Source: a virus. Taken from it: a DNA stretch of 64,000 nt. Of this stretch, positions 1-64,000 are shown in pieces. The translations under genes were made by a program, and so were the position numbers. Numbering within the stretch: position 1 is the first letter of the stretch; every line of letters begins with the position of its first letter. A model generated the notes under the pieces. That model did not search any database. It was given only the letters and a program-made list of their open reading frames with translations, and was not told the DNA's origin. The DNA lies in the IMG/VR virus record IMGVR_UViG_3300036985_006427, positions 1 through 64,000 of that record; one strand, written 5' to 3'.

Positions 1-107
1 TCAAGAAAAATATCCCAGAGCGTCGGAAAAGCTTCAGGGCACGTCATAATTGTGACAATCCCGGTCCAAAATTTAAAAGTAGATACTGGGCATGTCGGAG
101 CTGGTGA
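1..107 (+). CDS. 3' end of an unknown phage protein (partial)
   Basis: Only the last 34 or so codons are present, read from base 3 to a TGA at 105-107. The tail is very basic and ends in the pattern KSFRARHNCDNPGPKFKSRY followed by WACRSW. I have the impression of similar Arg/Lys-rich RARHxCD...RYWxCxxW tails ending other phage proteins, but I cannot name the family. The same-strand endonuclease VII gene starts 3 nt after the stop, with its GGAG ribosome-binding sequence inside this coding end, so the two are likely cotranscribed. The other two frames in this stretch do not give phage-like peptides. The function of the full protein cannot be judged. Confidence 0.6.
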   Translation, partial: KKNIPERRKSFRARHNCDNPGPKFKSRYWACRSW

Positions 108-110
108 TAT

Positions 111-596
111 ATGAGAAAATGTCGCAAGTGCAAAATAAATGAAGTTATAGAAACTAGAAAATTCTGCAGTGACTGCAAAATACAATCAAAAAATTGTATA
201 TGTGGTAAAGCATTTAAGTCTAAAAAACATAACTATTGTCCTAGATGTAGAACATCTAAAGGTGACAATGAGAAATGCTATGTTTGCGATGAATTCAGAT
301 TTATTTATGCTCAGGGGTGTTGCACAACCTGCTATAGATTTTTAACTAAATATAAAGTTACACCAAATGAATTACTTGAACTGCGCAAAATTTTAAACTG
401 TCAATTGTGCGGAATTGAGGTGTCTCATCATGTAGGAAATGGAAAGGGCAGAGCTGTGATAGATCACTGTCATGAAACTGGTAACGTCAGGGGGATTTTA
501 TGCAATCATTGTAATATAATTGAAGGAATGATAAGGAACGTTGACCACCTAGAAAATTTCTATAAAAATTATAAAAGATGGGTAGATCATGCCTGA
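111..596 (+). CDS. Recombination endonuclease VII-like nuclease with N-terminal zinc-knuckle array
   Basis: The C-terminal half carries the phage endonuclease VII (T4 gp49-type, His-Me finger) signature: a CQLCG knuckle, then DHCHETGNVRGILCNHCN followed by an EG pair, matching the T4 order of zinc CxxC, D-H-x-H catalytic segment, RG-x-LC and CNxCN. Family members resolve branched DNA such as Holliday junctions before packaging. The first ~100 residues are odd: they hold a series of CxxC pairs (CRKC, CSDC, CPRC, CYVC, CTTC) that suggest extra zinc ribbons not present in T4 gp49. Length is 161 residues, close to gp49. A GGAG lies just upstream of the ATG, and the last 8 nt overlap the next gene. 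It could instead act as a free-standing HNH homing-type nuclease, since this family includes such members. Confidence 0.85.
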   Translation: MRKCRKCKINEVIETRKFCSDCKIQSKNCICGKAFKSKKHNYCPRCRTSKGDNEKCYVCDEFRFIYAQGCCTTCYRFLTKYKVTPNELLELRKILNCQLCGIEVSHHVGNGKGRAVIDHCHETGNVRGILCNHCNIIEGMIRNVDHLENFYKNYKRWVDHA

Positions 597-2889
597 ATGT
601 CAATGTGAAAATGCCGGTTGGTGTGATTTATTCAAAAAAGAAATGACGTATGATCCTCCAAACTGGCAGTGGTGCAAATCACTGTCAGAGGATCAGCGTC
701 GTGACTATTTCAATAAAATGGAAAGCACTGTGAGGGTTTTAAAAAAAGCTCCAGACAAAAAAAAAGCTGACATCGTAAATTTCTTTGATATTCTACCTGA
801 AAAAAAAAGTAAATATGCTGTGTGCGTCATTCCAGCGAATGATTCGGCAATGGAATTGCTTGATATCACACGAGCTGGAGTAAAGAAGTATGCGGAAAAA
901 TGTGGTGCTGATTACATAGAGTTGTCCGGAGATCAAAACCCAAATTGGCCTATGTCAAATAAATATAGACTAAACAGGGTAGCAAAAGCGTATGACAAAA
1001 CATTATATTTAGATTGTGACATTGTCGTAAAGGATGATGCTCCGAATATATTTGAGCTAACACCAGATGATAAAATATCTGCATATGATGAATATGAGAT
1101 TTTTAAACAAAGAAATGACACTGCATGGATCAGAAACCAACAAGAGCATATCTTTATCACCACGCTAGACTCCTTTTCTGACGACATAAAAGAAGAGTAT
1201 ATAACAAATGGTGAATTCATAACGGAATCAATGATAAATGGTGGCGTTCTTGTCATACCAAACGCTTTAGCAGATTATTATAAACAACCAAGCAGTCCAT
1301 ATACTAAATTTTGGTGTTTTGATCAACATCTTTTAACCTTGGAGCTTCCAGAGGAAAAATTTAATAATCTTACTTACAAATTTAATTGTGAATATGAAGG
1401 AAATGATTTTTGGAATTTCGTAAATAATTCTCATTTTATTCACTTCAACGGACTCAAGAATAAACCTGACCTTAGAAAAAGTCTATTAAATCAATTTAAC
1501 CTTGGAGACTTTACTCCGATTAGTGCAGATCTGACTGTTGTTATCCCTTGCCACAATTACGCCCGATATCTGGGCGAATGTCTACAGTCGGTAGCTGATT
1601 CGTCGAAGCTTCCTGTTCGCGTAATTATTATTGATGATGCGAGCGATGACGATCCTCAAACGGTATGCATGGAATATTTCCTTTCACACAAATTCGAATA
1701 CCGTCGTGTAGAATTCCGTGATGTTCATCAGGTGCGTAGATTCGGATTATCACTTGTCGAAACAAAATACGTCCTTTTTTTGGACGCCGACAACACGTTG
1801 AATCCCGGCTATTTGCAGCACTGTGTTCAAAGACTTGAAAGGGACAGAAACGCGGCGTTTGTCTTTCCTATGCTCTTGGCTTTTGATGGCGGTGCGGGCT
1901 TCTTGCATGAAATTAATCTAGCCCCCAATATAGTCCAGTGGAAGGACATTGAAATGCGGAACTTGTGCGATGCCGCATGTGTTCATCGGACGGAAGTTTT
2001 GAGAAGCTCCTTGGCTCTGAAGGGCGATATATCAACTACTTGCATGGCACAAGATTGGCGAATGGCCAGAACCATTCTCCGCGCTGGTTCTTGGCATGGG
2101 CTGAAATCTGAAATTCCTCTGAATTATCGTATTCATTCGGATCAAATGACGACGCAGCCATCAAAATCAGTCTGGATTGGCTCGGATCTGGAACATGAAA
2201 TTGTAACGATCATCGTCGCATTCTCCGGCAGGTGGGATGTGTGGCTAAAACTGAAAGAATGGATTGTCAGTCAGTCATGGCCTGCCGAACAAACAAGACT
2301 TATGATTCTGAATTCCACTCATTCGGCTTTGTCTGTGGCTGATTTTGGGTTGGAAGCATTAAAGCTCTCTGGGATTCAGATTGAGAGAATTGACGCCGGG
2401 AGACCTCTATTGGCGGATCTGGACCGTCGCCCTTCTCAATTGATCGGTAGAGAAGTGGAAGCAGCAGTTGCAGGGTTGTACAACCGGGCGATTCAGATGG
2501 CATTTGGCGAGTATATCTTTTTCTTGGAAGACGATGTTATTCCACTCAGGCCGGATGCGATTAAACAGTTGTTTCAGGGAATGGGAGCGCTGGTGGCGGC
2601 AGTTTCAGGGTTATATAAACATCGATATTTTGAAAACGCGGTGGCGTTTTATCTTCCGTTTACCGGCCAATTGTTCCCGATGACAGGGGTTGATTTTGAG
2701 AAAGTTGGGGGAACGGGATTTGGTTGTCTTTTAGCAAGAAGATCATTGCTGCTAAATTACTTGTTGTCTGGCGATGATATTAGACATCCTCATTATGATG
2801 TTGATGTTTCAGTAAGGGTGGCGAAAGATGGTTGGGAATGGTGGTTAGACAGGACGGTGAAATGTGACCATTTGATAAATGTTGATTAA
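589..2889 (+). CDS. Three-domain glycosyltransferase (GT8-like, GT2, GT2-like)
   Basis: Residues 1-50 form a Cys/Trp-rich cap (CQCENAGWC then WQWC). Residues ~75-300 resemble a GT8-like sugar transferase, with a DxD in YLDCDIVVKDD and a following NGGVLVIP segment. Residues ~310-510 are a GT2 domain beginning LTVVIPCHNYARYLGECLQS, with IIDDASDDD and the metal-binding FLDADNTL. Residues ~540-766 look like a second GT-A domain with FLEDDVIPL. Such multidomain enzymes usually add several sugars to one glycan; substrates cannot be read from sequence. Base composition changes at about nt 1510: the first domain is AT-rich, while the GT2 domains use many more G/C-ending codons, suggesting fusion with DNA from a different source. 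The start overlaps the endonuclease VII stop by 8 nt. Confidence 0.85.
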   Translation: MPECQCENAGWCDLFKKEMTYDPPNWQWCKSLSEDQRRDYFNKMESTVRVLKKAPDKKKADIVNFFDILPEKKSKYAVCVIPANDSAMELLDITRAGVKKYAEKCGADYIELSGDQNPNWPMSNKYRLNRVAKAYDKTLYLDCDIVVKDDAPNIFELTPDDKISAYDEYEIFKQRNDTAWIRNQQEHIFITTLDSFSDDIKEEYITNGEFITESMINGGVLVIPNALADYYKQPSSPYTKFWCFDQHLLTLELPEEKFNNLTYKFNCEYEGNDFWNFVNNSHFIHFNGLKNKPDLRKSLLNQFNLGDFTPISADLTVVIPCHNYARYLGECLQSVADSSKLPVRVIIIDDASDDDPQTVCMEYFLSHKFEYRRVEFRDVHQVRRFGLSLVETKYVLFLDADNTLNPGYLQHCVQRLERDRNAAFVFPMLLAFDGGAGFLHEINLAPNIVQWKDIEMRNLCDAACVHRTEVLRSSLALKGDISTTCMAQDWRMARTILRAGSWHGLKSEIPLNYRIHSDQMTTQPSKSVWIGSDLEHEIVTIIVAFSGRWDVWLKLKEWIVSQSWPAEQTRLMILNSTHSALSVADFGLEALKLSGIQIERIDAGRPLLADLDRRPSQLIGREVEAAVAGLYNRAIQMAFGEYIFFLEDDVIPLRPDAIKQLFQGMGALVAAVSGLYKHRYFENAVAFYLPFTGQLFPMTGVDFEKVGGTGFGCLLARRSLLLNYLLSGDDIRHPHYDVDVSVRVAKDGWEWWLDRTVKCDHLINVD

Positions 2890-2993
2890 TTAGGATTTCC
2901 GAATTGATTCAAATGAAAATCGTGTTGATGGATTTATCAAAATAACAAGATAAACCTTTTACAAATACGCTCTAAAAATATAGGAAAATACAT

Positions 2994-3731
2994 ATGATTT
3001 TAAAAGATGTTGTGATCCCATTTGGTGGGTCTAATTCACTGAGAACAGCCCAGTCTTATGGAGATGTTATTCGCCAGAAACTTGAGATAATTGCTGACAT
3101 AAAACAGGCGGATTCAATCCGAGACTTTGGAGGGCTCTATATCGTCCACGGGAAATATTTACTAGAAGGCGCGGCGTCGATCAACGCAAAGTACGCACAA
3201 ATGATTGACGTAACCTATCTAGACGAATTTGAGTCTGAGAAACGAAAAGCTCAAGTATCCAGTCCTGACCTTGTCATTGATTTCCTTCAAGGAGATTTCC
3301 GCGAAAAGGAACTCTTTGTCGGAATGAGAACCGTAGACGTTTCCATCCTCTACGAAGTGCTACTACATCAGGATAATGCTGTTGAAGTGATCAGAAACGT
3401 AGCGAGCAAAACGAAAAAGTACATTGTAATTGCGCAACCATGTCTGAAAGAGTCAATTTTCCCGTTGCCCAACTGTTGCGTGAACATTCAAATAATGGAT
3501 GAACAAACAAAGGACGAGCTTCGAGAGGGGAGTTTTTGGCCAAAGGAAGAGCCAACGGAGCGATTCACGACAAAATTTTGGATGTGGGGTCAGACTACAA
3601 CGTACATCGTCTCTGTATTGAAAGGACTTGGCTGGTGCTTGGATGATGGTTTTAACATCGAAGGTATCTGCGGAAAGTATTGGGATTACCCTATTATGCG
3701 TTTTAAGCCAGAGAACCTAAAAAATGATTGA
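2994..3731 (+). CDS. Probable class I SAM-dependent methyltransferase
   Basis: The 245-residue protein has the alternating pattern of a Rossmann-fold methyltransferase: a degenerate glycine-rich segment (RDFGGLYIVHGKYLLEG, ~43-59), an acidic end of strand 2 (MIDVTYLD), DFLQGDFRE, and a strand-4 segment VDVSILYEVLLHQDNAVEVI. This resembles methyltransferases found in glycan clusters, but the SAM-binding loop is not canonical, so the call rests on fold pattern. A 104-nt gap precedes it, in which I see no convincing promoter. It overlaps the downstream GT2 gene by 8 nt, which suggests coupled translation and a sugar or glycan substrate. Like the end of the preceding gene, its codons look more GC-rich than neighbouring genes. 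Confidence 0.5.
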   Translation: MILKDVVIPFGGSNSLRTAQSYGDVIRQKLEIIADIKQADSIRDFGGLYIVHGKYLLEGAASINAKYAQMIDVTYLDEFESEKRKAQVSSPDLVIDFLQGDFREKELFVGMRTVDVSILYEVLLHQDNAVEVIRNVASKTKKYIVIAQPCLKESIFPLPNCCVNIQIMDEQTKDELREGSFWPKEEPTERFTTKFWMWGQTTTYIVSVLKGLGWCLDDGFNIEGICGKYWDYPIMRFKPENLKND

Positions 3732-4308
3732 CATAATAGCAGTAACATACGGTCAAAATGAAATATTAAAATGTTTCATAAATTCTATAAAAGCACAAAC
3801 AAGCAATAATTGGAGATTGGTTATCGTTCATGATGGTCTAAATTCAACGTTACGTAAAGACCTTGAAGACAATGGTTATTTAAGTTCAAGTAGCATTGTT
3901 TTTATTGAAAATCCCGTGAGAACCGAAAATTATGGTCATTTATTACGTAAATGGGCGTTAGAAAATATAATTCAAAATGAATACGTATTATTAACCAATG
4001 GTGACAATTACTACACGCCCAATATGATTGAGGAAGTCAGTAAAAGAAATGAAGATTTAATCTATTTCGATTTAGTTCATTCACATGAATTGGGATCTAA
4101 TAGCAATAAATCTTCCTATGGACATTTGAATAGCCAACTGGTTTTTGCAATGGTTGATATTGGTAATGTTGTTATTAAAAGTGAATTTGCTAAAAAAGCA
4201 GGTTTTAATTCCACATGTTTTGCTGCTGATTGGGATTATATAAATGGAGTTTTACGTTTATCTCCAACCGTTTTTAAAATAGATAAAATATTATTTGTAC
4301 ATAATTAA
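3724..4308 (+). CDS. Small GT2-family glycosyltransferase
   Basis: This 194-residue GT-A protein opens with IDIIAVTYGQNEILKCFINS and has the second strand WRLVIVHDG, both typical of GT2 enzymes. The usual DxD is replaced by TNGDNYYTP (~residues 97-105), a form seen in divergent GT2 members. It lacks the long C-terminal extension of full-length GT2 enzymes. It is strongly AT-rich, unlike the methyltransferase gene it overlaps. It is followed by about 70 nt before a convergent gene on the other strand. Donor and acceptor are unknown. Confidence 0.75.
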   Translation: MIDIIAVTYGQNEILKCFINSIKAQTSNNWRLVIVHDGLNSTLRKDLEDNGYLSSSSIVFIENPVRTENYGHLLRKWALENIIQNEYVLLTNGDNYYTPNMIEEVSKRNEDLIYFDLVHSHELGSNSNKSSYGHLNSQLVFAMVDIGNVVIKSEFAKKAGFNSTCFAADWDYINGVLRLSPTVFKIDKILFVHN

Positions 4309-4378
4309 AAAGCGAATTCGCCCAGATGCTCATATTGAGTAAATAATAGTCTCATCTCAAGCAAACAGTTTTACGGAG

Positions 4379-5155
4379 TTAATTAATATTTAATTTTTTA
4401 TTTTTATCATAAATTTCATTAAATTTCTTGGTCATTTCGTGAAAATACGGAGTCACTAAGTGAGGATATGGGTAGTTAGTAAAGTCCGATTCTTCATACG
4501 TTGGTTTAGGTCCGTGAAAATGCAGTATCTTACTACCAATCTCTTCATTCCAATAAGGTTTATAGTTATATCGATAATCTAGACTTTCAATCTTGTCGTT
4601 GAAGAACAATATAATAGCGTCTTGGTCATAAACTTGAAACTTGAATAAGTTCGATGTAATAAAAAGGATAAATTCGTCGTATATCTGATTCATATTTCTC
4701 CAATTGATCCACATAACACCTGCATTGATTTCGGGTGGCACAAACTGTTTTGTGAATTCTCCAGCCACCATAAAATAATTAGGTGTTAGATTTTTTAATT
4801 CCGAAATGTCATCTAAAAATAGGACATCATTATCGGTATATAATACATAATCATCCTCAATGTTTAATTTCTCACATATCTTGGGGATATCCACCCTTAA
4901 GAAAGTTCCGAAGGCGATTGTATCATCTTTATAGTGGATTTTTAATTCATCGTAAAATAATGATCTATGACTTATTATTGTAACGCCTAACTCAATTAAT
5001 TGCTCAATAGATTCGTCAATATCACCATCTAAAATTAGATGTGGTTTGATGTTAGGGTTAGTTTCTTTTGCAGATAAAACTGCGACGGTATACATCTTAA
5101 TATAATTTGAATACAATTTTTTATTGTGACTATTAACTCCTGAAAACCAATACAT
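4379..5155 (-). CDS. GT8-like glycosyltransferase, lone minus-strand gene
   Basis: The 258-residue protein opens with MYWFSGVNSHNKKLYSNYIK and carries the GT8-type core DYVLYTDNDVLFLDDISEL (~100-118), with the DxD in YTDND, then INAGVMWIN and KILHFHGPKP, matching the C-terminal HxxGxxKP-like metal-binding motif of the family. It is a complete single-domain enzyme. An AGGAGC ribosome-binding sequence precedes the ATG. It is the only minus-strand gene within the first 26 kb, convergent with the upstream GT2 and divergent from the polymerase genes, so it must have its own promoter. This suggests separate acquisition or regulation. Confidence 0.85.
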   Translation of the reverse strand: MYWFSGVNSHNKKLYSNYIKMYTVAVLSAKETNPNIKPHLILDGDIDESIEQLIELGVTIISHRSLFYDELKIHYKDDTIAFGTFLRVDIPKICEKLNIEDDYVLYTDNDVLFLDDISELKNLTPNYFMVAGEFTKQFVPPEINAGVMWINWRNMNQIYDEFILFITSNLFKFQVYDQDAIILFFNDKIESLDYRYNYKPYWNEEIGSKILHFHGPKPTYEESDFTNYPYPHLVTPYFHEMTKKFNEIYDKNKKLNIN

Positions 5156-5208
5156 AATATTAAGCTCCTGTTGAAACCAAATTTTGAACCAAATAACATT
5201 CCCAATGT

Positions 5209-5214
5209 ATTATA
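5209..5214 (-). promoter_or_regulatory. Possible -10 element for the minus-strand glycosyltransferase
   Basis: Reading the minus strand, a perfect TATAAT lies about 54 nt before the start codon at 5155, in the divergent 167-nt intergenic region. No good -35 hexamer is seen 17 nt upstream, so this is a weak call based on the -10 match and the need for a promoter there. Confidence 0.3.
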
Positions 5215-5269
5215 CTCATTTCTTTTTGATTAAAATGAAAAGAATTTGAATGCAAAAAATCGAATAGCT

Positions 5270-5278
5270 TGCTATAAT
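5270..5278 (+). promoter_or_regulatory. Extended -10 promoter for the polymerase cassette
   Basis: The sequence TGCTATAAT is a perfect extended -10 (TGn plus TATAAT), located 45 nt before the dnaE-N start. There is no strong -35, as is common for extended -10 promoters. The -10 sits inside a short palindrome (GCTATAATAGC). The rest of the 5156-5322 gap holds the opposite-strand gene's leader and a GAAAGG ribosome-binding site at 5309-5314. No tRNA is visible in this gap. Confidence 0.5.
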
Positions 5279-5322
5279 AGCATAGCGAACTGTCTTTGAG
5301 TTTAAAAGATTGAAAGGTTTTT

Positions 5323-6960
5323 ATGAAATGGTTTCCGTTACTGAATTACACACACTATTCTTTGCAGTATGGTTTCTCAAGACCCAAAGAGCTTGCTAAA
5401 AAATGTAAAGAGAATTCCTATCCAGCGTGTGGGATAGCTGACTACAAGTCAATTTCCGGAGCCGTGTCTTTCTACAAAGCCTGTGTAGACAACGATATCA
5501 AGCCTATCATTGGATGTTCATTCGATGACTTTTCCGTTTTCGCCAAGAATAAAAACGGATGGCTTGAGTTGATACAGATCGTATCGTCGATAGATGAAGA
5601 TGGCTCTTACGATCCTTCTTTGCTGATTCAGCTTGGTAAAAATGGAAACTTGATTTGCGTAGCTTCGAAAGAAGTTTCATCGCCAATCAATGGTGATGAT
5701 TTTTACGCTTGGTCTGAGTCTTTCACAAAAACGTTTTATGTAAACAAAGATCAAGCTGAATTGCATAGAATTCTTCTTTGTTCAGCGAACAAAACAACCC
5801 TTCCTCAGGTAAAGAAAGAGCTGGCATCAAACAAATGCCAATCGATCAAGAATTGGCAATTCTTCACCTCTGATGATTTCTATCTCAAAGCAAAGAATGA
5901 GATATCACACATTTTGGTGAATGATGCTCGTGTCGATGATTTTCAAGAGATTTTTGATAAATGCGAAAACTATAATATTCTCAATCAACCGATGTTGCCC
6001 ACGTTCGCTACTCCAAACGGAGAGTCTGAAAAAGACTTCTTGAAAACATTGGCAAGAGAAGGTTGGAAAGAGCTATTGAACGACAAAATCAAAAACGTTG
6101 ATGAACGTACCGTTTATGGCGACAGGTTTCGCAGAGAATATGAAGTTATCGAGAAAGCAAATCTCTTTGGATATTTCCTTATCGTTTGGGATATTTTAAA
6201 CTATTGTCGCAGTCAAGGATGGATGGTTGGTCCCGGAAGAGGGTCAGCAGCAGGCTGCTTGATATCTTATTTGATTGGTATCACGCAAATTGATCCAATT
6301 GAATTTGACCTTTTGTTTGAAAGATTCTATAATGCTGGACGAAACACAGAGGGTCACATCTCTTTGCCAGATATTGACATGGACGTTCCGGGAGAAAAAC
6401 GTGATGAAATCATCGCTTACCTAAAAGACAAGTACACAAACACCAATGTTAGTCAAATGTTAACCTTTGGAAGACTTCAAGGCAGAAGTGCCATCAAAGA
6501 AGTATTGAGAGTAAACAACGCCTGTGGTTTTAGCGAAATGAATGAAATCACAAGATACATTCCAAATGAAGCTGATATCTCGGATCAATTGGCAGAAATG
6601 GATGAAGAAGATCGATCTATTATTCGTTGGTCTTTGATAAATAACGCCAAAGAATTGAGAGATTATTGCTACATTTCAGAAGAAGGAGAACTCAAAGGAG
6701 ATTATGCCGTTTATTTTCAGCAAGCAATAGATATTGAGGGAACATTCAAAACCCAAAGCAAACATGCTGCTGGAGTTGTTATATCAGCAGAACCTCTTCA
6801 TAAAGTATGCCCAATGGTGAACCAAAAAAACGGATCTGAAAAGATAGCCGGTTTGGAAATGTCTGATCTAGAAGCTTTAGGACACGTCAAATTCGACGTT
6901 CTGGGTCTCAATTTACTGGATAAAATAATGAAAATCAAGGAGCTAATCAATGAATCGTGA
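5323..6960 (+). CDS. dnaE-N: DNA polymerase III alpha subunit, N-terminal half (PHP-like and palm)
   Basis: This is the catalytic half of a bacterial C-family replicative polymerase. Residues 1-~200 are a PHP-like domain (GFSRPKELAKKCKENSYPAC; VSFYKACVDNDIKPIIG), but the metal ligands are missing: the usual HxH is LxY and the TDH triad is ADY. The palm follows, with GPGRGSAAG (~303-311), PDIDMD (~349-354) and VKFDVLGL with D525. These supply the three catalytic aspartates known from E. coli DnaE. The ORF stops soon after LGL, where E. coli DnaE continues without a break into the fingers. The remainder is a separate gene at 7653-9218. No intein motifs are seen at the end. The stop overlaps the start of the exonuclease gene by 11 nt. 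Confidence 0.95.
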   Translation: MKWFPLLNYTHYSLQYGFSRPKELAKKCKENSYPACGIADYKSISGAVSFYKACVDNDIKPIIGCSFDDFSVFAKNKNGWLELIQIVSSIDEDGSYDPSLLIQLGKNGNLICVASKEVSSPINGDDFYAWSESFTKTFYVNKDQAELHRILLCSANKTTLPQVKKELASNKCQSIKNWQFFTSDDFYLKAKNEISHILVNDARVDDFQEIFDKCENYNILNQPMLPTFATPNGESEKDFLKTLAREGWKELLNDKIKNVDERTVYGDRFRREYEVIEKANLFGYFLIVWDILNYCRSQGWMVGPGRGSAAGCLISYLIGITQIDPIEFDLLFERFYNAGRNTEGHISLPDIDMDVPGEKRDEIIAYLKDKYTNTNVSQMLTFGRLQGRSAIKEVLRVNNACGFSEMNEITRYIPNEADISDQLAEMDEEDRSIIRWSLINNAKELRDYCYISEEGELKGDYAVYFQQAIDIEGTFKTQSKHAAGVVISAEPLHKVCPMVNQKNGSEKIAGLEMSDLEALGHVKFDVLGLNLLDKIMKIKELINES

Positions 6961-7627
6961 TATCATCGTGTTCGACTTTGAAACGGGTGGTCGCAACCCA
7001 CACAAATGTCAACCAACTCAAATAGCTGCTGTAGCTCTTGATGGTAGAAATTTTAAACTAAAAGGAACCTTCAATAGCTTGATGAGACCAATCATCGACG
7101 ATGAAGCTGCTATTGCAGCAGGAGTAGGTCCGCTAGAAGAAGAAGCGTTAAAAATCACCAGACAGACACGAGAGGTGTTGGCCAAAGCACCATTGCCCAA
7201 AGCTGTTTGGAAGAAGTTCGCAAACTTTGTGAACAAGTACAATTGGAAAGGCACACCGTTTTTTGCTCCTATTCCTTGTGGTTTCAACATCAACGGGTAT
7301 GATATGCACATTGTGAACAGACTGTGCCAACAATATGGACCGTGGGATGAAGTGCGACTGCAACAAAAGTTATTTCATCAAATCTATAAAATAGATGTCA
7401 TGGATGACGTTTGGCTATGGACAGAAAGTGATCCAGAAGTTAAATCCATCAGCATGGACGCTCTCAGAAAAAGAATGGGTCTTTCTACTGAAAACGCTCA
7501 CGACGCACTGCAAGACGTTAAAGATACAGCCAATATTTTTATAAAACTACAAAAGTCAAGACGTGCAGTATACAGAAATATGAAATTTGATAACGCCTTT
7601 GTTGACGGCGATTTGTTTATTGTGTGA
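6950..7627 (+). CDS. DEDDh 3'-5' exonuclease (DnaQ/RNase T type)
   Basis: The protein has the DEDDh exonuclease signature in order: D9 and E11 in VFDFETGG, D118 in INGYDMH, and H184/D189 in HDALQDVKDT. It is 225 residues, close to the 243 of E. coli DnaQ. The family removes mispaired 3' ends and proofreads replication. Its position between the two halves of polymerase III alpha, overlapping the first by 11 nt and 25 nt before the second, strongly suggests that it is the proofreading subunit of the phage polymerase. In Bacillus PolC a related exonuclease domain lies inside the polymerase chain; here it is an independent gene between two polymerase genes. Confidence 0.93.
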   Translation: MNRDIIVFDFETGGRNPHKCQPTQIAAVALDGRNFKLKGTFNSLMRPIIDDEAAIAAGVGPLEEEALKITRQTREVLAKAPLPKAVWKKFANFVNKYNWKGTPFFAPIPCGFNINGYDMHIVNRLCQQYGPWDEVRLQQKLFHQIYKIDVMDDVWLWTESDPEVKSISMDALRKRMGLSTENAHDALQDVKDTANIFIKLQKSRRAVYRNMKFDNAFVDGDLFIV

Positions 7628-7652
7628 ATAACCATTATATATTGAGGTTTGA

Positions 7653-9218
7653 ATGATCGACAGAGATGACCCTGAGGCTTGGAGTCTATACAAAAACGGT
7701 TTGACAAAAGGGATTTTTCAATTAGAAAGTAATCATGGTCGCAATTGGTCTAAAAAGTTGGCTCCGGAAAACATAGAAGAACTTTCAGCATTGATAGCAC
7801 TTTTAAGACCGGGGTGTACCAAGGCTATCATCGACGGAAAGTCAATGACACAAAGGTTCGTTGACCGAAAACACAAAAGGGAAGAAGTTTCATATCTACA
7901 TGCATCGCTTGAAGATATTTTAAAACCAACTTATGGGGTTTTAGTTTATCAAGAACAAGCGATGCGTATTGCTGTAAAGTTAGCTGGTTTCAACGAAACA
8001 GAAACGGACAACCTTCGCAAGGCTATTGGTAAAAAGAAGGCTGATTTGATGGCCTCGATTCGAAACGATTTTATCGCTGGATGTAAAAACGTAGGACTTG
8101 TAGACGAAGAAACAGCCAAAGAAATTTTTGGATGGATTGAAAAGTCTTCCAGATATTCGTTCAATAAATCACACGCAGTAGCCTATGCGTTTGACTCTTA
8201 TTGGTCAGCTTGGTACAAGGCTCATCACACAAAAGAGTTTTTCCTGTCTTACTTGTTCTATGCTAATGAAAAACAAGATCCTCATCAAGAAATTTATGAG
8301 CTGGTCAATGAAGCTAAACTATTCAACATAGAAGTAAAGATTCCTAAACTAAGTGGGTTTTCTACTAAATTCTGTATTACAAATGACGGCATTTGTTTTG
8401 GAATAAAAGATATCAAAAGCTTGACTGGTGTGACTGGCGACAAAGTCATTCAGGCTATCGGTCAAGCAGTGGATGAAATCAAAAAGCAACCGTCAGAATT
8501 TACTTGGCTGGATGTCCTCGTTTATTTATCTCCAAAGATTAATTCTACAGCATTCAAAGCTTTGTGTGCTATTGGTTTCTTTTCTACAAAATCCACAGGT
8601 GTCACCAGAAATCAAGCTATCTATGAATATTTGATATTTAAAGAACTAACCAAGAACGAAGTGCAATGGGTCTTCGAAAATCAAGCAAAAAGACAATGGC
8701 AAAAGCTTTACGAATGTTTCAATGATTTGGCTCCAACCAAGAAAAACGGAGGAGGAGCAAGCAATGTGAATCGCAATCAGATCATATTGAATGAACTGAA
8801 CATGCTGAAAAATCCACCGTACGATCTGAAAGATGATCCAGCGTGGATTGTTGATCAAGAAACCAAGATGCTTGGATGTCCAATTTCTCTTTCAAAGATA
8901 GACGCTGTAGATACGTCTGTAGCAAACGCTACGTGCAAGGATATTGTGAATGGAAGAAAGGGTAAAAACATTTGCCTTGTAGCAAATGTTCAGCGTGTAT
9001 CTAATCATAAGATAAACAAAGCAAACAGCAAACAAAGGGGAAGGGTCATGTCTTTTCTGACGATAGAAGACGCTACATGCAGTTTAGACAGTGTGGTCGT
9101 ATTTCCAGATGTCAGAGACGTATACCATTTTATTCTTTATGAAGGAAACAATCTTATGCTTTGCGGAGAAGTTGATAAGGATAATTCGTTTATTGTAGAA
9201 AAAATTCATGAAATTTGA
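7653..9218 (+). CDS. dnaE-C: DNA polymerase III alpha subunit, C-terminal half (fingers to OB fold)
   Basis: The ORF begins exactly where DnaE-N leaves off: residues 5-26 (DDPEAWSLYKNGLTKGIFQL) align with the E. coli DnaE segment leading to VFQLES. Then come ALIALLRPG, the fingers motif YGVLVYQEQAM, LRKAIGKKK, and SFNKSHAVAYAF (~169-180). The last ~90 residues look like an OB fold (GRVMSFLTIEDAT, FIVEKIHEI). Together the two halves make 1,066 residues, near the ~1,160 of E. coli DnaE. SFNKSHA is the site where cyanobacterial DnaE is split by an intein; here that site is intact and no intein is present. A GAGG lies 7 nt before the ATG. The halves must associate non-covalently. Confidence 0.94.
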   Translation: MIDRDDPEAWSLYKNGLTKGIFQLESNHGRNWSKKLAPENIEELSALIALLRPGCTKAIIDGKSMTQRFVDRKHKREEVSYLHASLEDILKPTYGVLVYQEQAMRIAVKLAGFNETETDNLRKAIGKKKADLMASIRNDFIAGCKNVGLVDEETAKEIFGWIEKSSRYSFNKSHAVAYAFDSYWSAWYKAHHTKEFFLSYLFYANEKQDPHQEIYELVNEAKLFNIEVKIPKLSGFSTKFCITNDGICFGIKDIKSLTGVTGDKVIQAIGQAVDEIKKQPSEFTWLDVLVYLSPKINSTAFKALCAIGFFSTKSTGVTRNQAIYEYLIFKELTKNEVQWVFENQAKRQWQKLYECFNDLAPTKKNGGGASNVNRNQIILNELNMLKNPPYDLKDDPAWIVDQETKMLGCPISLSKIDAVDTSVANATCKDIVNGRKGKNICLVANVQRVSNHKINKANSKQRGRVMSFLTIEDATCSLDSVVVFPDVRDVYHFILYEGNNLMLCGEVDKDNSFIVEKIHEI

Positions 9219-9247
9219 TTGCATTATCATTGTCAATAGACTATGAT
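9219..9247 (+). promoter_or_regulatory. Possible sigma70-type promoter for the glycan cluster
   Basis: TTGCAT, a 17-nt spacer and TATGAT lie in the 99-nt gap between the polymerase and the first glycosyltransferase of the large cluster. The -10 matches consensus at 5 of 6 positions, while the -35 is weak. The position is sensible as the start of a long transcription unit. The leader continues to a CAAGGAA ribosome-binding site before the ATG at 9318. Confidence 0.4.
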
Positions 9248-9317
9248 AGTACACGAGCAGGACACACGAACGACTGTGTTTTTAAATGATTTGGACGCTT
9301 AGACAGCAAGGAATAAA

Positions 9318-11006
9318 ATGAGAAAAAAAAGGATATTGTTTTGTAGTGAAGCCACTTTCCTAAACACTGGCTACGCTACTTACACTCGTGAAATTTTAAA
9401 TTACTTACATTCAACCGGAAAATATGAGCTGGCTGAAATGTCCAGTTATGGTCAAAGAAATGACCCAAGAGCTGCCGATATTCCTTGGAAGTATTATGGT
9501 GTTCAGCCAAACACAGAGTATGAGCCAAAAGCTTCACAGCAAGAGATTGAGGCTTACCACGGAGCTGGAACAAACCAATTTGGTGAATTTATATTTGAAC
9601 ACGTTTGTCTAGATTTTATGCCAGACATTGTCTGCGACATCAGAGACTTCTGGATGTTAGACTTTGCAGAACGCAGCCCTTTTCGCCCATTCTTTAATTG
9701 GGTGATCATGCCAACGGTTGACGCTAGACCTCAAGCTCGCCAATGGATTTCTACATACTCTGGAGCAGATGGAGTTCTGACCTATTCTGATTGGGCTGGT
9801 GAAGTTTTGCTCAACCAATCAGGAGGCAAGATGAAGTACTGGGGTTCTTCTCCACCTTCTGCTCATCCAGCCTATAAGCCAGTGCAAGACAAAAAGCTTC
9901 ACAAGCTTTCTATGGGTCTTAATCCTGATTATAAAATAATAGGCACTGTGATGCGCAATCAGCGTCGTAAATTATATCCAGATTTATTTGAAGCATTTCG
10001 AAAATTTCTTGACAAGGCAAACAATAAGAATTACTATCTTTATTGTCACACGTCTTATCCAGACTTGGGATGGGATATTCCAGAATTGCTTTTACAAAAC
10101 GATTTATCTTCACACGTTTTGTTTACGTACATCTGTCAACAAACCAAAAAGCCATTTCCATCGTTGTTCAGGGGTGCTGTAGCTCAATCCCCTTACACTG
10201 GAAAATGGAACGCAACATTATCGAATGTTAAAACTGGAGCTTCATACGAAGAGCTATCAAATATCCAAAATCTATTTGATTTATACACTCAGTATGCTAA
10301 CTGTGAAGGTTTTGGTCTTCCGTATGTAGAAGCTGCGGCTTGTGGTGTTCCTGTTTGCGGAACAGATTATTCTGCTATGGAGAGTGAAATAAGAAAGCTG
10401 GAAGGTTATCCAATCAAACCGGCAGCACTCTACAAGGAACTGGAAACAGGATGTTTGCGAGCAGTTCCAGACAATGATTTAGCAGCAGAATATTTCTTAG
10501 AATTCTTTGAAAAGTTCACCGATGAAGAACGAGAAGAAATTGGCAAACGCACTCGTTCCAATTTTGAAAAATACTTTCAATGGCATCTGAGCGGATCTAA
10601 GTGGGAAAATATTTTTGATTCTTTGCCAATCAAGCCAATAGAACAAACTTGGGCTTCTGCACCTAGAATTTTAGAACCAGACCCTAAACCAAGCGAAGAA
10701 ACTATCAATCAAGTAGAATCAACAAAGCTTGCTAGGTTTTTGATTGCAAACGTATTGAAAGATCCCAACAAATTAAATTCATTCTTTGAATCTAGATTGA
10801 CAAGAGATTTGACATACAAGCAAACCACTGGTTCTACCGGAGGAATGTATTTCAATGAATCCTCTCAAGCTTTTGACGGCATGAATCATAGACATAATTT
10901 TGATTTTCACGCAGCTTACAATCAAATGGTCATGCAACGAAATAAAATAAATCAGTGGGAACAACGCAGAGTAGAAGTTATGAAACAAAGAGGTGTAATA
11001 CAATGA
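9318..11006 (+). CDS. GT4/GT-B family glycosyltransferase
   Basis: The N-terminal domain opens KKRILFCSEATFLNTGYATY, typical of the acceptor-side Rossmann fold of GT-B enzymes. The C-terminal domain has the family hallmark CEGFGLPYVEAAACGVPVCG at ~329-348, with its EGFGxxxxEAxACGxP pattern that binds the sugar nucleotide. At 562 residues it is longer than most GT4 enzymes. The last ~110 residues (from SKLARFLIAN-type helical sequence onward) have no recognisable domain and contain a low-complexity asparagine/histidine stretch. It shares an ATGA overlap with the epimerase gene that follows, so the two are translationally coupled. Confidence 0.88.
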   Translation: MRKKRILFCSEATFLNTGYATYTREILNYLHSTGKYELAEMSSYGQRNDPRAADIPWKYYGVQPNTEYEPKASQQEIEAYHGAGTNQFGEFIFEHVCLDFMPDIVCDIRDFWMLDFAERSPFRPFFNWVIMPTVDARPQARQWISTYSGADGVLTYSDWAGEVLLNQSGGKMKYWGSSPPSAHPAYKPVQDKKLHKLSMGLNPDYKIIGTVMRNQRRKLYPDLFEAFRKFLDKANNKNYYLYCHTSYPDLGWDIPELLLQNDLSSHVLFTYICQQTKKPFPSLFRGAVAQSPYTGKWNATLSNVKTGASYEELSNIQNLFDLYTQYANCEGFGLPYVEAAACGVPVCGTDYSAMESEIRKLEGYPIKPAALYKELETGCLRAVPDNDLAAEYFLEFFEKFTDEEREEIGKRTRSNFEKYFQWHLSGSKWENIFDSLPIKPIEQTWASAPRILEPDPKPSEETINQVESTKLARFLIANVLKDPNKLNSFFESRLTRDLTYKQTTGSTGGMYFNESSQAFDGMNHRHNFDFHAAYNQMVMQRNKINQWEQRRVEVMKQRGVIQ

Positions 11007-12019
11007 AATCTGTAATAATCACGGGATGTGCTGGATTGATAGGGTCTCATTTTACTAGACATTTGTTGAAAAGCGGCTATCGGGTAATTGGAATAGATGA
11101 TCTTAGTGGTGGATATGCTGAGTACTTGCCCAAAGATGCATCGTTCGAGCAGATTGAAATTCATTTTTTGAATTTGGCGGCAGAAAACGCTCCAAACAGA
11201 CTAAATGATATTTTCAGTCGAGAAAAACCAGTGGCTTGCTATCACTTTGCCGCATATGCAGCAGAAGGATTGTCACCCTTTATTCGCAACTTTAATTATA
11301 CCAACAACATACTGTCTAGTGTGAACGTTGTGAATGCTTGCATAAACCACGATGTTAAACTGATCTTTACATCATCCATGGCTGTCTACGGAGACCAACA
11401 AGCCCCGTTTACAGAAAATATGACTCCAAGGCCGATAGATCCATACGGAGTCGCCAAATACGCTGTGGAGCAAGATATCAGAATAGCATCTGTTCAACAT
11501 GGTTTGAGATACACAATACTCAGACCGCACAATGTCATTGGTATTTATCAGAATATCTGGGATAGATACAGAAACGTTGTGGGAATCTTTATTCGCAAGG
11601 TTTTAAACGATGAGCCAATGTTGATCTACGGAGACGGAAATCAAACTAGGGCTTTTTCAGACATCAAATATTGTATGCAACCTTTAGAAAAATTGATGAC
11701 TGTGTGTGATGGTTGTACATTCAATATAGGTTCCGACAAGTCTTATTCATTGAATGAGTTGTCAGACATTGTGGCGAAAGTAGCCCGCAAGTATTCACGC
11801 ACAGCTTCAAGGAAGTATGTTCAAGAAAGACACGAAGCAAAACACGCTGAATGTGACCACTCGCTGATCAAAGATGACAGAAACTTACGTTTTTATGACA
11901 ATACAGATTTAGAACAAACTGTAGATGAAATGTTTCAGTGGGCAACAACACAGCCGATTCGTGAACAAAAAACCATGAAATATGAAATACAAAAAGGAAT
12001 GTATGAATACTGGAAATAA
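11003..12019 (+). CDS. NAD-dependent UDP-sugar epimerase/dehydratase (GalE-like)
   Basis: This extended short-chain dehydrogenase has the NAD-binding GCAGLIG motif (residues 7-13), IDDLSGG after strand 2, an FTSSMAVYGD segment, and the catalytic YGVAK (Y148, K152). This suits UDP-glucose 4-epimerase-like enzymes that interconvert UDP-hexoses. The AGLIG variant of the usual GxGxIG keeps all the glycines needed. I chose the ATG at 11003, not an in-frame start 48 nt earlier, because it forms a 4-nt ATGA overlap with the preceding gene and gives the fold its normal N-terminus. Exact sugar specificity cannot be read. Confidence 0.85.
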   Translation: MKSVIITGCAGLIGSHFTRHLLKSGYRVIGIDDLSGGYAEYLPKDASFEQIEIHFLNLAAENAPNRLNDIFSREKPVACYHFAAYAAEGLSPFIRNFNYTNNILSSVNVVNACINHDVKLIFTSSMAVYGDQQAPFTENMTPRPIDPYGVAKYAVEQDIRIASVQHGLRYTILRPHNVIGIYQNIWDRYRNVVGIFIRKVLNDEPMLIYGDGNQTRAFSDIKYCMQPLEKLMTVCDGCTFNIGSDKSYSLNELSDIVAKVARKYSRTASRKYVQERHEAKHAECDHSLIKDDRNLRFYDNTDLEQTVDEMFQWATTQPIREQKTMKYEIQKGMYEYWK

Positions 12020-12773
12020 ACTACAACTACCAGATGTTACAATTTTTACATTCTGCTGGGGAACAGAGCATGTGACAAAATCTCTCAGAGCAATGCTGAT
12101 TGGTATGGATCAGGTAGATTTTAAACGTTCAGTTTTAATCACTGACAGTTCAAAAACTGATTTGACCATCTTTTCAAATGTGATAGACTCTTTTGGTATC
12201 GAAGTCTATGACATGAACGTCAACTTAAATGAAAACATGTTTGATGATGACACGAATCGAATAGGGTTTTGTGAATCGTTTATTCAACAGACGAATAGAT
12301 ACATTGTTGATGATTTTTGTTTGAATGTTCAGCACGACTCGACCATCATCGATGCCAGCAAATGGGATCAAAGATATCTTGACTATGACTACACGGGCGC
12401 TCCTTGGCCTATGAATATCATACAAGCAAGCGATATGGTGGCTGGTCGCATAGAGAAAATCCCGAACGTTGTTGGCAACGGAGGGTTTTCACTGAGAACT
12501 CGCAAGTTTGTAGAAGAATCAGCGAAACTAGGCTGGCAACACAAAAATGAAGATTTAAACGCTTGTGTTTTCAGCTATGACGCCATGAAGAATGCGGGTA
12601 TAAATTTTGCTCCACCAGAACTTGCAGCAAAGTTTTCAGTAGAACATCCTACACCTTATAAAAATTTCGACAGAAGAATGTTATTTAGTTATGGGTCCTT
12701 TGGATTCCACGGAGAATTTAACAGTGCAGGGATGGACTTTATTAAAAACTATAATCTGAAAGGCAATCAATGA
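12003..12773 (+). CDS. DUF5672-like putative glycosyltransferase
   Basis: The protein carries the YTGAPWP segment and VGNGGFSLRTRKFVEES (~154-170), followed by an acidic NEDLNA element, which is the pattern I know from DUF5672 proteins. These sit in glycan clusters and look like GT-A enzymes. C-terminal HPTPYKNFDRRMLFSYGSFG also fits. I use the ATG at 12003, just after an AAGGAA sequence and overlapping the epimerase stop; an upstream in-frame ATG at 11982 would lie further inside the epimerase gene. The start of the next gene overlaps its stop by 4 nt. Confidence 0.65.
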   Translation: MNTGNKLQLPDVTIFTFCWGTEHVTKSLRAMLIGMDQVDFKRSVLITDSSKTDLTIFSNVIDSFGIEVYDMNVNLNENMFDDDTNRIGFCESFIQQTNRYIVDDFCLNVQHDSTIIDASKWDQRYLDYDYTGAPWPMNIIQASDMVAGRIEKIPNVVGNGGFSLRTRKFVEESAKLGWQHKNEDLNACVFSYDAMKNAGINFAPPELAAKFSVEHPTPYKNFDRRMLFSYGSFGFHGEFNSAGMDFIKNYNLKGNQ

Positions 12774-13333
12774 AATTATCACAGATGGTTCCCAACCCAA
12801 GATATTGTACCGATAAGGATACAGTGCATTCATATCTTGAAGTATATGATGACCTTTTCGCACCTTATCAGGATAAAGATATAAATTTGCTTGAGATAGG
12901 CAACCAGAGAGGAGGATCAATTAAATTATGGTTGGATTACTTTAAGTCTATCAAAATTCACGGATTAGAAATAAATGACTCGAAAGAGCTTCATGATTTA
13001 AATAATCAATACGATAATATTGATATCGTTATGGGACTAGATGCTTATTGTGAAAAAACCTTAGAATTAACTAGGTCAAAAGGGCCGTTTGACATTATTA
13101 TTGATGATGGATCTCATTCGACTGAGCATCAACTATTTGTTCTAAATTATTATATGCCACTGTTGAAGAGCGGTGGGTTGATGGTTATTGAAGATATTTA
13201 TAGTGTGGATTTAATATCTTTATTCTTGAAGAATATTATTTCATTAAAATCAAACGATAAAGTAGAAGTGTTTGATAGAAGAAACATAAAAGATAGATAT
13301 GACGATATTATGATTGTAATAAAGAAAGGTTGA
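12770..13333 (+). CDS. Class I SAM methyltransferase (CmcI/Methyltransf_24-like)
   Basis: A clear SAM-binding motif I (NLLEIGNQRGGSIKLW, ~40-55) is followed by an acidic residue at the end of strand 2 (HGLEIND), DIIIDDGSHSTEHQLF (~108-123) and GGLMVIEDIY (~139). The IDDGSH motif is characteristic of the CmcI-like and macrocin O-methyltransferase-like families, which methylate hydroxyls on sugars or sugar-decorated natural products. In this context it probably caps a sugar on the phage glycan. It is a compact, complete 187-residue domain, coupled to the gene before it by an ATGA overlap. Confidence 0.85.
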   Translation: MKLSQMVPNPRYCTDKDTVHSYLEVYDDLFAPYQDKDINLLEIGNQRGGSIKLWLDYFKSIKIHGLEINDSKELHDLNNQYDNIDIVMGLDAYCEKTLELTRSKGPFDIIIDDGSHSTEHQLFVLNYYMPLLKSGGLMVIEDIYSVDLISLFLKNIISLKSNDKVEVFDRRNIKDRYDDIMIVIKKG

Positions 13334-13339
13334 TACTAT

Positions 13340-14452
13340 ATGATAAAAACCAACAAGGTTCTGTACGTAGGATATTATAAAGAATATAGCGATTGGGGAA
13401 AGTTTGCGGTAAATAATATCAAAGCTTTGATGTCTGCTGACGTAGATGTAGCGTGTAGATCAATTACGTTTCAAGACAATCGAACACCAAGGGATATATT
13501 CAACGTAGAAAAAAATCAAATTGACGATTGTGATATTTGTATTCAGCATTTGTTTCCAAATCATATGTTGGCATCTTCCAATTTTAAAAAGAACATTGGA
13601 ATACTAGCAAATGAATTTGTAACTATTGATCATTCTTGCTGGGTAGAAAAACTGAATACGATGGATCAAATATGGGTTTCTTCACCCTCAGCAAAAGAAG
13701 TGTTGGACAAGACTGTTCTTCGAGATAAAACCGTTGTGGTTCCTTTTGCTTTTGATACAGACGTATACAAGAAGCAGCACCCAGCGTTGAAGGGAGGCAT
13801 TGAGTCTGAAGGTAAATTTAGATTTTATACTATCAGCAATCTAGACAATCCAGAAATAGAAAGAGTGATCAGATGTTTTCATTCTGAATTTGACCATGCT
13901 GACGATGCAGTTCTTGTGGTTCAAATCAATGGTGAAAACACCAATGGTCTTGATGATAGGATTTCTAAAGTGAAAACAAACCTTGGACTTCAAAAGAATC
14001 CCACTTTGTACAAAAAGGATATAATTGTCACCAAGGACGAGCTTGCTCAATCTTCAGATAATTCTCATGCTTTTTGTGACTGTTACGTTTCAAGCCTTAG
14101 TCAACGATCTCTTTTTAGTGAAGAGTTTCATGCTATGGCATTTGGAAATACTCCTATTGTGTTACAAGATACAGACGCTGAATATTACACTGGACCCAAA
14201 TACTCTGTGAGCACTGTCTATGAAACCAATGCGGTTCGCTCTGAACTTTGGCCTGACATCAACAATGGCAAGAATTATATTGTCAAACCTTGTGAGAAAC
14301 AAACCAAGGCTATCATGAGAGAATTGTACAACGAATGGAAAGAGAATCCAGCGACTTATAAAGTCAACAAGAAAAAAGAAGCTTTTGATAGATCAGAAGC
14401 GTTTTCAATCAAAAATGTTGGGAAAATAATGAAGGAGATATTGTATGCTTAA
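13340..14452 (+). CDS. GT-B fold glycosyltransferase
   Basis: The protein begins with a Rossmann-like strand KVLYVGYYKEYSDWGKFAVN and has the two-domain pattern of GT1/GT4 enzymes: a TVVVPFAFDTDVYK link (~136-149) before the second domain, and a C-terminal nucleotide-sugar region SLFSEEFHAMAFGNTPIVL (~256-274) that corresponds to the ExFG...EAMAxGxPV motif. The canonical glycine-rich loop is weak, so it is a divergent member. The last 8 nt overlap the next glycosyltransferase gene, which has a strong AAGGAG ribosome-binding site at 14432-14437. Confidence 0.72.
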   Translation: MIKTNKVLYVGYYKEYSDWGKFAVNNIKALMSADVDVACRSITFQDNRTPRDIFNVEKNQIDDCDICIQHLFPNHMLASSNFKKNIGILANEFVTIDHSCWVEKLNTMDQIWVSSPSAKEVLDKTVLRDKTVVVPFAFDTDVYKKQHPALKGGIESEGKFRFYTISNLDNPEIERVIRCFHSEFDHADDAVLVVQINGENTNGLDDRISKVKTNLGLQKNPTLYKKDIIVTKDELAQSSDNSHAFCDCYVSSLSQRSLFSEEFHAMAFGNTPIVLQDTDAEYYTGPKYSVSTVYETNAVRSELWPDINNGKNYIVKPCEKQTKAIMRELYNEWKENPATYKVNKKKEAFDRSEAFSIKNVGKIMKEILYA

Positions 14453-15425
14453 ATTACACTCTATGTTCAACAGGCACAACAAGCCCAAGGAAACTCCCTA
14501 CAACGTATTGACTTTCAACACGCACGAAAGATATCAAACTCAATTAGCTAAAACTGGACATGATTTCTACGCCTTTAATTATGATGGAGGCAAAGATTGG
14601 TTTAGCGGTCACGCCCCTATGCCAAATAATTATTATCAGCTTCCTAAAAACTCATTGTATCCCGGAGTGCCTTTTGATTTCATCTTGGTCAACAGTAAAT
14701 TTGGCCAGTTCCAAACTGCTATGCGAATCAATCGAACTTTACAGATTCCAATCCTCTGCTTGGAGCATACGCTTCCTTTGCCTCAATGGCCGAATCAGCA
14801 GCTTGAACAGTTTCAGTCGATGAAGGGCGATGTCAACGTATTCATCACAGAGTACTCCAAGAAGCAATGGGGAATGACAGGTGATGTAATTTATCACTCT
14901 ATTGATACTGAAGCTTTTAAGCCAGATGCTCAAATTCAAAGGTCTGGAGTTCTGACAGTAGCTCACGATTTTATCAAACGCGATTATGCGTTGAATTATT
15001 CTGGGTGGGAAAGAATCACAAAGGGTTTGCAACGAACTGTCGTTGGTGAAACAGAGGGTCTTTCAAAGCAAAGTGAATCTGTGGAAGATCTGATCAAATC
15101 TTATCAAAATGCTTTGGTTTATATAAACCCTAGTGTGTTGAGCCCAGTACCAACGTCTATGCTTGAGGCTATGGCTTGTGGATGTGCAATCGTGACGACT
15201 GAAACGTGTGAAATACCAAATATAATCAAACATGGTGTCAACGGATTTATGTCCAACGACGAAAATGAATTGAGAAAATTCACAGAGCAATTGCTTGCAG
15301 ATCCAGATTTAGCTGCCACGATGGGAGCTGAAGCAAGACTAACAATTGAAGAAAAGTTTTCAGAACAGCGTTTTATTAAACAATGGAACAATACCTTTGA
15401 CAAAGTACACGGGGTGGTAAAATGA
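14445..15425 (+). CDS. GT4-type glycosyltransferase
   Basis: The N-terminus NVLTFNTHERYQTQLAKTGH is typical of a phage and bacterial GT4 subfamily. The second domain has VYINPSVLSPVPTSMLEAMA then CGCAIVTT (~226-252), the EAMACG nucleotide-sugar binding motif, and NIIKHGVNGFMSNDENEL near the end, the usual loop after it. At 326 residues the first domain is compact. It overlaps the next gene by 4 nt and follows another GT-B enzyme, consistent with successive sugar additions. Substrates are unknown. Confidence 0.85.
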   Translation: MLKLHSMFNRHNKPKETPYNVLTFNTHERYQTQLAKTGHDFYAFNYDGGKDWFSGHAPMPNNYYQLPKNSLYPGVPFDFILVNSKFGQFQTAMRINRTLQIPILCLEHTLPLPQWPNQQLEQFQSMKGDVNVFITEYSKKQWGMTGDVIYHSIDTEAFKPDAQIQRSGVLTVAHDFIKRDYALNYSGWERITKGLQRTVVGETEGLSKQSESVEDLIKSYQNALVYINPSVLSPVPTSMLEAMACGCAIVTTETCEIPNIIKHGVNGFMSNDENELRKFTEQLLADPDLAATMGAEARLTIEEKFSEQRFIKQWNNTFDKVHGVVK

Positions 15426-15841
15426 AAGTGCAAATCGTAAGAAAAGATCAGGAAGCTATCGTTGGATACGAAGTTGTAAAAGTTGAATCTCCAAACTCAT
15501 TGGAAATTTCACACCTTGTTGATAACTCGTGCGAAAATATCATCGCTGCCGATCTTGTGGACTCATTCAACAATGAAATACTTCCGCAGCTATGCAAAGC
15601 TTTGGTGAGCAAGCTGAGGTTTAATGGTCAAATTGTTTTGGGAGGTACGGATATTCGATTTTTCGCCAAGCATCTTCTGAATGGAATTCTTTCTCCAGAA
15701 GAAGCGTGTGGCATAATCGCGTCAACATACTCTATGTCAACATCAGACATGGTCAGGCAGCAATTAGAAAACGTAAACTTAAGAATTATTTCAATCCATA
15801 CAGATGGCTTACACTACGAAGTAAAAGCCACGAGGGTTTAA
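15422..15841 (+). CDS. Short methyltransferase-like protein lacking a clear SAM loop
   Basis: The 139-residue protein resembles the second half of a class I methyltransferase: IIAADLVDSF (an acidic post-strand-4 segment), an amphipathic helix, then LRFNGQIVLGGTDIRFFAKH, the strand-5 LxxGGxxxxGxxD pattern. The N-terminal GxGxG loop expected for SAM binding is missing, as the first 35 residues form beta-hairpin-like sequence instead. It could be a reduced, inactive or partner-dependent methyltransferase. It lies in a run of overlapping glycan genes, and the next gene starts 1 nt after its stop. Confidence 0.45.
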   Translation: MKVQIVRKDQEAIVGYEVVKVESPNSLEISHLVDNSCENIIAADLVDSFNNEILPQLCKALVSKLRFNGQIVLGGTDIRFFAKHLLNGILSPEEACGIIASTYSMSTSDMVRQQLENVNLRIISIHTDGLHYEVKATRV

Positions 15842-15842
15842 T

Positions 15843-16349
15843 ATGACAAAAACTTTATTTGGCGTGGCTGTTTATTGCAATGAAGATGTTGAAATTCAAA
15901 ATTTAAAGAATACTATCGATTCATTAAAACTCATAGACTATAACGACAAAAGGGTGAAAGTTGTTATATCAAAAAATCATTCTAGCAATTGTCAAACGAT
16001 AGTTCATTTTGTAAACATCCTCAAAGAAACTTTTCCGGCTTCAGAAGCTGTGTTCCATTTACACGACAATACCACTCTGAGAGACACAGAATGCTTTGAA
16101 AAATTGACACAAGCTACATACTTTGTAAAAGTAGAAGCTGGAATGACAATAGATAAAGATTTATTTTCTAAAATAGATACGATGTTAAACGAAGATTCTA
16201 GAAAAATAGATCTGTTTGAGACAGACCATTTCTTTTTAGCATCTAACGATAGTGTGCGAGACAATTATTTGAATTTTAATGATTACGACTCAACGACTGA
16301 ACATATTAGAAATTTATCTATCAAACAGGAAAAATATGAAAAAATCTAA
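15843..16349 (+). CDS. Hypothetical protein, possibly a degenerate GT2-like domain
   Basis: No family is recognised with confidence. The first strand FGVAVYCNEDVEIQNLKNTI, a second strand KVVISKNHSS and VFHLHDNTTL at ~75-84 are arranged like a GT-A fold with an aberrant DxD position (HDN). The protein is 168 residues, short for a GT2. It may be a pseudo-glycosyltransferase. Its end overlaps the following gene by 14 nt, so it is part of the same transcription unit. Confidence 0.45.
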   Translation: MTKTLFGVAVYCNEDVEIQNLKNTIDSLKLIDYNDKRVKVVISKNHSSNCQTIVHFVNILKETFPASEAVFHLHDNTTLRDTECFEKLTQATYFVKVEAGMTIDKDLFSKIDTMLNEDSRKIDLFETDHFFLASNDSVRDNYLNFNDYDSTTEHIRNLSIKQEKYEKI

Positions 16350-17097
16350 TAGATTCACAACAATAGTCAAGTCGAGCAATCCTTCTTCTTTAAGAGAAGA
16401 AAAAATAACGATAATACTGCTTGCAGAAAACTATGGCTATAGAATGAAGTCTTACGGTCCAATTTCATTGGTACAAGTAGATGATAAGACGCTATTAGAA
16501 AAACAAGTGAAAGCTATTAGTTCTGTTTTTATTGATTTTGAAATTATTTTGTGCTCTGGATTTGAAACCTACAAAGTATATAATTTTATTCAATCTAAAT
16601 TTCCCAACAATAAAAATATAAGAATTGTAGAAAATCAAGTATACTATCATTCCAATTGCTGCGAGGGTTTGAGACTATGTCTGAGCAACACCACAAACAA
16701 TAGAATATTAGTGTGTGGAGGAGGAATAGTTTTAACCACAGATTATTTAAAGTCATTGAATCTAAGAAGGTCATCTATACTAACTCAATCCGGAGAAAAA
16801 GATAGTACCTTTGAAATAGGTGTGATCGAGAATGATTCAAGACTAGAAACCATGTCTCTCGCTGTTAAAGAAAAGGTTTGGACAGAATTGCTGTATTTTA
16901 CGGGCGACACATTGATCAGGTCGTTTTATAATATAGTGTCAAAACCAGAACTGAAAAATAAATTCTTGTTTGAAGCTCTCAATGTCTGGAAGTGCAGAAA
17001 ACAACTTTACGTATCTGATAATTCTTCAGAACCAATTTTAAAAATCGACAATATCAAAACCTTAAAGAGGATAACAGATGAAAATTTTGTATCATAA
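16336..17097 (+). CDS. Nucleotidyltransferase-like (GT-A fold, NTP_transferase type)
   Basis: After a 20-residue basic lead, ITIILLAENYGYRMKSYGPI resembles the N-terminal strand and glycine/arginine loop of sugar-phosphate nucleotidyltransferases (usually LAAGxGxRM...P), followed by VQVDDKTLLEKQVKAI in place of the typical gKPLLeyvi segment. NNRILVCGGGIVLT (~130-143) corresponds to the strand normally ending in GD. The substitutions (LAEN for LAAG) make activity uncertain. Such enzymes activate sugars as NDP-sugars, which would suit this cluster. I chose the ATG at 16336, which has an AGGA 5 nt upstream, rather than an ATG at 16279 deep in the previous gene. Confidence 0.55.
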   Translation: MKKSNRFTTIVKSSNPSSLREEKITIILLAENYGYRMKSYGPISLVQVDDKTLLEKQVKAISSVFIDFEIILCSGFETYKVYNFIQSKFPNNKNIRIVENQVYYHSNCCEGLRLCLSNTTNNRILVCGGGIVLTTDYLKSLNLRRSSILTQSGEKDSTFEIGVIENDSRLETMSLAVKEKVWTELLYFTGDTLIRSFYNIVSKPELKNKFLFEALNVWKCRKQLYVSDNSSEPILKIDNIKTLKRITDENFVS

Positions 17098-17968
17098 CTA
17101 TAGTAATTTCCTATCGACAGAACCTATGTATATGCACAACGCTTTCACAAGATGCGGCATAGACAGTGTTTTTTGGAATTCGAATCAAACAAGTGCATAC
17201 GATATGTTTGATTTAAATAAACCAGACGTATTTGTCACTCACTTTAAAACATTTACATATGACATATTAGATTACTTGAAGAACAACAAGTCTAATATTG
17301 AAATTGTGATGAATGTCACTGGTGCCACTCAAAGTCAAATCAATTCAATAGAGCAGGCATTTGAAGAATGCAAGGTCAAGTCACCATTCATTTTTACAAA
17401 TGATTTTACTTTAAATGTAAAAAGCAATCTTAAATTGATTCAGCTTTATCCAGCAGCAGATGTTTTTATTGCCGATCCTTCTGCTTTCAAGGAGATTGGC
17501 GTACCTGAAGCAATCGTTTCTGATAAATTTACTGAAAATTTGGAAAAACATATTGCCAATAAAGAGGTTTTCCACCTATTACATATGAATGGTGAAAAAT
17601 TGGATAGCAATTTTGATATCATGGTGAATATCCAGAGTTTGTCTCAATTGTATAAAGTGTATCCTAAGTTTACTCTCGTTGGAGACAACGAGTTGTGTTG
17701 CTCACAGTTGTTCTTGGATATGAATTTAAGTTGCAAGAAAATGGAAGTGAGAAGCTCAGACCCCGTTGGTTTTCAAAAAATGTTAAAGGAACTGTTTTCT
17801 GAAACACAAACAGAAGACGTTCAACTAGAAATAAAGAATCAAATTAAAAATAAACACACGCCATTTGACAGAGCATGGAGATTCATGAAATATCTTGGCG
17901 ATAAAGATGCTATGGATAAAGTAATGAATGTTAAGAATAGTATTCCATCTTCTGCTCACCCAGCCTAA
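17078..17968 (+). CDS. Unknown protein, GT-B-like N-terminus
   Basis: The 296-residue protein starts MKILYHNYSNFLSTEPMYMH, like GT-B glycosyltransferases in which a helix follows strand 1. It also has DVFVTHFKTF and a mid-protein LYPAADVFIADPS (~127-139). The canonical EAMA/CG motif of the nucleotide-binding domain is missing, so a glycosyltransferase role is only suggested by fold pattern and neighbours. The C-terminus has a basic helix NKHTPFDRAWRFMKYLGD. It overlaps the preceding gene by 20 nt. Confidence 0.45.
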   Translation: MKILYHNYSNFLSTEPMYMHNAFTRCGIDSVFWNSNQTSAYDMFDLNKPDVFVTHFKTFTYDILDYLKNNKSNIEIVMNVTGATQSQINSIEQAFEECKVKSPFIFTNDFTLNVKSNLKLIQLYPAADVFIADPSAFKEIGVPEAIVSDKFTENLEKHIANKEVFHLLHMNGEKLDSNFDIMVNIQSLSQLYKVYPKFTLVGDNELCCSQLFLDMNLSCKKMEVRSSDPVGFQKMLKELFSETQTEDVQLEIKNQIKNKHTPFDRAWRFMKYLGDKDAMDKVMNVKNSIPSSAHPA

Positions 17969-17986
17969 TTCATCAAGGGCCGTATA

Positions 17987-18697
17987 ATGAAAATTCTAAT
18001 CCAATTCCCGACATACTGCAGAGCGTCCAAATTTCTAAAAGTTCTGGACAAGTATGTGGAAACTTGTAGCTCATTCAATGAGCTATTTTTTAATATAAAC
18101 TGCGATGCGTCTGATTTAAGTATGACAGACTCATACATATTCGAAAGAATAAAGTATATATTGAGCAAGAGAAAAAACGTAAGTGGTAAAGTAAATTACG
18201 ATGATGATACCACCAAGATAAGTGCTATCAATGATCATGTGGATGAGCATGATTTTGATATCGTTGTCTGTGCCAGCGATGATATGGTTCCAAAGGTAGA
18301 TTCTTGGGATCAAGAAATCGTGAATGCGATGAAAGACAATTTCCCGAATTTAGACGGGTGTGTTCATTTCAATGACGGCAACACCAAGGGTGAATTGATT
18401 ACTTTTTCTATCCTTGGAAAAGAGCTTTACAAATACTTTGGGTATATTTACCATCCAGATTACAAGAGCTTGTATTGCGACGATGAGTTTACTCAGGAGG
18501 TCGTACGCTTGAACAAGGTGGCATATATCGACAAGGTTATTATCAGCCATGAGCACTGGAGCGTTGAGGGCACAGAGAACCACAATCAAGTAGACGTTGC
18601 GGTTCAAAAAACCATTCATTATTCAGGAAGAGATGGTTCAGTTTTTAAAATGAGAAAAGAGCTTGGTTTTCCAAGAGAGAGGATAACAAATGACTAA
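17987..18697 (+). CDS. GT2-like glycosyltransferase
   Basis: The first strand KILIQFPTYCRASKFLKVLD is typical of GT2 enzymes (IxxPTYxRxxxL). FDIVVCASDDMVPK (~87-100) carries an SDD metal-binding motif in place of DxD, and GCVHFNDGNTKGELITFSIL matches the acceptor-side region. A C-terminal YCDDEFTQEVVRL and a conserved histidine (ISHEHWS) complete the usual order. The protein is 236 residues and complete. Its last 8 nt overlap the following gene. Confidence 0.72.
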   Translation: MKILIQFPTYCRASKFLKVLDKYVETCSSFNELFFNINCDASDLSMTDSYIFERIKYILSKRKNVSGKVNYDDDTTKISAINDHVDEHDFDIVVCASDDMVPKVDSWDQEIVNAMKDNFPNLDGCVHFNDGNTKGELITFSILGKELYKYFGYIYHPDYKSLYCDDEFTQEVVRLNKVAYIDKVIISHEHWSVEGTENHNQVDVAVQKTIHYSGRDGSVFKMRKELGFPRERITND

Positions 18698-19328
18698 AAA
18701 AATCATATCTTTCAGTTTGTGGGGCGATAATCCAAAGTATACAGTAGGAGCGATTAAAAACGCTTTGCTGGCTCAGATTATATATCCAGAATGGATTTGT
18801 AGATTTTATATTGGAAATGATGTTCCTCAACACATAAGAAATCAGCTTGATGATTTAAATGTTGAAATTATGGAGATGGGTGACAGCGGTTGGAACGGAA
18901 TGTTTTGGAGATTCTTTGCTGCTGACAGCTACGATATCGTAATTTGCAGAGACACTGACTCTAGACTAAATCTAAGAGAACGAGTCGCTGTGGATGAATG
19001 GCTTTCTAGCGACAAAGACTTTCATATAATGCGTGATCATCCGTATCATAACACTGAGATACTAGGAGGAACTTGGGGTTGCAGAAATGGAATTATAAGA
19101 GGCGTAGAAGAAGCAATCCAAGATTACAACAAGGGATCGTTTGATAATCAATATCAGGTTGATCAAAACTTCTTGCGTGAAGTCGTTTATCCGCTTGTAA
19201 AGCATGAATCGATTGTACATGATGAGTTCTTCGAACTAAAGCCATTTCCAGCTAATGCCACCAAGCGAACTGGATCGTATTTTGTAGGACAAGTGTATAA
19301 TGAAAATGACATCCCTCAATTTAGTTGA
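18690..19328 (+). CDS. Putative GT-A glycosyltransferase (RDTDSR type)
   Basis: The protein begins KKIISFSLWGDNPKYTVGAI and has YDIVICRDTDSRLNLRERVA (~81-100), then FHIMRDHPYH and ILGGTWGCRNG. I recognise this set, with a DTD metal-binding site followed by MRDHP and GGxWGC, as a recurrent family in bacterial and phage glycan loci, annotated usually as glycosyltransferase or hypothetical. At 212 residues it seems complete. Its start overlaps the preceding gene by 8 nt, and FkbM follows after 14 nt. Confidence 0.65.
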   Translation: MTKKIISFSLWGDNPKYTVGAIKNALLAQIIYPEWICRFYIGNDVPQHIRNQLDDLNVEIMEMGDSGWNGMFWRFFAADSYDIVICRDTDSRLNLRERVAVDEWLSSDKDFHIMRDHPYHNTEILGGTWGCRNGIIRGVEEAIQDYNKGSFDNQYQVDQNFLREVVYPLVKHESIVHDEFFELKPFPANATKRTGSYFVGQVYNENDIPQFS

Positions 19329-19342
19329 TAGAAAGATACAAT

Positions 19343-19957
19343 ATGCATAATTTCTATTCTCAGTATGGAGAAGAAAGAATATTATCTCAGTTTTTTGGAG
19401 ATAAACAACACGGATTTTTAGTAGACATTGGTGCTATGGATGGTATCACATATTCTAATTCAAGGTATTTGATAGAAGACAAATCTTGGTCTGGAATATT
19501 AGTAGAGCCACACCCAGAATATTTTCAAAATCTACAAAGAATATATCAAAATAACAATAACGTTAGGTTGCTAAATTATGGGTGCTTTAATGTAGAAACT
19601 GAACTAGATTTTTACCCATACTCTACTGGTATAGATGGATCAGTCTCAACCATATCTCAAGACTTTAAGGAACGTGTTACTAGGATACATGGTGATAAAT
19701 ATCAAAAAACAATCAAAATTAATACTATGACATTGAACAATATAATCAAAGATTGTGAAAGCGTTGATTTTTTATCGATAGATGTTGAAGGAGTAGACAT
19801 GGAAGTGCTATCATCAAATGATTGGACAAAGAATAGACCATCATTGGTATGTGTAGAGCATAGCATGGATATTAATATTCTTAATGAATTTATGGATAAT
19901 ATAAACTATGTTAAGTATGCAGAAACTGGTGGAAACACATTTTTTATCAGAAAGTAA
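19343..19957 (+). CDS. FkbM-family methyltransferase
   Basis: The FkbM pattern is clear: YSQYGEERIL near the start, GFLVDIGAMDGITYSNSRYL (motif I), GILVEPHPEYFQNLQ (strand 2 acid) and DFLSIDVEGVDMEVL (~140-154), the SIDVEGxE hallmark. The family methylates hydroxyls, often on sugars. I chose the ATG at 19343 because an earlier in-frame TTG at 19325 lies inside the preceding gene and adds only six residues. The protein is 204 residues, slightly shorter than most FkbM proteins, and seems complete. Confidence 0.9.
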   Translation: MHNFYSQYGEERILSQFFGDKQHGFLVDIGAMDGITYSNSRYLIEDKSWSGILVEPHPEYFQNLQRIYQNNNNVRLLNYGCFNVETELDFYPYSTGIDGSVSTISQDFKERVTRIHGDKYQKTIKINTMTLNNIIKDCESVDFLSIDVEGVDMEVLSSNDWTKNRPSLVCVEHSMDINILNEFMDNINYVKYAETGGNTFFIRK

Positions 19958-19973
19958 GAGAGGGCATCTGATA

Positions 19974-20813
19974 ATGAAAACAATAATTATACAAGAACAC
20001 AGTAGACACAAAGAAAATATTGAATATAGAGAATGTATGTCTCTAAAAAGAGCCTTTGAATTTCATGGACATGAGGCTTCGGTTTGGGGGTTGGGACATA
20101 GTAATTATCAAGACGTGCCTGATTGGAATTCATATGACTTGATTATAAACATAGAAAATTATGATGAAACGGGTTGGGTTCCAGATTTAAGTTCAGTAAA
20201 AACTACAAAGTTTATATGGGCTATAGACGCTCACTGCAAGGGTTTGAACAGCTACTTACATACATTCAATTGTGGCAAGTATGATTTAATCTTACAGTCA
20301 ACACCAGAATTTCTTAATGACAATAGTGTATGGTTTCCAAACTGTTATGACGATGATCTGATAAAGCCATTAGAGGTTGAAAAGGAGCATGACATTGGTT
20401 TTTGTGGTACTGTAAACAATCGTGGACATTTGATAGATTCTATTGACAGACAATTTGGAATACGCAAAGATATTTTTGTTCTTGGTGATAGTATGGTTAG
20501 ATCCATAAATTCATATAAGATACATTTTAACGCAAACATATCTATCGATATCAATTATAGAAACTTTGAAACTATTGGGTGTGGAACGTGTTTATTGACT
20601 AGCTATAACCCACACTATGATAGACTTGGATTGGTTGATAACGTCAACTGTCTGATTTACAGTACAGTAAATGAAATGTTAGAAAAAATAGAAATTGCTC
20701 TGAAAGACAATGACTTTAGAAAGAGTATGGAAGCATCAGCTTTAGAATTGGCCAAATGCCATACCTATAAAAAGAGAGCAAAACAGATATTGGAGATCTT
20801 AAATGAAAACTGA
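19974..20813 (+). CDS. CgeB-like GT-B glycosyltransferase
   Basis: The C-terminal half carries the signature of CgeB/Glyco_trans_1_2-type glycosyltransferases: HDIGFCGTVNNRGHLID, NFETIGCGTCLLTSYNPHYD (~201-220, corresponding to R.FE..ACG...L) and a terminal HTYKKRAKQILEIL helix, in which the paired aromatic/basic residues are typical. The N-terminal Rossmann domain is short. I chose the ATG at 19974, following GAGAGGGC, rather than an ATG at 19908 within the FkbM gene. The end overlaps the next gene by 11 nt. Confidence 0.75.
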   Translation: MKTIIIQEHSRHKENIEYRECMSLKRAFEFHGHEASVWGLGHSNYQDVPDWNSYDLIINIENYDETGWVPDLSSVKTTKFIWAIDAHCKGLNSYLHTFNCGKYDLILQSTPEFLNDNSVWFPNCYDDDLIKPLEVEKEHDIGFCGTVNNRGHLIDSIDRQFGIRKDIFVLGDSMVRSINSYKIHFNANISIDINYRNFETIGCGTCLLTSYNPHYDRLGLVDNVNCLIYSTVNEMLEKIEIALKDNDFRKSMEASALELAKCHTYKKRAKQILEILNEN

Positions 20814-21480
20814 CATAGAAGTAATAGTTCCAGCATATATACCCAATGATATTAATCTAACTTATTTCATACAGGCTCTTGAGTCTTTACAAAATCAGAC
20901 ATTGACTAATTTCATAGCTAGAATTATAATCAATGGAGGTTTTGATATATGTTCAAAAATACCAAAAGATGATAGGTTTGATATCAGAGTCATGGATGGC
21001 AAGCAGTCTGGTGCTAAAGCTAGAAATTATGGAATGAAGCTGGGTGATTCTAAGTATGTTGCTCAACTTGATGCTGATGATTTATACATGCCAGATAAAT
21101 TACAAAAGCAATTTGATTTTATGGAAAATAATAAATGGTGTAGCCTTCTTGCTACGTCGGTACTCGTTCTTGCGAACGGTAAATTAAAAAAGGGTTGGTG
21201 TTCGGAGAAAGGGATAAGAACTCACGATCAAATCAAAAGTTGTATCAGAGATATAAACCCAATTTGTCACGCAAGCGTTATGTTCAGAAGGTCCGATATT
21301 TTTGATCAAGGTATATTCTATAATCAAGATTATCTTGCGGGTACACATTGGCCTGAATATGGAAAAGATATGTACGAAGACTGGGATTTGTGGATTCGAT
21401 GTGTTGACAATGATAAAAAATTCCATATCTTGCCAGAAGAATTATATATTTGGAGAGAGGGATCTAGTGTTACAAGGTGA
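20803..21480 (+). CDS. GT2 glycosyltransferase
   Basis: This is a well-formed GT2 enzyme: IEVIVPAYIPNDINLTYFIQ, ALESLQNQTL, QSGAKARNYGMKLGDSKYVA, and QLDADDLYMPDKLQKQ (~86-101), in which DADD is the metal-binding motif. WDLWIRCVD near the end is the ED/WD acceptor element. It is 225 residues. The last ~20 codons, LPEELYIWREGSSVTR, have a diverged second copy about 110 nt downstream, described separately. It overlaps the preceding gene by 11 nt. Confidence 0.88.
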   Translation: MKTDIEVIVPAYIPNDINLTYFIQALESLQNQTLTNFIARIIINGGFDICSKIPKDDRFDIRVMDGKQSGAKARNYGMKLGDSKYVAQLDADDLYMPDKLQKQFDFMENNKWCSLLATSVLVLANGKLKKGWCSEKGIRTHDQIKSCIRDINPICHASVMFRRSDIFDQGIFYNQDYLAGTHWPEYGKDMYEDWDLWIRCVDNDKKFHILPEELYIWREGSSVTR

Positions 21481-21493
21481 AATTTGAATTTTA

Positions 21494-21610
21494 ATGTATT
21501 TTATACAAAGTGAAAACAATGAAATTAACAATATGGAACAAGATGTAAAAGTTCATGTCTTGCCGGATAAATTGTACTTCTGGCGCAAAGTTTCTAGTGT
21601 AGAAAGATAA
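21494..21610 (+). pseudogene. Remnant of a GT2 C-terminus (38 codons)
   Basis: A short ORF ends VHVLPDKLYFWRKVSSVER, which lines up with FHILPEELYIWREGSSVTR at the very end of the adjacent GT2 gene. The DNA is also recognisably related across this stretch. The rest of the GT2 domain is missing. The simplest reading is that a second GT2 copy was deleted except for its 3' end. No clear ribosome-binding site precedes the ATG, so I treat it as a decayed fragment, although translation of the peptide cannot be excluded. Confidence 0.55.
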
Positions 21611-21623
21611 TAGAGGAATTAAA

Positions 21624-22385
21624 ATGAATAGTATAAGTAATCATGATAGTTATAAAAATATCTGTAGATTAGCATCTTTAAACGAGAATGCATTCAATAC
21701 TTTTAAAACAAATCACGTATATAACGCAATCTTAGAACATGTTTCTATAGATCAAGGTGGGCAGTATTTAGAATATTTAAATGCAAACTATCCTGAATAC
21801 AGAGAGCATTTAGATAAGTTCAAACAAAATGACACTCTTGGTGGACCAAGAATGTATGAATATGGTGGTATTGGAAATATATCACCATCTACACTAAGAT
21901 ATATCAAAGTATTGTTTGATCTTGTAAAATTATTTGGTGACTTAAGTAATAAGAAGATAATTGAAATTGGTGTTGGTTACGGTGGACAATGCTTTGTTTT
22001 AAGTCAACTCTTTCCTAACGTACAGAAGTATGTATTAGTTGACCTAGATGAAGCTTTATCACTCAGTGGAAAATACTTAAATAAATTATCTACAAGACAT
22101 GAAGTTGTTACCATCGACAATCTTGAGACTTTAAATGAAGAATTTGATTTAGTTATAAGTAATTATGCTTACTCTGAATTGACAAGAGACTTGCAGGACT
22201 ACTACTACGATAAGATTATTAGTAAATCAAAGAATGGCTACTTCACATTGAATTTTATAAGTCATCTGTTTAATGTAGATTCTTATTCATTAGAAGACAC
22301 TAAAGAAAAACTCAAAGAGAAAGACTTTAGTCTTATGGAAGAGTGTCCGAAGACTTCTGATAATAATATCATTCTCTACTATTAG
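21624..22385 (+). CDS. Putative sugar O-methyltransferase (NanM-like)
   Basis: The protein has the pattern of the putative sugar O-methyltransferase family: GGPRMYEYGGIGNISPSTLR (~74-93), then motif I KIIEIGVGYGGQCFVLSQLF (~112-131), YVLVDLDEAL after strand 2, and FDLVISNYAYSEL (~174-186), which is typical for the family. Members methylate sugar hydroxyls in surface glycan clusters. Length is 253 residues and the domain is complete. A GAGG precedes the ATG. It starts 13 nt after the GT2 remnant. Confidence 0.82.
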   Translation: MNSISNHDSYKNICRLASLNENAFNTFKTNHVYNAILEHVSIDQGGQYLEYLNANYPEYREHLDKFKQNDTLGGPRMYEYGGIGNISPSTLRYIKVLFDLVKLFGDLSNKKIIEIGVGYGGQCFVLSQLFPNVQKYVLVDLDEALSLSGKYLNKLSTRHEVVTIDNLETLNEEFDLVISNYAYSELTRDLQDYYYDKIISKSKNGYFTLNFISHLFNVDSYSLEDTKEKLKEKDFSLMEECPKTSDNNIILYY

Positions 22386-22423
22386 GAAGATAAATTGTTT
22401 AATTTTTGAGGACTGGTATATTT

Positions 22424-22546
22424 ATGGTTTTGAATTTTAAGGCTATTTTAGACACTTTGGGCGACAGAATAATTGCATACGACTTTTTCGATAACGAAAG
22501 GTTTGTCAGAGATGCAATGGCTATTAAAATAAAGGCAGTATCATGA
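22424..22546 (+). CDS. Small 40-residue ORF coupled to the fucosyltransferase
   Basis: The ORF encodes a 40-residue peptide beginning MVLNFKAILDTLGDRIIAYD. A GAGGA lies about 11 nt before the ATG, and its TGA overlaps the fucosyltransferase ATG in an ATGA, the same arrangement used by real genes here. It has no family I recognise. It could be a leader peptide that couples translation, or the last piece of a lost gene. The 22386-22423 stretch before it holds nothing else visible. Confidence 0.4.
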   Translation: MVLNFKAILDTLGDRIIAYDFFDNERFVRDAMAIKIKAVS

Positions 22547-23286
22547 TAATATCTAAAATAATGGGTGGTCTAGGAAATCAAATGTTCCAATATGCCTATG
22601 GAAAATATTTATCAAGCAAAACAAACAGTGATCTAACCTTAGATCTGACATTTTTTCAATCTGGAAATCAAGATTCACCTGTGATTCGAGAGTATGATTT
22701 ACACGTTTTTAAAAACATCAAATGTAAAACTACTATAAATAGTAAAAATTGCATAGAGGGGTTTTTTCAAAGATACGATTACGTTACAGAGATAAGAGAA
22801 TTATTATTAAATGATTTTGAAATAGATCTAGAACCAAACCACCAAGAAATATTCAACGAGATTTCCAGTAGCAACTCTATCTGTATGCATGTTCGAAGAG
22901 GGGATTACGTAACCTTTGCAAGGGCTGCTGATTTTCATGGTTTTATTGGAAATGAATATTTTGAACTAGCGATCAAAGATATCGTGAATGAAGTAAATGA
23001 TCCACGGTTTTTTGTGTTTTCAGATGATATAGACTGGTGTCAAGAGAATATTAAAACTGGATGCCCTACAAAATTCATGACAAAAGAATATAATGGGTTG
23101 GGAGATTACTCTCATCTAAAATTGATGTCTGCGTGTAAACACTTCATCCTTACAAATAGTACATTTGGATGGTGGGGAGCTTGGATGTCAAATAACCCAG
23201 ACAAAATAGTCTACGCTCCAAAAAAATGGTTTACTTCAAGTTCTGAACCTGAAGGTTTGATACCAAACGAGTGGAGAAGAATATGA
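22543..23286 (+). CDS. Alpha-1,2-fucosyltransferase (GT11)
   Basis: The GT11 signatures are all present: IMGGLGNQMFQYAYGKYLSS (residues ~5-24), the donor-binding HVRRGDYV (H116, R118, D121), DDIDWCQENI, and HFILTNSTFGWWGAWMS (~200-216). These enzymes transfer L-fucose from GDP-fucose in alpha-1,2 linkage, usually onto galactose. At 247 residues it is shorter than the usual ~290 but no motif is missing. GDP-fucose synthase lies 73 nt downstream, so the phage encodes both donor-making and donor-using steps. Confidence 0.92.
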   Translation: MIISKIMGGLGNQMFQYAYGKYLSSKTNSDLTLDLTFFQSGNQDSPVIREYDLHVFKNIKCKTTINSKNCIEGFFQRYDYVTEIRELLLNDFEIDLEPNHQEIFNEISSSNSICMHVRRGDYVTFARAADFHGFIGNEYFELAIKDIVNEVNDPRFFVFSDDIDWCQENIKTGCPTKFMTKEYNGLGDYSHLKLMSACKHFILTNSTFGWWGAWMSNNPDKIVYAPKKWFTSSSEPEGLIPNEWRRI

Positions 23287-23359
23287 GATTATAGGTTGTA
23301 AAGGAAATAAATTCAGAATCTTTAGATGATATTATATTAGACCTAGTGGAGAACTATAA

Positions 23360-24289
23360 ATGAAAGTTTTATTGACTGGTGGTACTGGATTCTTGGGAAA
23401 AAATCTGCAAAGATATTTTCAAAACGATAAGCATTACGATGTAGTGGCACTGTCTAGCGAAATGTACGATCTGCGTTTCGGAGAGGCTTGCAGAAGAGCT
23501 ATCGAGGATCATGCGCCAAATGTCATCATTCACGCTGCCGGAAGCGTAGGAGGCATTCTGGCGAATCAGCAGAACCCCGGAAAGTTCATGTATGATAATC
23601 TAGCTATGGGTATGAACATGCTCGAACAAGCTAGGGTTTACCAAGAAACGCATACTCCATTAAAGTTCGTTATGCTTGGAACGGTTTGTGCGTACCCAAA
23701 GTACACCCTTGTTCCTTTTCGGGAATCAGAACTGTGGAATGGATATCCTGAAGAAACAAACGCTCCATACGGAATCGCCAAAAAGACACTCATGAAGCTT
23801 GGCGAAACTTACCATCAGCAATACAAAATGGACGTTGTGAATCTTGTGCCTGTGAACATGTACGGGCCACACGATCATTTTAATCTAACAAGTTCTCATG
23901 TTATTCCAGCACTGATACTAAAATTTCATGAGGCAATAAAAAACAATCAAGACGTGACTGTATGGGGAAGTGGCAAAGCGTCAAGAGAATTTTTATATGC
24001 TCCAGATTGTGCTGAAGCCATCAAGCTGGCTATCGAAAGCAATGTAGGACCAGAACCAATAAACATTGGAACTGGAAAAGAAATAAGGATCTCAGACCTT
24101 GTGGAAGAAATTGCCCTTCAAATGAATTTTAATGGTTCGATCATTTTAGATTCTACGAAACCTGATGGTCAACCAAGAAGATGTTTAGATACGACTCTTG
24201 CTGAAAAGCGATTGGGCTTTAAAGCTAAAACTGATTTTCAAACCGGATTAAAACAAACTATTCAATGGTTCTTGGGAGAACAAAGATGA
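23360..24289 (+). CDS. fcl: GDP-L-fucose synthase
   Basis: This extended short-chain dehydrogenase has the NADP-binding TGGTGFLGKNL (residues 6-16), HAAGSVGGILANQQNPGKFM (the GGI-N family hallmark), LGTVCAYPK, and catalytic YGIAK (Y137, K141), followed by VPVNMYGPHDHFNLTSSHVI, strongly matching GDP-fucose synthases (Fcl/WcaG). The enzyme converts GDP-4-keto-6-deoxymannose to GDP-L-fucose by epimerisation and reduction. GDP-mannose 4,6-dehydratase, which makes the substrate, is not in this window and may come from elsewhere in the phage or the host. The 73-nt gap before it holds no clear signal beyond GGAG near the start. It ends in an ATGA overlap. Confidence 0.92.
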   Translation: MKVLLTGGTGFLGKNLQRYFQNDKHYDVVALSSEMYDLRFGEACRRAIEDHAPNVIIHAAGSVGGILANQQNPGKFMYDNLAMGMNMLEQARVYQETHTPLKFVMLGTVCAYPKYTLVPFRESELWNGYPEETNAPYGIAKKTLMKLGETYHQQYKMDVVNLVPVNMYGPHDHFNLTSSHVIPALILKFHEAIKNNQDVTVWGSGKASREFLYAPDCAEAIKLAIESNVGPEPINIGTGKEIRISDLVEEIALQMNFNGSIILDSTKPDGQPRRCLDTTLAEKRLGFKAKTDFQTGLKQTIQWFLGEQR

Positions 24290-24732
24290 ATTTAGGCTTT
24301 TTTATTCAGAACAATTGCGGAACTCCACAAAACACCAAGATCTATAAGTTTCTAAATGAAGCTATCAGTGATCATGCTTTACGAGACGCAAGTGTTTTTT
24401 TCAATGACGTTGGCTTCAATCCAGTGAATCCAAGATTTGGTATGTTTGATGGAGCGGATATCTGGAGCTTCAAAGGCAATTTGATTTGCACGTCCGTAGA
24501 GAATTTAAGAAAGGCTGTTTCTATAGTCAACGCAATCAAGGTTGCGTATCTTTTTAGCTCAAGCGATCCTGTTGAAAAGAACATTTTCGACTTTGTTAGT
24601 ATATCAAAATCCTATAAAGTTTTAGTGGACAATGAGGTTGATCAAAATACTTTTTATAGACTAACTGGCGTAAAGCCAATCTTGATGCAAGAATGGTCAG
24701 TGCCTACACTCAGCGAGGTTTTCAATGAATGA
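24286..24732 (+). CDS. Unknown conserved-looking phage protein
   Basis: I do not recognise this 148-residue protein. It opens LGFFIQNNCGTPQNTKIYKF and alternates strands and helices, with IKVAYLFSSSDPVEKNIFDF and KSYKVLVDNEVDQNTFYRLT suggesting an alpha/beta domain. The ATG at 24286 overlaps the fucose synthase stop as ATGA, which is why I prefer it to an ATG 21 nt upstream. The last 8 nt overlap the nuclease gene. The position in the transcription unit suggests a role in glycan or recombination functions, but nothing in the sequence shows which. Confidence 0.6.
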   Translation: MNLGFFIQNNCGTPQNTKIYKFLNEAISDHALRDASVFFNDVGFNPVNPRFGMFDGADIWSFKGNLICTSVENLRKAVSIVNAIKVAYLFSSSDPVEKNIFDFVSISKSYKVLVDNEVDQNTFYRLTGVKPILMQEWSVPTLSEVFNE

Positions 24733-25489
24733 TCTTGACCAGAAAATTATAGATTTGTACAACAATGCAAATCAAAGCACTTACGAAATAGCTATACAGC
24801 TCAATACATATCCAAATAAAATAAGAAGAACCCTGATTCGTCACGGATATCAATTAAAGGATAAAAGTGAAGCTCAAAAGACCGCTTTAGGAAACGGTCG
24901 TAGTGCTCATCCAACAGAAGGCAAGAAAAGAACTGAAGCCGAGAAAATAGCGATCAGTAAAAGTCTTGTTAATTATTGGGAAGAAATGAGCGAAAATCAA
25001 AGAGAAGGTAGAATCAATCAAGCAAAAGATAATTGGAAAAACATGTCGGATGAAGCCAAGGAAAACATGCGATCCAAAGGCATTGCAGCGATCAGAAATG
25101 CAGCCACGGAAGGCTCTAAGCTGGAGAGGTTCATTGCTGAAAGATTGATGATGGCAGGCTTTTCAGTTAAATTGCACCAAATGATTATTCCCGCTGAAAA
25201 CTTGGAAATTGATTTGTATATTCAGGAACTGAAGACTATTATAGAGGTGGATGGGCCGAGCCACTTTTTACCAATATGGGGCGAAGAAAAGCTTCAAAAG
25301 CAAGTGAATGCTGACCTTCGAAAGAGCGGAGCACTGTTGAGCAAAGGATATGTAGTGATCCGAGTAAAATCACTGGGACAGGAATCTTTGGCCAAACGAC
25401 AAGAAATATTGGCCTCTGTGATCAAAGAGGTTTCAAAAATCAAGGATCAGTTTCCGCCAAGATCTAAACGTTTTATTGAGGTTGAATGA
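24725..25489 (+). CDS. Putative endonuclease: helix-turn-helix plus PD-(D/E)XK-like domain
   Basis: Residues ~1-45 form a probable helix-turn-helix (KIIDLYNNANQSTYEIAIQL followed by KIRRTLIRHGYQ), similar to resolvase-type DNA-binding segments. Residues ~60-135 are helical and basic with repeats resembling the NUMOD-type DNA-contacting segments of phage homing endonucleases. The C-terminal domain has LEIDLYIQELKTIIEVDGPS then HF, the D...ExD arrangement of DUF559/Vsr-like PD-(D/E)XK nucleases (D ~163, E-V-D ~174-176). It may be a homing-type endonuclease or a repair nuclease. It overlaps both neighbours by a few nt. Confidence 0.6.
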   Translation: MNDLDQKIIDLYNNANQSTYEIAIQLNTYPNKIRRTLIRHGYQLKDKSEAQKTALGNGRSAHPTEGKKRTEAEKIAISKSLVNYWEEMSENQREGRINQAKDNWKNMSDEAKENMRSKGIAAIRNAATEGSKLERFIAERLMMAGFSVKLHQMIIPAENLEIDLYIQELKTIIEVDGPSHFLPIWGEEKLQKQVNADLRKSGALLSKGYVVIRVKSLGQESLAKRQEILASVIKEVSKIKDQFPPRSKRFIEVE

Positions 25490-26253
25490 TGTTGGACAAA
25501 GAAAAAGATTTATTTGAAGACGTTTTTTTACAAACACCACAGAATGTTGACACTAGCGTAAAGGACAGGTTTATGATGGATGGACCAGAAATGACAGATC
25601 CACAGTGGAGTGATTATGTTATGAAGCTTTTCGATCCAACAGAGTTGTATGAAGGAAGACCTTTGTGCTCTGGATTGAGAAGAGTTGCAGAGCTATTGCT
25701 CGGAAGAATCGTAAGCAGCAGACCAACTCAAGTTTTTCCTCCTGCTGCTGGTGATCAAATCGGAAGAGCAACTGTGGTTTGGGAAGTAGTGTTTATCGAT
25801 GGCTCTTTGTTCAGCGATGTGGCTGATTGCTGGGAAGGAAACACGGATGATGCCTTCTGTGTATTCAATACGGCTACGGCAGCGACACGAGCGGAAGGCA
25901 GAGCTTTGAGAAAAGCCCTCAGACTAAAGATTGTAGCGGCAGAGGAAATGACAAAGAAGAATACTGCTGGTATCACTCGTAGTATTAGTCAAACTAAAAG
26001 CGTCACAACTGAAGGAGAGTACGACAACTCACAAAGAATGACTGATTCACAGGCAAACTTTGTTGACGTCAAGTGCAAGCAGTTGGATGTAAACGTTGTT
26101 AAATTCTTTAAGGAGGTGTTTGATCTCAACGTAAAGCGTAGTATAAACAAGGGGCAGGCAAGTACTGCAATCAACAAGCTTAATGATTTTCAACAAAACA
26201 AGGATTCAATTCCAAGCTCTATAACTGCTTATGAATCCGACTGGAGGAACTAA
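25486..26253 (+). CDS. Possible Rad52-like single-strand annealing protein
   Basis: The 255-residue protein has a beta-rich part ending ATVVWEVVFIDGSLFSDVAD (~86-105), then AATRAEGRALRKALRLKIVA (~129-148). The TRAxxRALRxAL helix after a beta sheet is reminiscent of Rad52-like and related annealing proteins, which pair complementary single strands in recombination. The last ~75 residues (TDSQANFVDVKCKQLDVNV, then a helix repeat) look like a small C-terminal helical domain often seen in such phage proteins. I cannot assign the family firmly. Two in-frame ATGs (25486, 25489) are possible. It is coupled to a zinc-ribbon protein with GGAGG at its end. Confidence 0.42.
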   Translation: MMLDKEKDLFEDVFLQTPQNVDTSVKDRFMMDGPEMTDPQWSDYVMKLFDPTELYEGRPLCSGLRRVAELLLGRIVSSRPTQVFPPAAGDQIGRATVVWEVVFIDGSLFSDVADCWEGNTDDAFCVFNTATAATRAEGRALRKALRLKIVAAEEMTKKNTAGITRSISQTKSVTTEGEYDNSQRMTDSQANFVDVKCKQLDVNVVKFFKEVFDLNVKRSINKGQASTAINKLNDFQQNKDSIPSSITAYESDWRN

Positions 26254-26585
26254 TGAAGGTAAGATATCAAACTGGTGATGGTAGACTAAACGTTGAACTC
26301 GAAGGAGAGTCTCAAAGAGAGCTATTCGAGCAATTGTCCAGATTTCAGGAGGTGTTTGAAGAAGCCGGATGTGGAAAGTGTCATTCTACAGATGTGCGTT
26401 ACGTTGTGAGGAATGTTGACGACAATCTTTATTACGAGAAGCGTTGCCACAATTGTGGCTCTCGACTATCCTTTGGATCTCACAAGAAGGGTGGAGGATT
26501 GTTTCCAAAGCGCAAGGAAGGGGAAAACTGGCTTCCCGACGCAGGTTGGGTAAAGTGGAATCCCAAGACTGAACAAAACGAATAA
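26253..26585 (+). CDS. Small zinc-ribbon protein
   Basis: A 110-residue protein with two CxxC pairs: CGKCHSTDVRYVVRNVDDNL (~43-62) and RCHNCGSRLSFGSHKKGG (~69-86), a zinc ribbon of rubredoxin-knuckle type. The N-terminus KVRYQTGDGRLNVELEGES forms a beta hairpin and a helix. I have the impression that similar proteins follow annealing-protein genes in other phages, which supports a DNA recombination partner role, but this is recollection. It starts at TAATG overlapping the previous stop with a strong GGAGG, and is the last gene before the convergent terminator. Confidence 0.65.
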   Translation: MKVRYQTGDGRLNVELEGESQRELFEQLSRFQEVFEEAGCGKCHSTDVRYVVRNVDDNLYYEKRCHNCGSRLSFGSHKKGGGLFPKRKEGENWLPDAGWVKWNPKTEQNE

Positions 26586-26640
26586 GACGCTGGTTGGCGT
26601 CTAAATAAAAAGGGGTGGCCAAAAGCCACCCCTTAATTTT
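26585..26640. terminator. Tandem hairpins; bidirectional rho-independent terminator
   Basis: Two hairpins lie between convergent genes. The first is AGACGC/GCGTCT (26585-26590 with 26597-26602). The second is a strong 10-bp stem, AAGGGGTGGC with GCCACCCCTT (26610-26619 with 26625-26634), loop CAAAA, followed by AATTTTT on the plus strand. On the minus strand it is followed by TTTTTATTT, so it can terminate transcription from both sides. Confidence 0.88.
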
Positions 26641-26659
26641 TGATATGTAGTGTTTTATA

Positions 26660-27409
26660 TCACAGATATTCTAATGTGAAGTAAAGACCAAAATCCGTTT
26701 TGCTTCCGATGCTACCCGGAGAAGCACTCAATGCAAGATACCAGTCGTGTCTAGTTGACCTGCAAGCCTCTCCAGACTTAGCGATCCAATTGGTGTAACC
26801 CAGCCCTGTGGCCGCAATGGTGTCGTCAGAGCTTGTGTTCAAACCGCTAGGACCGGGACCAGAAGTGAGCGGAAGATCTGACATGGCAAAGCCAGCAGAA
26901 AATTGTGTCCACTCATTGTCCAGTGCCACGCCTCTGAATTTAAGAGGACCAACGCCAGTTGCAAAATTAACACCAATGATTGGATTTGGGTGTCTTATTT
27001 CGTAAACCTGAGTAACAACGCCGCTAGCATGTTTGCTGATATCTTGTCTATCAAAGATTCTCAGCTTACAATTTTGTACTCGAACCCCTTCAGTGTGTTC
27101 AAAACGAATATTGAGCGGAGCAGCTATGTTTGGAATGCCAGAAGTGGAAGTTGTGGCTCCTTCGCCCTGAACATAAGCCGTGGTATCCGTATTGTATTTA
27201 ACATTAGAACACTTGATGCCAGAAGCCGTTCCGTTCGCATTCGTGACGTAGGTAGCGTCTTGGTACTGACCCACAGGCACAGAAATACCAAAACCACCAC
27301 CAAAAAAGCCCAAACCAGATCCACCAGTGCTTCCGATCAAGTCTGGCTGATTCCCAGTGCCTTCATTGTAAATATTCTCATTGTTAGCATGAAATGTAAT
27401 CGTTGCCAT
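26660..27409 (-). CDS. Probable virion structural protein (249 aa)
   Basis: I do not recognise a named family. The protein is rich in Gly, Thr, Ser and Asn, has no signal peptide, and contains beta-strand patterns (NIRFEHTEGVRVQNCKLRIF), a glycine run (GGSGLGFFGGGFG) and a compact C-terminal sheet (FGLYFTLEYL). It is the last gene of the tail module. It is preceded by its own near-consensus promoter and an AAGGGAG ribosome-binding site, so it is probably made in large amounts. A decoration, tail-tip or fibre-associated role is possible. The upstream partner genes are all large tail proteins, which supports a virion role. Confidence 0.6.
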   Translation of the reverse strand: MATITFHANNENIYNEGTGNQPDLIGSTGGSGLGFFGGGFGISVPVGQYQDATYVTNANGTASGIKCSNVKYNTDTTAYVQGEGATTSTSGIPNIAAPLNIRFEHTEGVRVQNCKLRIFDRQDISKHASGVVTQVYEIRHPNPIIGVNFATGVGPLKFRGVALDNEWTQFSAGFAMSDLPLTSGPGPSGLNTSSDDTIAATGLGYTNWIAKSGEACRSTRHDWYLALSASPGSIGSKTDFGLYFTLEYL

Positions 27410-27444
27410 TATAATCTCCCTTTTAAAGATTGGATTTATACACT

Positions 27445-27473
27445 ATTATACACAAAAATATCGTTTATGTTAA
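27445..27473 (-). promoter_or_regulatory. Promoter for the 249-aa structural gene
   Basis: On the minus strand TTAACA, a 17-nt spacer and TATAAT form a near-consensus sigma70-type promoter, 36 nt before the start codon. The spacer ends in ATTTTTGTG, and the 15-base stretch ATTTTTGTGTATAAT recurs with one mismatch before the tail tube gene at 63668-63682. It overlaps the end of the 1,403-residue gene by 9 nt. Confidence 0.65.
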
Positions 27474-30400
27474 ACTAATACTTTCTATCGTGATGTGTTG
27501 CTCTATGGATTCAGTGGGATTATTACTATCTCCATGAGGCTGTCCATTCTCACCTTGCACTGCCCCACAAGCCAACCAAGTCATGGTGATATCATTATGA
27601 AAATGGAAAAATATGTCATAAGTTGAATCTGCAGATTTTACAGCATCATCTAAAGTAAACGACACGTCGTAAGGTTCATCGATATAAGATTCGCTCTCAG
27701 CTTCTGCTGTACCACCCGTATCTTTGTGAGTTGGACCAGCTTTATTCGCTGCAATTCTAACAATTTCGTCTCCATAAGATCCATTTTGCTTTACGATCAA
27801 TGGTTTTGGATCACACTTTATTTTTTTTCTCACCTGAGAACATACAAAATATGCGTCAAAATCTTTTCCTGTAGAACCCGCTATCAGTGCGATTGTTGTT
27901 ACTTTATGCTGAGGGGTTAAACTTCCGATTTGCTTCGAATTAGGCATACAAAATGATAATGGAAGATTTTCACCGTTATTTATTACTTTTAGTTTTGTTA
28001 TTCCACCATCTGTGTGAACCTCCTCCACTCTTAATAAGATATTTAATGCACTAATGCCAACAATGTCTCCTTTCTTATAATCTGTCCCACTTTTTTCTAC
28101 AATTAAACAATGCTTACGTTCTAATACTCTATCAAGAGCAGCTTGTGATTTAAGAATCATCGAATTATTACTTGTCGAAAAATACCCACCAATATCCGCT
28201 GGAATAGTCAGAGTCAACATTTCGTAACGGTAAGGCAATAATTTCCCTGTTCGTCGCGGGTCTACATTCCAGTATGTTTCTAACATAATCGGTGGGTTTT
28301 TCATTGCACCTTCAGATGTTGCATCGGAAAAAATATAAGTTTCATCGTTTAATGTTACTGGTTGACATGTAGATCCCTCTGTATGAACATCTTTATATCT
28401 AGAAGGAATTTTAATGTCCACACCGCTAGCTTGTTGATAATTGTACTTGACACTATTTAAAATATTTCCGTCTGAGTCTTTTAAATTTTTAAAATCTTCT
28501 TGTAATAAATTTCTGATGTTTCTCGGATCAACCAAGCCTAAATCATTTACCTGAATACTGCCTGCTGCACCTCCACGATATACACCGTCAAGAAATTCTA
28601 CACCCGGATTAAAGTGGTGAACAGCAAAATACCTTGGGTCATAAACAGTAGATGAAGAGTCGTGACCTTGATATATCCTCACACTCAAATCTATAATATG
28701 CGCCTGCTTGTAACTGTCCACTAAATTACCAACCCCCCAAGTCTTTGTTTGATCTTGGGCTAATACTATTCCTAGTACGTCACCAAAAGAAGTACTTCTT
28801 GGAGCAGGTCCGGCTGCGGCAGACATTCCGTATAAATTTTGAGTTGTAAATTTTATCGATTCGTTTGCTTTAACTTTGTTGCTTGTTGTTATAACTCCAA
28901 ATGCTGCAGCACCCTCCCAATTGGATTGTGGAGATTTCTCATAAGCACCTGTCAGTTTGGTTGTCCAATTCATGCCTCCACCAACAGACGATGTATTCCA
29001 ATATCCTGCTTCGTGAAGTCTACCACCATAGCTTGGTTTAGGTGAAATTGATGGATTTGGAACCCAACCTCCCCATTTTAAAGGTCCGCCAACCTCATAG
29101 ACTACACGATTAGCGCTACAATTATGTTGTTCACGCTCTGGGGCATAATATGATATAGGAAACTTATAATTTGTCTGAGTTCTGGCTGCTTCGGCATAAA
29201 AACCACCCACGTCTTTTTGAACGCTACTCATGAATAAATTTTTGGCAAGTGTATCTTCAGTTCCATATTTAATTCCTATGGGCAAGCCAAACTGAAGATA
29301 TGCTTCCAGTTTCAAGGGTCTAAACATTAAATTACCATTTTTCCTTGGTTTAAAGTCGAAGGCACTCTCATTGGGATTGGGAGTTCCCGGTCCCGTGTTC
29401 GGACGTTTACATAGCCACGCACCTCCCGTAACCAAGTCATAAATATAAGCGTTGCTCTTGACCCCTGCGGTATTCATTTCGTTAAAAAGACCAATTGGCT
29501 TTATTGGACTGCCGTATGTCCCGTCTGGAGATGCATTTAGCATAACATCTGCTGGTATTGTTTTTCTACCGTCATTAAGACCTAGTTCAAACAAACTAGC
29601 GTCAGGCTTATCGCTTCCTCTGGACCATCTAGGGCCTTCTTGAGGAGGAGTTAGAGGATTTCCAAATGTGGCGTCACATTTCGCATTAGACGTGTTTCTT
29701 TCTGGAATATTCTCAAAAGGACTTATATTTGCAGGGTTGCTTGTGTCAAAATAATCAGCTTGAGTTGATATTGAGCCTTTGCTTGCAGAAACAACGTCCC
29801 AAGCTCTCGCATTGTCATAAACATTTGTTCCATCATATCCTGCTGGAAATACACATCCAAAAAATGTACCAGTATGAGCAGAATTTCTACTTGAGCGATC
29901 CTTGTTAAAAATAGATTTGCCAGCAGCATTTATGGTTGCAGAAGTGCTTGAAATAGAACATTTATCATCATTATTTTTATCGCCAACGCCTCCTTTACCT
30001 CTGATTCCAAAAATTTGACTATCTAAATAATCAAAAGATGTTGTTTGAAACCATCCACGTTCATCGAACCACTCTTCGTGAGTGCTTGTGTTAAAAGGTA
30101 CACCTGAATCATAACCTCCAGCAGTTCCATAATCTATTCCTGTTGTGCCATAGTTAAAAGGATGATCGTCACCGCCCCTGTGTTTATAATACAATTTATG
30201 AAAATTTAATTCTGCACTTCTTGGTGTTACATTTACTCTAGCATTACCATTTACTTTTTTCCCTTTAAAGAAAAATTCACTGGATGTTGCCATATATGTA
30301 AAAGAGCCCCATTTTCCAACAGAGGTTGTCACTACATCTGTTGTCGCGGCGTTCGGTTCACCCAATGAACTCACATACCATCTCCCATCTATTTCTGTAA

Positions 30401-31676
30401 GCAAAACCATATCTTCAGCCGAATATTCTTTTACAGAATTGATATTATATACTGTTACTGTTATTTTTTTATTTTTCTCCTCTGTAGCTGCCGTTGATGA
30501 GCATCTAGCTTCTCTTGTCATTTCGTAAGTAGGAGCCAATCGTAATCCCCCAAAGTTTTGATCGGTAATAGGCATCGCAAGACCAGTGGAAGGTATAAAT
30601 GAATACGTATTTTTTTCATCTGCAAAATCTTCAGCAGTGTTACTGACTGCTAGATGCGCATTAGATGGTCCATTGGGAGCTTTATCTAAACGTGTTGTTA
30701 ATCTAGCTAAAATGTTTTTATTTCCACTTTGCCATTTTCCTGTGACTGGATTGATTTGAACGTCTAGGGGAGCAGCGGTCTGAGCGGCAGTGTCAGTTGT
30801 GTTTGGAACGATGCTTTCACCATCACCATCTGGAATAGTTCCAATTGCATTAACCTTTGGACCGACGATAGTTAAATTTTTAATGGTAATAGCGTTGTTT
30901 CCAGATTTCATCATTGACTCATTGCCAAGATAAAGATTGAAAGATACATTTTCCGTTATGCTGCACCTATCGAAAACTCCATTGTCAACATAAAAGGTCA
31001 CAGGTCCGCTCCATTGAAGGTATGGACCTGCCTTGCTGCATTTTATTTCAGTGAGCAGTGCCCAGTCTGGAATGAGAACATCTTGAGCCGCGCCCCACAG
31101 TTTTCTTGGAAAATAATTCTGATGAATAACCATCCATTTGTTTAATTGAATCAAACCATATAACGGCTTTATGACTTTTAAAAGTGTAGATGGGTTATTA
31201 ACGCTGTTGTCTGGAACGTTGTAATGCTGCACCAAAGTGGTTCCATTTAAACCCATCGCATACAATATTTCTGAATCCTTTAAGGAATTCATCATCATCG
31301 CATCATTTATATTTTTTCCTTTATATTCCCATTTATCTGTATCCGATCCTCCAGCGTTATTCAAAGCTCCTTTTAAATTCTGTTTTTTAAATCTTCCAGC
31401 ATTTGGTATTTCTCTGTTTGGTTTCCATCCGTCCCAAAAAAATTCAGTAGTTGGAGTTATACCTAAAAGTTTATCTAAGCCATTGGGCGCATAAGATAAA
31501 GGATCAGAAGGGCTTGCTTGGTTTATATGTCTTCTGTTGAGATATCTACCATCAGCAGTTTTTTGATTCCACCAGTCTATGAGCGTGCCTGTTGTGAAAC
31601 TACTGAGTCCTATTTCTAAAAACCAAGGGTGATTTGTAGTAAATAAATGAATATCACCTTTATTTTGCTGTATCAT
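27465..31676 (-). CDS. Large tail structural protein (1,403 aa), unknown function
   Basis: No named domain is recognised. The sequence is rich in Asn, Gly, Ser and Thr, with many short beta-strands and little helix, as expected for baseplate-wedge, tail-spike or fibre proteins. The N-terminal ~200 residues have Trp-rich segments (IDWWNQKTADGRYLNRRHIN; EFFWDGWKPNRE). The C-terminal ~250 residues appear to form compact beta domains (SYIDEPYDVSFTLDDAV; IFFHFHNDITMTWLACGAV). There is no coiled coil, chaperone triad or pectate-lyase-like repeat visible. A strong AAGGAGG precedes the ATG. The gene lies in the tail module after the 1,695-residue protein. Baseplate or host-recognition use is inferred from position. 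Confidence 0.7.
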   Translation of the reverse strand: MIQQNKGDIHLFTTNHPWFLEIGLSSFTTGTLIDWWNQKTADGRYLNRRHINQASPSDPLSYAPNGLDKLLGITPTTEFFWDGWKPNREIPNAGRFKKQNLKGALNNAGGSDTDKWEYKGKNINDAMMMNSLKDSEILYAMGLNGTTLVQHYNVPDNSVNNPSTLLKVIKPLYGLIQLNKWMVIHQNYFPRKLWGAAQDVLIPDWALLTEIKCSKAGPYLQWSGPVTFYVDNGVFDRCSITENVSFNLYLGNESMMKSGNNAITIKNLTIVGPKVNAIGTIPDGDGESIVPNTTDTAAQTAAPLDVQINPVTGKWQSGNKNILARLTTRLDKAPNGPSNAHLAVSNTAEDFADEKNTYSFIPSTGLAMPITDQNFGGLRLAPTYEMTREARCSSTAATEEKNKKITVTVYNINSVKEYSAEDMVLLTEIDGRWYVSSLGEPNAATTDVVTTSVGKWGSFTYMATSSEFFFKGKKVNGNARVNVTPRSAELNFHKLYYKHRGGDDHPFNYGTTGIDYGTAGGYDSGVPFNTSTHEEWFDERGWFQTTSFDYLDSQIFGIRGKGGVGDKNNDDKCSISSTSATINAAGKSIFNKDRSSRNSAHTGTFFGCVFPAGYDGTNVYDNARAWDVVSASKGSISTQADYFDTSNPANISPFENIPERNTSNAKCDATFGNPLTPPQEGPRWSRGSDKPDASLFELGLNDGRKTIPADVMLNASPDGTYGSPIKPIGLFNEMNTAGVKSNAYIYDLVTGGAWLCKRPNTGPGTPNPNESAFDFKPRKNGNLMFRPLKLEAYLQFGLPIGIKYGTEDTLAKNLFMSSVQKDVGGFYAEAARTQTNYKFPISYYAPEREQHNCSANRVVYEVGGPLKWGGWVPNPSISPKPSYGGRLHEAGYWNTSSVGGGMNWTTKLTGAYEKSPQSNWEGAAAFGVITTSNKVKANESIKFTTQNLYGMSAAAGPAPRSTSFGDVLGIVLAQDQTKTWGVGNLVDSYKQAHIIDLSVRIYQGHDSSSTVYDPRYFAVHHFNPGVEFLDGVYRGGAAGSIQVNDLGLVDPRNIRNLLQEDFKNLKDSDGNILNSVKYNYQQASGVDIKIPSRYKDVHTEGSTCQPVTLNDETYIFSDATSEGAMKNPPIMLETYWNVDPRRTGKLLPYRYEMLTLTIPADIGGYFSTSNNSMILKSQAALDRVLERKHCLIVEKSGTDYKKGDIVGISALNILLRVEEVHTDGGITKLKVINNGENLPLSFCMPNSKQIGSLTPQHKVTTIALIAGSTGKDFDAYFVCSQVRKKIKCDPKPLIVKQNGSYGDEIVRIAANKAGPTHKDTGGTAEAESESYIDEPYDVSFTLDDAVKSADSTYDIFFHFHNDITMTWLACGAVQGENGQPHGDSNNPTESIEQHITIESISLT

Positions 31677-31705
31677 ATTTTCCTCCTTTTGAGTCCATCG
31701 TTACA

Positions 31706-34700
31706 TTATAGAAAATTTAAGTCAGAAAAGTTTTGTTGAATTTCCATAGACGGCAAAGATGAGTTTGGTCCTTGTGAATACGCTTGAAGTATATCGCCCA
31801 TAGATGATACTGCTGTTGAATTTAAAGCCTGCTGAGTACCATAAGTGCCTACTCTTGCCATCGCTGCCGCTGAAGAATAAGAAACACCTGTATCTTTTCC
31901 AACTGCTACAACCCCTTCTTTTATTTCTTCACCAAATACTCTATTTGATTCAACTTGATTTGTCACACTATTGACCAAGTTCATTATTTGTTTTCCCCCA
32001 CCGTTCATCACGGTGTTCACCAAATCTGCGCTGGTGGCGCGTTTTCCTAAGCCTCTTCTTATAGCGCTATTTTGTTCATCTCTGAGTTTTTGTCTTTCTC
32101 TGGCTATTTGACTTATTGCCATCTCTTTTTGTTTCGCTAATTTTCCCCATTGAGCTGTGTATAAATCCAACTTGACGGTCGTTTTTACTCCTCCTTGAGA
32201 AACATTTATTCCTATAGACGTTATCAACGGTCCTTCTGCTTGTAAGGCTTTTGCTAACGCTATACCTGTTGGAGCATCTGGAAAAACAAAACCTCCTCGT
32301 TCACTAAACAAAAGTAAACTGTTTGAAAACTGAGCTTCTAAAGATCCTGCTTCGTTCATCAATTGATAACCAGCATAATTCCAAGGAGCTAAATTTTCAT
32401 TCTTGATAAATTCTACCTTGCCGCCAATATCAGAATATTTAATTCTTGAATCCTCTTCAGGGTTTAATTGGCTCGCTGACATCCATGGACCATAACATCT
32501 TTCCATAGACATCAATGGCAAAGCTATCAAGTCTGGATAAACTGGTGACGGTTGAATATAATTGATAGCAGTATTTGGACTGTTTGCTATGCTTCCTTTT
32601 ACTATTTTTTTAGCAATTGATCTTGCGGATGAAATTTCACCCAAAGATAGATTGAGCCAATCTGATTTTTTTCCGGGTATAAAGGCCATTTCCAACGGAG
32701 CCAATCCAAATACTCCTATCACAAATTCTGAACCAACTAAATTATATCTTTGTGCCTCTCTTATTGCTTTTTCTCTTTGTTGTAAGAAAACCGGAGAAAG
32801 TAGGTCTGAAGGATTGACCCTAAACAGAGTAGGTTCACATCTTAAATTTGGTGGTCCGGGAACTGGAATAGCTGGGAAATTAAACTCCGGAATTTGCACA
32901 GTATCTTGTGTCATAAGATGTTTAAGCTGCGCCGCTTGATATGTTTGATTTTGACCATCATTCCATCTTGTGTCCACTGAGCTTTTTATTCTTCCGGGAA
33001 GCGTTATCAAAGCATACACATGTTCATCGTCTAATTGTTCTGTATCTGTGTCTATGATCCAACCATCTAAATCTGCATTGTAGGTTCTGCTAAAATCAAC
33101 CCAAGGAGAAGCTGTACCATCAACACCCCCGTTTTTAGGAAGGGAAAACAATGGAACGATTTCTTCAAAAATATATTTAGACGCCCTGCATCCGTTAGCA
33201 CCAACGGTTTCTACTAATTTTTGTTCCGGAATAGACAAGTTAAACGAATAGTTTCTTGCAAATTGAGTCAACGAATAATCTTTGAGTCTCGGAGGCATGT
33301 ATAGCTTTTCTTCAACACTACACTTTACAAAAGCCATTGATGGCGGTTGTAATATTTTTTTATTTCGATCCGCTTCTGTTGCCGCTAAACCTTCAAACCT
33401 TGTTTTTTGATCTATATTGTTGTTTGGCAATTCTTCGACAACATCCGCAATGAATTGACCGCCCTGAGTAACAACCTGTTGAACAATGTCGTTCTTACTA
33501 ACGCCAGTAAAGTCTAACAATTCACTATGATTAAACCTAACATAGCATTGAACACGACTGGTATCGCTGAGTAAATTTGTGGTATCAACTGGACACAAAC
33601 CTTGCTGAATAGCCGGAGGCAAAGCGCTCCAAGGAACGCCATTTTTCAGAGCTTGCAATGCAGATATATTGACTCCAAACATATTGAATCCAAAAAAACC
33701 GCCTTGTGATTCTGGTTTATAATTCCATTCCCAAGCTTCACTGAATGGATTAAAATTACCTTTCAAGGCTCCAAAATTATATGAAGCAGAAGCTCCACGT
33801 CTTTGAGATAGATTTTTATCTGAAACATAATCTTGTAAATAAGGATACCACAAGTTTGAAGGATTGCTGTTTGATAGTGCGTCCAATGCCCTCAGTTCAT
33901 ATCCTATGTTGCCAGAAAGTCTATTGATATCATAATAAACTCCTCCGATAGCAGCGGGATCTGAAGAAATAGGTTTCGGAGGAAATCCAAAAGGACCATT
34001 TTTAACATTGAATGGAGTTGTTCCAGTGAAAGTAGAGATCGTTGATGAATAGCCAAGGTTGCATGACTTTGGAAGTCTAACCAAAAACTTTTTACCAAGA
34101 CATTCATCTGCTATAGCTTTTACAAATTCGTATACTTTTTTCGCATTTTCTTCATGTTTCTTTGCTGTTTTTTCGATATTAAATAAGAATTTTCCCAAAG
34201 GGCCATTTCCTATATTTTGAACATAAGCTACTGTGTCTCCAGCCGCTTTTAGTTGAGATTGTAATTTCAAATAATTATTGATGGTTTGCTGAGCCTTTGA
34301 AATTTCTTCTGTTAATGCTTTCTTTTCTTTGTCATCAGAATAATAAAGCTTATTTAAAGTATCTTGTAAATCAGCTACATGATCTATAGCTCTCGGCAAT
34401 TGCAGCATCGGAGCTTCAACACTTTCAAGTCCTTTTTGTAGATGTTCTGTATCTTTTATCAATCTAGTTTTTGCATTCACAAGGCTACTGATTCCAGCTT
34501 CAAGTATTCCAATGTTGGTGGCTCTTCTGTAATAAAGAGGATAACCAAAAGGAGGAGAGCATGGACTAGCTGGATATCCATCCTCAGTAACGACAGGTTT
34601 GTCAGAATGCCAAACGCATCTTGGAACTGTGACTGCATATTGCCTGCCTTTTAATGCGTTTATAGCACTGGTGATTTCACCATCCTGTAAAGCTCCAGCT

Positions 34701-36793
34701 AATTCAGTAATTTTTGCAAACGATTGAGCTTGAATCGCTTCTGATCCAGCAGACAGAGTGCTTAAAAAAGCTCGGTGCTCTGAAATATCTTCAATGTAAG
34801 TATCGTTGTATGATAATAAAAAATCTTTCCATTTTTCGTATGAGATTAAAGCTGCTCGTAGCTCCATCTCTGTCGCCACGTAATAGCTTCCAACTCCATG
34901 AGCGTTTAGAGATGTGGCGTCCAGTAAAATCTGTTGGTAAGAACCAAAGCCTCTTGGTATTGATATAGCTTTGTTTCCAATCATACCATAATACGGCAAA
35001 AGTTGCTGTTGCTCTTGAACTCTGAGATCCCATTGGGATTGTTGAAGCCAAGTCATATTGGCGGTATTGTTCGCTTGATTCGAAGTCCAGAGAGTGTCTC
35101 TATCACGTTCAGTGGAAAAGAAATATGTTTCGACCTCTTGGGCACCAACAACAAACTTGTCGGTAACAACATTGGATAATTCATAACCAACATCTTGGTT
35201 TTCTACATTGATGCCTCTTGACTCTAAATTATCTAAGTATGATTTTATCGCGCCATATTTTGGCTGCTTTGTTTTATCTATAGCATCTAGTCTTATTATT
35301 CCTGTGATAATATTTGCGGATTTTCCTTGAGATATTTGGTCGTTGTTGTAATTATAGAAAAATTCACATGACGGATGATCTATAACCGGAAGCAATGTTA
35401 CGTATAGTTCATGACTAATGATATCGCATAACTCTTGAGCTAGGCTCAGCAAGTCTATTTGGCTAAAATCCATGTAATACAATAGTGGGATTTTTCCTGT
35501 GGGGATTCCACCAAAATCAACCACATAATTAAATCCTCTAAAATTTATTGATCCGCCAAAACCAGCTTGAACATATTCTTGTGGCATGAACCCGTCGTAT
35601 TGAAACAATGCGGACAAAGCTTGAGAAATGCGATAAAATGGCATTCCTTTGTCGCTTCTTCTTGAAAAACCTTGACCAGTGATTGGGAAAAATCTAGGTA
35701 GATTTTCTGGGTTAACAATAGAATTGTTTACTTCAAAAAAGTATTCATCCTTCAAGAGAACTGGCTTAGGGTTTATATCAGTTGTCAACGATCCATCAGA
35801 TGAAACCCATTGTCTCGCTGAAGGTGTAACTTGAGCTATGTTATTAGTCTTTTCCCAACCAGTAACGTCATTCCAATTAGATAAAACTCCAACATAATCT
35901 ACTCTTCCAGAATTATCAACAAGCTTAGTTACAATTGCGGCTGTGCCTTCTCTTTCAAATTTTGTCAGCAATTGAACCGATGGATCATATTCTAAAAACC
36001 CATAGACATTTATAAGGTTTTTATTGTTGAATGTTGTTCCTTGGTAGTCGTTTAATAGAACTGCTACATTGGATAGAATTTCCCTCGGATCTGTGAGCTG
36101 AACAGCATACGTTGGCTTGCCACCGTTGCCTTTATTTTGAGTGTAGCTTTGCAGTATCCCACCAAAATTAAAGTGAGAACGTCCTCGCCAGTATGTGTTT
36201 ATATCCCATAAAGCGCTTCTGTTTTGAATGAGTTTCGCTTGACGGTCAACAAAATGATATGGTTTCAATTCGTCGAAATCATCTGGGTTCCAGCTTGACG
36301 TAGGAAATGGAACGCCCCAAGCATTATTGGCTATTTTTGGAGGAAGGGTTTCTATGCCATACAGATCATCGTACGTTTGACGGAAAGCCTGATCTATTGT
36401 TGCTGGATTTTTTCCAAACTTAAAAAATACTGGCGTGCCAACAACGGGAGGTCTGAAAGTATCATATTCTCCGTTGTGGTATGGATCGTCTCCGTAACCC
36501 AATGTTGTTGAGTCTGATTTATTGAATTCGTCATTTATTAAATTGACGCTCATTGTAGATGATGAAGATCCAAACCCTGCGCTTAAATCAAAGTCAATGA
36601 TAGAAGCTCCAAGAAATGTTTGTTGTACAAACCCTTCATTGCCAAAGTTTCCACCGGTGAGATTATCTGCGGTCCAACCTCCAGTTGATATGCCTCCGCT
36701 GGCTCCTTGAGGTAGATTAAAATGAACAGGCCAATCTTTTCCGTATTCACCTGAAGGCGGAATTATTCCATATGCATTATCTAAATTTGACAT
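31706..36793 (-). CDS. Large tail/baseplate protein (1,695 aa) with central coiled coil
   Basis: The N-terminal ~450 residues are beta-rich, with FGGILQSYTQNK and a YAVQLTDPREILSNVAVLLN segment that looks like the start of a baseplate-hub type module, although I cannot prove homology. A long helical region at about residues 770-900 contains LINAKTRLIKDTEHLQKGLE and TEEISKAQQTINNYLKLQSQ and is probably a coiled coil. The remainder is mixed and ends in a Gln/Ser-rich helix with AAAMARVGTYGTQQALNSTA. A hub-like or tail-tip protein fits its position downstream of the tape measure. The gene starts 14 nt after the 178-residue gene and is followed by a 29-nt gap. Confidence 0.6.
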   Translation of the reverse strand: MSNLDNAYGIIPPSGEYGKDWPVHFNLPQGASGGISTGGWTADNLTGGNFGNEGFVQQTFLGASIIDFDLSAGFGSSSSTMSVNLINDEFNKSDSTTLGYGDDPYHNGEYDTFRPPVVGTPVFFKFGKNPATIDQAFRQTYDDLYGIETLPPKIANNAWGVPFPTSSWNPDDFDELKPYHFVDRQAKLIQNRSALWDINTYWRGRSHFNFGGILQSYTQNKGNGGKPTYAVQLTDPREILSNVAVLLNDYQGTTFNNKNLINVYGFLEYDPSVQLLTKFEREGTAAIVTKLVDNSGRVDYVGVLSNWNDVTGWEKTNNIAQVTPSARQWVSSDGSLTTDINPKPVLLKDEYFFEVNNSIVNPENLPRFFPITGQGFSRRSDKGMPFYRISQALSALFQYDGFMPQEYVQAGFGGSINFRGFNYVVDFGGIPTGKIPLLYYMDFSQIDLLSLAQELCDIISHELYVTLLPVIDHPSCEFFYNYNNDQISQGKSANIITGIIRLDAIDKTKQPKYGAIKSYLDNLESRGINVENQDVGYELSNVVTDKFVVGAQEVETYFFSTERDRDTLWTSNQANNTANMTWLQQSQWDLRVQEQQQLLPYYGMIGNKAISIPRGFGSYQQILLDATSLNAHGVGSYYVATEMELRAALISYEKWKDFLLSYNDTYIEDISEHRAFLSTLSAGSEAIQAQSFAKITELAGALQDGEITSAINALKGRQYAVTVPRCVWHSDKPVVTEDGYPASPCSPPFGYPLYYRRATNIGILEAGISSLVNAKTRLIKDTEHLQKGLESVEAPMLQLPRAIDHVADLQDTLNKLYYSDDKEKKALTEEISKAQQTINNYLKLQSQLKAAGDTVAYVQNIGNGPLGKFLFNIEKTAKKHEENAKKVYEFVKAIADECLGKKFLVRLPKSCNLGYSSTISTFTGTTPFNVKNGPFGFPPKPISSDPAAIGGVYYDINRLSGNIGYELRALDALSNSNPSNLWYPYLQDYVSDKNLSQRRGASASYNFGALKGNFNPFSEAWEWNYKPESQGGFFGFNMFGVNISALQALKNGVPWSALPPAIQQGLCPVDTTNLLSDTSRVQCYVRFNHSELLDFTGVSKNDIVQQVVTQGGQFIADVVEELPNNNIDQKTRFEGLAATEADRNKKILQPPSMAFVKCSVEEKLYMPPRLKDYSLTQFARNYSFNLSIPEQKLVETVGANGCRASKYIFEEIVPLFSLPKNGGVDGTASPWVDFSRTYNADLDGWIIDTDTEQLDDEHVYALITLPGRIKSSVDTRWNDGQNQTYQAAQLKHLMTQDTVQIPEFNFPAIPVPGPPNLRCEPTLFRVNPSDLLSPVFLQQREKAIREAQRYNLVGSEFVIGVFGLAPLEMAFIPGKKSDWLNLSLGEISSARSIAKKIVKGSIANSPNTAINYIQPSPVYPDLIALPLMSMERCYGPWMSASQLNPEEDSRIKYSDIGGKVEFIKNENLAPWNYAGYQLMNEAGSLEAQFSNSLLLFSERGGFVFPDAPTGIALAKALQAEGPLITSIGINVSQGGVKTTVKLDLYTAQWGKLAKQKEMAISQIARERQKLRDEQNSAIRRGLGKRATSADLVNTVMNGGGKQIMNLVNSVTNQVESNRVFGEEIKEGVVAVGKDTGVSYSSAAAMARVGTYGTQQALNSTAVSSMGDILQAYSQGPNSSLPSMEIQQNFSDLNFL

Positions 36794-36807
36794 TTATCCT
36801 CTCCAAA

Positions 36808-37344
36808 TTATCCGTATGGGTTCCAATTGACAGAAGTCCTAAAGGTAGAAATATATGGTATTGATATTACTCCCACTGGAAGAACTAGTTCATGATGAAT
36901 ATAGTTGTTGAATATGGTAAAATCTTCTATTTGTTTAGACCTTACATCTTCGCCATTAGAAAATCTACTTCTCTCAAGATTATAATGAAAAATGCCACTT
37001 TGCCTATTCTGATCGCATAAAACCCCATCTTCTGATGGATATGTTTTTAATATTCCTGAAGCATCCCACCAAGCGTCACTATAATAGTTGTTTATATCGC
37101 TGGCTTTATACTTTGCTTCTGTTTGTTCGTTGGGATATGGAAACGGTACATTTATCCCAGAGCCTCTGAAAGACGGTGCTTCTGATCTCATTCTGTGAGA
37201 TTGAGTAACGTCAAAACCGTTTGATTCTCCCGAAGGCAACAATCCAGAGACTGGCATTGCTTGTTGCTGTGAAGACAAAGGAAGGTTTGGACCTAACCCT
37301 GCGTCAAAAAAATCTGACCATTTAGGTTTATAAGCATGTGTCAT
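36808..37344 (-). CDS. Tail module protein (178 aa), unknown function
   Basis: A small hypothetical protein with many aromatic residues (NNYYSDAWWDASGILKTY) and a beta-rich C-terminus ending STFRTSVNWNPYG. It has no recognised domain, signal peptide or membrane segment. It lies 2 nt from the stop of the 581-residue gene and 14 nt before the 1,695-residue gene, so it belongs to the tail operon. It may be a baseplate or adaptor component; the position is the only evidence. Confidence 0.6.
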   Translation of the reverse strand: MTHAYKPKWSDFFDAGLGPNLPLSSQQQAMPVSGLLPSGESNGFDVTQSHRMRSEAPSFRGSGINVPFPYPNEQTEAKYKASDINNYYSDAWWDASGILKTYPSEDGVLCDQNRQSGIFHYNLERSRFSNGEDVRSKQIEDFTIFNNYIHHELVLPVGVISIPYISTFRTSVNWNPYG

Positions 37345-37346
37345 GA

Positions 37347-39092
37347 TTAACGATCCAACTCATATGTCCAAGAGATATTGAATGAATAAGTGCCTTCTTT
37401 AGGATTCCAACTTTCGCTAGGAGGAGATATGAAATACTTTCTGACTCCGGGTTCATTCTTTGGACTAAGTTCGTTTATTAATCCAGCTATTTGACTAGCG
37501 GTTGGTTCAACAAGACTGGGTTTTTTCAATATCAATGTATTTCTTTTGTCTCCATATGCTATTTTTGTATAGTCCATAGTCAAGCTTATAGAAACATCCC
37601 TTTTATACTCTGTTCTTCCGCCTATATATTGTAGCACTGGACCAGTTGCTCTGCCAAGAACTGGAATGATCGCAAAAATATCTCCGGGATAAGTATCGTT
37701 GACCTGAATACTTTCAGCGATAACCCCTGATATTATATTTGTTGGTCTGTTGTTGAAGCTAAGATTATAAGATATATCTCCAGTGTATTGATTTGAACTC
37801 AAGCTCATGGAGACTGGCTGAGAATTAAGGGCAACTGCAACTAAATTATTAGCACGTTTATATATTGGACTGATCAATCCAAACCTTCCGCTGTTTGATA
37901 TTTCATTATATTTTGACAAAGCGTTTGCATACGCTCCGCTGACAGCGTTAAAATTTGCACTTCCAAGACCAGATCCATAAACTGGTGAAAAATTACGCAA
38001 ACCCTTTATCGCTCCATCTATTTGGACCGTAATGAAAGGATCGGTGTTTGATGTGGATGTAGATAAATTATAAACTTCATTTGCTTTTCCACTGCTCAAT
38101 ATCCAGTTTTCTGACACTGAGTATGTACCTTCAGTGACATTGATTTGCTCAGTTCTTACATGATTATAACCACCGTAAGAATTCACTAAATTGATAGTAC
38201 CAGAGCCTATTTGACCAATAATATTAGGATATTGTATGCCAGTTCCGCCACCGCTTAGTCTTTTCTGCACAAACCTTTTAGCTTGTTCCCAAGCTGGCAC
38301 ATTCAAGCTTCCAATGGCAGACGTTTGGTAATTGTAGCTTGTGCTTGCTGGTCCATAAACCGTTTTACCAGTAGCGCTCAGAGAATGAGATATTCTATAA
38401 GTTATGGGATTATCAACAGACTCACCAGTTTGGTCGTCTGCTTCGATACCCCAGTCTTCACTGTAAGTTTCGATAAACGCAGTATCTTGACTGCTGAGCA
38501 AGGCAGAAATGTTAGTGTCTGTGGCTCGAAGATCTCCATTAACAAATGTTCCTTCATAGTCTACATACTGGTCTGGATCGTCCCCTCGAAGTAGATAATC
38601 AGCTTCTAAAACTATCGTATACTCACACTTAGTGATATATTGACCTTCAGTAAAGTCAACACTAATAGTTCTTGGAAAACAAGTTATTGTAGCCCCAGCA
38701 TTATCGAGAATATCTGTTATTTCTACTCGTTGTCCATCTTGGGCAAACAAAGCTCTTAAAGCTCGCTGTTTGCTAAAAATAGCAGACTCTGGTTTATGAA
38801 CTTTTTGCTTGGGTGGTCTTGATCGTTGGGATGTAGGAACAGAGTCAAACTGGCCATACGGACCAACACCTGTAGGAGCAGCGTTTGCAAAAAAATCAAA
38901 CAGCGTATTTGTATCTGGACTTAATGCGTACGGTGTTCCTTCATTTGGCAGTAAACTACCAGTAAGGGTAATTGTATAGGTAACCCCAAAATTTCCCTCT
39001 TTATTTTTTAGAATAGACTCAGAAATTTGAACTAACGGTGTTGGACGCACAGTACAAATGTCAGTATTTTTGTAATAAACTTTTATTGGCAT
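37347..39092 (-). CDS. Tail/baseplate structural protein (581 aa)
   Basis: The N-terminus IKVYYKNTDICTVRPTPLVQ leads to TYTITLTGSLL, a pattern I associate with virion proteins encoded after the tape measure in large phages, without being able to name a family. The protein is nearly all beta, with repeated strands such as VDFTEGQYITKCEYTIVLEA and YKRDVSISLTMDYTKIAY and a C-terminal GTYSFNISWTYELDR. It has no enzymatic motif. Its ATG directly follows the TAA of the 4,158-residue gene (TAAATG), which implies coupled translation and a shared structure. A baseplate or tail-tip scaffold role is inferred. Confidence 0.62.
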   Translation of the reverse strand: MPIKVYYKNTDICTVRPTPLVQISESILKNKEGNFGVTYTITLTGSLLPNEGTPYALSPDTNTLFDFFANAAPTGVGPYGQFDSVPTSQRSRPPKQKVHKPESAIFSKQRALRALFAQDGQRVEITDILDNAGATITCFPRTISVDFTEGQYITKCEYTIVLEADYLLRGDDPDQYVDYEGTFVNGDLRATDTNISALLSSQDTAFIETYSEDWGIEADDQTGESVDNPITYRISHSLSATGKTVYGPASTSYNYQTSAIGSLNVPAWEQAKRFVQKRLSGGGTGIQYPNIIGQIGSGTINLVNSYGGYNHVRTEQINVTEGTYSVSENWILSSGKANEVYNLSTSTSNTDPFITVQIDGAIKGLRNFSPVYGSGLGSANFNAVSGAYANALSKYNEISNSGRFGLISPIYKRANNLVAVALNSQPVSMSLSSNQYTGDISYNLSFNNRPTNIISGVIAESIQVNDTYPGDIFAIIPVLGRATGPVLQYIGGRTEYKRDVSISLTMDYTKIAYGDKRNTLILKKPSLVEPTASQIAGLINELSPKNEPGVRKYFISPPSESWNPKEGTYSFNISWTYELDR

Positions 39093-42000
39093 TTAATATC
39101 CTCTTACTCTTAAATTAAGAGCATTCGTTGTCTGAGTACTCGTCAGTGATAAATTCAAGGATTCTGAACTCTGCCCACTTGGAGCAGAGATAAACAGAGA
39201 TAATCCAGAAGGGTTCTCTCCGCTAGCAATCCCTAAAACACCAAAGTTATACAATCCTAATGTATTATACACATTTGCTCGATCTGGCCCCAACAACGAT
39301 AGGTTCATATCTCCAGACATAGCGACTGGTCTTCCGGAGGTTATCAAGTTGAATGAATTGTTGATTTCTGTACCCGGAAACAGTTCAAACTTTATGTTAT
39401 CGATGTATGGTCTATGAGCCACAAAACCCTTTGTTGATGGGTCAAAACCAGAAGCTTCTAAGAAAATGTCTCCATTTTTATTGCTAAACACTATGCCTGA
39501 AACTACATATTCTAATGAATCTCCAGATGAATTCTGGTACACCCTTAGGCCAACCCTGTCTGTTGATCCAGACTCTTGTTTGTTTCCAAACACATGAGCG
39601 TCTATCCAACCTCCGCTATTTTGTATAGAAGGAATCTGTTGTCTTAAAACACAGTCGAAGGTATAAGCAGCTCCAGCATTATTTAAACCTTTTGTTGGAT
39701 GATCTCCACTCGTTGGCCAATCGTGATTTGGAGAACCAGCAATCAATGTATAATCACTATCTCCTCTAAGTGGCCTATCTATACAAACGGAGGCTCCAAA
39801 GTTGTCATTGTCTGAACCACTAGCCGCCAATATTCCGGTTGTTAATGCGGTTTGAACTCTAGACTTGTAACCTACGGCAAGCATCTTTTCAGCAAATATC
39901 CATCTTTGTGTTCTTTCATTGAAGTTGACCATTTCGTTTCTATAGTTATAAACAGCACCATTGTTTAGAGTCATTGTTCCGCTGTTGTTGCCAAATGTAT
40001 TTACTCTGATTCCGGAATCGGCTAAATCGTAGAATGAATGTTTTGGAATATCAAACTTGGCGTCAAAACTCTTTCTCTGGAAGGCTGTAGATCCACTGTA
40101 GATATGGTGATGTAAAGTTTCAAACGAATGATTTGGAGCGCCCACAACGGCCATGTCGTAAGCTATATCAACTGAAAATCCAAATCTATCTCCACGGCGA
40201 GCGTATTCTGATATAAATGAAGAATCGTTTATTTGATGTGGACCTCTCAAACTTGTTAATTTCTGAGATGGAGTTGGAGAGAAATCGTAGATGCCAACAT
40301 TTATGCTGTTTGGCTTTATCTTTTGTTTGAACTCCCAAGGTAGAAACTCTTCTATTACATTTTTACCATTGTTTGTTTTCTCGAATATGAATGCAGCTCC
40401 AGCGCCTCCGTCTGCGCCTATTCTTATTCCAGATCTAGTTGCATCGTTTTTGATTTCATGCCACTGAACAATTCCACTGACACCGCTTATAGCTCCTTCT
40501 GAATGAAATGCGTTGTATGGTGTTCCAACTATAATTTTTCCATTGTCTATAGCGACAGAGTATCCGAATAAATCTCCCGGACATCCAGAGTTGAATAAAT
40601 CATAATCAAGATAGTCTGCGTTAGCTATCTTCATAAGCTCATTCAATCCGCCTCCGATACCGGCATCAACTATAAAGCTTCTGTTTGAATTTTTATCTAA
40701 TCCTAACAGGATATCATAATCGGTATAAATACCTCCATTGTAGGTTACAATATCCAAGAAGTCTCCACTGAACCTAGGGTACATTCCATATTTAGTGATA
40801 ACTTCATCGTTAAAGAAGCTTTTGGATCTTTGTTCCATTTCTTCTGAAGTTTTAAGTTCTGGTGGTCTAGATAGAGTTGTAGGATCGTACGTATCCTCGT
40901 TGTCAGAATAGTTGTTCAAATTACCAGCAACACCATTTCCTCCCCAAAGTCTAGAAGGAATCAAAGTAGCGCCAATAGCCTGACCGCTAACCGCAGCATA
41001 TTTAGCCGGAGAGCCTCGTTCAGGAGCGCGTAATTTCTGAGAAAGTTCCCAGTTTCTGCCTTCTTTTATTAGGGCAGTATCGTAAACCCCTCCTGATTGT
41101 AGTCTTCCTGCCCCGTTACCAATGTTGATGGTTTCGCCAGTATCGTTTGGACTCGGAGGATATAGATTTCTAACAAAGCTTTGGTTGCCAGTTATAGTCG
41201 TTGATCTATAATGAGGGCATTGACCTTGAAGCAAAGTTGAGTCTGCTATTAAAATGATTTTTGATCTTCTCTTGCCATTCTGGAACGATGAGAAGTTTTC
41301 AAACTCTTCTGCCACAATGACTGGTCCATCTTCTATCAATTCTTCAGCCCAGCTTTCAGACGCAGAAATACACTCATCTGTTGTGAAATTGTTTTCATCA
41401 CAGTAAATGGAACTCTTGTGTTTGACTGGTCTAGAAACACCCGGAACTACTCCGCTAGCTGCTGGATTCACAGCGTACCGGAAGTTGAATTGAACTGGAA
41501 GTCCATCGTTTATCAAACCGCTGGTTGTTATAGCATTGATTTCAGTAATGATTGGAAGCAACGCTCCAGAGATAGACAGCATTCTAGGAGTTTTAGGAGG
41601 CAATGAAATGCCTTCTAATTCTTTGACATCTATAAAACTAGACCATTTACTTGTTTGAAAAGTTATTCCAAACTCATCTATGTTGCTATTTGATTCTGTT
41701 CTAAATTCAAAAATGGTTTCCTGAGGAATATAGGTCGTTGTTTTGGTTAGCTCTCCAACGCTTCCACAGGCGAACGAAGGCAAACCTACGGGCGTATCAA
41801 ATATTAGATTTCCACTATGATTCGCGCATATTTTAAATTTTTCATCTGGAGACTCAGAGACCCAATTTATCCATACTCTGTATCCAGATCCGGGTAAAAT
41901 AGGGAAAGTAACAGCGCCTGCCCCGTTAATCTGCCAAGTGTTTTTAGCTCCATACACTTTATAGGTTTGTTTTATCTCTGGCAAGAAAGATAGTATTCTT

Positions 42001-45000
42001 TCAAAATCCTGCCCTCCTGATAATGGCACAAAGTTTGTTCTGCTTGCGTATGAAAACTCTTCACTTTGAGATGCAACGCTAATTGTAGCTGTGTTTGGAT
42101 GGAAATCTATTCCACTGAGACTTGTAGAGGTTTTGTAACTAGGATATGTGAAGTGATACCCATCATCACAACCGCTGATGCTGTCTGTTGCATAGTTTAT
42201 CAATTGTTTGTTGTCATTTTCTGTATATCTGCTCAACTTGTCTGACAAGTAATACTTGCCAAGTTTTGGTAAGTACATTGGCTTGCTTGTCATTCTCAGG
42301 CCACTGCAAAGATATGTAATATTATCAGATATTTCTTGAGCGGTACTATCTTTTACAGCACTGTAAGTTATAATTATCTTCTTGTTGCCAAAGTCAAGCC
42401 AGTCGTTTAGCGTCATTAAATCTTCACTCGAAGGTTTTCCAGACGGAAACGCCAACCACACAAAGTCTATGGAGCCGTTGACATATCTCATTTCACTGTT
42501 TTCTGTGAAAAATCCGCCATCAGGAAAAAATTCAACGTTTAATTTATTTGCTAAATTATGACCAGAGGCAGAATTTCCAGAAGAGTCATAAGCGTTCTTG
42601 AGAGATGTTCTTCCTGTAAAGCCATTTATCTGCAAACCCTTTGGGGCATACAAGCAATCTTTACGGATCATATTTATATAAAACTCTGTATTCTTATCTT
42701 TATTCAACGTGGCGTAACTAAGACCACGGCTAGCATCATCTTCACTCCACTGCGTAGCCAAGACATAAATGCGAGAATTATTAAATGATCCATCTGGTTT
42801 TCTTCCAGACTCCACAAGGGCTACTATCTGATCTGGGTAAACCGTTTCTGTGACATCAACAGCTTCAGATAAAATTTTACCAGCAGCTTGCATCAATCCG
42901 TCACGACCATTTTCAAGAGCAGGGTCGAACATATCTCCGTTATAATAAAATGAATTAAAGTTTCCACTAACAACCGATGGTCCATTTTCCATTATATGGA
43001 ACGCAAGTTCATTTATGTTGTTGGCAGCAAAAGATATCTTTTCTTCAAACTGCTTGTTGACTTTATAAACCTGTGGCTGAAAAGTATCCCATATCAATCC
43101 AGATGTAGCTGGATCGTACCAAGATGTTGGAGGCAAGTGTTCAGCGGTCGTCAAGACTGGCACGGGTTCTTCATTGCTTTTGTTGAACAACGATTGTGGA
43201 GGGCTATCACAATCGATAGTAAAGTTCTGGAACTGCAAAGGCCAGTTTTTATAATATGACACTACGCTACAAGTCTTTGGAGTTGTTTTTACGCACTGCT
43301 CTTTCCATTGGGCTCGTAAATCACCTACAATCCCTTTTAATGGAAATTCACATTTTGAATTTATAATTGGAGCAGGACCGTCACCGCAAGTAGCTCCTTC
43401 TGGGCAATTTAGATTTTCAAAAAATTCATCAAGATTATCTCTAGACAAATCTATACGAATATCGCCAACACCCTTGATATAATATTCTCCATGATGCTCA
43501 ATCGTTCTTCCAGTTGATCTATCTGGCAAGAAAGATTTAGTAGCATTGTATTTATTGCTAGAAACATCTTGTTGAGAAATGCATCCTTGAGCAGAATACT
43601 CAACATTACGCGCAGGATGTATTCTCATTCTGGAGCCTAATTTTTCCAGAATTTTGTTTACAATTTTATTTGAATCTTCATACAATCCATCTTCTTCCCA
43701 TACTGGGTCGTTGCCAACGATAACAAGATTTCTATCACCCAAAGACAACCAATCTTTGATGTTTTGAATAATTTCATCGCTTGCAGCATCTAGTTCTGGA
43801 GTGACAATAAACGCAAGACCAGCGTCTCTAGGAATTTCAATTTCAGAGAAATCAGTTCTTCTCCAAGATTTACCTTGATATCCAATCGTTCCGTTTGACC
43901 CAGAAGCGAAGATCAAAGGCCAATTAGAATTATCATAATAACCCAAAGCTCTTTCTTCAGGATGAGAAGATCTGTCAAGATTGCCAAACCTTCCAAACTC
44001 AACAACTTTGTTGTGAGGATAATATTTTCTGTTTTGGAATACTCTCACCGCTCCAGCATTTGTATATGAAGCCCAAGAGAGAATGTTATCACCCCAAACG
44101 TTAGCGTCTTCAAATTCGTTAAAGCAGTCTGTGGGTGCTCCGAACGCTACGGTTTCTCCGTCTTGGTCTACAGCACAGCTCCATCCGAGCCTCGACGTTG
44201 AAGCGAACGTAGATGGCAAGAACTGTCTGGTTCCTAAGTATTGAATATCATTGTGCCCATACTGATATGTCATTTTATAAGGGGTTGGCAGAGTTCCCCA
44301 GAAGTTGATATCATTTCTATATTCAAATCTTTCTGAGGATTGTATAAAGTCGTATGTAGACACTTTGGCTATAGCTTGTCCAGATTGAGACGCTATAGAA
44401 TCGTAATGACTGACAGCTTGCGGCTTGTTCGTGGAAACGCACCAGCTACGAATATTGTCGTAAACCTTCTGGGCTTCTTTTTCGTTTCGTTCAAAAATAT
44501 TACAAGATTTATCGTTCCACGGAGAACCGACTGCTACAACTTCTCCATTTTTACTTATAGAAACGGCGTGTCCAAACCTATCGTTGTATGTCTTGCTGTA
44601 TATCGAACCTAAACCATCCATACTGTCAAAGTTAAATTCTAACTTGTCGTTTGGAGACACAATGACTTGTATACAATTGAAAGTGTTTCTTTCTTTTTCA
44701 AATATATAAACTCTTCCGCCAGAGGCTGGTGGTACTTGAAATTCTGTTACAACAGACCCATGAGTAGAACCCCATTCTTGACCAACGCCACTTGCTATAA
44801 AGTTTCTGTTTAAAGTAGTGTTGGTGTATCCTGCGGACAATCTTCCGCTATCGAATGTATTTTCAAACAACTGCTTGCAAGTGGTATCCCATGTTTCAGA
44901 CTCTCCAGTGATCTTATTCAGATGACCACTTTGCGCAATGTTTTGGACAAGATCTTTGACTCCACTCGCATAAGAGTGAGCTAAATAAAACTTTTCAAAC

Positions 45001-48000
45001 TCATCATAGATGTTGATGACCACCCCATTGTTGCCGTATTGCAACGCTCCTTCAGTAGACCCTGTTTGTTCTTTGAAAAGACCAATGATAGCTGGTATTC
45101 CGCTATACACTGAGAATTCAGTAGAACCACTAGGAAACGCTTGGAAGAAAGCGGACTTTACTCCGCTGAGCATTTGATTGAACACAACTGGTCTTCCAGA
45201 AGCTATGAAATTTGCAGGAGATCCTAATCCACCAAGAACCCCTGAACCAGTATCAAGCAGTAATTCTAGGTCATCCAATCTAGGAATGTATTTGTGGACA
45301 AACCATGAAGACTCATCGGTTGGTATAACTGGATAATTTCTATTTGAATGAGTTAATTGTAGTACTATCAACTTAGGGTTGATTTGAGCGTACCATTCGT
45401 TTGGTCCGCTGTTCCAAGGTGCAGAGAAATATTTCCATAGTGTATTAAATTTTTGAGCTGTTGCAGCTACACTTTTCAGCTTTTCTTTTTCGTATTCAAA
45501 TAAGTCTGTAAATATGATTCCTGCCGTTGGAATGCCAGACACAGCAATGTCAGAGAAGCTTCTTGACCACTTGGCTCTTGGGGCACCCACAACCACAATC
45601 TCACGTTCACCACTAGAGCAAATATCTAAGGATTCTCCGAATTTTCTGCCTTCCTGTCCAATCTGCCATTTGTTTCCAGATATAGAGAATTGATCAAATC
45701 TAATTATATTTTCTTCTGTTCTTTGTATGTAATCTTTTCTGAAACCAGATGGTAACATCAACTGTTCAGCGTAAGACCATCCAGCCTTTTTGCCAGCTTG
45801 ATCAGAACCTCTTCTGTACAAGAATACAGATCCAGCTCCAGATACGTTCACTGTAGATTCGTCGTAAGGTGAATAATCTGAGATTGTAATGTTAGGAGCA
45901 GATATAGCCATCAAGTCATTGCTGACACGCACCTGTTGACCGTAATTATCATTTACGTTTCTGCCAGAAGCAGATATTAACTTCACACCTGAGAATACTA
46001 TGTTTTGATCACAATCTTCAGTGCAGCAACCGCTATTGTTTGGATACCAAGCTGGTCCACACATTCCGTATTCCCATTCTTCGAATGTTCTTGGAACAGG
46101 AATAGATTGATTAGAACCAGTTTTAATAACTAGCGTGGTCTTATAAGCAAGCGATGGCAATAGCTGATCAAACTTTCTTATTCCATAGTAATTTCCGCTA
46201 TATCCAAATCCACCTGCGAAATTAATTGCTCCAGAGTTTGTGTACGTATTCTTTGCTCTGAAGATGCCTCCATCATTGCATGTTTCTTGTCTCCACGTAA
46301 TGCCGTCAGTAACCAAAGCTTTATCTATAGCTTTGCTTGGACTGTCTCCTGTGCATGATCCATAACCTATTAAATCTACACCTCTGATTTCATTGTTTGC
46401 AGGCAGAAATGCAACATGATTGTCTGCAAGTTCTATTGGAGATCCATAGCTACTGCTGTTCCATACAGCCAAAGAAGATCCAAAATTAGAGCTATAGTTT
46501 GCTGTTACAAAATTTAGAGATCCAGTCAACAAGGATTTAACCAAAGGATTATGCACATACAAAGGCATAGATTGATTTATAATGTTTGGAGCGTTTATGT
46601 ACAAAGGCATAGAATGTGAGCGTCGTGTGGACACTCCTTGATTATGACCAACAATGGTCAATCCGATCACTCCACTGGCACTGCCTTTTTGTCTGTTCAA
46701 TTGCTGGTTATGTAAAAATAATGGCAATGAAGATAAAACGCCCACGTTTCCAGAAGAAGCGAATAGATTAAGATTTAATACTGGACCTTCTGGTTTACCT
46801 GCCAACTCTATATTGACCAGAGTCAATGGCATACCAAAGAAACTACCAACAGATGTATTTGGGTTTCCGTCATCTGATGTATCGAGCATACCTAAAACTT
46901 TAGGCATAGATAAAGACAAGCCGCTACTCAGCGATGTTGGTAATTCTCCGCTGATATTTAAATTAAAATAGCTGTATCCAGATTGAGGAGGTATAAATAG
47001 ATTCAATGAATTAGATTCAGTGAAAGCTCCACTTACATTCAAGAAAAATCCAGATGGATGATCTACTTCATTGAAGATATTATACGGTATAGGAACCTGA
47101 ACTATCAACGGTAGTATTCCACTGTTTTCTCTTGGGAAACCGCCAATGTTAAGATTGATTTGGCTAGAAGCCGGGAAAGCTCCACTAACATTCATATTGA
47201 ATGTGCCGGAAGAACCCAGTGCCAAAATATTAGCATCTACCATTCTCACATGAGAAGAGTGCATATCTATTCTAGATTCAAATGCTGGTCCAGAAGGATA
47301 AACCAGATCGTATTGAACGAACATTTGATTTACATCGTCTTTGAAATATCTTTCTGAAAAATCTTTTAACCTTGGTTCTTTTGGGAATACAGCCCAAGGC
47401 TCTGTTTCATCGATTAGATCTTCATAATCAAATGTAGATTCTAACTTAACAAAACAGCTAGACGGTTCGATGTAATGAATTTTTCTGTTTACCAATCCCC
47501 AATTCGGCTCTTCTGTTGTCCAATATGGGTCTTGTTTCTTTGTGTACAAGCTAACTATAAACTTTGGACCAGATGGAGCGATTGTTTCACAAGATGGCCA
47601 CTTTATTCCATCTCCAAATTTATGCTCAACAATAGTTTCTACAACGAGGGCTCGTTCAGAAAATTTATATCCAACTGGTATGCTCTTGGTTATTCTTCTG
47701 TTGACTGCGTAAAAATTATCCACAACGTCAGATAAATGAAATCTTAAAAAGTCATTTTCTATCTGAGTATGGTAAGCTACAGTGTTATCCACAGATGTTG
47801 GCAGCGTTATATTTGTCTTGTCTGAATATCCAATGCCATCGCTTTTCAAATTAAAGGAAATCAGATCACGACCTGTGCGTTTTGTCAAGAAGTCAAACGA
47901 AGCGTCAAATTGGCAATATTTAAAGTCACCTACGTGCCAATCATTGTGCGTATCTTCGTCAACGTTTTGCCATAATGTAAATCTATCGTTGGTGTGTGAT

Positions 48001-51000
48001 TCAGAAGGATTCCATAGTTTAACTCTTTGATTTGCTAAAAATACATCTGCACTAGTTTCTTTGAGTTGTAAATCTGGATCTGATTGGACTATTTTACAAC
48101 CAGACGCAAGACCAAACTCACTAACAAACATATTCATGCCAACACCAGAACCAGTAGAAAACCCTACTGTAACATCGCTGTCTCCGACATAGATATCAAA
48201 CGGAGTAGAAGTAGCACGCAATGTATTCCAAGGATAAGCAAATTCGTTGTCTGTATATAATTTTAATTCACTCAAATCCTTATCGTTATAAGTAAGAATA
48301 ACTGCAAGTGGATATTGATATTCTGAATAATGAGCAGTGTCAGTTATTTTAATGATATTTCCAGTTGTGCTCCGAGCTAAACCGCAGAGATAACCGTTTT
48401 CGTAAGATATAGCAAACTCTAATTGTCTTCCTCCATGAGCATTGTGGAGACCCCATTTAGACACAAGTACTCCGCTATTAAATAAATTATAACCAACACC
48501 GCTTACATTTACGTCTGGTGTAAATTTAATATAAGAAACAAATCCATCGGAAGTATCTAAAGAATGATTAAAATCAATATAAGAGTTTTGTCCGCTAATT
48601 CTTACTATGTTGTTAAAAGCATCTGAAATCTGACCGTATAGCTGATCACTTGTAAAATTAGCCGCTCCATTGCTTAAAGACGTCCAGTCGGTAGTTTGGT
48701 AAGAGGTACTATAACCCGGCAACTGATTGTTGAATATTGTAGGGTTAGTAAATCTCCAACCAATGTTTTTATATCTATATTGACCATTACCATAAGTTGT
48801 GTGTAAAACACCGCCATTTCCGGTGTTATTGTGTGGATTTATTGTATGACCATCATCATAATCAAAATCATAAAAACCAAAATTAAATGGAGAATCTAAC
48901 AATGGATTATAGAATGAAAAACCAAACATGTTGGGATGGAAATCCCCTTGTGTTAGACCTTCCATTCCTTTCCATCTTCGAGCGTAGTTGGTTCTTATTG
49001 TATTTGGTGAACCATAAGCATGGGGAATGTTTTGTATTCTAGATATTGGCCCATATCCAGATCCAGCGTTGAGTACGCTATCATAAGATTGCATACCAGA
49101 AGGATACAAAGCGGCTTCAGATCTTCCGTCTTGAGTTTTGCCAAACTTCTCTCCACCCTGAGTGTACAGATTTATAGCATTAGCAGGAGCATATCTCACG
49201 CACAATTCGGCGTATCCAATAGCTGCACCGCTTGGCAATGGGAATATATCAAGGTATACATTTTCTAAGAAAGAGCTAAGACTATAATCTCTAGACAACC
49301 CCAGCTTTACTTTATCGTCAAGTATAACCAAAGGTATTTCATAAAGTTGAAAACCCGTACTGTTAACAACTGGGTATTGAGACAATCTATAATGATCGTT
49401 TCCGCTTGATTCAAAGTAAGTGTCATTTTCAGACAATGAACCACCACCGATTGTTCTGTCTGAATCACCTCGGTAAAATCCAGACAGCACAGGGTAGTTG
49501 CCAATGTTAGAAACGAAAGTGTCATTCAAGAAAATTCCAGATGGATCTTGAATAAATCCGCCAGACGGAGGTGTTACAAACAATAAATCGTCGTTGCTGT
49601 ACCCTACAACGTCCAAGATATAATCTCGGCTACCAACCTGTTTCTTAGCAAGAACTTTGAGTGTTAGAGATTCAACGTTATAAAAACAAATATCTTCTTG
49701 AATATTTTCAATACGTTTTTCTACACTGAATGCTCCAGTTGGTTTCCACCATGTTGTGTTTGTCCCTTGATCAAATGAGAAGTTAAAATCACCATTTGTA
49801 ATTTCATCTACTTTGTTGTATCCGGTTTGAAACTTTAAAATCAACTTTCCAGAATTCGCTATGTTTCCACCGCTGGTTGATTGCAATTTGATGAATCTAT
49901 CGGCATTTTTAACATTCAATATATTTATTAATTCTTTAGAGCCACAAACGTCTTGATTTGTTGCTCCTATTGGATATCCAGCAGTTATCGTTGTGTCATC
50001 TGCCCATACATTGTTGTTGACAGAAGGATAAATGGTTGTATCGTACGTATTGATAGCTATGAACGTTGGATTGATGCTTCTCTCTAGCCTTCGTCCAATT
50101 TCTCTCACAGGTATGCGGAATGGTAAATAATTCTCTAACCTTGGACCATACCCGCCACTGTTGCAAATTTCTACTGCTGATATTCTGAATCCTCTGGTAG
50201 GATTTATAAATCTTGTTTCATTGCTTGATAAAGGTTGTCCATCAATCGCCAAGTAGCTGTTGCCATTGTTGCTAAGTATCTCTGGAATAATATAATTTTC
50301 TTCAAAACCATCATCGAAACCCTTGTTGAAGGGATCGTCTAATGAGACAGCTCTTACGCTAAAAGACAATTGATATCCACTCACCTTATGCATATGAGGA
50401 ATGGTTCGCTGCCAGTCGTATTTTTCATTTATAACATTTATTTGAGGAAGAGATGAATACGTAGTAAAGTTAGAGTATTCTTCTGTGGAATCGCCTCTCA
50501 TCTGAATGTCATTGTATTTAACTATCAAATTTCCAGATGGGTCAGATAATTTAATGTTATATAATGTATACAGGGGTGGAAGTTTAGACTCATAATTATA
50601 CAGAGGTGTTGCTACTCTTATTCTAAAAGAAGAGCGTTCAGGTCTGACATACATATCAGTAAGTTCGCACTTGTACTGAAAAAGACCCTCTGTATGAAAA
50701 GTGTTTGGTTCAATGTAGGAGTTTTTGTCATCAGACAATAAGTTGGAATCTCCACGATCTTTCAAGACGCCTTCATAAATACCTTCATCTATATTGGACC
50801 ATAAGTTTGTTGACTCTAAAGACGGTCCAGCAAAAGTTCCAAACCCACTGTCTATCGGCAGATCGTTTGATGGATACAGTTTGCCTTGACAGTAAAAGTC
50901 CCCAAAATCACCCGCTACCTTGTCTGTTATTGTGTTTATGATATTAGCTTCGCCGGTTATCACTTGTGACAATACATAGCTAGCCTTGATGCTGTTGAGA

Positions 51001-51569
51001 ATATCTGACGAACCTATGATTTCTGACACAAGGCTTATGTAAGAACTAAAAATAGTTGATATGTCAGCTACACCAACAATACTTGCTCCTCCAACAGACT
51101 TAGCGGTCACCATGTTCGGAGCGGTGGCGTTAGCGTATCCAAAAACACTTGGATCTACAGCAGGAGGATTGCTCAGCAAGCCAAGGTTTGGACCGTCATA
51201 AAAAAATAAAACTGATCCATTTTCGAATTTTTGGATCACATTGGATGAAATCTTGACAAACTGATTTGGAGAAACTTCATACGACAACTCTATATTCCAG
51301 CCTTCATCGATAAGATCTTTGTACTGACAGGTGTTTGCAGAACATCCAGATAGAGTGTATAATGGTCCACTTCCAGCCAATGAATTTTTATCGAAATAAA
51401 CAATTATTTGCTGTGGAGGCGCTGCTATTTTAGAAAACGTATTGAATGAGGCTGATAAAGCAGCTTCATTGAGTGTCATTGTAGCAAGAAGCTCACCTCC
51501 TCCGGGACAGGTGGCTGAGGTTCCTTTTATACAACAACATTCCAAACTCTTCAAGAACGGTTCTGACAT
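39093..51569 (-). CDS. Giant tail/adsorption protein (4,158 aa) with LamG-like domain and seven FG-GAP repeats
   Basis: This is the largest gene. Approximate layout: residues 1-950 beta-rich unknown; ~993-1160 a concanavalin/laminin-G-like domain (NSYIDFNHSLDTSDGFVSYI ... GVGMNMFVSEFGLA); ~1440-1700 short repeats (FNMNVSGAF, FFLNVSGAF, FNLNISGEL; SMPLYINAP, SMPLYVHNP). Seven FG-GAP-type motifs follow near 1873, 1976, 2331, 2460, 3666, 3795 and 3923 (for example RFGHAVSISKNGEVVAVGSP and RFGFSVDIAYDMAVVGAPNH). In integrins seven such repeats form one beta-propeller that binds ligands. About 1,200 residues separate repeats 4 and 5 and contain internally duplicated alpha/beta modules. The C-terminus returns to the LNL(S)L repeats. 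Its position next to the tape measure suggests a tail-tip, baseplate or adhesion role. Function is inferred. Confidence 0.75.
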   Translation of the reverse strand: MSEPFLKSLECCCIKGTSATCPGGGELLATMTLNEAALSASFNTFSKIAAPPQQIIVYFDKNSLAGSGPLYTLSGCSANTCQYKDLIDEGWNIELSYEVSPNQFVKISSNVIQKFENGSVLFFYDGPNLGLLSNPPAVDPSVFGYANATAPNMVTAKSVGGASIVGVADISTIFSSYISLVSEIIGSSDILNSIKASYVLSQVITGEANIINTITDKVAGDFGDFYCQGKLYPSNDLPIDSGFGTFAGPSLESTNLWSNIDEGIYEGVLKDRGDSNLLSDDKNSYIEPNTFHTEGLFQYKCELTDMYVRPERSSFRIRVATPLYNYESKLPPLYTLYNIKLSDPSGNLIVKYNDIQMRGDSTEEYSNFTTYSSLPQINVINEKYDWQRTIPHMHKVSGYQLSFSVRAVSLDDPFNKGFDDGFEENYIIPEILSNNGNSYLAIDGQPLSSNETRFINPTRGFRISAVEICNSGGYGPRLENYLPFRIPVREIGRRLERSINPTFIAINTYDTTIYPSVNNNVWADDTTITAGYPIGATNQDVCGSKELINILNVKNADRFIKLQSTSGGNIANSGKLILKFQTGYNKVDEITNGDFNFSFDQGTNTTWWKPTGAFSVEKRIENIQEDICFYNVESLTLKVLAKKQVGSRDYILDVVGYSNDDLLFVTPPSGGFIQDPSGIFLNDTFVSNIGNYPVLSGFYRGDSDRTIGGGSLSENDTYFESSGNDHYRLSQYPVVNSTGFQLYEIPLVILDDKVKLGLSRDYSLSSFLENVYLDIFPLPSGAAIGYAELCVRYAPANAINLYTQGGEKFGKTQDGRSEAALYPSGMQSYDSVLNAGSGYGPISRIQNIPHAYGSPNTIRTNYARRWKGMEGLTQGDFHPNMFGFSFYNPLLDSPFNFGFYDFDYDDGHTINPHNNTGNGGVLHTTYGNGQYRYKNIGWRFTNPTIFNNQLPGYSTSYQTTDWTSLSNGAANFTSDQLYGQISDAFNNIVRISGQNSYIDFNHSLDTSDGFVSYIKFTPDVNVSGVGYNLFNSGVLVSKWGLHNAHGGRQLEFAISYENGYLCGLARSTTGNIIKITDTAHYSEYQYPLAVILTYNDKDLSELKLYTDNEFAYPWNTLRATSTPFDIYVGDSDVTVGFSTGSGVGMNMFVSEFGLASGCKIVQSDPDLQLKETSADVFLANQRVKLWNPSESHTNDRFTLWQNVDEDTHNDWHVGDFKYCQFDASFDFLTKRTGRDLISFNLKSDGIGYSDKTNITLPTSVDNTVAYHTQIENDFLRFHLSDVVDNFYAVNRRITKSIPVGYKFSERALVVETIVEHKFGDGIKWPSCETIAPSGPKFIVSLYTKKQDPYWTTEEPNWGLVNRKIHYIEPSSCFVKLESTFDYEDLIDETEPWAVFPKEPRLKDFSERYFKDDVNQMFVQYDLVYPSGPAFESRIDMHSSHVRMVDANILALGSSGTFNMNVSGAFPASSQINLNIGGFPRENSGILPLIVQVPIPYNIFNEVDHPSGFFLNVSGAFTESNSLNLFIPPQSGYSYFNLNISGELPTSLSSGLSLSMPKVLGMLDTSDDGNPNTSVGSFFGMPLTLVNIELAGKPEGPVLNLNLFASSGNVGVLSSLPLFLHNQQLNRQKGSASGVIGLTIVGHNQGVSTRRSHSMPLYINAPNIINQSMPLYVHNPLVKSLLTGSLNFVTANYSSNFGSSLAVWNSSSYGSPIELADNHVAFLPANNEIRGVDLIGYGSCTGDSPSKAIDKALVTDGITWRQETCNDGGIFRAKNTYTNSGAINFAGGFGYSGNYYGIRKFDQLLPSLAYKTTLVIKTGSNQSIPVPRTFEEWEYGMCGPAWYPNNSGCCTEDCDQNIVFSGVKLISASGRNVNDNYGQQVRVSNDLMAISAPNITISDYSPYDESTVNVSGAGSVFLYRRGSDQAGKKAGWSYAEQLMLPSGFRKDYIQRTEENIIRFDQFSISGNKWQIGQEGRKFGESLDICSSGEREIVVVGAPRAKWSRSFSDIAVSGIPTAGIIFTDLFEYEKEKLKSVAATAQKFNTLWKYFSAPWNSGPNEWYAQINPKLIVLQLTHSNRNYPVIPTDESSWFVHKYIPRLDDLELLLDTGSGVLGGLGSPANFIASGRPVVFNQMLSGVKSAFFQAFPSGSTEFSVYSGIPAIIGLFKEQTGSTEGALQYGNNGVVINIYDEFEKFYLAHSYASGVKDLVQNIAQSGHLNKITGESETWDTTCKQLFENTFDSGRLSAGYTNTTLNRNFIASGVGQEWGSTHGSVVTEFQVPPASGGRVYIFEKERNTFNCIQVIVSPNDKLEFNFDSMDGLGSIYSKTYNDRFGHAVSISKNGEVVAVGSPWNDKSCNIFERNEKEAQKVYDNIRSWCVSTNKPQAVSHYDSIASQSGQAIAKVSTYDFIQSSERFEYRNDINFWGTLPTPYKMTYQYGHNDIQYLGTRQFLPSTFASTSRLGWSCAVDQDGETVAFGAPTDCFNEFEDANVWGDNILSWASYTNAGAVRVFQNRKYYPHNKVVEFGRFGNLDRSSHPEERALGYYDNSNWPLIFASGSNGTIGYQGKSWRRTDFSEIEIPRDAGLAFIVTPELDAASDEIIQNIKDWLSLGDRNLVIVGNDPVWEEDGLYEDSNKIVNKILEKLGSRMRIHPARNVEYSAQGCISQQDVSSNKYNATKSFLPDRSTGRTIEHHGEYYIKGVGDIRIDLSRDNLDEFFENLNCPEGATCGDGPAPIINSKCEFPLKGIVGDLRAQWKEQCVKTTPKTCSVVSYYKNWPLQFQNFTIDCDSPPQSLFNKSNEEPVPVLTTAEHLPPTSWYDPATSGLIWDTFQPQVYKVNKQFEEKISFAANNINELAFHIMENGPSVVSGNFNSFYYNGDMFDPALENGRDGLMQAAGKILSEAVDVTETVYPDQIVALVESGRKPDGSFNNSRIYVLATQWSEDDASRGLSYATLNKDKNTEFYINMIRKDCLYAPKGLQINGFTGRTSLKNAYDSSGNSASGHNLANKLNVEFFPDGGFFTENSEMRYVNGSIDFVWLAFPSGKPSSEDLMTLNDWLDFGNKKIIITYSAVKDSTAQEISDNITYLCSGLRMTSKPMYLPKLGKYYLSDKLSRYTENDNKQLINYATDSISGCDDGYHFTYPSYKTSTSLSGIDFHPNTATISVASQSEEFSYASRTNFVPLSGGQDFERILSFLPEIKQTYKVYGAKNTWQINGAGAVTFPILPGSGYRVWINWVSESPDEKFKICANHSGNLIFDTPVGLPSFACGSVGELTKTTTYIPQETIFEFRTESNSNIDEFGITFQTSKWSSFIDVKELEGISLPPKTPRMLSISGALLPIITEINAITTSGLINDGLPVQFNFRYAVNPAASGVVPGVSRPVKHKSSIYCDENNFTTDECISASESWAEELIEDGPVIVAEEFENFSSFQNGKRRSKIILIADSTLLQGQCPHYRSTTITGNQSFVRNLYPPSPNDTGETINIGNGAGRLQSGGVYDTALIKEGRNWELSQKLRAPERGSPAKYAAVSGQAIGATLIPSRLWGGNGVAGNLNNYSDNEDTYDPTTLSRPPELKTSEEMEQRSKSFFNDEVITKYGMYPRFSGDFLDIVTYNGGIYTDYDILLGLDKNSNRSFIVDAGIGGGLNELMKIANADYLDYDLFNSGCPGDLFGYSVAIDNGKIIVGTPYNAFHSEGAISGVSGIVQWHEIKNDATRSGIRIGADGGAGAAFIFEKTNNGKNVIEEFLPWEFKQKIKPNSINVGIYDFSPTPSQKLTSLRGPHQINDSSFISEYARRGDRFGFSVDIAYDMAVVGAPNHSFETLHHHIYSGSTAFQRKSFDAKFDIPKHSFYDLADSGIRVNTFGNNSGTMTLNNGAVYNYRNEMVNFNERTQRWIFAEKMLAVGYKSRVQTALTTGILAASGSDNDNFGASVCIDRPLRGDSDYTLIAGSPNHDWPTSGDHPTKGLNNAGAAYTFDCVLRQQIPSIQNSGGWIDAHVFGNKQESGSTDRVGLRVYQNSSGDSLEYVVSGIVFSNKNGDIFLEASGFDPSTKGFVAHRPYIDNIKFELFPGTEINNSFNLITSGRPVAMSGDMNLSLLGPDRANVYNTLGLYNFGVLGIASGENPSGLSLFISAPSGQSSESLNLSLTSTQTTNALNLRVRGY

Positions 51570-51573
51570 TTTG

Positions 51574-54500
51574 TTAACCTAATACAGAGTTAGTTTTCTT
51601 TAAATCACCGGATGTGTTTGTCTTAAACTGCGATATTTGTTTTCCTACTTCGGTCAACAATTCTTGCTTTATGTCTTCTTTCATTGTTTCTAAGAAAGAA
51701 GCTCCATTAAAGTTAACATTGATATTCGTTGTATCTAAAGCTACTTGGAATTTACTTCCTATAAGCTTGTCTACGGTCGCAGCGAAATTATTGAATATAG
51801 TTGTTAACTGTGGTATCGCTGCACTGAATGCGCTGCCTACACCATCTACCGCTCCTCCAACGTTATAATATCGAGCTTTACCTCCACCGCTCATTGCTCC
51901 GGGAGCACTCGCTCCACCACCTTTGTTCATAGCTTGTAGTATCTGTAAATTATTGCCACGTTGAACTGACGATCTGTTGACCACAAATTCTCCCGGAGTC
52001 AACATAGCCGGAACGGTATCTGTTCCACGCGGAACGAACATTCCTCTGTTCGCATAAACTGGACCTCCTCTGTAAAGACCCGGAGGAGCAGGTGCCGCAG
52101 CAGGTGCTTGAGCTGGAGCAGCAGCAGCGCCACCTAAAGCTTGGTTTAATTGTTTGCCAATGTCTCCAATTGTAAGTTCTTGAGCATAAACAATTGCTTG
52201 TTTAGTATTAACTTCTGCTCTTTCAAATTCGGCTGCTTGTTGACCAAGTTGACCAAGTGTTGTCGCTAATTCTCTACCTTCAGCTTTCTTAGCTTGCTCT
52301 TCGGTTGTTGTGCCAGATAGTACACCCGTTGATTGAACTCCGAAACGTTGCAGCGTTAAATCTTCTGCTCTTCTTTTTTTATCATCCGATAAGCCTTGTC
52401 CCTCAAGGGTTTTGAAACCAGCTCCCAACGCTGAACCACTAAACAAACTAGTCAAAGCAGAGCTTCCGCTCGCTAGTGCAGCACCAGCTCCAGCAGCCGC
52501 TTGTTTTTCTAAAAACCCTTCTATGTCACCGCTTATGAGTGATTCGAGAGAATCCTTTTCTGCTTGATTTTTTCTTTGAATTAATTGAAGTTCTTCTTTT
52601 CTAGCTTCAATTTCTTGTTTTGTTTGTGAGATTAAATCTTGTTGTAACGCTTTCAGTCTTTCTCTAGTGTCTTCTTCCGCTCCAGCGCCACCAGAAAAAG
52701 CTCTTTCTCCAGACACTGCGCCAGCTCTAGCTCTTTCTTCTAGTTGTAAGAATTGATTGCTAATATCAGCGGATACGCTTTGAATATCACCAGCGTTGCC
52801 AGTTTGAAGACCACGCACACCAACAGCCTCAGCGCCAACATTGAAGCTTGCAACTCTAGCTTGTTGTTTTTCGCCTGCTGTTAAAGCTTTACCACCAAAC
52901 TCTTCAAAGATCTTGCCAGCCTCTAGTTGTAATTCTATAGCCCTTCTTTGTGCTGCTACATATTCTTGTTCAGATGCTATACGTTGTTGAATTCCCTTGA
53001 TCAGTAATTGCTCTGCCTCTGAGCGTTTTTGAAGAACACCAAGAACTTCTTTGTTGAATGCATCACTAGTTTTTTGCAATGCTTCTCTTAATGGACCAAA
53101 ATTTCCAGCTTGAATTTCAGCAAGATCTTCTCCGTTAAACTTAGAGCTTGCTTCGTCAAGACCAGCATTAATTCTTGTTGCCACTTCAGGATCTAATCCG
53201 GCGGTCAATTCTTCACTGAGTATCCTTGATATTTCTTGTGGAGTTGCTCCCGCCGGTCCTTTTTCCGTTAATTTCTTTTGTATGTTTGCAAAAGAATCTG
53301 AATCTTTATTTAGTCTAGAAAAGGCAGTGTTGAAACCTTTAGCTGCACCACTCGCGTTACCTATGGCAGCCTCACTAGCTCCAGCTTCACGCAAAGTACC
53401 TTCTAGTGTTGCAATGGCTCCATCTAATTCCTTTGCTGACAAAGTGCCAGCAGCGCTAGTCAATGCGGTCTGTAAGATATCTAATGAATCACCAAACTTA
53501 TCTCCAACCTGATCTATAGTTAATAATTTCGATAATTTTTTGTTTGTAGCATCCAATGAATCAGAAAGTGTTCCAAGGCCAAAGTTAGTAGCTTTGATAA
53601 GAGCTAATTGTCTTATGGCTTGCTCTTTAGCGGCTTTCAAAGACTGTTTACCAGCTTCTTCTCTTTGTTTTTCAAATCCTCTAATTTTAATTTCTTGTTG
53701 TTCAAGATCTGAAAATACTCTGGCTCCCGGTCCTTGTGATTGCTGCACATTTGCGTCAATTCTAGCTTGCTCTGCTGGAGAAAATTGTGAAGTAGTAGCA
53801 GCTTTAAATGCTGAATTATCGGTAACAGTCCTTTCAGCTTCGTCCGCCGTTGCTCCTCTCATGATCTGATCCGCAAGAACATTACCAAACATTGGTAATT
53901 GTTCCATAAATGCAGTAGTAGCTTTTTCTTGGTCTGGAATTTGTTCTTTCAAAGCTTCGGCTCTTTTTTTGTCGTTAGACTTATCCAATTGCCCCTGAAG
54001 CATACTGCCAACCAAAGCACCCAAAGGACCAGCAATAGCTAATCCAGCCATAGTTGAGGCTCCTTCCAGAGCCCAGAATGAATTATTAACATCTTCAATT
54101 CTTGAATTGCTCAAAGCTATGGATTGTGCAAGAACACCAAACTCATTGTTTAAATTACCAGTTAAATTGCCTTTCGTAAATTCATCGGTTAAAGTGCTAG
54201 ATCCAGACTCTACACGTTGCATAGCCATAGCGACATCGTTGGCGTTTTTAGAAGCTTCGTTTTCCTGTTTCTTTCTGGCGGCAGCTAATCTAGCTTCTTG
54301 TTTAACTGTATCTGTACTTGGACCTAATCCAAAGAATGCTAAAGTTTTTCTAAAGGCATTTAATGGTCCTTCTAACAGCCCAAACGCATCAGCTAATTTA
54401 AGACCAATCGCAACAATACCAATCGTAACACCAACTAGCACACCTAATGGTCCACTGACAGCAATTAAAACACCAGCTAAAATTCCAAGAGCTATAGTTA

Positions 54501-57500
54501 CTTTATTTACTATGTTAGAATTTGCAGACGCTACAGCCGTTTCTCCAGCTTTTGCGACATTGCCTTGCTCAATAGCCTTTTTAGCTTTTTCATGCACGCC
54601 TGTTAAAGAATCAACAGCTTTAGTTAAAGCAAAAGCAGCTATACCGCCAGCAGCAAACCCAGCAATCAATGGACCAAGTACTGGACCAGAACGGGCAAGT
54701 ACTTTACCTAGCTGTGGACCTAATTTAGTTAGTTGGGAGCCGAATTTACCTAATCGACCCGGAAATTTTTCTAATATCTCTCCTGCTTTTTTAACTCCGC
54801 TTTCCAAACCACTGTTCTTGGCTCCAACTTGTAAGCCAGCACCTACTCTGGAAGATTTACCACGGAAGAATTGACCAATGTCTTTCAGTCCTGCTGCGTT
54901 TAATTTTAGACCAAAAGCTTGAGCAGCAGCAGCAGCACCAAGTAATCCTGCAAGAAGTGTTTGCAAACCACCCACTAACCCATCGGCAAATTTTGCAAGA
55001 GCGCTGCTATTTTCATCAATTTGTGGTTTTAAATAACCTAAGCCGCCAATAACAGCAGACACCCCAACAGATAACTTCAGAAGGTAATCATCATCTTTTT
55101 TTCGTGTTTTACCTGTTGGTGGACTAGTTGGAGATGTTCCTGTGCCAGTTCCAGCGTTTGGACTAGTCGGACTAACTGGAGGACAAGGACACACCGGAGG
55201 AACTACTTGAGGAGTTGCTGCGGGTAGACTAGTTGGATACCCTAGCCCTCCCGGTTTTGGATTGGTAGTTGCTGCGGGTGGAATAATGACTGGAGGTTTT
55301 ACCGTAGTCATTGCCGGGTTTCGTCTTTGCACTGAACTTGGCTTCTTGCCTAAGGCTAATTTAGCTGCATTTTCTTGAACTCCAGCAGCCTTGATAGCTT
55401 GAGCGTTTGTCTGTAATTCTGCTGTGACCTTATCTCTAATTTCCTTTCCTCTTTTTAAAGATTCTTCTTCTCGCTGTAAAGCAGCGTTTGTATCTTTTAG
55501 ATTTTTATCCATCACTGTGGATTCTTTCAGAAGATCATTCAGCTTTTTCGCATGCTCATCTTGAGCCTTCCTGTGGGTTCGTAAAGCCTTTTTATATTCG
55601 TTTAAATCTTTCTCGACCGATTCTTTGCTATCACCAAAATCCTTGAAACCATTTGGACCAGATTTTTTTCTAAGAGCAAGTTTACGTTCTTCAATTTTTG
55701 CTTTAATTTCTGCTTCATTTAATGGTTTCGAGGAACCTCTAACATCAACAGTAGTTTTAAGATCTTTTACTGAAGTTAGATCGGCAAATTCCTTTGTTTT
55801 TAAATCTATAGCGGATTCTTGTTCAGCCTTCTTTGCTTTTAAAGAGCCGACAGTAATCTCTTTTTTGGATATGCTTGATGAGATACCAACCTGTTGTCTT
55901 TGTAAATTACCCCTATCTTTTTGCAAATTTTGTCTAGTTACTTTTGCTGCATCTCTCATAGCTTCAAGCTCTGCTTTAGTAGGAGACACTGGAAGAACTG
56001 CCGGAGTAGTAGCCACTGGAGGTGCTGCAGTAACTGGCGGAGTAGTAGCCACTGGAAGAACTGCCGGAGTAGTAGCCACTGGAGGTGCTGCAGTAACTGG
56101 CGGAGTAGTAGCCACTGGAGGAACTGCCGGAGTAGTATCCACTGGAGGTGCTGCAGTAACTGGCGGAGTAGTAGCCACTGGAGGTGCTGGTACAGCAGCT
56201 TCTGGTGCAGGAGGTTCTGGCTGTTTAGGAGTTGGAGTTCCTAAAAATTCAGCAGCTTTCTTTTCTTTTACGTTAGCCTCTTGTGTGAGTTTAGCGTTTT
56301 TCTCTAAGTTAGACTGAAGCTTATCTCTAATTCTAATCGAACTATTTAAACTATCCTGTTCTCGCTTTAAAGAATCTGCTGTCTTTTTTAACGAGTCTTT
56401 GAGATCTGTTTCTTGTTCTTCAAGCTTCTTGGTTTGTAAATGAGCAGAAGCCATATCTTTAGCCAAAGATTGAAGATTACCTTTTAATAGTTCTAAATCC
56501 TTTGTTACAAAATCTCTACCTCCAAGGAGTTCAAGCTCACCAGAATCTCCGTTAAGAGCAGATTCACGTTTCTTAATTTCACTTTTTATATTGACAGAGG
56601 TTTGTACGTCGGACTTTCTTTTCCTCTTATTCACATAAATGTCATCACTCACTGACGTCAGAGTAGATATTTGTTCATTCCTCTGAGCATCTAAAGCGTT
56701 TATATTACCTTGTTTTTCAGTTATGTCACCAGAAACATGAGCCTGACCGCTTTTTAACCCATCTCGTTTCTTTTCTAATTCTGCTCTAGTTTCGATTGCC
56801 GCTTTGTGAATAGCTTCAACGTCTGATGTTAAATCCTCTGCAGATAATCCAGCAAAACCTTCACCACTCTTTTTTAACTCCTCGGCCATCGCAATCATAG
56901 CTAATTCAGCGTCACCAGTACTTGCTAATATAGATTGTGCAGCAGTATTAGAGCCTGCAAACAAATTAGCAAAAACTTCTCTGTTTTGACCAGCATAGTT
57001 TTCAATAAAATTTAAACTAGCACCAGTCTTTTTCATAGACGTTACAAGAGCTTGAGTTATTTTATCTGTTATTTGCTTTTGAAAAGTACCTTCTTTTTCG
57101 CTAGCATAACCAGAACCTCCTCCACCAATCTTGTCTCCAGCAGCAACATCCACTAAATGACCAACCTCATGATCTATTGTTCCTGTTGTTGCTTTATCCT
57201 TGGCTGTCTTAACTTGAAATACACGCTCATTTTTGTCGTTTCCACCAGCTCTAAACTGACCGTAGGATGAACCACCATCAATATTGTCAACAATCCCACT
57301 TTTGTACTCTTCAGTACCTTGACCCTTTTCAATTCCGTCTAATATTGCTTTCTTTATATCTTCTGGTAGATGATTCGTTACTTTTTTGAATGCCTTACCG
57401 AAATCTTCGGCGGTCTTTACTTTATCTTTTCCACCAACCCGTGCTCGCACGATATCTTTAGCAGCTTCGTCAGTCGCTAGACCTCCAACTTCAAAACGAT

Positions 57501-59952
57501 TCCAACCGCCTCCAACCGAACCGCCCTTGGCGAATTTAGCAACACCCTGCTTGTTCATTCGGTTAAGGTTTCCATAACCGATACGCTGTGCAGAGCTTTT
57601 GTTCACAACAAACTCACCGGGAGTCAGCAAAGCTGGAACCGTGTCTGTTCCAGCAGAACCTCCTTCAGCGAATTTAGCAACACGCGAACCAGATGTGGAA
57701 CCTCCAGACGCTTTCTTTGAAGTATTTGTCGCTTTAGGTTGAATTTGTATATTTTTGAAAGTAGATTCATATAAATCTGAAGCTAATTGATTTTTTATCT
57801 TTTTGTGAAATTCTGCTGGTGCAATATTACTGTTACTTGAGCCAGCAGACACTTTAGCGTCAATATACTTGATATTTTTCAATGCCTTGAATAAATTCCC
57901 AGAGTTTATACCGCCGGTAAAGTCAAATGGTCTATTTTCTTCTTTAGCTTCAACAGCAATTGGCTGACCATTGAAAGCATCAACAACATCTTCAAATAAA
58001 TTACCTTTTTGAGCTTGAGCTAACTTATATTGCGGAGAAAATCTAACTTCATCCCCTTTTAATTTAACGCCAGCGAAGTTTCCAAATTTATTTACTACAG
58101 ATTTTATTAAAACTTTAGATTCTTCGTTTACGATATCATCGAAATTAATCTTTTGCTCATATCCAATACCTTCTGCTAATGTAGAATATGTTTTTTGTTC
58201 AAATTGAAGTTGTTTTCGTGCTATATTTTTTATGTCGTCGGTGGACATATTTCCAGAACTGCCGTATATGTCTTCGATTGATAATGATCTTAGTCCACCA
58301 AATCCAGTTCTTGTCTTTATAATATCATCAATAGATACTATAGCTTTTCCAACTTTTGGTTCGAGTTCTGGATTTATTATATCTGGAACTGCAATTCCGA
58401 CAGAACTTTCTTGAGCTATTCCTCCAGTAGCATATCTATGCTCATTCATCGCCGCCAATTTATCAGCACCAATTTTATTGACGCTGCTCTTGCGGATTAC
58501 GAATTCTCCGGGAGTGAGCATAGCCGGAACGGTGTCTTGATTTCCAACACCCGGAACAGAACCTCCTCGTGCAAAACCTAATATTCGTCCACCATCATTT
58601 TTACCCAACGTTCCCAATCCACGAATAGCAGCTCCAGCGCCAGAGGCGAAAGAACCTAGGCCCTTAGCGAATTTAAATGCAGCCATAGCAGCAATAAGAG
58701 GAACAAGCGGTTTAATAGCATCAGCGACTTTGATTAACGCACTAGCAACTTCTAAAGCTGTACGAGCAAAAAGCTGAAAAGATGTGCTTTCGGCAATACT
58801 ACGAACTAAAGCTAAAAATTCTTCTTTGACTTTAGTGATTTGAACCGCTAAGGCTTGCTGTGCAGTAGCGGCATCCTTAGTCAATGAACCACTACCGGAT
58901 TGCGCGACATTGAGAGCATTTTGAGCTACAGAAAACTGCTGTAGTAAAGGAATGACTTTACCAATTTGTCTAAAACCACCGAGTTCTTCAGCTACTCTAA
59001 TAAATTTAATATCACCCTCTTCTAATCCAGATAATGCTTGTGCTAATCGTTTAGAAGCTTCGAATGGTCCAACAAATTTACCCTCCAAATCCAATAGTTC
59101 AACGCCATATTGACGTAAGAACTCAATTGTCTGGGGTCTTTGAATACGTGTAAAGATCGTTCTCAAGCCAGTGGCAATACTTTCAGCACTTTCACGAGTT
59201 GTGGCTCGAACCGATGTAAATAGAGCTAATAGTTCTTCTAAACTACCGCCAGAAGCTTTAAAAACACCACCAAATCTGCGAACAGCACTGATTAAGTCTT
59301 CAGCTTCAACGGCAAACGCTCCAGCAACAGCGTTAACAGAGCCAAGCTGTGCTTCTAAAGCACCAACACCTTGTCCAAACTGAGCTAAAATAGCAACAGC
59401 ACCCTCGGCAGTTTCTGTGATGCTATCGAAGTTTGGAGCAAGAGTTGTTTTAGCAAGAGCCTCAAGGGCCACTTTTAAGTCGTCTGCACCAATACCAGCT
59501 TGTGCTAATATAGTTGCTGTACTTAATAAGTCTTTACTAGAAGTGCCAAGGCCGACAGATAGTCTAGTTATTGTGTCTGTTAGGTCTCTTAATTCACCTA
59601 TTGACTTACCTGTAACTTGAGAAACTTTAATGACTTCCCTTTGGAAAGCGATAGATTCATCTATTGCGCCAGCTAAAGAATTTGTAAACAAACTGACTGC
59701 ACGACTTGCAATCGTAAAAGCTGCAAATCTTTTTATAGCCAAACCAAAAGATCTACCCATAGCATCAGCGGCAGAAGAAGCTCTCTGTGTTGCCGCTGTT
59801 AATTGGTTTATCTGTTTGGTGGCAGATCCAGCGGCTTTGATAGACACTGGAATGTTAACGCCCTGAAGTTGTTGATTTATTTGCTGTACAACTTGAGAGG
59901 CGTTGTTTGGAGCTTGCAATTGAATTTGTGCAGTGAGTACAAATTTAGCCAT
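51574..59952 (-). CDS. Tail tape measure protein (2,792 aa) with embedded enzyme-like domains
   Basis: Residues ~60-360 match the TP901-type tape measure core (TGKSIGELRDLTDTITRLSV; LAQAGIGADDLKVALEALAK). GG...DTVPAMLTPGEFV motifs occur at ~461-507, ~763-807 and ~2626-2677. Between the first two is a PD-(D/E)XK-like segment (E654, D677, D698-A-K700). After the second is an HExxH site, H928-E-V-G-H932, with E992 as a candidate third zinc ligand. Residues ~1044-1235 and ~1325-1535 are duplicated coiled coils flanking a Pro/Ala/Thr-rich repeat. Several hydrophobic segments lie at ~1620-1855 (for example IAGFAAGGIAAFALTKAV). Further coiled coils follow. The family sets tail length and enters the host envelope at infection; the size implies a very long tail if no large part is removed. 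Confidence 0.92.
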   Translation of the reverse strand: MAKFVLTAQIQLQAPNNASQVVQQINQQLQGVNIPVSIKAAGSATKQINQLTAATQRASSAADAMGRSFGLAIKRFAAFTIASRAVSLFTNSLAGAIDESIAFQREVIKVSQVTGKSIGELRDLTDTITRLSVGLGTSSKDLLSTATILAQAGIGADDLKVALEALAKTTLAPNFDSITETAEGAVAILAQFGQGVGALEAQLGSVNAVAGAFAVEAEDLISAVRRFGGVFKASGGSLEELLALFTSVRATTRESAESIATGLRTIFTRIQRPQTIEFLRQYGVELLDLEGKFVGPFEASKRLAQALSGLEEGDIKFIRVAEELGGFRQIGKVIPLLQQFSVAQNALNVAQSGSGSLTKDAATAQQALAVQITKVKEEFLALVRSIAESTSFQLFARTALEVASALIKVADAIKPLVPLIAAMAAFKFAKGLGSFASGAGAAIRGLGTLGKNDGGRILGFARGGSVPGVGNQDTVPAMLTPGEFVIRKSSVNKIGADKLAAMNEHRYATGGIAQESSVGIAVPDIINPELEPKVGKAIVSIDDIIKTRTGFGGLRSLSIEDIYGSSGNMSTDDIKNIARKQLQFEQKTYSTLAEGIGYEQKINFDDIVNEESKVLIKSVVNKFGNFAGVKLKGDEVRFSPQYKLAQAQKGNLFEDVVDAFNGQPIAVEAKEENRPFDFTGGINSGNLFKALKNIKYIDAKVSAGSSNSNIAPAEFHKKIKNQLASDLYESTFKNIQIQPKATNTSKKASGGSTSGSRVAKFAEGGSAGTDTVPALLTPGEFVVNKSSAQRIGYGNLNRMNKQGVAKFAKGGSVGGGWNRFEVGGLATDEAAKDIVRARVGGKDKVKTAEDFGKAFKKVTNHLPEDIKKAILDGIEKGQGTEEYKSGIVDNIDGGSSYGQFRAGGNDKNERVFQVKTAKDKATTGTIDHEVGHLVDVAAGDKIGGGGSGYASEKEGTFQKQITDKITQALVTSMKKTGASLNFIENYAGQNREVFANLFAGSNTAAQSILASTGDAELAMIAMAEELKKSGEGFAGLSAEDLTSDVEAIHKAAIETRAELEKKRDGLKSGQAHVSGDITEKQGNINALDAQRNEQISTLTSVSDDIYVNKRKRKSDVQTSVNIKSEIKKRESALNGDSGELELLGGRDFVTKDLELLKGNLQSLAKDMASAHLQTKKLEEQETDLKDSLKKTADSLKREQDSLNSSIRIRDKLQSNLEKNAKLTQEANVKEKKAAEFLGTPTPKQPEPPAPEAAVPAPPVATTPPVTAAPPVDTTPAVPPVATTPPVTAAPPVATTPAVLPVATTPPVTAAPPVATTPAVLPVSPTKAELEAMRDAAKVTRQNLQKDRGNLQRQQVGISSSISKKEITVGSLKAKKAEQESAIDLKTKEFADLTSVKDLKTTVDVRGSSKPLNEAEIKAKIEERKLALRKKSGPNGFKDFGDSKESVEKDLNEYKKALRTHRKAQDEHAKKLNDLLKESTVMDKNLKDTNAALQREEESLKRGKEIRDKVTAELQTNAQAIKAAGVQENAAKLALGKKPSSVQRRNPAMTTVKPPVIIPPAATTNPKPGGLGYPTSLPAATPQVVPPVCPCPPVSPTSPNAGTGTGTSPTSPPTGKTRKKDDDYLLKLSVGVSAVIGGLGYLKPQIDENSSALAKFADGLVGGLQTLLAGLLGAAAAAQAFGLKLNAAGLKDIGQFFRGKSSRVGAGLQVGAKNSGLESGVKKAGEILEKFPGRLGKFGSQLTKLGPQLGKVLARSGPVLGPLIAGFAAGGIAAFALTKAVDSLTGVHEKAKKAIEQGNVAKAGETAVASANSNIVNKVTIALGILAGVLIAVSGPLGVLVGVTIGIVAIGLKLADAFGLLEGPLNAFRKTLAFFGLGPSTDTVKQEARLAAARKKQENEASKNANDVAMAMQRVESGSSTLTDEFTKGNLTGNLNNEFGVLAQSIALSNSRIEDVNNSFWALEGASTMAGLAIAGPLGALVGSMLQGQLDKSNDKKRAEALKEQIPDQEKATTAFMEQLPMFGNVLADQIMRGATADEAERTVTDNSAFKAATTSQFSPAEQARIDANVQQSQGPGARVFSDLEQQEIKIRGFEKQREEAGKQSLKAAKEQAIRQLALIKATNFGLGTLSDSLDATNKKLSKLLTIDQVGDKFGDSLDILQTALTSAAGTLSAKELDGAIATLEGTLREAGASEAAIGNASGAAKGFNTAFSRLNKDSDSFANIQKKLTEKGPAGATPQEISRILSEELTAGLDPEVATRINAGLDEASSKFNGEDLAEIQAGNFGPLREALQKTSDAFNKEVLGVLQKRSEAEQLLIKGIQQRIASEQEYVAAQRRAIELQLEAGKIFEEFGGKALTAGEKQQARVASFNVGAEAVGVRGLQTGNAGDIQSVSADISNQFLQLEERARAGAVSGERAFSGGAGAEEDTRERLKALQQDLISQTKQEIEARKEELQLIQRKNQAEKDSLESLISGDIEGFLEKQAAAGAGAALASGSSALTSLFSGSALGAGFKTLEGQGLSDDKKRRAEDLTLQRFGVQSTGVLSGTTTEEQAKKAEGRELATTLGQLGQQAAEFERAEVNTKQAIVYAQELTIGDIGKQLNQALGGAAAAPAQAPAAAPAPPGLYRGGPVYANRGMFVPRGTDTVPAMLTPGEFVVNRSSVQRGNNLQILQAMNKGGGASAPGAMSGGGKARYYNVGGAVDGVGSAFSAAIPQLTTIFNNFAATVDKLIGSKFQVALDTTNINVNFNGASFLETMKEDIKQELLTEVGKQISQFKTNTSGDLKKTNSVLG
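55987..56189 (-). repeat. 63-nt in-frame tandem repeat in the tape measure gene
   Basis: A 63-nt unit is repeated three times with near-identity from 55987, 56050 and 56113, with a partial fourth copy from 56176. Each unit is 21 codons (a 9-codon plus a 12-codon sub-block) and encodes ATTPAVLPVATTPPVTAAPP-type sequence. It forms a flexible, extended linker between the two coiled-coil copies. The sub-blocks share GCCACTGGA and GGAGTAGTA, so the unit itself is probably a duplication. Confidence 0.9.
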
Positions 59953-59979
59953 GACTTGGTCTTACCTTTTTATGTAAAT

Positions 59980-60900
59980 TTAGACTACACTTTCCGCTTC
60001 ACTTTCCTCTTCACTTTCCGTATTCTTTTCTGTCGTTTTTTTACTCTTTGTTTTTGGTTTCTTTACACTTTCAGGTTCTACAGTCAGTTCTACGATCAGG
60101 TCGTTTTCATAGTCGGCTAATTCATAAGTTCCCTCTTGAGTTAACTTAGAACCTTCTCGATCTATTCTGTTGCCTTGATCGTCGATGTAATAACCGTCTT
60201 TGTCGATATTTTTACCCTTTGTATCAACCAACTGGCTTGGGTTTTGAGGATCAACCAAACTCAAATCTTCATTCACCAAACCAAACTTTGTAAGGAATTT
60301 ATTTTCTGGTAAATTCTTCTCAAAATCACTGTCTAAATTATACAGTATCTTTCCCAGCAACCCTGCGCAAGCGTAGGCTATTTCGTCCGCACTTTTATTA
60401 TTATACTCATTAAAGTCTTTATAAACGCGAGTTCCGTTTTTATAGAAAGAGCAACTAGCAACGAGATAATCGAATCTAGAGTTGTCGGCTAAATTATCAG
60501 CCGTATTTTCTTCCAGAGTGATTCTTTCTGTGATCAAGTCTCTCAACTCAAAGCGTTTTCTTCTGATTTGAATGGCAACGTCTCTGCCTTCAGATAACTT
60601 TGGCTTTGCTTTGCCAATTTTGCCTTGATAGAGTTCTCTTTCGAGCATCAATATTTCTTTGGTTATTTCTTCTTCTTCTCTGTCTTTGGATTCATCCCAA
60701 ATGCCACGCTTTCTCATGAAAACTGCTAGTTCTTTTTTGGTCAAGATATCATCTTGAATACATTGATTCCAAACCTTGGATTTGTATCTTTCAGCCATCT
60801 TCAAAACTTCATTGCTTGGCTTTTGTACGTAAATTTCAACTTCCTTGATTTCACCGTCAACGTTAACGCTAACCTTGGTTTCCATCTTATTATTAATCAT
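59980..60900 (-). CDS. Tail assembly chaperone-like protein (306 aa)
   Basis: It lies directly upstream of the tape measure in transcription, the usual place of tail assembly chaperones, which wrap the tape measure during tail growth. Residues ~48-90 (DDILTKKELAVFMRKRGIWD followed by an acidic coiled-coil helix) are similar to a segment of the 344-residue neighbour, so the two are paralogous in this domain. Residues ~205-260 hold an Asp/Gly-rich stretch (NIDKDGYYIDDQGNRIDREG) and the end is a Lys/Glu-rich low-complexity tail. The start overlaps the 125-residue gene by 8 nt. The chaperone function is inferred from position. Confidence 0.55.
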   Translation of the reverse strand: MINNKMETKVSVNVDGEIKEVEIYVQKPSNEVLKMAERYKSKVWNQCIQDDILTKKELAVFMRKRGIWDESKDREEEEITKEILMLERELYQGKIGKAKPKLSEGRDVAIQIRRKRFELRDLITERITLEENTADNLADNSRFDYLVASCSFYKNGTRVYKDFNEYNNKSADEIAYACAGLLGKILYNLDSDFEKNLPENKFLTKFGLVNEDLSLVDPQNPSQLVDTKGKNIDKDGYYIDDQGNRIDREGSKLTQEGTYELADYENDLIVELTVEPESVKKPKTKSKKTTEKNTESEEESEAESVV

Positions 60901-61270
60901 TCTGTTCCCCTTTTCCTTTTATTCTTGTATAAACTGGAAGAGTCGCCTGATATCTCAACCATTTGACATCATACTGGGCTAACTCGGCATCAACATTCCT
61001 GCATTGAGTGTTTCCCTTGTCGAGAATCTCAGATCTAACTTTTTGAAAAATTTCATACATAATTATTTGTTCAGGTGATAATTCCCCTTCCTTTGATAAC
61101 CATAAAAATGAAAAATGATCTTCCATAGAGCTTAAAGCTCCAATCATTGTTGTTTCCACTTTTTTCTTTAAAATTTTACTCAATCTGTCCCGAGAGTCTT
61201 GCTTGTACTTGTCCTCTCTTACACTTTTATACTCTGATTGCTTTCTTATCAATTCTTCGAAATTGTCCAT
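60893..61270 (-). CDS. Small tail-module protein (125 aa), possible chaperone partner
   Basis: A mostly helical, highly charged protein (LIRKQSEYKSVREDKYKQDS; LSPEQIIMYEIFQKVRSEIL) with no recognised family. It lies between two paralogous chaperone-like genes, overlaps the next one by 8 nt and is separated from the previous one by 2 nt, so all three are coexpressed. A GGAGG ribosome-binding sequence precedes the ATG. It may form a complex with them during tail assembly. I see no sign of the programmed frameshift that links chaperone genes in lambda-like phages. Confidence 0.55.
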   Translation of the reverse strand: MDNFEELIRKQSEYKSVREDKYKQDSRDRLSKILKKKVETTMIGALSSMEDHFSFLWLSKEGELSPEQIIMYEIFQKVRSEILDKGNTQCRNVDAELAQYDVKWLRYQATLPVYTRIKGKGEQND

Positions 61271-61272
61271 CT

Positions 61273-62307
61273 TTACCTCCTTTTATCCTTCATCATTTGA
61301 TGTTGAGTAGCTTGAACTTCTATTTTCTTATCTTGAAAGTCAAGGTCTGTAACGTTACCAAGACGTTTAACTGTATCTAATCTTTGTTTTCTGACTATTT
61401 CAGCTCCAAACGAATTCATGCCATGGATATTTTCAGCCTCTTTGGCAGAGTCCGTCATGATCATGATCTCATCTGAATTTGCTATTTTTTGATTTGATGT
61501 TTTTGATTCTAATTCACTCTTGGCTTTTTCGCTTTTTTGTTTTCTTTTCTGTAAGATAAACCAACCGTCGAGCATGTCGTCGTCGGCTATAACTTCTTCT
61601 GTTGGACACTCCATAGACTCTTGAATGTTATCATACATACTTGACCAGAGTATCAATGACTTTTGATCATTTGATAATACTCTGTTTGTTTCGTTTCCAA
61701 AAAGAGCGGAGTAGCTTTTAGAATGCCAACAAACTCTCCAAGGGTCGTTTCTCGCTAGATCTCTGATTTGCTTTTCTGATAATTGTATTGAATTATATAG
61801 ATAGTATAGTTCTGTCAAATCTACATTTCCGATGTCCAACAACTCATTGCCAACAAAACAACACTTGCCAAATAAAAACAGCGACTTTTCTTGAGTGGCA
61901 ATACCTTCACACGTTTTACTGAAAAGGTCATCTTTTTCATTGTTGAGTTTGATCAAAGCTTTTTCAGCAGCCCTGATATAAAGTCTGATGGTTTCTCTTA
62001 GCTTTTCTTTGCTTCTGGAGTTGAAGATTTCTACTTTCAGCTTGTCTATATCTTTTTTACAACCTTCAATTTTTTCTTCTTTTTCTTTTGTCCACAATCC
62101 ATGACCTTTCATCCATTCTAACATTTCTTCGTACGTAAGAATATCATCCGATCTAGCTGCATCAAAAGATTCCATGAAGACTTCGTTGGCTAAAAACTCA
62201 TCTTCTATGGTTGGAGTTACAACCTTTACTCGAACATTTTCTAATTTTAGAATATAAAATCCAGATCTTATTCTTGATATGAAATACTCCCGTTCATAAG
62301 AGTTCAT
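61273..62307 (-). CDS. Tail assembly chaperone-like protein (344 aa)
   Basis: This is the first gene after the tail tube. Residues ~53-97 (DDILTYEEMLEWMKGHGLWT then a Lys/Glu coiled coil) match the equivalent segment of the 306-residue protein. Residues ~105-200 are helical with a TQEKSLFLFGKCCFVGNELL segment, and the C-terminal ~80 residues are a charged helix ending with QMMKDKRR. No enzymatic motif is visible. Its AUG and GAGG lie in the loop of a possible 8-bp hairpin, described separately, which could limit translation relative to the tube protein. Function is inferred from position only. Confidence 0.55.
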   Translation of the reverse strand: MNSYEREYFISRIRSGFYILKLENVRVKVVTPTIEDEFLANEVFMESFDAARSDDILTYEEMLEWMKGHGLWTKEKEEKIEGCKKDIDKLKVEIFNSRSKEKLRETIRLYIRAAEKALIKLNNEKDDLFSKTCEGIATQEKSLFLFGKCCFVGNELLDIGNVDLTELYYLYNSIQLSEKQIRDLARNDPWRVCWHSKSYSALFGNETNRVLSNDQKSLILWSSMYDNIQESMECPTEEVIADDDMLDGWFILQKRKQKSEKAKSELESKTSNQKIANSDEIMIMTDSAKEAENIHGMNSFGAEIVRKQRLDTVKRLGNVTDLDFQDKKIEVQATQHQMMKDKRR

Positions 62308-62329
62308 AAAAACCTCATGATACGGGAGT
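62286..62329 (-). promoter_or_regulatory. Hairpin enclosing the ribosome-binding site of the 344-aa gene
   Basis: On the minus strand ACTCCCGT (62322-62329) can pair with ACGGGAGT (62286-62293), an 8-bp perfect stem. The 28-nt loop contains the GAGG ribosome-binding sequence and the start codon at 62305-62307. Such a structure may lower translation of the chaperone-like gene. Confidence 0.4.
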
Positions 62330-62342
62330 TTAGTGATTTCAT

Positions 62343-62412
62343 AAAAAAGTCCTTCCTCACCCCATCGTCACTCGCTATCCTGTGTCGCTATCGCAGTTCA
62401 GGGGTGTGTCCA
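62343..62412 (-). promoter_or_regulatory. Structured intergenic region after the tail tube gene
   Basis: The 134-nt gap 62308-62441 holds no ORF. On the minus strand CACCCC (62401-62406) can pair with GGGGTG (62358-62363) around a sequence with a repeated GATAGCGA, followed 11 nt later by TTTTTT. This could be a weak terminator or attenuator that sets a high tube-to-chaperone ratio. No tRNA fold is apparent. Confidence 0.35.
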
Positions 62413-62441
62413 TCAGTAACAAAAACTTACCGATAATTACA

Positions 62442-63629
62442 TCAACCTATCAAGCCAGTTGGAAACGTTCCCTGACCAACGTCGTTCGCACGCTTTGAGG
62501 TTACACCAGCGTTTAGCGTCAAAGCTCCAAATCCAATATAACCGCTTGCTTGGGCAATGTCTTGTACGTCCAATGAATTGAAATTCTGGAAGCTATATGA
62601 GCAAGATACGTTTCCTCCACCAGCATCTCCTCCACCATAACTAACGCTCGTTAATTTATTCTTGTTTCCAAGATCGAACGCAACTCCGCATCTCAGAAGT
62701 AAAAATATAGGCTCATTTCTAAGGTTATTGCCAGAGTCAACTGTTCCGGTAAGAGATGCGGCTCCTGCTTCGAGAGCATCAACAAAATCTCCAGAAGTTG
62801 TGATAGCTTCAATCTCACAAGTTACTTCTACAGGAAAAGTAGCTGGTCGAAAGAAAGCTGCTTTTCTTCCAAGTTCAAGAATGTCCTCACGACCAAAGTC
62901 GGTGCTGCAAGTGAAATTCTGAATATGAACCCTTGGATTAGTGCCATTCAAACCATTGCCATAACCACTTGCGGCAGTTCCAATGTTCAAGACACCATCA
63001 ATAACCCTTGGCAGAATCGATCCGGCCAACAGTACGTCTTCGCGTCTTTGAACGCCTCCGCTAGGTGATGAGTCAATACCAAGAGCTTTTGGAGAGTCGC
63101 TTCCGTTAAAAGAAGCCACATCAGCAGATGCGATCTGTTGACCTGTCACTAGCCATCTTTTGTTGTTGCCCACCAAGGTTACTGATTCTGTACAGTTTCC
63201 ATCAACAGGAACTGTATAACTAATGGATGAAACCGCCATTCCAGAACAATAAACTTCTACTTCTGCATTTTGGCCAGCAACATTGTTTTTCTGAGCGTCA
63301 AAAATACCAAGTCTAAGATCGCACTTGGTGTCAGCTCGACCAACAATGCCGCTATTGCTTGTTCCAACAACACCAACAGTAGCCATGTGGTAAATCAATG
63401 GGTATCCATCTATTACTTTTTCTAGGGTAACCTCGATATCTGGAGTACCTTCAATGTTTTCATAAATTTCTACTTGACCAAGCTCAAAAACCTGTTCAAG
63501 GTTGAAACTTGTGTTGATACCTACGCTTTGTACGCCGTGAACCATGTCTGTAGCGTCAATACCGGCGTCACCCTCGTTGGTGATAGCCAAAGCTTGACAG
63601 GCGTAAAATATTCTCTTATTGTTTGACAT
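62442..63629 (-). CDS. Major tail tube-like protein (395 aa)
   Basis: The protein opens MSNNKRIFYACQALAITNEG and has FNLEQVFELGQVEIYENIEG and DIEVTLEKVIDGYPLIYHMA, patterns typical of phage major tail or tube proteins, in which a beta-sandwich is built around ELGQ/ExYE-like strands. It has two halves of similar beta content; the second contains STDFGREDILELGRKAAFFR and VEVTCEIEAIT, which repeats the ELG...V.VT.E arrangement of the first. The position upstream of the chaperone-like genes and tape measure fits a tube protein. It has its own promoter element and an AGGAGAG ribosome-binding site, consistent with a high copy number. No sheath gene is seen in the window, so contractility is undecided. 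Confidence 0.7.
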   Translation of the reverse strand: MSNNKRIFYACQALAITNEGDAGIDATDMVHGVQSVGINTSFNLEQVFELGQVEIYENIEGTPDIEVTLEKVIDGYPLIYHMATVGVVGTSNSGIVGRADTKCDLRLGIFDAQKNNVAGQNAEVEVYCSGMAVSSISYTVPVDGNCTESVTLVGNNKRWLVTGQQIASADVASFNGSDSPKALGIDSSPSGGVQRREDVLLAGSILPRVIDGVLNIGTAASGYGNGLNGTNPRVHIQNFTCSTDFGREDILELGRKAAFFRPATFPVEVTCEIEAITTSGDFVDALEAGAASLTGTVDSGNNLRNEPIFLLLRCGVAFDLGNKNKLTSVSYGGGDAGGGNVSCSYSFQNFNSLDVQDIAQASGYIGFGALTLNAGVTSKRANDVGQGTFPTGLIG

Positions 63630-63667
63630 TATATCTCTCCTGAGTTAAAATGAAAGATCGCTATTAA

Positions 63668-63682
63668 ATAATACACAAAAAT
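63668..63682 (-). promoter_or_regulatory. Promoter element for the tail tube gene
   Basis: ATTTTTGTGTATTAT, with -10 TATTAT, lies 39 nt before the start codon on the minus strand. It matches the element before the 249-residue gene (27445-27459) at 14 of 15 bases and at nearly the same distance from the start. The -35 is less clear here. It occupies the 54-nt gap between the tube gene and the partial gene at the right edge. Confidence 0.5.
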
Positions 63683-63683
63683 G

Positions 63684-64000
63684 CTAAATATTTGTCTTTA
63701 TTCCCAATGTGCAGAACCTCACAATACCTCCAAATAAATTAGGACTCACCATGTCCATTTTCTCGACGACGGTGTTTTCCATACGAAAAGGACCAGCGTT
63801 ATAATTCTCTATCAATTCTGGGTACAAAATAGCGCTTGGATTAGGATAACCTAAATGATTTATAGGGTATTTATTCTCACTGTTTAGCCTATCGCTATCA
63901 ATAACATATACGCTTTTATCATTTTGAAGCGAAACTATATCCACCAGCATATTGCGTGTTTGTTCGTCTTCAGCTATGCAATGAGCTATAACATCTGTGT
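63684..64000 (-). CDS. Partial gene at the right edge, probable virion protein
   Basis: The reading frame is open through the right edge. The visible part includes DVIAHCIAEDEQTRN upstream of a methionine at 63950, so the true start is probably beyond the window. The last 100 residues (SVYVIDSDRLNSENKYPINH ... NLFGGIVRFCTLGIKTNI) show no named domain. Located upstream of the tail tube on the same strand, it may be a head-tail connector, neck or tail completion protein, but this is inference. The end is 54 nt before the tube gene. Confidence 0.55.
   Translation of the reverse strand, partial: TDVIAHCIAEDEQTRNMLVDIVSLQNDKSVYVIDSDRLNSENKYPINHLGYPNPSAILYPELIENYNAGPFRMENTVVEKMDMVSPNLFGGIVRFCTLGIKTNI

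What the first reader, a model, noticed from the sequence alone, without database searches (positions are those of the whole stretch)
5323..9218. Replicative DNA polymerase III alpha split into two genes with the proofreading exonuclease gene between them
The first ORF ends just after the third catalytic Asp (VKFDVLGL), and the third begins within the segment leading to GIFQLES, so almost nothing of the linker is missing. The break is not at the cyanobacterial split-intein site, which is intact in the second half. The DEDDh exonuclease is encoded exactly at the break, with an 11-nt overlap on one side and 25 nt on the other. This suggests a three-part holoenzyme core (palm, proofreader, fingers) assembled non-covalently, or an evolutionary step between DnaE-plus-DnaQ and fused PolC.
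Basis: partly seen in the sequence, partly recalled or inferred. Interest (0 to 1): 0.82.

Follow-up and report, generated by a model that had tools for sequence, protein, structure and literature searches.

The report
Phage replicative polymerase split around proofreader
In a large group of uncultured viruses, most likely bacteriophages, the gene for the main DNA-copying enzyme is broken into two genes with the proofreading-enzyme gene between them; the layout is real and conserved in more than 100 related viruses, so the enzyme almost certainly works as separate chains that assemble without being chemically joined.

Summary
The halves (545 and 521 aa) together cover DnaE except about 11 linker residues (E. 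coli alpha ~577-587) and the C-terminal tau-binding region. All catalytic residues are present. The DEDDh exonuclease lies in the gap (11-nt overlap, 25-nt spacer). It is no assembly error: 128 distinct loci all show N-half, exonuclease, C-half; none is fused; the two halves are under strong purifying selection (dN/dS 0.06, 0.04). No intein, intron or conserved frameshift was found that could rejoin the chains, so non-covalent assembly is the best explanation. No PolA or PolB was found in 14 records.

The split members form one clade, pointing to one ancient fission. Its deepest member is split too but carries other genes in the gap, so the exonuclease is not inherent to the break. Relatives carry inteins, split inteins and free-standing endonucleases in and around the same gene, so homing-element fracture is the likely but unproven origin. 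Basal members keep the PHP active site; the window's clade has lost it, fitting transfer of proofreading to the exonuclease. A PolC intermediate is not supported.

Function resembles the split PolB (gp43) of Aeromonas phages, in another polymerase family. New variant of a known kind.

The parts
5323..6960 (+). dnaE N-half: degenerate, shortened PHP domain plus the palm/thumb region with all three catalytic Asp (PDIDMD, KFD)
   Evidence: AF2 pLDDT 89.1, Foldseek best hits DnaE of M. tuberculosis, Taq, E. coli
6367..6384 (+). PDIDMD motif, first two catalytic Asp (residues 349-354)
   Evidence: Invariant P349 D350 D352 D354 in 31 sequences
6895..6897 (+). Third catalytic Asp, D525 of KFDVLGL
   Evidence: Invariant in 31 sequences
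5312..5317 (+). GAAAGG, Shine-Dalgarno-like, for the N-half
   Evidence: SD-like motif at 80/99 N starts against 0.14 at internal ATGs
6937..6942 (+). AAGGAG, Shine-Dalgarno-like, for the exonuclease, lying inside the N-half gene
   Evidence: 119/126 X starts against 0.13 background
6950..6960 (+). 11-nt overlap of N-half and exonuclease; possible translational coupling
   Evidence: short overlaps common in relatives, in more than one phase
6950..7627 (+). DEDDh 3'-5' exonuclease of the DnaQ/RNase_T superfamily (D9, E11, D118, H184, D189)
   Evidence: Pfam 3.3e-13; the five catalytic residues invariant in 32 sequences; PHROG 'DNA polymerase exonuclease subunit' 2e-28
7644..7647 (+). GAGG, weak Shine-Dalgarno-like, for the C-half
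   Evidence: 49/113 C starts against 0.14 background
7653..9218 (+). dnaE C-half: fingers plus OB domain, without the tau-binding C-terminal region
   Evidence: AF2 pLDDT 87.9, Foldseek hits Taq/M. tuberculosis/E. coli DnaE
7710..7730 (+). GIFQLES motif at the start of the fingers
   Evidence: Invariant G20, F22-S26
8160..8174 (+). FNKSH motif: intact here; site of a split intein in relatives L046 and L095

Best explanation
This is the replicase core of a group of tailed viruses, most likely bacteriophages. The DnaE-type polymerase is made as two polypeptides that meet at the palm/fingers boundary and assemble non-covalently into one active polymerase. Neither half should polymerise alone: the N-half has the metal-binding Asp, the C-half the fingers. 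The DEDDh protein encoded between them acts in trans as the proofreading (epsilon) subunit. Its start overlaps the N-half gene in most relatives without inserts, which suggests co-translation from one mRNA, and the C-half follows closely. The dnaE gene broke once in an ancestor of this clade, probably during invasion by homing endonucleases or inteins, which still infest the gene. The exonuclease settled in the gap early, and later the PHP active site decayed. Shown: gene structure, conservation, constraint, separate folding of the halves in prediction, no detectable rejoining mechanism, monophyly of the split among the sequences sampled. Inferred: physical assembly, proofreading by this exonuclease, the mobile-element origin, the order of events.
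For: 128 distinct loci in N-X-C order, 0 fusions. Only DnaE: one fingers match and no PolA or PolB match in 14 records, with controls ringing. Catalytic residues invariant. Purifying selection. Good models of each half alone. N tail after KFDVLGL 11-28 aa in the 116 loci matched, too short for an intein fragment. No Rfam intron in the window or five relatives. Overlap phases differ between relatives. N, X and C co-inherited, Mantel r 0.85-0.94. Split clade monophyletic, SH-aLRT 99-100; 75 of 80 DnaE loci from genome contigs intact. Inteins, split inteins and endonucleases in and beside the same gene in relatives. Precedent: phage 25 43A and 43B co-purify with polymerase activity (PMC2988022).
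Against: No complex was modelled and nothing is biochemical. The exonuclease has no C-terminal extension like the alpha-binding tail of E. coli epsilon. No intein scar or endonuclease remnant marks the break itself, so the mobile-element origin is circumstantial. Nearly all evidence comes from metagenomic contigs.
Confidence: 0.8

Rival explanations
1. The split is an assembly or sequencing error, or a decaying pseudogene.
For: None beyond the unusual ORF layout.
Against: Same break in 128 distinct loci from many metagenomes; dN/dS 0.04-0.10; own SD-like sites.
Confidence: 0.01
2. The halves are rejoined covalently, by a split intein, RNA splicing or programmed frameshifting through the exonuclease gene.
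For: Relatives L046 and L095 do carry split inteins elsewhere in the same gene.
Against: No intein-length tail at this break; no Rfam intron; the exonuclease frame relative to the N-half is not conserved and 50 of 128 loci have more than 40 nt between N stop and exonuclease start; the C-half opens directly after a stop codon.
Confidence: 0.03
3. The exonuclease is not the proofreader of this polymerase but an independent nuclease, or itself a passenger at an insertion hot spot.
For: Both flanks of the exonuclease gene are recurrent insertion sites for endonucleases and other cargo; L162 has the break without it.
Against: Present in all 128 loci, unlike the variable endonucleases (though loci were counted only if all three genes were found); catalytic residues invariant; co-inherited with both halves; PHP site degenerate in the window's clade; PHROG 'DNA polymerase exonuclease subunit'.
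Confidence: 0.15
4. The three-part layout is an evolutionary intermediate towards fused PolC.
For: PolC also combines DnaE-like parts with a DEDDh exonuclease.
Against: Halves are DnaE by a wide margin; PolC has its exonuclease in the PHP domain (own knowledge). PolC itself was not put in the trees.
Confidence: 0.02

Closest known systems
Split gene 43 (PolB polymerase) of Aeromonas phages 25 and 44RR (PMC2988022)
   Same: Phage replicative polymerase encoded as two polypeptides; those of phage 25 co-purify and have polymerase activity; homing endonuclease associated with the split.
   Different: PolB family; the gap holds a seg-type endonuclease or untranslated sequence, not a proofreading exonuclease.
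Split minimal Pol III alpha of group 2.2 jumbo phages (PMC7824862)
   Same: Pol III alpha in two separate phage proteins thought to reconstitute the enzyme.
   Different: There the genes are far apart, only core catalytic and template-binding parts remain, and a PolB is present; here PHP and OB are kept, the genes are neighbours and no PolB was found.
Split DnaE of Cbastvirus phages (Cellulophaga phi13:1, Tenacibaculum Larrie; GenBank)
   Same: DnaE in two adjacent phage genes.
   Different: Break before PDIDxD, inside the catalytic domain, with nothing between; separate clade with an intact sister in phage MA9V-3.
Cyanobacterial split-intein DnaE
   Same: DnaE in two genes.
   Different: There the genes are unlinked (own knowledge) and split-intein halves ligate the chains; here no intein at the break.
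'Fractured genes' with split inteins and free-standing endonucleases (Dassa et al. 2009, cited in PMC7090010)
   Same: Relatives L046 and L095 show this anatomy at other sites of the same dnaE.
   Different: At the finding's break there is no intein, and an exonuclease, not an endonuclease, lies between.
E. coli Pol III core (alpha, epsilon)
   Same: DnaE with a separate DEDDh proofreader.
   Different: Alpha is one chain; epsilon has an alpha-binding tail; tau-binding domain present.

Membership tests
DnaE (C-family DNA polymerase) | Palm with PDID.D and KFD catalytic Asp, fingers, OB domain | tested here: met
DnaE (C-family DNA polymerase) | Single polypeptide | tested here: not met
   Separate ORFs in all 128 loci
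DnaE (C-family DNA polymerase) | C-terminal tau-binding domain | tested here: not met
   C-half match to E. coli alpha stops near 1058-1064 of 1160 and the ORF ends about there
DnaE (C-family DNA polymerase) | Intact PHP active site (not required; E. coli lacks it) | tested here: not met
   THYS...ADYKS...GCSF in the window; H.H, TDHG, GCE kept in basal L061, L064 and L160; judged by eye
DnaQ / epsilon exonuclease | DEDDh residues | tested here: met
   D9, E11, D118, H184, D189 invariant in 32
DnaQ / epsilon exonuclease | Alpha-binding C-terminal tail / clamp motif | tested here: inconclusive
   Only ~35 aa after the last catalytic Asp; no evident motif by eye
PolC | Exonuclease inside the PHP domain of one chain; PolC-type sequence | tested here: not met
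Split-intein DnaE | Intein fragments at the break | tested here: not met
Fractured gene (split intein + endonuclease) | Split intein and endonuclease at the break | tested here: not met
   Not at this break; anatomy seen at other dnaE sites in L046 and L095
Minimal split Pol III alpha of jumbo phages | Distant genes, no PHP/OB, PolB present | tested here: not met
Non-covalent split polymerase (works like) | Halves bind and polymerise together | not testable with these tools
   Needs co-expression or complex modelling

The most novel reading that the evidence does not exclude
The exonuclease is a structural third subunit: co-translated between the halves, it binds at the palm/fingers seam and is needed to assemble or hold the split DnaE, making a true three-chain catalytic core with proofreading built into the joint.
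Probability: 0.2. Interest if true: 0.8.

Novelty: new variant of a known kind. Interest (0 to 1): 0.6.

Why it matters
A C-family replicative polymerase that apparently works as two non-covalent halves, with its proofreader encoded in the gap, is fixed across a diverse virus clade. It gives a natural split DnaE for dissecting which part of the enzyme does what, and a case where a gene broken (probably) by selfish elements became a stable operon. The basal member without the exonuclease at the break and the decay of the PHP site make the order fission, exonuclease settlement, PHP loss testable.

Tried and rejected
1) Assembly artefact: rejected. 2) Intein at the break: rejected. 3) Intron: no Rfam match. 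4) Programmed frameshift joining N and X: overlap phase not conserved. 5) PolC intermediate: rejected. 6) Lead that the gp41-1 split intein comes from this virus group, because L158 seems to encode a gp41-like helicase, IMPDH and NrdB: I used the intein sequence from memory and scanned; eight of the resulting records have no match to this C-half (that search had no positive control and some records are fragments), so I dropped it. 7) Other replicative polymerase: PF00476 and PF00136 none in 14 records. 8) Beta clamp (PF02768) and clamp-loader delta-prime (PF13177): none in 10 records; a T4-type clamp was not tested. 10) A three-chain complex could not be modelled with the tools given. 11) Literature: eight searches found no description of this arrangement, in an open-licence library only.

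Full report
Anatomy. Three + strand ORFs at 5323-6960, 6950-7627 and 7653-9218. The first holds a PHP domain and the Pol III alpha catalytic (Pfam 'NTPase') domain, the second an RNase_T/DEDDh exonuclease, the third the alpha fingers; NCBIfam and PHROGs agree. HMM alignments to solved DnaE put the end of the N-half near E. coli residue 576 and the start of the C-half near 588: about 11 linker residues are without counterpart. From my knowledge of the E. coli structure this is the palm/fingers boundary. The C-half ends after the OB domain, so the tau-binding region is missing. AlphaFold2 folds each half alone with mean pLDDT 89.1 and 87.9, and both match DnaE crystal and cryo-EM structures.

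It is not an artefact. Scans of IMG/VR with each protein gave many relatives. Among the loci where all three were found, 128 have distinct exonuclease sequences; all are in the order N-half, exonuclease, C-half and none has two of the three in one ORF. Against a relative at 96-98% identity dN/dS is 0.058, 0.095 and 0.036. The catalytic Asp of the polymerase and the five DEDDh residues are invariant in the alignments. SD-like sequences precede 119/126 exonuclease starts, 80/99 N-half starts and 49/113 C-half starts, against 0.13-0.14 at internal ATGs.

No rejoining mechanism was found. Tails after KFDVLGL are 11-28 aa in the 116 loci where the motif pattern matched, too short for an intein fragment. 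Rfam finds no intron in the window or in five relatives. The exonuclease frame relative to the N-half is not conserved, and 50 of 128 loci have more than 40 nt between N stop and exonuclease start. Non-covalent assembly therefore remains. It has a precedent: the split PolB genes 43A and 43B of Aeromonas phage 25 co-purify and have polymerase activity (PMC2988022).

It is probably the only replicative polymerase. Fourteen records of 97-174 kb (the window's own is 110 kb) each have exactly one fingers match and no PolA or PolB match, with controls ringing. A DnaB-family helicase is found in 11 of 14. In one relative (L158) the region upstream reads, by my own inspection of translations, as NrdB, MazG, PhoH, RecA/UvsX-like, DnaB-like helicase, IMPDH, primase and a Cas4-like nuclease before dnaE; apart from the helicase these names were not tested against families. 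The records are contigs of unknown completeness. The virus is a tailed virus by its terminase match; the host is unknown.

Evolution. In trees of joined halves with intact bacterial and phage DnaE, all split members fall on one side of a branch (SH-aLRT 99 and 100); 75 of 80 DnaE loci fetched from genome contigs are intact. Intact rows were chosen from search hits, so a closer intact sister may exist. The Cbastvirus phages have a different break, before PDIDxD, with an intact sister in phage MA9V-3, so that split is independent. The deepest split member, L162, has the same break but holds a DUF4326 gene and another small ORF there instead of the exonuclease; a DEDDh-like ORF lies about 10 kb upstream. 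So the exonuclease is not inherent to the break. N, X and C distances correlate (Mantel C-N 0.94, C-X 0.85, N-X 0.91), so where the exonuclease is present it has been inherited with the halves. Basal members L061, L064 and L160 keep PHP motifs (H.H, TDHG, GCE) while the window's clade reads THYS, ADYKS, GCSF, consistent with proofreading having passed to the exonuclease; E. coli alpha also has an inactive PHP.

Mobile elements. In L046 the N-half is interrupted after GPGRG and the C-half after FNK by intein N-fragments (Pfam Intein_splicing/Hint hits, most below the curated cut-offs), with a separate ORF and then a short C-fragment resuming at SAGG and SHAV; L095 shows the second. L016 has a contiguous intein with HNH at RPG|C. 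Both flanks of the exonuclease gene hold varying genes in other relatives, including an Endonuclease_7 group (8 loci), HNH_3 and others. Several of the remaining inserts were called endonuclease-like by eye only. This is the 'fractured gene' setting (Dassa et al. 2009, known to me through PMC7090010 and memory; the paper is not held). It makes homing-element invasion the likely cause of the break, but no scar at the break shows it.

Judgement. Works like: a split phage polymerase plus an epsilon-type proofreader (confidence 0.8 overall; proofreading role about 0.8; mobile-element origin about 0.5). Membership: DnaE by domains and residues, but not as a single chain. Novelty: new variant of a known kind; no description was found in the library searched.

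Noticed in passing
L046:772-3635 and 4985-7823; L095:8635-11521: Split inteins in dnaE halves (GPGRG|S and FNK|SHAV) with free-standing endonuclease-like ORFs between intein parts; the second is a few residues from the cyanobacterial DnaE split-intein site. Possible new trans-splicing inteins.
   Followed up: partly
L016:10331-12676: Contiguous intein with HNH domain at RPG|C in the C-half.
   Followed up: partly
L041:4289-6261; L042:8001-9960: A further break of the N-half before PDIDMD, the downstream piece gaining ~80 aa of unknown sequence; same place as the Cbastvirus split.
   Followed up: partly
L160, L162 (contigs of Lokiarchaeota MAGs), L161 (Flavobacteriales MAG): Virus-like contigs with this split dnaE; L160 and L162 share flanking genes with the viral contigs. 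Binned with archaeal or bacterial MAGs; mis-binning or true host not decided.
   Followed up: no
L195, L206: Patescibacteria-binned dnaE in two ORFs at other positions; frameshift or natural split not decided.
   Followed up: no
window 589-2889, 9318-11006, 22543-23286, 23360-24289: Glycosyltransferase and nucleotide-sugar epimerase genes around dnaE; a ~560-aa ORF (in the window a PHROG glycosyltransferase match) follows the C-half in several relatives.
   Followed up: partly
window 39093-51569 and 51574-59952 (-): Giant ORFs of 4158 and 2792 aa.
   Followed up: no
L038, L125, L131-L144 N-X gap: Small conserved ORF (~75 aa) between N-half and exonuclease in one subclade (10 loci).
   Followed up: no
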